From contig MGGH01000017.1 of assembly GCA_001792305.1 (NCBI GenBank), forward strand, positions 1-33,871: DNA of 33,871 nucleotides. The letters run 5' to 3'. This DNA is from Candidatus Woesebacteria bacterium RIFCSPHIGHO2_01_FULL_39_23. GTDB taxonomy: Bacteria; Patescibacteriota; Microgenomatia; UBA8517. The position numbers and the translations under genes were made by a program. Below the pieces are notes generated by a model that did not search any database, had not been told where the DNA came from, and saw only the letters and a program-made list of their open reading frames with translations. Below, piece after piece: positions 1 through 33,871 of this stretch (position 1 is the stretch's first letter; each line of letters begins with the position of its first letter).

Positions 1-655
1 TATGCTCCGGAACCATAAGCCAGGAATAATACCGTCTAAATAGCCACAAATTAAAAGAGTTTGCGTTTGGAATCTCAAAAATAAATTTTCCTTTTGGCTT
101 CAACCAAAGACCTATCTTTTTCATAAATTCAAAAGGATTGGGCACATGCTCTAAAACGTGCCAGGCAGTAATAATATCAAAACTTGACTTAATCTCAACT
201 TCTGTTACCTCACCCACTTTTATTTTTCCTCTCCCTATTCTTTTCTCAGCCCGTTCTGCGGCCACAATACTTTTTTCAACACATTGAACATTCCATCCCT
301 TCTTAAGCATTCTTTCGGCAAATTCACCATTGCCACAACCAATATCTAAAAGAGAGCCCTTGCTGGTGTGTTTCTCCACATACTCATCATACTCCGGGAA
401 AAAGCGAATCGACAAAATAGCGTCCAACAAAGATCTTCCAGTTGGTCTTGCAAGTTTCTCGAAATACTCCTTTTCGGAATATAACGATTCAAGTTGCTTT
501 AAGCTTGGCATGGGGTTTATTCGAATAAGAGTACAAAACTTACATCGTTCATAAAGAAGATTCTTTGCTCCCACTGTCCGGGAATTCTGAAAAACAAAAA
601 GTGGTATAAAAGTATTCGAACCGCAAAGTGGACAAGACATACTGTTCCTCTTCAT
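1..655 (-). CDS. Class I SAM-dependent methyltransferase with N-terminal zinc-ribbon, partial (runs off left edge; absent from ORF track)
   Basis: Manual translation from ATG at 655 gives MKRNSMSCPLCGSNTFIPLF...ERCKFCTLIRINPMPSLKQL...GSLLDIGCGNGEFAERMLKKGWNVQCVEKS...FDIITAWHVLEHVPNPFEFMKKIGLWLKPKGKFIFEIPNANSFNLWLF with no stop to base 1. CxxC...CxxC pair, motif I (LLDIGCGNG) and HVLEHV. Start overlaps upstream gene stop (ATGA). Confidence 0.9.
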   Translation of the reverse strand, partial: MKRNSMSCPLCGSNTFIPLFVFQNSRTVGAKNLLYERCKFCTLIRINPMPSLKQLESLYSEKEYFEKLARPTGRSLLDAILSIRFFPEYDEYVEKHTSKGSLLDIGCGNGEFAERMLKKGWNVQCVEKSIVAAERAEKRIGRGKIKVGEVTEVEIKSSFDIITAWHVLEHVPNPFEFMKKIGLWLKPKGKFIFEIPNANSFNLWLFRRYYSWLMVPEH

Positions 656-1326
656 TTTTGACAAACGGCAAAAACAACAGAATTTACCTCATGCAGCGAA
701 TCTACTTTCGATGCATCGGATCTTGAGGAAGGCATCCACTGGCCGTCTTTTTTTACAAAATATTCAGCAAGCGTCAGTTTGAGGTCACCAAGTAATTGTT
801 TTAAGTGCTTTTCGTCGTATACTCGGTAAGATCTTGTTATTCTCCACTTTCCGTATGGGACTGTGAGAATAAACTTACCTCCAGGTTTTAGTATTCGCAT
901 TATTTCTTCAATCGCCTTTCGATCCCCCTTCAAATCTTTTTTTGTTTTTTCATAAAATCTGAGACCTATGTGCTCTAAAGTAGAGACCGCCACAATACAA
1001 TCGAAAAAATTTTTGTCAAAGTCAGTACTACGAATGTCCCCTGTTATAAACTTCAAGTTTCTGTGACTATACGGATAAGGTTCTATGTCTATTCCGTACG
1101 TTTTGTACCCTAGACTTGCGAGTGTAAGAACCAAGTTGCTGTAGCGGCATCCCACATCAAGTACCACTTTTCTCCCGCCCGGGATGTGTCTAACTACCCA
1201 TGCATACTCAATAATTCGCTCCGAAACTATATCCTGATAAAAAACGTTTCTTATTTCCTCTTTCAAGCCGAATTCCGGCATCCTAGCCACTAAATTAACT
1301 CCAAATTCTAGAATCTTTTTGAACAT
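652..1326 (-). CDS. Class I SAM-dependent methyltransferase
   Basis: VVLDVGCRYSNLVLTLASLGYKTYGIDIEP, CIVAVSTLEHIG, MRILKPGGKFILTVPYG motifs. Confidence 0.9.
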   Translation of the reverse strand: MFKKILEFGVNLVARMPEFGLKEEIRNVFYQDIVSERIIEYAWVVRHIPGGRKVVLDVGCRYSNLVLTLASLGYKTYGIDIEPYPYSHRNLKFITGDIRSTDFDKNFFDCIVAVSTLEHIGLRFYEKTKKDLKGDRKAIEEIMRILKPGGKFILTVPYGKWRITRSYRVYDEKHLKQLLGDLKLTLAEYFVKKDGQWMPSSRSDASKVDSLHEVNSVVFAVCQK

Positions 1327-1333
1327 TTATGTA

Positions 1334-1371
1334 TTTTATACCAATTTTACTTTAATTTGCAGCTATAAATA
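1334..1371 (-). promoter_or_regulatory. Putative promoter-like element (copy 1 of a 38-bp near-repeat; copy 2 at 17805-17842 on +)
   Basis: Minus-strand TATTTATAGCTGCAAATTAAAGTAAAATTGGTATAAAA, 33/38 identical to the other copy, with a TATAAA -10-like hexamer upstream of the ATG at 1326. Confidence 0.45.
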
Positions 1372-1400
1372 AGCGAAGCTTGACTCTCGCTTACGAGAGT
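1371..1400. other. Intergenic inverted repeats / alternative hairpins
   Basis: Perfect 7-bp inverted repeat ACTCTCG(1383-1389)-CTTA-CGAGAGT(1394-1400). Competing 6-bp pair AAGCGA(1371-1376)...TCGCTT(1387-1392). Confidence 0.6.
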
Positions 1401-1431
1401 GTAAACTCGAGCAAGAGGAGTATAATACAAA

Positions 1432-2481
1432 CTACTTAGCAAACACAGTGTGCGCCATATGATGAATCGGAACTGTGTATTTTCTCCACGTCTGAAAAAA
1501 ATTTCCTTTCACCATAATTTTTTTAAAAATATATTTATCGGAATATTTACGATTTGACTGAATTAAAGCTCGCTGGGTTAATAGATATCCCAAATTCGTT
1601 AACACCCAAACCCAGGCTTTCAAAAAACCTAACAATGGGCGAGGGTTTCGGTTTTTTATAAGATGCATTACTGCCCTTAGAAAGTACACAGTTGTAGCAA
1701 AGGGCAAGTACCTAATTAAATTGCTCCATTCGTAATTTTTAATAAAAACAGCAGGCATTTTATTAAAATAATATTCTGCTTTAAGGGTTGATATCGGCCT
1801 TGCAGTTTGAGGCTTACCTCCCCAATGGTAAGTTACAGCTTGAGGAACGCAAACTGACCTAAACCCTGCTATCCAGATTCTCCAACCCAAATCAATGTCG
1901 TCAACTTTGTGCCCTAATTTTTCATCAAATCCGCCAATTTTATCCAGAATGGATTTCCTCACAATTGTACCCACCGAACCAATAACCACATCAACAATCG
2001 AATCATCTGCTTGATTTACCTTAAGGCCATAATTTCTCATCACGACCCACCCTGTATGGGGAATAAGAAGCATCCCGTCGGCTTGGATATATTCTTTTCT
2101 CTTTAAGTCAAAAACTCTGCTGTGACAAGCACCGATTCTTGGATTTTTTTCAAGCACTCTAACCATCTGATTTATCCACAGAGGCGAAGCTTGCATATCC
2201 GTCTCAAAAAAAACAACATACTTTCCCTTGGAATCATTTACCCCCTTATTGCGTGTGATGGAAGGGCCGTTATTTTTTTCGTTATACAAAACCCTCAAAT
2301 TTTTGTATTTTCTAGAAAGACCTAATAACATTTCTCTCGCGCCATCGGTCGACCCATCGTCAACAACAATAATTTCATAAGTAGGGTATCGGGTCGCCAT
2401 TAAAGATTTAAGGCAGGGGTTTATCAGCTCTTTTCTGTTAAAACTGGGGACTACAATCGATACAAGAGGAAAGTTTCTCAT
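1432..2481 (-). CDS. Family 2 glycosyltransferase
   Basis: VSIVVPSFNRKELINPCLKSLMATRYPTYEIIVVDDGSTDG; FFETDMQ; GGFDEKLGHKVDDIDLGWRIWIAGF. Confidence 0.95.
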   Translation of the reverse strand: MRNFPLVSIVVPSFNRKELINPCLKSLMATRYPTYEIIVVDDGSTDGAREMLLGLSRKYKNLRVLYNEKNNGPSITRNKGVNDSKGKYVVFFETDMQASPLWINQMVRVLEKNPRIGACHSRVFDLKRKEYIQADGMLLIPHTGWVVMRNYGLKVNQADDSIVDVVIGSVGTIVRKSILDKIGGFDEKLGHKVDDIDLGWRIWIAGFRSVCVPQAVTYHWGGKPQTARPISTLKAEYYFNKMPAVFIKNYEWSNLIRYLPFATTVYFLRAVMHLIKNRNPRPLLGFLKAWVWVLTNLGYLLTQRALIQSNRKYSDKYIFKKIMVKGNFFQTWRKYTVPIHHMAHTVFAK

Positions 2482-2482
2482 T

Positions 2483-3154
2483 TCAATTGTCCTTCCAGCA
2501 AAACATATAAATTGCCCATTCTGGTTTTAAATTAAGCACTGGCCAAAAAATAAATGACACTAAAGAAAACACATAGCTAAAAGGCCCTAATTTCTTAACC
2601 CTGTTTCCATACCCATAAAGCAGTCTTAAACCTTGTCCCCAAACTTTATAACCTTTTTCTTTGAAGTCTCTGGGGTACCAAGCCGACTTATGCCTCTGAT
2701 ATGGGTTCCCATCATATGGGTCTTGAGGTAACCCGCCCACAGGAATAATAAAAATAATCCTCCTTTTGGCTATTTTCTCCAAGTTATTAATTAGTTTTAA
2801 GCCTTCCTTTTTTGTCAAGTGCTCAATTACTTGTGAACACAAAACAACGTCAAATCTTCCAATACTTTTATCTAAGCTTTTAATGTCTTTTCTTATCAAT
2901 CTTTTATAAATTTTCCTTCCTTTTGCTTTCTCTAAATAAGGACTAAAAACATCAATTCCAGTCGGAATTATCTTTTCTTTGGAATTATTTATAATAAATT
3001 CCATAAAAGCGCCGTCAGCACAGCCAACGTCAAGTATCGTCTTGCCATGACTCCTTAAAAGCCCCATTATTAATCCATAGTGGGTAAAGGGCAAAATTGC
3101 GTATATTGGGGCGAAAAAAGCATCTATCTTTTTAAGTATCGGTCTCCAGTCCAT
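2483..3154 (-). CDS. Class I SAM-dependent methyltransferase
   Basis: TILDVGCADGAFMEFI, FDVVLCSQVIEHLTKKEGLKLINNLEKIAKRRIIFIIPVGG. Confidence 0.9.
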   Translation of the reverse strand: MDWRPILKKIDAFFAPIYAILPFTHYGLIMGLLRSHGKTILDVGCADGAFMEFIINNSKEKIIPTGIDVFSPYLEKAKGRKIYKRLIRKDIKSLDKSIGRFDVVLCSQVIEHLTKKEGLKLINNLEKIAKRRIIFIIPVGGLPQDPYDGNPYQRHKSAWYPRDFKEKGYKVWGQGLRLLYGYGNRVKKLGPFSYVFSLVSFIFWPVLNLKPEWAIYMFCWKDN

Positions 3155-3156
3155 AA

Positions 3157-5037
3157 TTATGTAGTTAACCAGAATTTAGATTCTTTACTGATTTCCGACC
3201 AAATATTTATCATATCCTTATAAGGACCGATATCCATATGCCTCAAATCCTTATCAATAAACCTTCTCATTAAAGCCTTTAAGATAACGAAAGAAATCGA
3301 CTCGGCCAGTAAACCCTTGTTGATTCTTTTGGTATCACAAAAATAATTCCAGATTGACTTCATTATCTTTGAGTAAACTCCAACTCCCTTCAAATTTGTC
3401 TTAAAGTAATCCCAGCTATCCCGTCTACTATTATTAATAATAAAGAAAACAAAATCAAAAAAAGGGTCTTTTTCTTTCTCAAAAAACTCCCAGTCTATAA
3501 CATAAATTTTCTTGCTTATTATTATGTTAGTTTTTACAAAGTCACCGTGACTGGACACTTTCTTTATTTTTGTTTCCCCCATTTTCTTTGCGAACAATTC
3601 CAGATCCGAAGCGACAACATGTTCAACCTTATCTGAAAATTTTTGTGATCTTAAGAAAATCATGGCGCTTGACATCTCTTTCTTAAATGTTCTGGACTCG
3701 ACATAACCACTTTCTGTCTTCATCTGGAAATTCAGTAACCAGTCCACTGCAAGTTTATTGTCTTCCAGACTTCCAGATCTGCAAATATGCCCTTTAAGGT
3801 AGGGTTCAATAAACACATCCCTTTCACCTATCTTTGTCTTTTTGACATCTATCCCATTCCATTTGGCAATTAGAGCTTCCTCCTTAACAAGACTGTCCTG
3901 GAACTGTGAAAAACGGGCAAACTTAACTATACTTTTTGGTTTCCCATTTTCAAGTAAAAAATAGTTTATTTTAGAGGTCAATCCGTGCGTCCCGCTTCTT
4001 CTTAAAAAACTTGTTCGTTTTTTACTTAAACTCAAAACTTGATTTTCAAGCAATTCTTCTTTGTTTCCACCTTCTTTATTTGCGTATATTAAAAAACTTG
4101 GTGCAAATATCGGGAAAAACATTCTTAAAAACGTTGGTCGAAATAGTAAGGCAAGTTTTGTTGCAATTTTGCTGGTTATTGTCACGCTAAAATCATGCAT
4201 TCGCAAAAATTTAAGTAAAAATGAAAAACTCTCCCCATCCATTGGTCCTGCCTCACTCGGACTATTGTAGTTAAGAGTCCAATAAATTTTGAAATTGAAA
4301 AATCCCACCTCTTTCAGGATATTTTGATAACCCCAGTAAGAGTAGGTGTAAGTACGATAATCTGGCCAATCCTTATCCATTCTTTTTATATCTTCATATT
4401 TTCCCCCCGTATTTCTAAACTTTCTAACTAAAACACCCGCTAACTTCCTCGGCATTAAACTTGTAAATGGAAGTCCACTATGATCAATTGCTCCAAAAAA
4501 GAAAAAGAAAGCAAATCTGTTCTCAATTCCGACATATAACACACCCCCAGGTTTTAGTACTCTTTTCACTTCTTTAAGGAACTTTATCTGAAGTTCTTTT
4601 GGATTTTTATTGAAATCCGAAAGACCAACCCATTCTAGTACACCGTTGACTACAACTAAGTCAAAAAAGTTATCCTGAAATGGTAATGTTAACCAGTCGG
4701 ACTGAATAAATTTGATATTTTTTCGACCCTCCTGTTTTGCCCGAACTTTTTGAAACTCAAGGCGCTCTTTTACCAACTCGAGAGAATAAACTTCATCAAA
4801 TTGGTAAGAGAGAGAGATTGAGTTTGCGCCCCATCCGCTACCAATATCCAGCGCCTTTTCCTTCCCCTTCAAATTCAGGCAGTCAAAAAGCCAATCCGCC
4901 CGATCATAAGCCAAAATATACTCGTTTAGCCTATCAACTCCCAAGAAATTGGCAGCATTTTGGTAGCCTACTCTTTTGGCGACTTTAACAATTTCCCGCG
5001 CTTTATCTTGTGAAATTTCTCCCCAGTAATAATTCAT
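3157..5037 (-). CDS. Bifunctional fusion: N-terminal class I SAM methyltransferase + C-terminal APH/choline-kinase-like phosphotransferase domain
   Basis: N-term ALDIGSGWGANSISLSYQFDEVYSLELVKERLEF...VVVNGVLEWVGL...LKPGGVLYVGIENR. C-term SIVKFARF...VKEEALIAKW...SSHGDFVKTNIIISKKIYVIDWEFFEKEKDPFFDFVFFI (HGDxxxxN and DWE catalytic motifs). Confidence 0.85.
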   Translation of the reverse strand: MNYYWGEISQDKAREIVKVAKRVGYQNAANFLGVDRLNEYILAYDRADWLFDCLNLKGKEKALDIGSGWGANSISLSYQFDEVYSLELVKERLEFQKVRAKQEGRKNIKFIQSDWLTLPFQDNFFDLVVVNGVLEWVGLSDFNKNPKELQIKFLKEVKRVLKPGGVLYVGIENRFAFFFFFGAIDHSGLPFTSLMPRKLAGVLVRKFRNTGGKYEDIKRMDKDWPDYRTYTYSYWGYQNILKEVGFFNFKIYWTLNYNSPSEAGPMDGESFSFLLKFLRMHDFSVTITSKIATKLALLFRPTFLRMFFPIFAPSFLIYANKEGGNKEELLENQVLSLSKKRTSFLRRSGTHGLTSKINYFLLENGKPKSIVKFARFSQFQDSLVKEEALIAKWNGIDVKKTKIGERDVFIEPYLKGHICRSGSLEDNKLAVDWLLNFQMKTESGYVESRTFKKEMSSAMIFLRSQKFSDKVEHVVASDLELFAKKMGETKIKKVSSHGDFVKTNIIISKKIYVIDWEFFEKEKDPFFDFVFFIINNSRRDSWDYFKTNLKGVGVYSKIMKSIWNYFCDTKRINKGLLAESISFVILKALMRRFIDKDLRHMDIGPYKDMINIWSEISKESKFWLTT

Positions 5038-6032
5038 TGGTAATACCTTCTGTAAATATTTACAAGACTTTCCTTTGTCATAACCTTCTCATAAATGTAG
5101 TCATCACTGACAACTCTTAAAGATTGTACAAATTTTCTCTGCTTTAATGTATCTCGGAAATTGACGATATTCCATTTTACCGCTTTAATAAATTGAATTA
5201 ATGCGCTAAATTCTTTATCTCGAACCGCCACAAAAATACCCCTTCCAAACACAATCAAAAAAGCTATTGGTAAATATTTGATTAAACTTTTTAGTTCATA
5301 ATTTTTAATTAAAGTCCTGAAAGTATTTTTATTTATATGAAAATATACAAAACTTTTCGTTGCATTCATCAATCTCGCTCGCTCTTCGTAACCTTTAAAC
5401 TTATGATAAACGACAGAATCAGGAACATATATTATTTTCCATCCCCCAATCCAAATCCTCCATGAAAAATCCAAGTCCTCGGTATGAACAGCTAGCTTTT
5501 CGTCAAATCCACCAATTTTTTCAATTACTTCTTTTCTCACAACCATACAGGCGGATATTGAAACCACTTCGCGCGTCTTTTCTCCTTTTAAGGCAATACC
5601 CCAACCTGTATGGGGAATCAAAAAAAGTCCTGCTGTAGTTATCCTGCTTTTATCTTGAAGCATCGGCATCTTGGGACAGGTCGCACCCACACTTATATTT
5701 TCAAAAGGCTTCAAGAGCTCGCCAAGCCACCCCGGCTTAACTTCTGTATCGTTATCCAAAAAAACAACTATTTCACCCTTAGCTTTTTTAATAGCACGAT
5801 TTCTGCTCGCCGCAGCCCCGATATTTACTTTGTTTCTCAAAAAGTTAATATTCTTACTTTTTTTTATATATGATTTAATTATTTTTATACTTCCGTCACT
5901 CGATACGTCATCAACTAATATAATTTCAAATTTCTTATACTTAGTCTTCAAAAGGCTGGACAAACAAAGAGGCAAATACTTTTCACCGTTATAATTTGGG
6001 ATAATAATAGAAACCAGTGGTGTTTTATTCAT
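5034..6032 (-). CDS. Family 2 glycosyltransferase
   Basis: VSIIIPNYNGEKYLPLCLSSLLKTKYKKFEIILVDDVSSDGS; FLDNDTEV; GGFDEKLAVHTEDLDFSWRIWIGGW. Related to the 1432-2481 product. Confidence 0.95.
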   Translation of the reverse strand: MNKTPLVSIIIPNYNGEKYLPLCLSSLLKTKYKKFEIILVDDVSSDGSIKIIKSYIKKSKNINFLRNKVNIGAAASRNRAIKKAKGEIVVFLDNDTEVKPGWLGELLKPFENISVGATCPKMPMLQDKSRITTAGLFLIPHTGWGIALKGEKTREVVSISACMVVRKEVIEKIGGFDEKLAVHTEDLDFSWRIWIGGWKIIYVPDSVVYHKFKGYEERARLMNATKSFVYFHINKNTFRTLIKNYELKSLIKYLPIAFLIVFGRGIFVAVRDKEFSALIQFIKAVKWNIVNFRDTLKQRKFVQSLRVVSDDYIYEKVMTKESLVNIYRRYYQ

Positions 6033-6675
6033 TAAAATCTTTCACAGCAACTAAGTAGCCACCTATTTGGGGGACAAAATACGAAATCGGGGTGAGAATA
6101 TATTGTAAAGCAAAATAAAACTTTACCTGCCAGAGAGCTCTCGGCGGATAGACCCTGGCACCAAAACCATAAACTCTATAACCGAAACGCTTAAAATCAT
6201 TTACTCCCCACAGTGAATGGTGTGAATCGCTTTTGACAAACTCCGGTTGACCATGTTTCATCATATTCGGACAGACAATAATTGCCCGACCCCGGCAAAT
6301 CTTATCTAGATCGTTCAAAAATTTTTCTCCACTTTTTTTAGTAAGATGAGATATCACTTCCACTGCTAGAATTAAGTCTACACTTGACTTGACAAAGGGC
6401 ATTTTATCTAAACTCGCAACCACATACTCGTCGTAGACGCGGTTTTTTTTAGCAATTGTTAGATATTCCTTGGAAATATCGACACCTATCATTTTTGTTT
6501 TTGACATATCCCTTGTTGCCCTAAGCAAAAACCCATATATCCCTTTTCCACAACCAACATCAACAATAACTTTAGCGAATAAATCATGAGGAATAAAATT
6601 AAATACAACGGGGTGGTGAAAAAAAGGTGATATTCCCGCCCACTTAAACTTATTTTCTTTTGAACTACTATTCAT
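6025..6675 (-). CDS. Class I SAM-dependent methyltransferase
   Basis: VIVDVGCGKGIYGFLLRATRDMSKTKMIGVDIS, LILAVEVISHLTKKSGEKFLNDLDKICRGRAIIVCPN. Paralogous to the 2483-3154 product. Confidence 0.88.
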   Translation of the reverse strand: MNSSSKENKFKWAGISPFFHHPVVFNFIPHDLFAKVIVDVGCGKGIYGFLLRATRDMSKTKMIGVDISKEYLTIAKKNRVYDEYVVASLDKMPFVKSSVDLILAVEVISHLTKKSGEKFLNDLDKICRGRAIIVCPNMMKHGQPEFVKSDSHHSLWGVNDFKRFGYRVYGFGARVYPPRALWQVKFYFALQYILTPISYFVPQIGGYLVAVKDFNE

Positions 6676-6701
6676 TTACGTTTCCTACAAAACCAAACTT
6701 G

Positions 6702-7625
6702 TTAAGTCACCCTGATGGTATCCATTCTCACACGTCGCCTTTCTTTTGTATTAACTAGTATAAATCCATCCAGGGTCCCTTTCAAAAACTTTAAATACCC
6801 AGATAAATGTCCGTATTTTACAGCCAAATACAAATAATAGATTAAATAAAGGGGTAAAAAAAGCGAAAAAATAAAGAAGTTTTTTCCGAATCTTTTCATA
6901 AAAATTATCCTGTTTTTGCCTAAATTCTTGGCATACCTGACCAGAAGCCTTTCCGCGTCTTTTTGGGTGTTATATTCTATATCGTGATACGCAATTGCAT
7001 CTGGGGTATAAAAAGTTTTAAAACCTGCCCTTTTTGCTCTATAACAAAAATCGGCATCTTCCCAAGAAGACTCGAAAATATTGTCAAATCCTCCTATTTT
7101 TTCAACCAATTCTCTTTTAACCAGAATTGCAGCTGGAGAGACCCCTACTTCGACAGTTTTATTATACTGCCCCACATCCATTCCGTTTCGAAACATTACC
7201 TGTCCTGTCCATAAATTTATATCGGTACCGGCAGACCAAATTCTTTTTCTCTCACTCTTGTAATAAATCTTGGGAGTTACTATACCTATTTTATTATCTG
7301 CAACTTTCACCAAGTTTTCCAGCATTTTTTTATCAGCAATCATATCGTGGTCAAAAAAAAGTAGATAATCACTTTCCTTATCAGAAGCCTCTATTCCTTT
7401 ATTTCTTCCTCCGGTTACTCCCAAATTTTTTTCATTTTTAACTAACCTAATTGTCTTGTACTTCTTGACCAGACGATCAACTTCATCGGCAGTATCATCC
7501 GTTGATGCATTATCAACAACAATTATTTCGAAAGGCTTATAGGTCTGGTTACTTAAGGATTTAATACAACCGACGATGGTAGAGCACCCATTCCAAGTTG
7601 GCACGATTACTGTTATCCTCTTCAT
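6702..7625 (-). CDS. Family 2 glycosyltransferase
   Basis: ITVIVPTWNGCSTIVGCIKSLSNQTYKPFEIIVVDNASTDDT; LLFFDHDM; GGFDNIFESSWEDADFCYRAKRAGFK. Confidence 0.95.
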   Translation of the reverse strand: MKRITVIVPTWNGCSTIVGCIKSLSNQTYKPFEIIVVDNASTDDTADEVDRLVKKYKTIRLVKNEKNLGVTGGRNKGIEASDKESDYLLFFDHDMIADKKMLENLVKVADNKIGIVTPKIYYKSERKRIWSAGTDINLWTGQVMFRNGMDVGQYNKTVEVGVSPAAILVKRELVEKIGGFDNIFESSWEDADFCYRAKRAGFKTFYTPDAIAYHDIEYNTQKDAERLLVRYAKNLGKNRIIFMKRFGKNFFIFSLFLPLYLIYYLYLAVKYGHLSGYLKFLKGTLDGFILVNTKERRRVRMDTIRVT

Positions 7626-7644
7626 GCTTTGTTAGTATAAATAA

Positions 7645-9966
7645 GTGGAAACATTAACTTTCATTTTAGACTCTTCGAACTTCCCACACTATTTTAAGAT
7701 ATTTGCAGTTCTAATCATAATTAGCTTTGGTGGGATAGCTGTATTTTCACTTATTTACAATACCAAAAATAAATTTATCATTGTAGGTGGTGGATCGATA
7801 CTGGGTTTTTTGATTTTTCTTTTATTACTAGGGAGTTTTTCTTACTTTTTTAAAGGCGAAATTGGAGTAAGAATAATTTTTTTACTGTATATCCTAATTT
7901 CTACTTTTGCGTTTACCCGAAACAAAAACTTTTACAGACATCTATTTAACCTGAAGTTAAGTATTAGTTCTATATTAATAATTGGGTCCGTTTTTGTAAA
8001 CCTATCTCTCCTATTTCTATTTATAAGAGACGTTATTTTAGGGTCCAGTGCTCCTCTTTACTGGGGAGTTGCGCTGTCATTTGCCAAAGGGAATTACCCA
8101 ACTGTGCTCCCGTGGCAACCAGAATCTATCACTGCCTACCACCAAGGTTCACTGATGGTAATGGGTGCAATGCAGAGCTTAACTAATATCCACATTTCAA
8201 TCATTCATAGTTTCCTGTCATTTTACTTAATATCCTCTATTTTTCTGTTCCTGACAGAGGTTGCCCGTGAAAAAACTCGTTCTTTATTTTGTCTCCTACC
8301 AGGACTCACAGCAACTGTATTAATCGGCGGACCGATAATATTTTATGGAAATGCTGCCAAATTTGCACAAACAGTTATTAATTTTCCACTTTTAACGCCT
8401 TACGCTTGGCAACAAGCAAATTATTTTCTTGATTACTCAAGCTTTTCGCTTTGGCTTGGAACTGGAGTAACTAGCCTACACACATTGGTTTATAATATTT
8501 ATCATTCATCGGCTTGGGCAGCTTTTTTATTTTTTATTTATGCACTGGTCTTTCGCTGGAAGAAAAATTCATTGCAGGATTACGCTTTCTTTACGACTCT
8601 CTCGGTATTAACCCTTTCCCTTGAGGAAACGTTGTTTATCCTCAGGTAATCATTCTCACCATTGTATTTGTTTATAAAAATAAAAATATTAAACAATTTC
8701 TCCGTAGAGGAGTATTTCTATTAATATTATTTCTTATCTTATTCTTACTAATACAAAATTCTGTGCGTGATTCGCTTTTGTCACCCTCACACCAAATGTC
8801 AAGATTTCGATTAGCTGATGTCAGTGAATTTTATACCAGTGCCCCATTTTCATACCTTACGGGTTCTTCTAAACAGACTAATCTGGGTTTATGGTTTCTC
8901 CCTAACTTTCTGATGTTAGCAATTACTACCTTTTTATTTTTCGTTCGCGGCAAAGTCAGTCATACTAAAGTATCTAATTGTATCTTCAACGATAAGCGCA
9001 ATATCATCCCTACTTATTATAGAAACTTTTTTTTCGACAAATAGTGTCCGTTTCGCAAACTACGCATATCAAATTATTTTTCTAGCTTTAGTTTTTGCAT
9101 TGATAGAGTTATTAATAAACAAGAGAAAACTATACAGACTGCTTGGTTTCATAACTATAATTACAGTTTTTTGCCCACAATTAGTTGCTACCCATCTTCA
9201 GTTTACAAACAGGGCAATTTTTAACCAGTGCGACACTTTAACAGATTATTTTAAGGTAGATTACCCTGCTTTTAGGTGGTTTACAAATAATATTCCTTAC
9301 GACAAACGCGTAGTTATAATTGATGAATATCCTTTCGATAAACCCAGTCTTACACCAGCCGCCATTGAGTCTTATGGTTTGTTTGTCCCAACCTCCCCTC
9401 TCGGATATAAAGTTCATTTACCCGAAACAGGATTGGAGTGGTTTGACGCGATAACAACATTAAACCCTTCAATCCTCAAAAAACTAAAAATTGATTATAT
9501 ATTCATTAAAAATGGTGAAGAAAAGCGCTTTAGCGAAGTTCGACAATTACAGTTTAAAGACCCTTCCCTCTTTATCCCAAAATATACTGATACTTTAGGA
9601 ACACTTTTTGAAGTAAACGACACATTTAAACAAAAGGCGGATGATGTAAATACAATTGAGAATATTATTCAGGAAATACCCGACAACTCCGATGTCTACA
9701 TTGGTTTGTTCAAAGCTCGGGAGATAAGGAGAGGTGCAGCCCTAGAATTAAAACGGAGAGTAACTCTGTATGGTCCTGCTTTTGCAGATCCGTATGTTGA
9801 CTGGTTTGTAAAAATCGAAACTTCAATGCCCCAACTTAAGGATACAACTGCCAAGGTCAAATACTTTCTATTGGATAAGACGACTCTCCCGGCCATTTTT
9901 ACCGACAAAAGGGTAGTGAAAATGATAGATAACGACTTTACGGTCTTGTGGAAAACACTAGATTAA
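7645..9966 (+). pseudogene. Large multi-TM GT-C-like membrane protein, split into three ORFs by two compensating frameshifts (7645-8649, frame spanning 8763-9044, and 9100-9966)
   Basis: Reading frame 1 to about 8637. Frame 3 from about 8637 to about 8950 (...YPQVIILTIVFVYKNKNIKQFLRRGVFLLILFLILFLLIQNSVRDSLLS...LPNFLMLAITTFLFFVRGK). Back to frame 1 from about 8950 (SVILKYLIVSSTISAISSLLIIETFFSTNSVRFANYAYQIIFLALVFALIELLINK...). Hydrophobic N-terminal two-thirds and soluble C-terminal domain (YPAFRWFTNNIPYDKRVVIIDEYP...LKIDYIFIKNGEE). Confidence 0.75.
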
Positions 9967-11168
9967 GAAGTAATTTCAGAGATAACTTCTCGAGCGCGCT
10001 TATCCCAAGACCAATCTTTTTGTATCATGTCTCTACCTTCTTTCCCAAGTTTCAGTCTTAGCTTTTCGTTGTTCAAAAGTTTCAGAATAGACTCTGAAAA
10101 TCCTTCCAAATTTCCAACTGGGACTTTCAACATGCCCTTTGGATAGTATGATTTGTAAGACTTTAGATCAAAACCCACTGCAGGCAAACCAAAGGCCATT
10201 GCTTCAGCTGAGGCCATACCTCCCGAGTCATAAAAAGCCGGATGGACAACAACTTTACTCTGTGTAAAAATCCTATACTTTTCTGGACCATCATACAAAT
10301 ACCCAAAAATCCTGACATTCCTTTCCAATTTATTACTTTTTATTTTTGAGATTACATCATTCATTAGCTCCCCGTCTCCTATCATCGCAAGAACGGCGTT
10401 GTTTCTCTCCCTAACAACCTTGGCCCAAATATCGATTAGCTCGGTAACACCTTTTTGGGGATGAAAACGACCCTGAAAAACTGCATCGTATTTGGGTTCT
10501 TCGTCTCGCAGTGTCTGGTTTTGCTTAAGGTATTTTTTAATATTATCCAAATCTACTGCTCCCAAGACGACAACAACTTTACCAATATTATCTAATTCAC
10601 TAAACTGTTTTTTTTCTTCAATGTTATTAACTAAAACGAAGTCAGCAAACCGTAAGATCAACGGCTTTGAAACCATTTGTGAAAGCCAATAAAAAAGAGC
10701 AGTCAACCTGTAGGCTTTATCTCTTTTACCCTCTCTAAAACCTATGAATGGGCTTGGAGCTGTTTGGTACCAACCGGCTACCCACTTAACTTTACCTCTA
10801 AATCTAGCTTTAAGTAAGAAGGCCGGAAGCAAATCCATTAAGAAATCAGAGCAGGAGTAAACAATAACAAACTTTGGAAGGGTTATTTTCAAACCCAAAA
10901 TAATACCGGCTAAAATTCTGGCAATATAATTAACTAAAAAGCCAAATTTCGGCCAGATGCCCATGTTAATAATTTCAAACTTAATGTTTTTGTGCTGAAG
11001 TTTTTGCGCTTGAGTGATGTTATATCCCTCTTCCCAAAGATGAATATAAATTTTATTCCCCCATTTGACCCAGCGCCTAGCAAATTCTATGAATATCCTA
11101 TCTCCTCCAGAAAGCCCCACCCCAACAGCAGCAAGTGCAAAAAAATGAAATGTCGGTTTATTATTCAT
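9963..11168 (-). CDS. Glycosyltransferase family 4 (GT-B)
   Basis: N-term GVGLSGGDRIFIEFARRW; PKYDAVFQGRFHPQKGVTELIDIWAKV; SKVVVHPAFYDSGGMASAEAMAFGLPAVGFD. Confidence 0.92.
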   Translation of the reverse strand: MNNKPTFHFFALAAVGVGLSGGDRIFIEFARRWVKWGNKIYIHLWEEGYNITQAQKLQHKNIKFEIINMGIWPKFGFLVNYIARILAGIILGLKITLPKFVIVYSCSDFLMDLLPAFLLKARFRGKVKWVAGWYQTAPSPFIGFREGKRDKAYRLTALFYWLSQMVSKPLILRFADFVLVNNIEEKKQFSELDNIGKVVVVLGAVDLDNIKKYLKQNQTLRDEEPKYDAVFQGRFHPQKGVTELIDIWAKVVRERNNAVLAMIGDGELMNDVISKIKSNKLERNVRIFGYLYDGPEKYRIFTQSKVVVHPAFYDSGGMASAEAMAFGLPAVGFDLKSYKSYYPKGMLKVPVGNLEGFSESILKLLNNEKLRLKLGKEGRDMIQKDWSWDKRAREVISEITS

Positions 11169-12454
11169 GAATTATTCACTAATTCGGCAACTTTCTCTCC
11201 TAATTCTACCGCATAATTTGTACCGCGATCGTGAGGATATACTTGCTGAATGTTTGCCAGAAACACTCCTTTAACAGGAGTCGTCATTGGTGGAATTTTC
11301 AGTGAATAATTTGTTGTTATAACCGGCTGGGCAAAAGCAGTTTTAAATACCCAGTATTTATTTATTATTGATCTTTCAAATTTTTTGTTTATTCTTTTAA
11401 GATAGGGTATAAATATTTTTAATAATTCTTCCCCGTTCTTTAAAAAATAGTCGTGGTCATGAGACAAATAGTTTCCTATATAGAGTAAGTGTTCTCCATT
11501 GTAAAATTCACTATCCATATAGTTTGTATGCTCAACCAAAGCCAGAAATGGATAACTTCTGTCATTTATATTCAACCAGTAAGTGTTGTCTTTAAAGAAC
11601 TTTTTCTTTAGTGACAAAATTAAATTTACTGCACCCAGTCCCGGTAAACCTGAATATTTATTTCTATAACTTTCTGGAATTCCGTAAGTCATTTTTATAA
11701 AGGTGGATGTTGGAAGTGTACATATTACTTTGTCAAAATAGTACTTTTTAGCAACATCCATTACAACCACTATTTTGCCGTTTATTTTTCTTAGCGATTT
11801 AACATCTGTATTGTAATAAAACCTCGCACCAAAAGTCTTGGATTTTGACTCAATTTTTTGGGCAAAATTTAAAAATCCCCCCACTGGGTAGACAAGAGAA
11901 GAAGTCCTCTTCGAAATTCTGGACCAAAACCAAGAAGCACAAATCAGTTCCGAATATTTGCCAAATTTTCCTTTAAAAAGCGGCTCCCATAAAACCTTCC
12001 AGGAAGCGTTACCCATAACTTTTTTTATGAAATTACTTGCCGTAGTTTTCTCAAACAGCTTCCAAAAAGGATTAAAACGAAGTAACGCTATCCCAACACC
12101 AGTTCTAATTCTACCTAAAAATGATAGTGGGCGAAACTTCAGAAGACTCACGGGTGAATCCGTTTGATAAATAACACGGTCGAAAAAAGTCGATGTTTTT
12201 GGCCTCTTTGTAATTACTCTATGATTTAACTTTTTAGCAAGATTGATTACATGAGTATCGTTAGTGAACCAATGATGATAATGCTGCTCCAATGTCCACC
12301 TCCAATTTTCTCTCTTAAATCCACCAGCAAGCCCACCGGGACTGCTTTCTTTTTCTAATAAAATTACTTCATACCCCTTTTCAGCAAGATTTAGAGCTGC
12401 GCAAAGCCCTACAAACCCTGCACCGATAATTCCTACTTTTATTCCCATGGCCAA
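11165..12454 (-). CDS. FAD-dependent oxidoreductase (amine oxidase / protoporphyrinogen oxidase-like)
   Basis: KVGIIGAGFVGLCAALNLAEKGYEVILLEKESSPGGLAGGF dinucleotide-binding motif; C-term GVFLANIQQVYPHDRGTNYAVELGEKVAELV. Confidence 0.88.
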   Translation of the reverse strand: MAMGIKVGIIGAGFVGLCAALNLAEKGYEVILLEKESSPGGLAGGFKRENWRWTLEQHYHHWFTNDTHVINLAKKLNHRVITKRPKTSTFFDRVIYQTDSPVSLLKFRPLSFLGRIRTGVGIALLRFNPFWKLFEKTTASNFIKKVMGNASWKVLWEPLFKGKFGKYSELICASWFWSRISKRTSSLVYPVGGFLNFAQKIESKSKTFGARFYYNTDVKSLRKINGKIVVVMDVAKKYYFDKVICTLPTSTFIKMTYGIPESYRNKYSGLPGLGAVNLILSLKKKFFKDNTYWLNINDRSYPFLALVEHTNYMDSEFYNGEHLLYIGNYLSHDHDYFLKNGEELLKIFIPYLKRINKKFERSIINKYWVFKTAFAQPVITTNYSLKIPPMTTPVKGVFLANIQQVYPHDRGTNYAVELGEKVAELVNNS

Positions 12455-14487
12455 ACTTTAAGAATCAAGTCAATACTAAAATCTCCTACTTCTTCTACCA
12501 ACCAACCATTAGAAAATCCATTTACAACAAAGTGGTTCAGAACTTGCTTCTTATCTATCCAGGCTTTCCAAAGGTCGCTATAAGTGTTTGCCAAAATCAG
12601 AATGAAATTTCCCTTCGACCCAGTTACTGAGACTTTGTAATTCATGGGGTTTATTTTTTCAAAACTAATATTGGGCGTCCAGTTACTAAGTTTCTCATTG
12701 CTTTCCGTAACCACAAAACTTAAGGGTTCAAAGTCGCTATTTAATATCTCCCTCATCACACCGCTGGGATCCTCTACAACTATTACCTTTGACACAGCAT
12801 AAATACGAGGTACAACTTTGCTTTTATCCAAAGAGTAAATTCTAACTAACCCTATCTCTTTTTCAAATTTCAGATCGCGCCAATTTTTAATATTTTGTTC
12901 AGTTATATCCATTCCTGCCTCATTTGCCCAAGATTCATCTATATCTTTATGAAAAATAACATTTGACACACCCGCTACATACAAGATATTACTAAAATTC
13001 TCTTGGTCCAGATAAAGCTTTAATCCCAGATAAAAATCATCAAAGTAACGCGAGGTTCGAAGTGACTTAGATATAGACTCCCTATTAAAGATAAACTCGG
13101 ATGGTTCCAAACCTCGATACCCCCAACTGTAGCGAATCCCATCACCGTTTAAAAAAGGCAGATGAAATAACCTTTCACTCCCAAGGCTATTCAAATATTC
13201 ATTCGCTGACTTATAATAATCTGGCACCTCGATCTTTACCGAGCCACTTATGAACTTGCCCGTCCAAAAAGGCCAAACAAGTACAAATGCAATAACTAGC
13301 AAAACTTTCGCTAATATCTTCGACAATCTACCTCGGTTAGACAAATAAAAATATCCTAAAGCAAAAAAAATTGAATACGGGATTAGAATAATAAGCCCAA
13401 ATTTTTCAAACGGGTTCCTAAAAACTCCCATAAAAGGAAAAATGTTAAACAGAACTGAAAAGAACTCTTTACCAAAAGGCAGATTTAGTCCTTTAATGAA
13501 AAATAGCGATACTAAAAGTATAAATAGCAAATATTTGTGAGTTTTAACTTTTCTGCTGACCAAAATACCCAAAATTACAACTGACAAAACAGTTAAACTC
13601 AAAATCAAATATTTCACTTCCCCATAAAAGCTCCACAAAGAACCCAAGTTATCTCCAAAATAACCTTCACGCAAAAAAATAATACTATCGAACTTGAAAA
13701 ATTTACTTAAGCCACCCAAAACAGAGATACTATCATACGGAGTAGCTTGTTTTGAAAACGACTCCGAACTTAAAGTTATGTAAGGAATAATCCACCAAAA
13801 ATGAAAAACCGCCCAAATAAATCCGCTTAGAAAAAACGAGAATATTTTTTTAATGACATTCTTTACTTTAAATATTTCATGGAGAAAAAATACTGCTGAA
13901 GGAAACCATATGGTAATAATATACGATGGAGCACCGTATGCCATGGGTATTATTAATGACACGAAAGACGCAGCCAAAGCGTACTTGATACGACTTTCGC
14001 GAATAAACTTTACTTGAAAATAAGTAAATAAGGGCAGAATCGCCCAACCTGCAATCTGGGTATACAAAAATCTTCCCCATATCTGAATCAGACTATATAA
14101 ATTAAAAACATAAAAAACAGCCGCCACGCCGTACAAAGCATTGCTATTAAAGTTATGTCCAAGAAGTTCTTTACTAAGAAAGTAAAATCCAATTAACCCA
14201 AGAACTAAAAAGAAACATAGTAAAATTGCCTGAGTTACCCAATTAATTATACCAAGATTAATAAATACTCCAGCTAAAGTGTAAAACGACACCCTTGGAA
14301 GATTAACTGGCAACAAGTATCCAGTGCCTGTTTCCAACCAAGCTGAAGAGTACAGAGACTGGGTTCTAGTCGGCTCGTATAAGGTTATACCCTCTTCTCC
14401 CGTCGCCATCATTTTTCCATCCTTAAACCAGATAAAAACCAAAAATATCGCGACACTAAGATATAGAAGTAACACTCGTTTACTCAT
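12439..14487 (-). CDS. Large multi-TM protein, probable GT-C-type glycosyltransferase (AftD/YfhO-like)
   Basis: About 11-12 hydrophobic segments after an extracytoplasmic loop MMATGEEGITLYEPTRTQSLYSSAWLETGTGYLLPVNLPR; large soluble C-terminal domain ending TYSDLWKAWIDKKQVLNHFVVNGFSNGWLV. Confidence 0.7.
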   Translation of the reverse strand: MSKRVLLLYLSVAIFLVFIWFKDGKMMATGEEGITLYEPTRTQSLYSSAWLETGTGYLLPVNLPRVSFYTLAGVFINLGIINWVTQAILLCFFLVLGLIGFYFLSKELLGHNFNSNALYGVAAVFYVFNLYSLIQIWGRFLYTQIAGWAILPLFTYFQVKFIRESRIKYALAASFVSLIIPMAYGAPSYIITIWFPSAVFFLHEIFKVKNVIKKIFSFFLSGFIWAVFHFWWIIPYITLSSESFSKQATPYDSISVLGGLSKFFKFDSIIFLREGYFGDNLGSLWSFYGEVKYLILSLTVLSVVILGILVSRKVKTHKYLLFILLVSLFFIKGLNLPFGKEFFSVLFNIFPFMGVFRNPFEKFGLIILIPYSIFFALGYFYLSNRGRLSKILAKVLLVIAFVLVWPFWTGKFISGSVKIEVPDYYKSANEYLNSLGSERLFHLPFLNGDGIRYSWGYRGLEPSEFIFNRESISKSLRTSRYFDDFYLGLKLYLDQENFSNILYVAGVSNVIFHKDIDESWANEAGMDITEQNIKNWRDLKFEKEIGLVRIYSLDKSKVVPRIYAVSKVIVVEDPSGVMREILNSDFEPLSFVVTESNEKLSNWTPNISFEKINPMNYKVSVTGSKGNFILILANTYSDLWKAWIDKKQVLNHFVVNGFSNGWLVEEVGDFSIDLILKVWPWE

Positions 14488-15530
14488 AAATCAGACTCCG
14501 AATCAAACCCCAAAGACTTAAATGTTTTTTTATTTTCAATAAAGTAACTTACAACTATGCTTCCCTTAAAAACTGGAAGCTCGCTAAGTTTTTTGTAATT
14601 TCCAGTTCGTTTTTTAATAAATTTCGGAATCATATAGAAGAGGGTCAAATGAGCCAAAAAGAGAGAGGCAACAAATTTAAATTTAAGTTGCATAATGTAA
14701 TTTAAATAGGTCAAAAGTTCAAACAAAGGCCTGATGGTCAAAAAAATTAATAAATCCGTCTTCTCAAGATTTTTAATCATCAACAGTATATTATTTCTGT
14801 GCTCCCAGTATCTTTTTTTAAGCAAATTTTTACCAGCGCTTCCGGCAACTTTATGATATACAACAGACTGGGGAACAGAATATATTTTGTAACCCTTATT
14901 CATTAGTCTCCAGCAAAAATCTATTTCTTCCATGTAGTTAAAAAAATCGTTGTCAAAAAGATAACCTTCTTCCTCAAGTATGCTTTTTCTAATTAGCATT
15001 GCCGCACCACTGGCCCAAAAAATTCTTGTAGGATCGTCATATTGTCCCCTATCAATTTCACGACTCTCAAATATTCTTCCTCTCGTGAAAGGATAGCCAA
15101 AATAGTCAATATATCCGCCGCATGCGCCGGCATAATCAAACCTTTTTTGGTCGTAACTTAGTTTTATTTTAGGTTGGTATACCGCACCGTCTTTTTTATT
15201 CTTAGCAAAACTAACTAGTCTTTTTAGCCAATATTTGTTGACCAGGGTGTCATTATTCAAAAGTACAAAATACTTTTTTTTAACATACTTTACTAACCAA
15301 TTATTTCCTCCAGTAAAACCAAGGTTTTGACCAATTCTAAATATTTTTAGCTTCTTACTATTAATATTTCTTTGAATAATTTTTGCTTCGTTTGATGCCG
15401 AACCATTATCAAGTACCAGTATTTCAAAATCAGGATAATCGGTTTTCAGTAGGGATTTTAGGCAAGAAATAGTATCATCTATACCGTTATAATTTAAGAT
15501 AATTACGGAAACTCCCGGCAACCTAATCAT
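14484..15530 (-). CDS. Family 2 glycosyltransferase (rhamnosyltransferase-like)
   Basis: VSVIILNYNGIDDTISCLKSLLKTDYPDFEILVLDNGSASNE; VLLNNDTLV; FFNYMEEIDFCWRLMNKGYKIYSVPQSVVYHK. Confidence 0.95.
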   Translation of the reverse strand: MIRLPGVSVIILNYNGIDDTISCLKSLLKTDYPDFEILVLDNGSASNEAKIIQRNINSKKLKIFRIGQNLGFTGGNNWLVKYVKKKYFVLLNNDTLVNKYWLKRLVSFAKNKKDGAVYQPKIKLSYDQKRFDYAGACGGYIDYFGYPFTRGRIFESREIDRGQYDDPTRIFWASGAAMLIRKSILEEEGYLFDNDFFNYMEEIDFCWRLMNKGYKIYSVPQSVVYHKVAGSAGKNLLKKRYWEHRNNILLMIKNLEKTDLLIFLTIRPLFELLTYLNYIMQLKFKFVASLFLAHLTLFYMIPKFIKKRTGNYKKLSELPVFKGSIVVSYFIENKKTFKSLGFDSESDL

Positions 15531-16894
15531 TGTTCCCTCCAGTAAATTCTGGCAACTGAGTATTTATTCTCAATCGAGTATTTGCTCTCCATTAAGAATT
15601 CCAAAAACCATTTTTCTTCCTGTCCCCCATAGGTAATCATAACTTTAGGCTTTTTCGAAAGTCCCTTTATCAGCACTTCTAATTGCCCAGGAATTAACGT
15701 GCCAAAGGTATTTAGGTGGCGAGATGTAGAATTTCGGTTCGAATAAAACAAAATCTCAGGCTCATCGATCCAAAGAAAAATCAAATCTTTCTCTGAAGTT
15801 CTTTTCTTGATTTCAAAACCAATTTCCCTCCCTTCATATGCATATCTGACCGTACTTCCAAAAGTTTTGGTATAAGCGTTTCTTGGGTCTATAAACCATA
15901 AATATCCCCACAGGATTAAAAAAACAAGCATGTTGACAAAAAATATTTTAGGAGCTAGCTTTTCTTTCCAAAACACACCAAAAATCAAAATACCAGCAGA
16001 TATTATCGGGAAATAATAATGTAACACATCTCGACTTGTGAGTTTTGCGCCAATCCAATAAGCAGTCAGCCACAACAAAAAGATAATTCTTTGTTTATTA
16101 AGCTTCTTTCTATATACAAATCCTAAAACTAAGGCAGAAACAAGCAACATGTTCATAAGCAAATTACCCCGAGTAACAATACCAACCAGTCCGACTTTGT
16201 CAATCACACTTTCTATTCCGGAAATTACGTAGCTAAGGTTAAAAACCACAACAGATTCCCAAAATACACTCCAAACACCACGAAGATAGAAATACATAAA
16301 AACTGCAGCAACGGGTACAACTACCCCTACTACAAATTTAACAAAGGCTAAAAATTTACTTTTTAAAAAAAATAATGATATGACTAAGACTCCGATGTTT
16401 GTGAAAGCAACAGGTTTAATTAAAAATGATAATCCAGCCAAAACCCCAGCCAAGAAATATAATTTTTTCTGGATAATGAGTAATAGTGATAACACCAGAA
16501 ATGTAACCATAAACATTTCTGTATTGGCAACCAGTCCCTCTAAAACGAATGAATTTGCCATCAACATATAAAAGCTAACTAAAAGAAATTTCTTTTTAAC
16601 CTTAACTATTTCTAAAATCTTTATGATAATTAAAGTTGAAGCAACAGAGTTTATAAACGAGAGTGTCCTTACACTAAGTTCAGATTCCCCAAAAATTTGA
16701 AAGCCAACCCAGTACAGTAAATGAATACCAGGAGGCTTGTGATCGAAAGCGTCTTTATAAAGCACGAAATCGCTGTCAAAAAATCGAGTCGCCATGTAAG
16801 CATATGCACCCTCGTCTCGGTTTAATGGCAACTCCCACGATTGCCATCGCAGTATTAAACTAAAAAAAGAAATAATTAAAATCTTTTTAAGCAC
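15527..16894 (-). CDS. GT39/ArnT-like dolichyl-phosphate-mannose-protein mannosyltransferase family membrane glycosyltransferase
   Basis: LPLNRDEGAYAYMATRFFDSDFVLYKDAFDHKPPGIHLLYWVGFQIFGESELSVRTLSFINS, the classic first loop of the PMT/ArnT family, followed by multiple TM segments. Confidence 0.9.
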   Translation of the reverse strand: MLKKILIISFFSLILRWQSWELPLNRDEGAYAYMATRFFDSDFVLYKDAFDHKPPGIHLLYWVGFQIFGESELSVRTLSFINSVASTLIIIKILEIVKVKKKFLLVSFYMLMANSFVLEGLVANTEMFMVTFLVLSLLLIIQKKLYFLAGVLAGLSFLIKPVAFTNIGVLVISLFFLKSKFLAFVKFVVGVVVPVAAVFMYFYLRGVWSVFWESVVVFNLSYVISGIESVIDKVGLVGIVTRGNLLMNMLLVSALVLGFVYRKKLNKQRIIFLLWLTAYWIGAKLTSRDVLHYYFPIISAGILIFGVFWKEKLAPKIFFVNMLVFLILWGYLWFIDPRNAYTKTFGSTVRYAYEGREIGFEIKKRTSEKDLIFLWIDEPEILFYSNRNSTSRHLNTFGTLIPGQLEVLIKGLSKKPKVMITYGGQEEKWFLEFLMESKYSIENKYSVARIYWREQ

Positions 16895-17726
16895 GTTGCT
16901 TTATAGCCACAAGTGAGATTCCAACAGTGGATGTGTCGAGATTGAATTCTCTATCGTTCAATCGGTCAATGAAGTTAACAGCTTTTAAAAAAAGATGGTA
17001 TAAATCGCGATTTCCGCCATTATCTGAGGAAAACTTACTTAAAGACTTAGTTACACTTCCAGGAAGTGTTTTGGACTTTCTGATTCTGTATCCCAGATTC
17101 AAAAGAAAGTGATTAAATGGTAATCCATAATGGGTAAGTACTTTCACTTCTTCCACTTTCAGCCCAGATTTTTTGACTGTTTGGATTAAACCTTCAGGCG
17201 TATAAAGTCTTATATGCTGATTCCAAACCCCCGCCCAAAAACCGTCTTTTATGTGGGTACCAAAAACCTTTTCCAAAATAAAGCTCACCGGGTCCCACAA
17301 AAAAGGATAATTATGAGATGGAACTGTTATCGTCAAAACTCCGCCTTTTTTAAGAACGCGCTTAAATTCTCTCAAACCCCCGACATCGTCCGGTAAATGC
17401 TCCAACACTTCGCTGCAAATTATCTTGTCGAATATGTCGTCTTCAAAAGGCATATTCATTACACTACCTTCAACTAATTTCAGTTTTTTGCTCTTAACAT
17501 AACTTTTGGCCAAATCCAAAGCCTTCGGATTATCATCCAAGCCAACAAGGCGAGCGCTACAAAGTTTTGACAATAAATGAAGATAAAACCCATCGCCACA
17601 ACCGGCGTCTAATACGGTTTCGTTTTTTTGGGGAGATAAAGACACCACAATTTCTCTAGCTCTTCTTTTAAGACACATATCCCCAGTATTGGAAAGTAGA
17701 TCTTCAAGTGTTTTTGTGTTAATCAT
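16887..17726 (-). CDS. Class I SAM-dependent methyltransferase
   Basis: TVLDAGCGDGFYLHLLSKLCSARLVGLDDN; DKIICSEVLEHLPDDVGGLREFKRVLKKGGVLTITVPSHNYPFLWDP. Confidence 0.92.
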   Translation of the reverse strand: MINTKTLEDLLSNTGDMCLKRRAREIVVSLSPQKNETVLDAGCGDGFYLHLLSKLCSARLVGLDDNPKALDLAKSYVKSKKLKLVEGSVMNMPFEDDIFDKIICSEVLEHLPDDVGGLREFKRVLKKGGVLTITVPSHNYPFLWDPVSFILEKVFGTHIKDGFWAGVWNQHIRLYTPEGLIQTVKKSGLKVEEVKVLTHYGLPFNHFLLNLGYRIRKSKTLPGSVTKSLSKFSSDNGGNRDLYHLFLKAVNFIDRLNDREFNLDTSTVGISLVAIKQRA

Positions 17727-17804
17727 TAAAAATTTATACTGTAATATTAAACTCCACTAACTCGAATTTGCAATTCTCATTAGTGATTTTGATCCCCATT
17801 CTGT

Positions 17805-17842
17805 TATTTTTAATTACAAATTAAAGTAAAATGGGTATAAAA
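17805..17842 (+). promoter_or_regulatory. Putative promoter-like element (copy 2 of a 38-bp near-repeat)
   Basis: TATTTTTAATTACAAATTAAAGTAAAATGGGTATAAAA, 33/38 identical to minus-strand 1371-1334. Confidence 0.4.
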
Positions 17843-17885
17843 CATGAGTGAGTACGATTCCATAACAGCAATACTTCGGCCCGAG

Positions 17886-19052
17886 CTAGATTCCTATATA
17901 TTTTTTCAAAAAAATACTTTCATATACATTGGTAATAGCCTTCGCTAATTTGGGCCCGAATTTTAATCCAAATTTTCGGGCAGCGAGAGACATCGTTTTC
18001 CTAACCACTGGGTAGTCAATTAAATATTTAATCTTTTCTGATATCACTTGGGGATCCGGTTTAACCACAAAAGAACAGTCCGGGGATAATTTATAAATAC
18101 CTGAACCCTCATTGGTATTAATAACCGGCGTTCCAGAGGCGAGTGAGTCAATTAAGACGTATGCCATATCCTCTTTATACAGAGCCGGGTAAATTAGAAT
18201 ATCGGCTGCCTGATAGTATTTATGAAGCTCTCTATAACTTTTCGATCCCAAATAATCGATATTGGGATTTACGCTGGCCTTTTGCCACACAAATTTTTCT
18301 TCTGATCCCTCACTTCCGATAATCTTCATTCTACTGCCGTTTTTTATTTTTTCAAAAGCACTTATGGCTATCCTTACACCTTTTTCAGGAATCAGTCTGC
18401 CCACGTACAAAACCGTAAAAACATCTTCCCATCCAATCCTTTTTCTGGCAACACTTTTGTCTAACGGTTTAAATCTATCTGTGTCAATCCAGTGGCTAAA
18501 AACTGTAATTTTTGCTTTATCTATTCCAAGATTAACAAGTTCATCTCTGGATTCATCCGATTGAGCCAGAACTGCATCCATTTTGGAGAGTACCATCCTT
18601 GAAATTTTGCTAAACAAATTGTCGTGAAAATTAAATAATGTTTCTGTCGCCATCACAACTGGTTTTCCAAAAAAAAGTTTGAGAACCATTCCGATAAACG
18701 CGGATGAGAGTCCAATGCAATGAATTAAATCTACACTTTTGTGATTTCCAAGCATAAAAATAAAGGTTCTAAGTCCGAGGTACGGAGTTAGATATAAAAA
18801 ATTAAAAACAGGGTGTAAATTAACGAAAAAGTTAAAATAATTCCCACTCAGCCAACCGAATCTTCTTATCTCGAGATTCTTGGATTTTTCGACTGCCTTC
18901 GCTTTCGCCAGCGTAGTTATTGGTTGGTAAGTTAAAACAGTAGTTTCAAAATTGTGCCTTCGAAGACTATCTGTTAAATCAGTTAAATGAGTCTCTACAC
19001 CTCCAAGGTTAGGTCTAAACACGGGGGTCAAAATTAAAATTCTAGGTTTCAT
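17886..19052 (-). CDS. Glycosyltransferase family 4
   Basis: PRILILTPVFRPNLGGVETHLTDLTDSLRRHNFETTVLTYQP; FTVLYVGRLIPEKGVRIAISAFEKIK; ADILIYPALYKEDMAYVLIDSLASGTPVINTNEGSG. Confidence 0.95.
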   Translation of the reverse strand: MKPRILILTPVFRPNLGGVETHLTDLTDSLRRHNFETTVLTYQPITTLAKAKAVEKSKNLEIRRFGWLSGNYFNFFVNLHPVFNFLYLTPYLGLRTFIFMLGNHKSVDLIHCIGLSSAFIGMVLKLFFGKPVVMATETLFNFHDNLFSKISRMVLSKMDAVLAQSDESRDELVNLGIDKAKITVFSHWIDTDRFKPLDKSVARKRIGWEDVFTVLYVGRLIPEKGVRIAISAFEKIKNGSRMKIIGSEGSEEKFVWQKASVNPNIDYLGSKSYRELHKYYQAADILIYPALYKEDMAYVLIDSLASGTPVINTNEGSGIYKLSPDCSFVVKPDPQVISEKIKYLIDYPVVRKTMSLAARKFGLKFGPKLAKAITNVYESIFLKKYIGI

Positions 19053-20158
19053 AACAATAGCTTTTTAAACTCCCTGTAACTTTTGTCCCAATCAAATCCT
19101 TTTGCCGAGAGATATGCATTTTGGGACAATTTCTCCCGTAATTTTCTATCTTCTACAATCTTAAGCATCTGATCCCTTAACTCCGCGACTTTCGGGTTTG
19201 ATGATACCATAAGGCCTGTTTTACCTTTTTTGACTGAGTCTCGAAGACCGGAAACATCTGTAACAATAGAAGGCGTCCAGCAAGCAGCACACTCGGTTAT
19301 TGTCATTCCCCATCCTTCCTTTACCGAAGGGAAAATCAAAGCCCAGGCCTGCTGCATTAATTTAACTTTTTGATCCTTCACGTTTTTATTAAAAAACAAA
19401 TTATCTTTGTCCACGAAATAAACAGCTTCACCAAGTCCCAAAGCGTCTCTTATCTCCTCAAGTCTTTTTCTCTCATATCCATTTCCAACAATAGCTAGTT
19501 TTGCATCATTATGCTTATTAAATACACCCTTAAATGCTTTAATAACCAGATCGTTTCTTTTCATCTTCACCAATCTGCTGACTGTCAAGAATAAAGGATA
19601 GTTTGCTTTTTCACCCGGTTCATATCTGTTGTGATCAACACCCAAACTAAAGACTCCAATATTCCTTTCTGGAATACCAACAGAAACTAAATCATATTTT
19701 GTGCTATTTGAATAGCAAATAAATCGAGTATTTTTATAAGTCAGATATTGCAGGCGCTCAACCAAGTACCCGAAATGGGAAATAAAAGGAGGAAATTCAT
19801 AAAAAAACACCTCCTTTGCCATCTGGTTAAGATAGCCAACTCTCTTTGACTTGGTTGCCCAAAAAGGCGTTTGCCAAAAAATAGTATTAGAGCAATCCAA
19901 AACAATATCAGGTTTTTTTCGTAACAACCAATAGTAGATAGGAGCAAGTAAGTACATTAGAACTCTATTTCTTCCCATTCTAATAATCTTGATTTGATCA
20001 ACCGAATCAAACCTTTTACCTTCGGGAAAACTTCTACAAAACCAGCTAACCCCGTGACCATCTCTAGCCAATCTTTTACAGAGTTCATATAGTATTATTT
20101 CAGCACCACCGACTTCAGGGTGCTTTATATCTTTCCAATTCAAAATTAAAATATTCAT
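19049..20158 (-). CDS. Glycosyltransferase family 4
   Basis: NILILNWKDIKHPEVGGAEIILYELCKRLARDGHGVSWFCRSFPEG; PLFLTVSRLVKMKRNDLVIKAF; WALIFPSVKEGWGMTITECAACWTPSIVTDVSGLRDSV. Confidence 0.95.
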   Translation of the reverse strand: MNILILNWKDIKHPEVGGAEIILYELCKRLARDGHGVSWFCRSFPEGKRFDSVDQIKIIRMGRNRVLMYLLAPIYYWLLRKKPDIVLDCSNTIFWQTPFWATKSKRVGYLNQMAKEVFFYEFPPFISHFGYLVERLQYLTYKNTRFICYSNSTKYDLVSVGIPERNIGVFSLGVDHNRYEPGEKANYPLFLTVSRLVKMKRNDLVIKAFKGVFNKHNDAKLAIVGNGYERKRLEEIRDALGLGEAVYFVDKDNLFFNKNVKDQKVKLMQQAWALIFPSVKEGWGMTITECAACWTPSIVTDVSGLRDSVKKGKTGLMVSSNPKVAELRDQMLKIVEDRKLREKLSQNAYLSAKGFDWDKSYREFKKLLL

Positions 20159-21171
20159 ATCATATGCTTATACTTTTTAATTAAACTTAAAACTGTCCCA
20201 TATCCATACATCAAAGTTACTCCGAAACACATAACAGGATGGATAAACCATGCAATATCGTGCAATTTAATAAATCCTTTGAGTGAGTCTAAGGTGGGCT
20301 TTACAAAAGTAATAGACATAAAAATAAATTTTGCCAACTTCCAAAAGTCCCCTGGCATGTAGACACTGTAGCGCCTTCTTGACAAATCCTCGAAATGATA
20401 TTCTCGCATAAATTTAAGTCTCCTTTTCAAAAAAAAGGCCAGTCCTCGTGCGCCCGTTGCATGTATAAGTGAGTTTTTAACAAAAGCGAATTTGTTAAAC
20501 CCCCTCATTATTACGTCTGTCATCACGTCAATCGGATAATGATTGCTTGGTGAAATTTTCGCATTCTCAAAAACAATATTCCTTCTCATCATGCAACCGT
20601 TGGTCCCAACTGTTGGAATTTTTCGGGGACTACTTTCGAACTCTACTAAAAAATATTTACCCATATCGCGCGATTTCCCAAGTCCGTTCCACTTTTTTTG
20701 GGTCCACATCAAACGGTCTGCCTTGCCAAAATAATACGGAACCGGGTCAAGTGCGCCAAAAAGTGCAAAATACCTATCCATTAAGCTCATTTTGGGATCG
20801 TAATGATACCAGCAGCTCTCAACTGCCATAAGGTCTTTGTGTTTCAAAAAAGGCTCAACATACTCTCTTAGGAAATTTTTCGTCGGCATATAATTATCGT
20901 GATCCAATATAAGGACGAGCTCATTTTTGGTTTTATTAAATGCGACACCCCGGTTGTACTCTGCATTCTGTTTATTTTCAGGAATCTTAAAAACTTTCGC
21001 TTTATACTTTTTTGCCACTTCTAAAGTATCGTCACTTGATCCCCCGTCGCCTAATATTATTTCGATTTTATTTTGAGGATAATTCTGCGTCCGTACGTGT
21101 TTAAGACACTCTTCTAGAGTTCTGCCTGAATTATATGTAGCTGTAACAACGCTAATTGTCGGCAATTTCAT
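20155..21171 (-). CDS. Family 2 glycosyltransferase
   Basis: ISVVTATYNSGRTLEECLKHVRTQNYPQNKIEIILGDGGSSDDTLE; LILDHDNYMPT; VGTNGCMMRRNIVF. Confidence 0.93.
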   Translation of the reverse strand: MKLPTISVVTATYNSGRTLEECLKHVRTQNYPQNKIEIILGDGGSSDDTLEVAKKYKAKVFKIPENKQNAEYNRGVAFNKTKNELVLILDHDNYMPTKNFLREYVEPFLKHKDLMAVESCWYHYDPKMSLMDRYFALFGALDPVPYYFGKADRLMWTQKKWNGLGKSRDMGKYFLVEFESSPRKIPTVGTNGCMMRRNIVFENAKISPSNHYPIDVMTDVIMRGFNKFAFVKNSLIHATGARGLAFFLKRRLKFMREYHFEDLSRRRYSVYMPGDFWKLAKFIFMSITFVKPTLDSLKGFIKLHDIAWFIHPVMCFGVTLMYGYGTVLSLIKKYKHMI

Positions 21172-21935
21172 TACTTACTCCAAATAAACTTTTGAAGCTT
21201 ATCCCACAAAGCTCTGGGTAATAATCTATTTAAAACCCAAACTATTTTGGCATCGCGGCCTACGACCATTATTACGGGCGGCCTATCCATTTTTATAATC
21301 TTATATATTTTTTGGGCAATTTCCTCTCTCCTGACAAAAGGTAATAGCAGTCTCAATGGCCACAATTTTTGTCTCGCACTTTTGTGTGGTAATTTAACTT
21401 TTTCCTCTGAATAAATTGCTCCCGGCGCAATTGCAGTTACACAAACTCTGTCTTTGGCCAGTTCATATCTAATGCTTTCTGAAAACGCCTGGAAAGCAAA
21501 CTTTGAAGCCGAATAAATACTAAAGTTAGGAAACGTTACCAGTCCGGAAAGCGAAGTTATATTAATTATTCTCCCGCCACCAGACCGGCGCATGTGGGTT
21601 ATTATCTCCTTGATTAAACGGAATGCCCCAACTGCGTTAGTATCCAATATTTTTAAATAGTCTTCACTTGAGAATTCCTCAAAAGGTCCGGAAAGCGAGT
21701 ATCCTGCATTATTTATCAAAACATCAATCTTTCCCTCATTTTTGATAATTTCATAGATAGCCTCCTTACAACTTTTATCTGAAGTAATATCAAGTTTTAG
21801 CCATTTCACCCCATCAATCTTTGTCTCTCTCCTCGACCCTCCATAAACTACAAAACCCTTTTTACTCAAAAAAAGTGAGATATCCCGCCCCAATCCTGAT
21901 GATGAACCCGTAATAAAAACTACATTTTTCATCAT
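21171..21935 (-). CDS. Short-chain dehydrogenase/reductase (SDR)
   Basis: VVFITGSSSGLGRDISLFLSKKGFVVYGGSR; LINNAGYS; IINITSLSG...YSASKFAFQAFSESIRYEL. Confidence 0.95.
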   Translation of the reverse strand: MMKNVVFITGSSSGLGRDISLFLSKKGFVVYGGSRRETKIDGVKWLKLDITSDKSCKEAIYEIIKNEGKIDVLINNAGYSLSGPFEEFSSEDYLKILDTNAVGAFRLIKEIITHMRRSGGGRIINITSLSGLVTFPNFSIYSASKFAFQAFSESIRYELAKDRVCVTAIAPGAIYSEEKVKLPHKSARQKLWPLRLLLPFVRREEIAQKIYKIIKMDRPPVIMVVGRDAKIVWVLNRLLPRALWDKLQKFIWSK

Positions 21936-21951
21936 TTGAAGTATACAACTT

Positions 21952-23865
21952 TCATTTCACACTACGCCACACCTGGGTGTTGGCATTACCGAAAATTTTT
22001 TCTACACCAAAGTCGCCAGGTGAAAATGGTAGACTCTCCACATATTTTCCATACCTTACCAAATAAACATAGTCAACGTTAAGACTTTTAAAAATCTCAA
22101 TTGCCTTTTCTCTATCGCTTTCACTAAAAACCCTTGTGTCTGATACAGTTTTCTTGCTAGAAAGATTTTCTACATACTCCCTTTTATCAATAAATACCGC
22201 TGGTTTATAAGGTGTTTCATACGAACACTGCAAACATTCGTCATCTCTGATTAACACTTTATCGCCATTAGTAGACGAAAGATAAGTAAGTGCCGCTACT
22301 TCATCTTGGCTCACATAATAAGTTAAGGTATTTTTCTTGTACCATAGAAATGATCCAGCTCCTGCCAAAAATAGGATTATTAAAAATATTATTTTCTTTT
22401 TTAGAAAAATATAAGCTGCAAAAATAATTGAAAGCCCAATCAGAAGCCAGAGTTTTTTACTTTTCAAAAGGTGAATTGCTTCAAGTGACAAGTGAGAAAG
22501 TAGTAATCCCTTTTTCCCGACAAACCAGTTATAGCGTGGCTTAATGGTCAAGTCGCCTTCATTCCTTTCAATCTCCAAGGTCATTTTGCTAGCCAACAAA
22601 TCAGGAATGTCACCAATAAACCCATGAATAACCACCCTATCTTCGAAGTAGTCAAATACCGCGTCCCCTAAATCCCACACGCTATTTTCGTCACTTGCCT
22701 CGTCAATATAAAAAGGTACATTAATAGATAATTGGAAATCGGAGTTTGGATTTACAAAGTAGGGCTCAACCAGATCTTCATGATAACTTCTGAAATCAAA
22801 TATTTGCGCTCTCGCGCCATTATCATAATATCTTATGCCAATTCGAAACTTCGTAGACTGGTACCAAACTACATTTTCTGCTTTTATTTTATATGAAGGC
22901 GAATCTTCGGGATGTTTTTCCCGGAACCACTCTCCAAACTCTTTCATTGAAAGAGCGACAAGCTGACCTTCATTTTGACGCTTTGCAATTATACCGATCT
23001 GATCTTCATATACACCTTTATACGCCAACGGGTCCAAATCTGCCTCTAGTCCAATTGTAAATTGGCCGAAGTCATTTTCATTGTTTAAATAGACGTCCAT
23101 TAACCATTCAAAATATTTTAAATCAAGCTTCTCGGATAAGATATGATAATCCTGCGTACTATAAAGACTGTTTTTATATCCCCTGACGGGATCCCTTAAA
23201 GCCCACTGAATAGTAACAATATCTATTTTTGATTGACCGTCTGCAGGTACGCCGGCATGGTTTTTCGACGGATAAAAAGGAACTCCGAAGTACTGACCCC
23301 ACACCTGATAACCATCCATTGAAAATTGGTCTGCTACTCCAAGATTTGCTATAGCACCATATTTTTCCCTGATGTAAGAAAGGGAAAAACTGTCCGTCCA
23401 CCAAGATCCGACAGACTTGGGGTAAAATCCAAATACCTCGTAAAATCTGCTAAGCACCCTATCAATAAGTTTTATTCGATCCTCCCTTTTATATCCTGAT
23501 AGAAAAACGGATGTGGCATGATGCCAAGAACCGGTATCGTTATAAATGACATTTGATTCTTCTGAAAAGTTTTTTGAGACCTCCAGAAAAATGCCAACCT
23601 CTTGTTTCTCATCCATACCCAGAATTACTCCAATCGCCTTCTCGTCCTTCAAAACATCGAATGTCAAAAGCCAGGTAGCCGACAAATTAAATTCTTTTAT
23701 GGGTTTATAAGCTGCTGAAATGCTTTCCGAAACATTTTTTGTGTAGGGAGCAATTCTAACCGGATTAACAATGTTAACAAACCTGCTGATTCCGCTTGCA
23801 GAAATTTCTTTCTTTGAAGTAAAAAATAAGATAACAAAAATAACTAGAATCCAAGCTTTTCTCAC
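21952..23865 (-). CDS. Membrane-anchored protein: extracytoplasmic polysaccharide-deacetylase-like barrel domain + two TM helices + C-terminal soluble domain resembling the tail of GT-C enzymes
   Basis: N-terminal hydrophobic signal; FNLSATWLLTFDVLKDEKAIGVILGMDEKQEVGIFLEV...GSWWTDSFSLSYIREKYGAIANLGVADQFSMDGYQVWGQYFGVPFYPSK; TM pair WLLIGLSIIFAAYIFL/IIFLIILFLAGAGSFLWY; tail LNVDYVYLVRYG...VEKIFGNANTQVWRSV. Confidence 0.6.
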   Translation of the reverse strand: MRKAWILVIFVILFFTSKKEISASGISRFVNIVNPVRIAPYTKNVSESISAAYKPIKEFNLSATWLLTFDVLKDEKAIGVILGMDEKQEVGIFLEVSKNFSEESNVIYNDTGSWHHATSVFLSGYKREDRIKLIDRVLSRFYEVFGFYPKSVGSWWTDSFSLSYIREKYGAIANLGVADQFSMDGYQVWGQYFGVPFYPSKNHAGVPADGQSKIDIVTIQWALRDPVRGYKNSLYSTQDYHILSEKLDLKYFEWLMDVYLNNENDFGQFTIGLEADLDPLAYKGVYEDQIGIIAKRQNEGQLVALSMKEFGEWFREKHPEDSPSYKIKAENVVWYQSTKFRIGIRYYDNGARAQIFDFRSYHEDLVEPYFVNPNSDFQLSINVPFYIDEASDENSVWDLGDAVFDYFEDRVVIHGFIGDIPDLLASKMTLEIERNEGDLTIKPRYNWFVGKKGLLLSHLSLEAIHLLKSKKLWLLIGLSIIFAAYIFLKKKIIFLIILFLAGAGSFLWYKKNTLTYYVSQDEVAALTYLSSTNGDKVLIRDDECLQCSYETPYKPAVFIDKREYVENLSSKKTVSDTRVFSESDREKAIEIFKSLNVDYVYLVRYGKYVESLPFSPGDFGVEKIFGNANTQVWRSVK

Positions 23866-24662
23866 ACTGACACATCCAGCATCTCACACAAAAGATTGAT
23901 TTTATTCTTTTCTACAGCGTGTTCCCACAGAAAAATACTGACACCCATTGAAGGTGGTTTAACAGCTTCCTTAGCAGCAAGTAGTGCTTCCTGCTTACCA
24001 AGTTTATCGGGAACACTATCAGGCATATCTTTAATTTGAATTATTGGCATAATCGGCCTATTTGTTAAATTATACAAATATTCAACGTACTCATGAATAT
24101 AGCTTACTGGCTTTTTTATCATTCTGTGATAAAGCATAGGGCTTATGATATCAAAATGCTTGGCTAAAAGTTTGTGATCTTGTCCTAAAATATTCACCAA
24201 GTCCGAATATTCCTCATGTTTGAAAGGAACGGCAAAATAACCGATTTTTACATTTTTTGGAACATACTTTCTGACTTCGTTTGCAATATTTTCTAATACT
24301 TTGGCTCTTGATTTCCCCCCACAAAATTTACACTCTCCATGAACTTCCGTTAATTTTTGAGTTCTTACTTCCCATCTCCCATCAAATCTAAAGTGGTCAA
24401 ACCAAATCTCGTCAGGTTTATACTTTAGCACATTGTCGATTTTCATATTGAGCTTTCCAAAGGACGCGGGATTGACAAGGCAACCGTCTTCACCAAAACA
24501 ATCAATACAAAGTCCAACTTTAGCACCTGTTTTTCGAAAAAAGTCGAAATAACTTCTGTCTACTCGGCTATGGGAGAGAATAAAATGGTTGGCACCGATA
24601 TCGCGGAGAGCTAAATAATCACCCCTTTTTCCCCACAACGCAACGAAAACAGACTTTGTCAT
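23862..24662 (-). CDS. Putative TIM-barrel glycoside hydrolase-like protein
   Basis: VFVALWGKRGDYLALRDIGANHFILSHSRVDRSYFDFFRKTGAKVGLCIDCF; YKPDEIWFDHFRFDGRWE; FDIISPMLYHRMIKKPVSYIHEYVEYLYNLTNRPIMPIIQIKDMP; repeated beta-alpha pattern. Family assignment tentative. Confidence 0.5.
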   Translation of the reverse strand: MTKSVFVALWGKRGDYLALRDIGANHFILSHSRVDRSYFDFFRKTGAKVGLCIDCFGEDGCLVNPASFGKLNMKIDNVLKYKPDEIWFDHFRFDGRWEVRTQKLTEVHGECKFCGGKSRAKVLENIANEVRKYVPKNVKIGYFAVPFKHEEYSDLVNILGQDHKLLAKHFDIISPMLYHRMIKKPVSYIHEYVEYLYNLTNRPIMPIIQIKDMPDSVPDKLGKQEALLAAKEAVKPPSMGVSIFLWEHAVEKNKINLLCEMLDVSV

Positions 24663-25687
24663 TTAAACAATTCTTTATTGTTTTCTACCCATTTACAGAA
24701 CATACTAATACCATCCTTTGGTGAAATTTGCGGTTTCCATCCTAACAGCTTTTTAATCTTCCTTATGTCACTTATGTAAATTTTTTGATCCCCTAGCCGC
24801 CATTCTGCGAAATTGACATTTATCTTTTTTCCAAAATAATCCTCCAAAATAGAACCAAATTCACTCCAGACAGAAATCGCAAATGTCAAACCCCCACCCA
24901 CATTAAATATTTCTCCCTTTAAAGCTTCTTTATTTGAAAATGCAAGCTCATAAGCCCTGACCAAATCATCTATAAAAAGCACATCACGGACTTGTCTTCC
25001 GTCTCCATAAATCGTGATTGGCGTTTTAGTAACCACAGCTATGATAAACCAGGCAAGCCATCCTTGATCCTCCACACCAAATTGTCTGGGCCCGTATATA
25101 CAAGATTGTCTAAAAACAACAGTTTTCAAACCATAAATTCTTGCGTAATCACGCACATATTGGTCGGCGGCACCTTTAGAACAGCCGTATGGAGAGTGAA
25201 AATCCAATGGAAATTTTTCGCTGATGCCAAAAGGATAATCCACATATATATATCTTTTTTTAACCCTCTTGACTCTCAATTCTTCCATCGCTCCATAAAC
25301 TTTATTGGTTGAAGAATAAATAATGGGAGGCCTATTCTTCGAATTTCTAATTGATTCCAGAACATTAAAAGTACCTAGTACATTTGTTTCAAAATCCTCT
25401 CTGGGGTTTGTTATCGATGTGGTAACTGCAACCTGGGCTGCTAAATGGAGAACTGCGTCTGTTCGGGCTATTTCTTTATCCAAAAGTCTTCGGTCACGTC
25501 TTATATCTCCTTTTACAATTTTTATATTTCTTTTTAAATTTTTTAAAAACTTGGCATTTTCAACACTCCCGTTCCTTGAGAAATTGTCAAAAACTGTAAC
25601 TTTCCAATCTTTACTCGCAAAATATTCGGCCGAATTACTGCCGATAAACCCAGCTCCCCCAGTTATAAAGATTCTTTTTTTAGACAT
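24659..25687 (-). CDS. NAD-dependent epimerase/dehydratase, CDP-paratose (tyvelose) 2-epimerase-like
   Basis: RIFITGGAGFIGSNSAEYFASKDWKVTVFDNFSRNG; IIYSSTNKVYGAMEELRV; FHSPYGCSKGAADQYVRDYARIYGLKTVVFRQSCIYGPRQFGVEDQGWLAWFI; YGDGRQVRDVLFIDDL. Confidence 0.88.
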   Translation of the reverse strand: MSKKRIFITGGAGFIGSNSAEYFASKDWKVTVFDNFSRNGSVENAKFLKNLKRNIKIVKGDIRRDRRLLDKEIARTDAVLHLAAQVAVTTSITNPREDFETNVLGTFNVLESIRNSKNRPPIIYSSTNKVYGAMEELRVKRVKKRYIYVDYPFGISEKFPLDFHSPYGCSKGAADQYVRDYARIYGLKTVVFRQSCIYGPRQFGVEDQGWLAWFIIAVVTKTPITIYGDGRQVRDVLFIDDLVRAYELAFSNKEALKGEIFNVGGGLTFAISVWSEFGSILEDYFGKKINVNFAEWRLGDQKIYISDIRKIKKLLGWKPQISPKDGISMFCKWVENNKELFK

Positions 25688-26474
25688 GATTATTGTTCAA
25701 AGTAAGATATTTCGGCGTAATCCAATTTTTACGATTTTTGTTATCATAATAATGAAGTATCTTAAGCCTGTAAAAAACTGCTGCGGTATCCCAAAGCATA
25801 CTAAAAACTGTAGAAGCGAATCCTTTTGTTAAAATCGTCGAATTCTTAAAATCCATTTTGGACTCTATCGGTGCTTCATAAATACGCTTAAAACCAAGGT
25901 AGTTGGCAACAGCCAGTAATTCAATATCAAACGCAAACTGTTTAACCAATACCCTCGGCAATACTTTTTCCAGCACTTCCCGCCTAAAAAATTTTATTCC
26001 GACCTGAGTATCTCTAACTTTTAAACCGAACAACAATTTTACCAACATCTGGTATACAAACGATATTAATGCACGAAATTTAGTGTAATGCACTTTTGAC
26101 ACGGGATGCCTCTTAGAACCAACAATTATATCTGCGTCATACCACTCAAAATGCGAAAGTAACATCTGAATACCAACTGGGTTTATATCCATACCAGCGT
26201 CCATAAATCCCACTATGTCACCTTTGGCCTTTGCCATGCCAAACTTGACTGCGTACCCTTTTCCCAAATTGTTTTTATACCCGACAACTCTTATTTTAAC
26301 TGGAAATTTCGAAGCTACATTGCGCGCTTTATTTAAAGATTTGTCCGTACTTCCGTCGTCAACGCATATTATTTCGTAATCAATAGATAAGCTATCCAAA
26401 ACCTCCTTAATTTTAAGAAGAGATTTTCCTATAAATTTCTCTGCTCTATAAGATGGAATTACGACGGATACCAT
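25680..26474 (-). CDS. Family 2 glycosyltransferase, DPM1/polyprenyl-phosphate glycosyltransferase-like (ORF extends to 26498; likely start at MVSVVIPSYR, 26474)
   Basis: MVSVVIPSYRAEKFIGKSLLKIKEVLDSLSIDYEIICVDDGSTDKSL; NLGKGYAVKFGMAKAKGDIVGFMDAGMDI; VRDTQVGIKFFRREV. Confidence 0.92.
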   Translation of the reverse strand: MVSVVIPSYRAEKFIGKSLLKIKEVLDSLSIDYEIICVDDGSTDKSLNKARNVASKFPVKIRVVGYKNNLGKGYAVKFGMAKAKGDIVGFMDAGMDINPVGIQMLLSHFEWYDADIIVGSKRHPVSKVHYTKFRALISFVYQMLVKLLFGLKVRDTQVGIKFFRREVLEKVLPRVLVKQFAFDIELLAVANYLGFKRIYEAPIESKMDFKNSTILTKGFASTVFSMLWDTAAVFYRLKILHYYDNKNRKNWITPKYLTLNNNHV

Positions 26475-27744
26475 AAATAAAGTATGACAAATAAGCAACT
26501 AGCAAAAATATAGCACAAAAAACAGATACTTTAATAACCGAATCTAGCGAATCATGAAAAAATAAAATTCCAACCACCTGCATTGCCGACGCCGTTGCTA
26601 GAAAAATCACGGTTTTTGTCCTCCCTATTGAAAAAAAGAAGCTACCAAGTAAGCCTGACAATGTAAAAACCGACATCGACAAACCAAATAAACCAATAAG
26701 TGGCGCTGCTCCTATAAATTCATCACCGTAAAGTATTTCAATAGCAAATTTGGGAAAGATAAAATAGATAGCTAATACACCAAAGGCTATTACCGAGGTT
26801 ATCATAAAACTGTAAAACAATACGCGTTTATATCCTTCTTTGCGTGCAAATTTACGAGCAATAATTGGGAACATTACAGCCCCAACAGGACCGGTCCCAA
26901 AAAATATAATTTTTGCTAAATTTGCTGCAGCCGCATAGAGTCCTGCGCTGTGCGGCGCAAAGTAATGCTTTACCAAAATTACATCCGTAGATATAAATGA
27001 GGTCATGGCAGCAGCTTGAATCAGGACAGGTATCCCGTAAAAAATAATATCTTTCTGATTTTTAAAATTCGCAAGTTTTTTGCCTCGCAAATATTTGGGT
27101 AAGAACGGAAAAGTAGCAAGCCATCCGACGATAACCGATATAAGTATTCCACCAATCGCTCCAAATACAGAAAAACCCAAAAAGACTAGAACTAAAGCTG
27201 ATATTAATCTTACCACCAACTCTACATTTAAAGTAATCACTTGTTCTTTAAATTTGAGCAAACCCTGCAAGAATGATCTATTCAAAAAGCCTATTAACGA
27301 AAAAAATACTATCGGTGCTGTTAGTGTAACTGACAGAACATCCACTCTAAGGAAATTTGAAAATAATGGAGATAAAAACAAAATAACCACCCCAAATGCC
27401 AATCCTAAAAATATCGATCTATTTCTTGCCCAGTAATAAAAGATCCTATTTTGTTTATTTGTATTTGTTGAAGCAAACTTTACTATAGCAAGACCCAGTG
27501 ATGTATAAGTTACCGATACCAATCCCAAAAATGAGATGATCGATGACACTTCGGCAAATTTTTCAGTTCCAAGTATTCTCCCTATTACCAAATGAAATAA
27601 GTAAGCAAAAAAATTTGCCAAATTACTCCCAAACATCATAACAGCACTACCCGAAAAAATCGGGTTTAAAATAATTGAAGAAGCAAATGCGCCAACTATC
27701 GGCAACTTACCAAAAACTCTAGATACTCTTTTCATGAAACCCAA
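26446..27744 (-). CDS. Oligosaccharide/lipopolysaccharide flippase (MATE/Wzx superfamily)
   Basis: FGSNLANFFAYLFHLVIGRILGTEKFAEVSSIISFLGLVSVTYTSLGLAIVKFAS; multiple TM segments; PHSAGLYAAAANLAKIIFFGTGPVGAVMFPIIARK. Confidence 0.9.
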   Translation of the reverse strand: MGFMKRVSRVFGKLPIVGAFASSIILNPIFSGSAVMMFGSNLANFFAYLFHLVIGRILGTEKFAEVSSIISFLGLVSVTYTSLGLAIVKFASTNTNKQNRIFYYWARNRSIFLGLAFGVVILFLSPLFSNFLRVDVLSVTLTAPIVFFSLIGFLNRSFLQGLLKFKEQVITLNVELVVRLISALVLVFLGFSVFGAIGGILISVIVGWLATFPFLPKYLRGKKLANFKNQKDIIFYGIPVLIQAAAMTSFISTDVILVKHYFAPHSAGLYAAAANLAKIIFFGTGPVGAVMFPIIARKFARKEGYKRVLFYSFMITSVIAFGVLAIYFIFPKFAIEILYGDEFIGAAPLIGLFGLSMSVFTLSGLLGSFFFSIGRTKTVIFLATASAMQVVGILFFHDSLDSVIKVSVFCAIFLLVAYLSYFIYGIRRNSIL

Positions 27745-28889
27745 AACCCTCTAAAAAATAAAGATTCAGATATTATAAGTAAGGTTAAGTTTAACAAAAA
27801 ATAAATCACCTTCACCAATCTACCTTTTTTCAACAACCAAATCCCTATCATTATGTACGCCGGGAATAAAACCAAAACATATCGTGGCATTGAAGAAAAA
27901 CTTCCTGAAAGCGTCGGAATTATAAATGCGAGTGACGTATAAACTGCGTAAGAAAGGCGAAGACGGAAAAACGTTAATACAGATAATGCTAAAAAAATAA
28001 GCGCCACAGAAAATTCAAGCAAGGTTGTAAAAACCACCGAAAGGTACGAGTAATCTAAGTTTGGTAATATTTTTAGGAGATATCGATAAAAAACCTGCGG
28101 TAACAATACAAGAGCGGAAGATCTCTGAAAACCGAATATTTCAACTGTATGCAAAAATTCGAGAGGATCGTTAGTCACTTTATTTAAATAAATCATATAT
28201 GTAACTATGCCTAATGGTATTAGAAATAGAAAAAGAGATTTGCGACTTGCAATTTTTAAGCCGCGTTTTTGTTTAATATATTCAATAATCAACGATGGTA
28301 ACAGAACTATACCAACCAACCTTGTCGCCGACAGAAGCGCACCCAACATTCCAGTTAAAAACCACTTCCCTTTTCTGGCAAAGTAAAATGACCATATTAC
28401 AACCATAAGAAACAGGCTTTCAGTATAAAAACTTGCAAAATAAAAGGATGTCGGAAAAATCAAAAGCCCGGTCAAACTCCACATAGCCACATTTTCCTTA
28501 AAATCGAGTTTTATTAACTTGTAAAGCCCTGTCAGCGCCAAAAAAAATGCTATATGAGAAATAATAAGTCCAACTGCAGCGTACATAACAATTTGACCAT
28601 TTAACAATTTAGCAATGTAACCAATCAGTAGCGGGTATGGCGGAAAATAAAAATACTCCAAGTCACGATAACCCCTTTGCGCTATAGCTAAATAATGCTC
28701 CCCGTCAAAGTTCAGGTGTCCCCAAAATAAAGGATTTTGTTGATAGGTTTCTTTTCCTCCTCCCAAAAAGTTATCCTGCAATTGGAAAAACGCTGGGGAT
28801 ATAAAGGCTACTAAAATTAGAAATATTCTCCAAACTAGAAAGGTAAAAAAAGGAAACTTAACTTCCTGCCAAACTTTTGTAAACATCAA
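27732..28889 (-). CDS. PIG-V-like GT-C mannosyltransferase family membrane protein
   Basis: FWGHLNFDGEHYLAIAQRGYRDLEYFYFPPYPLLIGYIAKLL; LLIFPTSFYFASFYTESLFLMVVIWSFYFARKGKWFLTGMLGALLSATRLVGIVLLP, PIG-V signature layout. Confidence 0.88.
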   Translation of the reverse strand: MMFTKVWQEVKFPFFTFLVWRIFLILVAFISPAFFQLQDNFLGGGKETYQQNPLFWGHLNFDGEHYLAIAQRGYRDLEYFYFPPYPLLIGYIAKLLNGQIVMYAAVGLIISHIAFFLALTGLYKLIKLDFKENVAMWSLTGLLIFPTSFYFASFYTESLFLMVVIWSFYFARKGKWFLTGMLGALLSATRLVGIVLLPSLIIEYIKQKRGLKIASRKSLFLFLIPLGIVTYMIYLNKVTNDPLEFLHTVEIFGFQRSSALVLLPQVFYRYLLKILPNLDYSYLSVVFTTLLEFSVALIFLALSVLTFFRLRLSYAVYTSLAFIIPTLSGSFSSMPRYVLVLFPAYIMIGIWLLKKGRLVKVIYFLLNLTLLIISESLFFRGFWVS

Positions 28890-29976
28890 TTACAAGTCTA
28901 GCAGTTTTTTCCCATGAAAACTCTTTTGACCTTTTGCTACCTTTTTTTACTAGGTCATCTTTTATTTTTAAATTATCCAAAACGGCCTTAAGTCCGTTAG
29001 CTATGTCTTTTGGATCATTGGGGTCAACATAATAAGCCGCATCACTTGCGATCTCGACTAAAGCTTGAGTTCTTGCAGCAACAACTGGAACGAAACTCGA
29101 AAAAGCCTCCAGAACAGGCATTCCAAAACCTTCATAAAACGATGGCTGGCAGTATATTGACGCAAGATTATAAATAGCCGAAAGTTCATCTGTTTCCACA
29201 AATCCCAATCTTCTGATTAACTTAGTGCTCTCAATCTCGTCTATTAATTCTTTATAATGCGAAATCTCTGGATGAGGTTTACCCATAAACCATCTGACCA
29301 TGTCTCTAGGACCTTCCAAGTGCACTTCATAATTAACACTGTCTTCAAGCATTGTTGCATGTCTACCTACAATCACCAGAGGAATCTTGGCTATTTTTAT
29401 AGCTTTCACCAGATTAACTATATTTTTGTTATAATTTACATCTCCGACATACAAAATAAACTTCTCCGGCAAATCATATTTCTTCTTGATCCCATCTTGC
29501 TTGCCCCGCAAAGCCTTGTGCGAAGTGGGGTTTCCCAGGCCCGCATAAACGACATGTATTTTTTCCGCCGGTACATCTAAAAACCTTACAATGTCTTTTT
29601 TGGAAGTCTCAGAAATTGTAATAACAGCATCAACTTTTTGCAAAGCTTGCTTTTGTTTTTGAAAATTAAGCCTACCTTTCATTCCGGGTGGATAGTATTT
29701 TGGGTAGATCAAAGGAATGCAATCATAGATAGTAACTACATTTCTAGTACCTTCATTAATAGGTTCAAAAGTATTAAAAAATAAGTCAAAATATGGCCAA
29801 TGAACAACAGAATAGTGATTGGTGGTTAGTGATTGGTAGTTAGTAATCTCGTCAATATAAATCCCCTGTTTTTTACCTAGTGCTTTAAGTACAGGTAAAA
29901 GTCTTTTATTATAAATCCCAATTCCTCTGAAAGCGTGACTTTCAGGATTACCTGTAACGTATGCTGCACGAAGCAT
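28858..29976 (-). CDS. Glycosyltransferase family 4
   Basis: AFRGIGIYNKRLLPVL; VVTIYDCIPLIYPKYYPPG; KFILYVGDVNYNKNIVNLVKAI; ASIYCQPSFYEGFGMPVLEAFSSFVPVVAARTQALVEIASDAAYYVDPNDPKDIA. Confidence 0.95.
   Translation of the reverse strand: MLRAAYVTGNPESHAFRGIGIYNKRLLPVLKALGKKQGIYIDEITNYQSLTTNHYSVVHWPYFDLFFNTFEPINEGTRNVVTIYDCIPLIYPKYYPPGMKGRLNFQKQKQALQKVDAVITISETSKKDIVRFLDVPAEKIHVVYAGLGNPTSHKALRGKQDGIKKKYDLPEKFILYVGDVNYNKNIVNLVKAIKIAKIPLVIVGRHATMLEDSVNYEVHLEGPRDMVRWFMGKPHPEISHYKELIDEIESTKLIRRLGFVETDELSAIYNLASIYCQPSFYEGFGMPVLEAFSSFVPVVAARTQALVEIASDAAYYVDPNDPKDIANGLKAVLDNLKIKDDLVKKGSKRSKEFSWEKTARLVIDVYKSLAGS
29812..29846. repeat. Degenerate heptanucleotide tandem repeat (about 5 units of TTRGTRR) inside a GT4 coding region
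   Basis: ATAGTGA-TTGGTGG-TTAGTGA-TTGGTAG-TTAGTAA read directly on the plus strand; encodes ITNYQSLTTNHYS on the minus strand. Confidence 0.75.
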
Positions 29977-29996
29977 AACCTTATTGTACTTTTTTT

Positions 29997-30746
29997 CTAT
30001 GCCGTTTTCCCCTTTTTACTTTCCCCGAAGTATTGTGAAGGATAAATTGTCACTTCGTCCTCCATTGTATCGTTCTTGACTTTAGCGACAATTGTGTGTG
30101 CAAGCCAAGCCGGATCCAAATACTTCTTTCCCTTTTTTTGACTCGCCAGTTTATCTTCCAACGACAGCGGACCGAATGCTGTCAGGACACTTCCCAAAGT
30201 CAGATGACAAAATTGAACATTGGTCTTTTTATATTCTTTTGCCAAACTTAACATTAGCCCACGGAGGGCAAATTTACTTGTGCAGTAGGCTGATCTTTTA
30301 GCCATAGCAACCCTCCCCATACCGCTCCCCGTGCTTAAAACATAGGCTTTAGTTGATTTTTTAAGTAATGGGAGTAGTTTTTGTATAAGTAAAAACGGTG
30401 CTGTGACGTTTACACTAAGAGACCTCTGCCATTCATCAAATTTAATTTCTGGAAGCGATTTGTAAACTCCAATACCGGCGGCATTAACAAGAATATCAAC
30501 TTGTTTATGGCCTTTTTTGAGATCAAAAACAAATCTCTCTACTGAAGGCTGGTCCGTCAGGTCACATTCAAAAACGTTCACTTTTGAATCAAGCTTCTCA
30601 GCTTCCAGTTTTAAAGAATCTAAAACAACTTTTCTTCTTGCCACCAAAACCAATTTTACCTTCTCTTTCGCAAAAGCTCTTGTGATCTCCCTACCTATAC
30701 CACCAGTTGCCCCAGCAATAACAACTACTTTGTCTTTTAAATTCAT
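29997..30746 (-). CDS. Short-chain dehydrogenase/reductase (SDR)
   Basis: KVVVIAGATGGIGREITRAFAKEKVKLVLVARR; DILVNAAGIGVY; STGSGMG...SAYCTSKFALRGLMLSLAKEY. Confidence 0.93.
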   Translation of the reverse strand: MNLKDKVVVIAGATGGIGREITRAFAKEKVKLVLVARRKVVLDSLKLEAEKLDSKVNVFECDLTDQPSVERFVFDLKKGHKQVDILVNAAGIGVYKSLPEIKFDEWQRSLSVNVTAPFLLIQKLLPLLKKSTKAYVLSTGSGMGRVAMAKRSAYCTSKFALRGLMLSLAKEYKKTNVQFCHLTLGSVLTAFGPLSLEDKLASQKKGKKYLDPAWLAHTIVAKVKNDTMEDEVTIYPSQYFGESKKGKTA

Positions 30747-30747
30747 A

Positions 30748-31212
30748 TTAAAATTCTATCACCCTATAGCCATCCTCGCCAAAAAGCATCTGGTTAAAAA
30801 ACTTTATATAAACCGGGGTGACTTTGTACACTCTTGAACTTATTACCTTATCCTTCATGTTTTTCACATTAACAACTTCTTCCATCCCCGGTGCGGCTTT
30901 ATGCCACATTTTAAGTAAAACTTTTGTTCTCTCCCATCCCTTTACCTGAGTGGTAATTCCCTGCGCTTGAACCCCAACTTTTTTCGCTGAATTTGAAGTG
31001 TGCGAGTCGGCTATGTTTACTCCAACTTTTGGATTTTTTTCAATATCTTGGCAATGTTTGGATTTGGGAGAACTTACAAAGTATAAGTTTAAGTCGTTAT
31101 CGACTGCAAAATAAACTGTCGCAACCCAGGGCTTATCTGCACAAGTCGCCAAAGTCATCAATCTTTGGCTTTTAAGGTATTTAACTATTTCCTTTTTAAT
31201 TTTCTGATCCAT
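30748..31212 (-). CDS. Pyridoxamine 5'-phosphate oxidase family (FMN-binding split barrel) protein
   Basis: YLKSQRLMTLATCADKPWVATVYFAVDNDLNLYFVSSPKSKHCQDIEKNPKVGVNIAD. Confidence 0.88.
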   Translation of the reverse strand: MDQKIKKEIVKYLKSQRLMTLATCADKPWVATVYFAVDNDLNLYFVSSPKSKHCQDIEKNPKVGVNIADSHTSNSAKKVGVQAQGITTQVKGWERTKVLLKMWHKAAPGMEEVVNVKNMKDKVISSRVYKVTPVYIKFFNQMLFGEDGYRVIEF

Positions 31213-31214
31213 TG

Positions 31215-31958
31215 CTAATACAAATCTTTTAAGGTAGCACCACCATCAACAGTAATAATTTGCCCAGTCATTGCATCATTTTTTAATATTGAAACAACCA
31301 TTTCAGCAATTTCTTCAGGATACACAAACCTTTTAATTTTTGTGTTTTTGTTAACTCCTGTATCACTAAAGACATCGTTTGTACCCCAGGGTGGTGTTAA
31401 TGTATAACCTGGCACAACAGCATTAACAAGGACCTTCGAACCATGTAACTTTGCTAAATTAACAGTTAAATTATTCATACCAGCTTTCATTGCTCCGTAC
31501 GCCAAATATGAGGTATTTGAACCAAGAGTTGAGCCATAAATAGAAGAAATATTAACTATCTTTCTCAGGTTTGCACTCTTTATTTGTAGAAATTCATCAG
31601 ATGAGATAACACTAGAAAGCAAAATGTTATTAAACTGATAATTCCAGTTTTCCAAATCTCCTAACTTTCCAGATTTAGATTCCCCAGCATTATTTATCAA
31701 AATATCTACGGTTTTATATTTTTTTAACGCTTCGCTAAATAGCCTTTTGACCTGCTTCCCGTCGGAAACGTCTGCTTGAATGTAAGTAGCGTCTCCTCCA
31801 ATTTTTTTTATTTCTTTTACTACAGTCTCACCGCCACTTATATTCCTTCTAGAGTTAACAATAACTTTCGCTCCATTCTTCGCCAAAGCAAGTGCAACAG
31901 CCTCCCCTATCCCACTCGACGACCCAGTTACAATCGCAACTTTATTTCTTAATCTCAT
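31215..31958 (-). CDS. Short-chain dehydrogenase/reductase (FabG-like SDR)
   Basis: KVAIVTGSSSGIGEAVALALAKNGAKVIVNSRR; DILINNAGESKSG; VNISSIYGSTLGSNTSYLAYGAMKAGMNNLTVNLAK; GQIITVDGGATL. Confidence 0.95.
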   Translation of the reverse strand: MRLRNKVAIVTGSSSGIGEAVALALAKNGAKVIVNSRRNISGGETVVKEIKKIGGDATYIQADVSDGKQVKRLFSEALKKYKTVDILINNAGESKSGKLGDLENWNYQFNNILLSSVISSDEFLQIKSANLRKIVNISSIYGSTLGSNTSYLAYGAMKAGMNNLTVNLAKLHGSKVLVNAVVPGYTLTPPWGTNDVFSDTGVNKNTKIKRFVYPEEIAEMVVSILKNDAMTGQIITVDGGATLKDLY

Positions 31959-32044
31959 TTTCTCTCAACCAATTCTAATAAAAACGCAGAACAGTTTCCT
32001 TTTGAATTATTCCCTATTCCATGCAATACACGTGCTATTTTCAC
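31955..32044 (-). CDS. Candidate 29-aa small ORF filling the gap between two genes
   Basis: GTG AAA ATA GCA CGT ... GAG AGA AAA TGA = (V/M)KIARVLHGIGNNSKGNCSAFLLELVERK*. Start overlaps upstream stop (TAGTG) and stop overlaps downstream ATG (ATGA). Confidence 0.4.
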   Translation of the reverse strand: MKIARVLHGIGNNSKGNCSAFLLELVERK

Positions 32045-33246
32045 TATATATGAGCTTCATTCTTCTTTCTGTTTTTTTTGATAAACGTGTCGATATCTTT
32101 TTGAAAGTTTTTTATTAATGTCGCTTTAGACAAAATTACTTTCTCCCAACTTTCCGCCTCTTTAATGTCTTTCTTTCTACTGCTTAGTTTAACCTCGACA
32201 TACTTTTCTTTGTCAAGCCGGACAATACATAAATAATCTCCATCCCAAATCCCGAAATCTAGTTCAGGAATTTTACTTCTAACCACTTTAGCCATACATA
32301 AAAGGCATTTAATTCCTGCCTGAAAATCCAATCTTATCTGTTCTTGTAATAGTGGTTTTTCTAAATCGGACAATCGATCCACAATAAAAACTCTAATAAA
32401 ATTTTCAATTCTCCTTGCCGCTTTTCTAGCTTGATTATAATAAGCGCTTTGAGTATTCCAAAAATCAATCGCTGTATAAAAGGTACAAAATCCCGATTTT
32501 CGTAGGTTTCTGAACTTAAACGCTCCTTCATCAAAAACTTCATGGGGTTCCAAATATACCACTTCCTCGCTTTTAGGATCTATATAATCTACCGAATACA
32601 GCTCCTTTCTGTGTGCTATATATTTTAGGTACAAAGAAAGATCCAAACGTGTCTTACAAAGTTCAAAAACTAACGGAAACTCATTTAAATTCATTTCTCT
32701 ATTCATGTGTCCTGCCTTTTTTACAAAAAGTAGAGAGCTTCCCAATCTCTTTGCAAATCCTATAGAATGAACCTTATCTACGTATGGATCGTTGTCTGAA
32801 TATAGAACATAGGAAACTGGTATAAGTTGCTTTAATTTACGAAAATCAAAATCAGTTTTATAAAATGAAGAGTTTACAACATCAATTTGCCAACTCCGAT
32901 TCAGTTTTCTTAAAAAAGGACTTACAAAAATTGCGCTATCTAGTTTGATGTTATATTTCTCCACACAATGGAGTATGAATAACGGCCCTAACGAATGGCC
33001 AACAAAACATAAATCTTCTCCCTTTCTGAATGATTTCATTGTGGACTCAAACGCTTTAAACCAATTCTTTAAACCCTGCTTTTGGGGTACATACATTTTC
33101 CCCGTTCTCGTAATAACATCCCAGTCATCCACGGGGAATCTTGGCACAACAACTTCTTGACCTAAAGTCTTCAGCTTTTCTTCTAACTCGGGAATCCAGT
33201 TAGATTCAGGCGAGCCAAAAGCACCGTGGAATACTACAAATTTCAT
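32044..33246 (-). CDS. RBBP9/YdeN-like alpha/beta serine hydrolase with about 190-aa C-terminal domain of unassigned function
   Basis: MKFVVFHGAFGSPESNWIPELEEKLKTLGQEVVVPRFPVDDW; CFVGHSLGPLFIL; YSDNDPYVDKVHS; KKAGHMNR. C-term FRNLRKSGFCTFYTAIDFWNTQSAYYNQARKAARRIENFIRVFIVDRLSDL...LDFGIWDGDYLCIVRLDKEKYVEV. Confidence 0.8.
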   Translation of the reverse strand: MKFVVFHGAFGSPESNWIPELEEKLKTLGQEVVVPRFPVDDWDVITRTGKMYVPQKQGLKNWFKAFESTMKSFRKGEDLCFVGHSLGPLFILHCVEKYNIKLDSAIFVSPFLRKLNRSWQIDVVNSSFYKTDFDFRKLKQLIPVSYVLYSDNDPYVDKVHSIGFAKRLGSSLLFVKKAGHMNREMNLNEFPLVFELCKTRLDLSLYLKYIAHRKELYSVDYIDPKSEEVVYLEPHEVFDEGAFKFRNLRKSGFCTFYTAIDFWNTQSAYYNQARKAARRIENFIRVFIVDRLSDLEKPLLQEQIRLDFQAGIKCLLCMAKVVRSKIPELDFGIWDGDYLCIVRLDKEKYVEVKLSSRKKDIKEAESWEKVILSKATLIKNFQKDIDTFIKKNRKKNEAHI

Positions 33247-33871
33247 CTATTATCTACCCCAACTGCTTCACTAATATTTTTAAATCCTTCCTTCTTAAGT
33301 ATATCGGATAGCTCAAAATTAATTTGAGCCACCAGCTGTGGGCCCTCGAAAATTAGACCTGTGATTAACTGCACCAAAGAAGCACCTATGTAATTTTCTC
33401 CCATGCATCACTACCACTAAAAACTCCGCCGCAACCGATTATTGTAAACCTATCTTTATAATGCTTATACGCAATTCTAATTAGCTCATTGGATCGCCTG
33501 TATGTCGGCTTGCCGCTAAAATTCCCAACGTTAAATTTTTCTACCTCTTCTTTAACTAACGCCGGATCATTCCTGTCCTTTTGCAAATTGCCGAAAATAA
33601 CTCCCTTGGGGCAGTGCCTAGAAATAACCTTTAACATTGCAAGAACCTCCTTGTTTGACTTTTCAATGGGCATTTTAACAAAAATCGGCTTTTTTATTTT
33701 CAATTTGTCTATTTCATTAAGTAAATTATCAAGGTTTTTGGATGGATAAAAAGTTACATCCCCATGAATCAAATTGGGGCAGCTAATATTAAGCTCATAA
33801 TAAGAATTCTTTACACCGAAATTTTCAAATGTCTCAAATGTTCTTACGATATCTTGGATACTATCTTTCTG
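33243..33871 (-). CDS. pyrD: Dihydroorotate dehydrogenase (partial, runs off right edge; apparent -1 frameshift near 33390-33397)
   Basis: SYYELNISCPNLIHGDVTFYPSKNLDNLL...PIFVKMPIEKSNKEVL...GKPTYRRSNELIRIAYKHYKDRFTIIGCGGVFSGSDAWEKI, then in the next frame YIGASLVQLITGLIFEGPQLVAQINFELSDILKKEGFKNISEAVGVDNR*. The stop overlaps the ATG of the next gene at 33243-33246. Confidence 0.85.

Follow-up and report, generated by a model that had tools for sequence, protein, structure and literature searches.

To our knowledge, methylphosphate capping is known as the signal that stops the growth of ABC-exported O antigens, and it always comes with a coiled-coil ruler. In WbdD of Escherichia coli O8/O9a (Klebsiella O5/O3; PDB 4AZS; PMC3482155), an N-terminal class I methyltransferase and a kinase resembling eukaryotic protein kinases form one polypeptide encoded in a glycan locus, with about 250 C-terminal residues of coiled-coil and recruitment region and an ABC partner (Wzm-Wzt) for export. 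Biochemistry has proven ORF6 of Klebsiella pneumoniae O7 to be a terminator as well: the methyltransferase and kinase of its N-terminal half place first a phosphate and then a methyl group at O3 of the terminal rhamnose. The kinase, previously unannotated, resembles the aminoglycoside-kinase-fold AmiN and needs D441 for catalysis; ORF6 further contains a carbohydrate-binding module, a coiled coil and two GT2 modules, and works with an ABC exporter (PMC11231755). A coiled-coil ruler is present in all characterised terminators of this kind (PMC11231755). Two further methyltransferase-kinase families, Lcin_0519 and Lani_1194/NoeA, were described by bioinformatics in 2022, Lcin_0519 lying beside Wzt/Wzm and a glycosyltransferase (PMC9758233).

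Here we compare with these systems a methyltransferase-kinase fusion (MT-APH) from a Woesebacteria-like CPR bacterium, whose draft genome measures 850 kb in 37 contigs and is 92% complete. The window is the whole stretch of DNA analysed, 33,871 nucleotides long. The 626-aa open reading frame of the preliminary description exists exactly as given there; it reads on the minus strand, which that description left unstated, and the plus strand across 3157-5037 is full of stops (Table 1). Since its start overlaps the stop of the GT2 gene upstream by 4 bases and only 2 bases separate it from the next methyltransferase gene downstream, the gene probably belongs to an operon. The sister genome, Candidatus Woesebacteria RIFCSPHIGHO2_02_FULL_42_20, encodes an ortholog (L004) with 87% identity over the whole fusion, and this recurrence in an independent assembly rules out an assembly chimera. 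Between the two orthologs dN/dS is 0.08 for the methyltransferase half and 0.16 for the kinase half, values pointing to purifying selection on both halves.

For most of the window's genes the sister genome has orthologs in synteny (63-90% identity), a stretch that runs to near 25.7 kb; the flippase genes are placed differently in the two, one being present in each locus. Five further class I methyltransferases, all without a kinase, are interleaved with GT2 genes (four in Table 1, the fifth at 16887-17726), and the glycan of the locus is therefore probably heavily methylated. A Wzx/PST-type flippase without a recognised ABC exporter, as the preliminary description had it, is indeed what the window holds; moreover, Wzt_C (PF14524) was found neither in the source genome, at its 92% completeness, nor in the sister genome or CPR relatives, and no polymerase was recognised within the window. 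The AftD-like protein of the locus is an arabinofuranosyltransferase homolog, and a second relative of 1150 aa is encoded beside the MT-APH region of the sister genome (L103:5772-9224). On the plus strand, 7645-9966 is the broken counterpart of an intact sister gene (L104:1064-3187; 707 aa, no Pfam match): its pieces match in shifting frames (7645-8523, 8754-8939 and 8938-9963, with ORFs of 334 and 288 aa), and it appears to be a membrane-protein gene that is frameshifted or mis-assembled. Two other proteins have no Pfam match: one of 637 aa (21952-23865) has a counterpart in the sister genome at 76%, while a membrane protein of 385 aa (27732-28889) has no match there.

Table 1. Features of the MT-APH gene and its locus, in window coordinates.
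Feature	Position	Strand	Basis
MT-APH fusion gene, 626 aa	3157..5037	minus	ORF list, translation, Pfam; 87% ortholog L004
Class I methyltransferase domain, residues about 1-322, with family-specific C-terminal half	4072..5037	minus	Pfam, profile homology, model
SAM motif I, DIGSGWG, residues 64-70	4828..4848	minus	translation
Family signature IENR...DHSGLPF, residues 171-191 (E172, N173, R174, H186)	4465..4527	minus	alignment
APH/choline-kinase-fold domain, residues about 341-626	3160..4017	minus	profile comparison, predicted fold, PDB profile match
Putative beta3 lysine K372	3922..3924	minus	invariant in family alignment
Catalytic loop HGDFVKTN, residues 497-504	3526..3549	minus	translation, alignment
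Metal-binding DWE, residues 515-517	3487..3495	minus	translation, alignment
GT2 glycosyltransferase, upstream of MT-APH	5034..6032	minus	stop overlaps MT-APH start by 4 bases
Separate methyltransferase, downstream of MT-APH, 2-base gap	2483..3154	minus	
GT2 glycosyltransferase	1432..2481	minus	
Separate methyltransferase	6025..6675	minus	
Separate methyltransferase	652..1326	minus	
Separate methyltransferase, truncated by window end	2..664	minus	
AftD-like GT-C membrane glycosyltransferase, same locus	12439..14487	minus	GT-C_AftD 1.5e-14
Wzx/PST-type flippase, candidate exporter	26446..27744	minus	Polysacc_synt 3.7e-19

The methyltransferase domain is a complete class I SAM type, as first described, with motif I (LDIGSGWG) and the Rossmann core both present (Pfam Methyltransf_11, E=7.2e-19, residues 63-169). 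The core of the METHYLTRANSFERASE half is modelled well, pLDDT being mostly 80-94 at residues 60-170, and the domain extends to about residue 322. Its C-terminal part bears a signature common to relatives in other phyla, IENR...DHSGLPFTSLMPR...YRTYTYS, in which the residues of IENR...DHSGLPF are kept across nearly all family members, and the ENR and DH are conserved also in a Wzt-linked type of relative (see below). WbdD chains are not among the best 60 of the 252 PDB matches of the methyltransferase profile. Searches of phage and plasmid records returned generic methyltransferase cores only, and a scan of viral contigs gave no match. A Klebsiella record (H19) proved to be an unrelated small methyltransferase.

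For the kinase half, single-protein searches against Pfam, NCBIfam and the PDB did not settle the matter, the Pfam APH match of the window protein alone being sub-threshold (14.7 bits against a cut-off of 23.2, E=0.026). The cut-off is passed by kinase partners of methyltransferase homologs, with E=3.2e-10 in the fused L106 and APH matches of 1.1e-12, 2.3e-9 and 3e-5 in the adjacent partner kinases of L080, L079 and L075, and profile comparison of the window kinase half with such partner kinases gave a probability of 96.7% (E=4.6e-10). Because a full-length AlphaFold model (mean pLDDT 55) left this half unresolved, it was modelled alone, yielding a model of moderate confidence (pLDDT 67.5, pTM 0.68) in which strands, alpha-C helix and catalytic loop follow in the expected order. 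The model matches the folds of APH(4)-Ia, LicA and other APH/choline kinases (E=2.6e-7, probability 1.00, TM about 0.5), the best solved relatives spanning E values of about 1e-6 to 1e-7. Its 50 best fold matches all belong to small-molecule kinases, namely APH, choline and homoserine kinases and their kin; neither WbdD nor HipA, the other folds proposed for comparison, occurs among them. Furthermore, the family profile has the choline kinase LicA as its best PDB match (E=1e-6), and no WbdD chain (4AZS-4AZW) is present among the 37 PDB hits that it has with E no greater than 10.

Given the agreement of partner kinases, profile comparison, fold model and LicA match, we assign the kinase half, on profile and model evidence, to the APH/choline-kinase superfamily, with its fold, HGDxxxxN loop, D-W/F-x metal motif and putative beta3 lysine. 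The motifs are read in translation as SHGDFVKTN (496-504), VIDWE (513-517) and DPFFDF (524-529); K372, H497, G498, D515 and D528 are invariant in a nine-member family alignment, and D499 and N504 are intact in the window protein and its ortholog, so that the catalytic and nucleotide residues on which the first reading hinged are all present. The fold and the HGDxxxxN and D-W-E motifs are common to APH(4)-Ia and LicA; the window kinase differs from them in its link to a methyltransferase, by fusion or by gene arrangement, and shares only about 10-16% sequence identity with them. By its locus context it is no resistance gene.

Some family kinases have altered catalytic loops, HGHYGAEN in L080:2405-3481 and HGDLQPGH in L089:550-2391, and have possibly lost their activity, judging from these motifs. 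Such losses (HGH and HGDxxxxH), like the weak Pfam score, would suit a kinase half that is a non-catalytic binding module, yet with every catalytic residue intact in the window protein and its ortholog and a kinase dN/dS of 0.16, this is barely credible. Another pathway is brought to mind by the LicA match: a LicA-like kinase and a phosphoethanolamine-methyltransferase-like domain could together supply phosphocholine or a similar small-molecule head group to a glycan, and phosphoethanolamine N-methyltransferases do rank among the top matches of the methyltransferase half, by profile and by fold. These matches, however, span the common SAM core alone, and no LicC- or LicD-like gene was found among the window proteins scanned, leaving this pathway quite improbable.

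The domain order recalls WbdD, as first pointed out, and the chemistry is expected to be alike. On sequence and model evidence the protein nevertheless falls outside the WbdD family: no WbdD chain stands among the PDB matches given above, its kinase is of APH/choline-kinase rather than eukaryotic-protein-kinase type, no room is left for a coiled-coil ruler or recruitment region in the 98 residues after D528, which are modelled as helices of the kinase C-lobe, and the genome lacks Wzt_C, the locus having a flippase instead. The different, APH-type kinase of the first reading is not new in such an enzyme, being preceded by the APH-like one of Klebsiella O7 ORF6 (PMC11231755), in which the methyltransferase is likewise followed by an aminoglycoside-kinase-like domain. 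The window protein and its locus are without the coiled coil, fused GT2 modules and ABC context of ORF6. The 2022 families share the conserved methyltransferase-kinase pairing; Lcin_0519 is said to be without helix alpha-C, whereas this helix is predicted in the window kinase (model residues 49-66), and in Lani_1194 the kinase apparently comes first and has R38 in place of the beta3 lysine, whereas the window protein begins with the methyltransferase (PMC9758233).

Across about 1,800 genome look-ups, covering CPR, Chloroflexota, Bacillota, Pseudomonadota and others, the module of methyltransferase then kinase proved rare and patchy, and searching 374 genomes from the window's class with the kinase alone returned the two orthologs of the window and sister genomes and nothing else. 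It is fused in these two, in another CPR class (L106) and in Pseudomonadota (L089), and takes the form of overlapping or abutting genes in CPR (L075), Chloroflexota (L079 and L080) and Pseudomonadota (L100 and L101), the methyltransferase always first. The methyltransferase tree, with its inner branches open, implies at least four changes between the fused and the split state and is compatible with a single origin of the fusion or with several. Neighbourhoods are mostly glycan loci, those of the split homologs included: L106 directly adjoins a Polysacc_synt (Wzx-type) flippase (6.7e-16), with GT4s and a UDP-GlcNAc 2-epimerase around it; L075 adjoins a GT4, with a sugar transferase and a flippase nearby; L079 directly follows a Drr-like ABC-2 permease and ATPase, with a sugar transferase nearby; and L080 lies in the vicinity of GT2s. 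L100 is found near a nucleotidyltransferase, a PEP mutase and a CDP-alcohol transferase, neighbours that may point to a glycan decorated with phosphonate or phospho-alcohol groups. The exception is the fused L089, which has dnaK-like and other housekeeping neighbours and no clear glycan locus.

The recurrence of this pairing in constant order, fused or adjacent, in CPR, Chloroflexota and Pseudomonadota argues that the two activities belong together. They could still serve independent decorations, the methyltransferase making an O-methyl sugar and the kinase phosphorylating another position or sugar, with the fusion merely coupling the two. This would be in keeping with the abundance of ordinary methyltransferases in the locus and with the residues at one site: the WbdD methyltransferase requires the His pair H132/H133 for its activity, a pair apparently not kept in the window family, where E135-W136 seem to occupy its position (by motif alignment, not structure). 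With one methyltransferase subfamily strictly paired in a fixed order across phyla, and with the proven relative ORF6 methylating a phosphate, we nonetheless hold independent decoration to be unlikely.

Relatives of a sister type (L076, L078, L081, L083, L090, L108 and L109) combine a methyltransferase with a kinase of divergent motifs (D..P.N ... DxEW), a coiled coil or additional domains being frequent among them, and the genes of L076 and L078 follow a Wzt with a C-terminal extension. In profile comparison the methyltransferase halves of the window type and this Wzt-linked type are homologous along their whole length, over 282 columns (probability 100, E 1.5e-39), whereas the kinase halves align at the catalytic loop alone (probability 54%, E 1.3e-4). 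By its residue positions, L078 is likely an ORF6-type protein: its Y33, Y71, G96, G98, E117 and D441 correspond in position, not by sequence alignment, to Y28, Y66, G91, G93, E112 and D441 of ORF6. At the corresponding motifs the window protein has Y40, G66, G68, E87 and D499, its canonical HGD motif contrasting with the DxxPxN loop of the probable ORF6 homologs. A bridge between the window family and the ABC-type terminators is provided by L102 (Bacillota, 5712-10566), where Wzm, Wzt (Wzt_C 2.3e-29), a methyltransferase and a weakly APH-like kinase stand in a row and the methyltransferase nests in the window family's 100/100 group on the methyltransferase tree.

That related modules accompany Wzm-Wzt (L102, L076 and L078), and that chemistry and domain order are as in WbdD and ORF6, would fit a true terminator in the sense of WbdD, whose methylphosphate cap stops polymerisation and sets chain length with a different exporter. 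The window protein, though, ends in modelled C-lobe helices where the characterised terminators all have their ruler, no Wzt_C was found in its own or the sister genome, and the window has no recognised polymerase; ruler and Wzt carbohydrate-binding domain are both integral to the known terminators, and we regard such a terminator as unlikely. The cap-and-stop role suggested in the preliminary description is thus divided, its stopping part losing ground on these counts. Its capping part stays plausible by analogy: two domains paired in conserved order, together with a relative of proven chemistry, make it plausible that the window protein works like WbdD as chemistry, adding phosphate and then methyl to a glycan.

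Our preferred reading, to which we give a probability of roughly one half, is that kinase and methyltransferase together furnish a lipid-linked glycan with a methylphosphate, length control not being required. The enzyme would sit at the cytoplasmic face and modify a sugar in two steps. Its C-terminal APH-fold kinase would phosphorylate a sugar hydroxyl, most likely on the residue added last, at the non-reducing end of a glycan carried by undecaprenyl or a similar lipid; the N-terminal SAM-dependent methyltransferase would next methylate that phosphate, forming a methylphosphate cap, and the Wzx-type flippase would then flip the capped oligosaccharide. A shared site for the two activities, a lipid-linked glycan as substrate and a kinase step ahead of the methyltransferase step are what we infer. 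The five kinase-less methyltransferases suggest that ordinary sugar O-methylation is already covered, which makes the kinase-paired one the natural candidate for phosphate methylation. In a flippase pathway such a cap need not regulate length, and may perhaps decorate the end of an oligosaccharide that is short and lipid-linked. We advance more tentatively, as possible rather than probable, the wider proposal that a stand-alone MT-APH module, exchanged between phyla in fused form or as two genes, caps Wzx-pathway glycans with methylphosphate without any ruler.

What is new here is that a compact variant lacking the ruler occurs in loci of the flippase type, those of CPR bacteria included. A module of this kind in flippase-type loci of several phyla would part the chemistry of the cap from chain-length control. 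It would also offer a concrete, assayable prediction, modification dependent on ATP and then on SAM with a 31P NMR signature, for proteins annotated merely as 'methyltransferase' or 'aminoglycoside phosphotransferase'. If the wider proposal is true, methylphosphate capping would not be confined to ABC-transporter pathways, and CPR bacteria, a group with uncharacterised surface glycans, would have their first example of such a cap.
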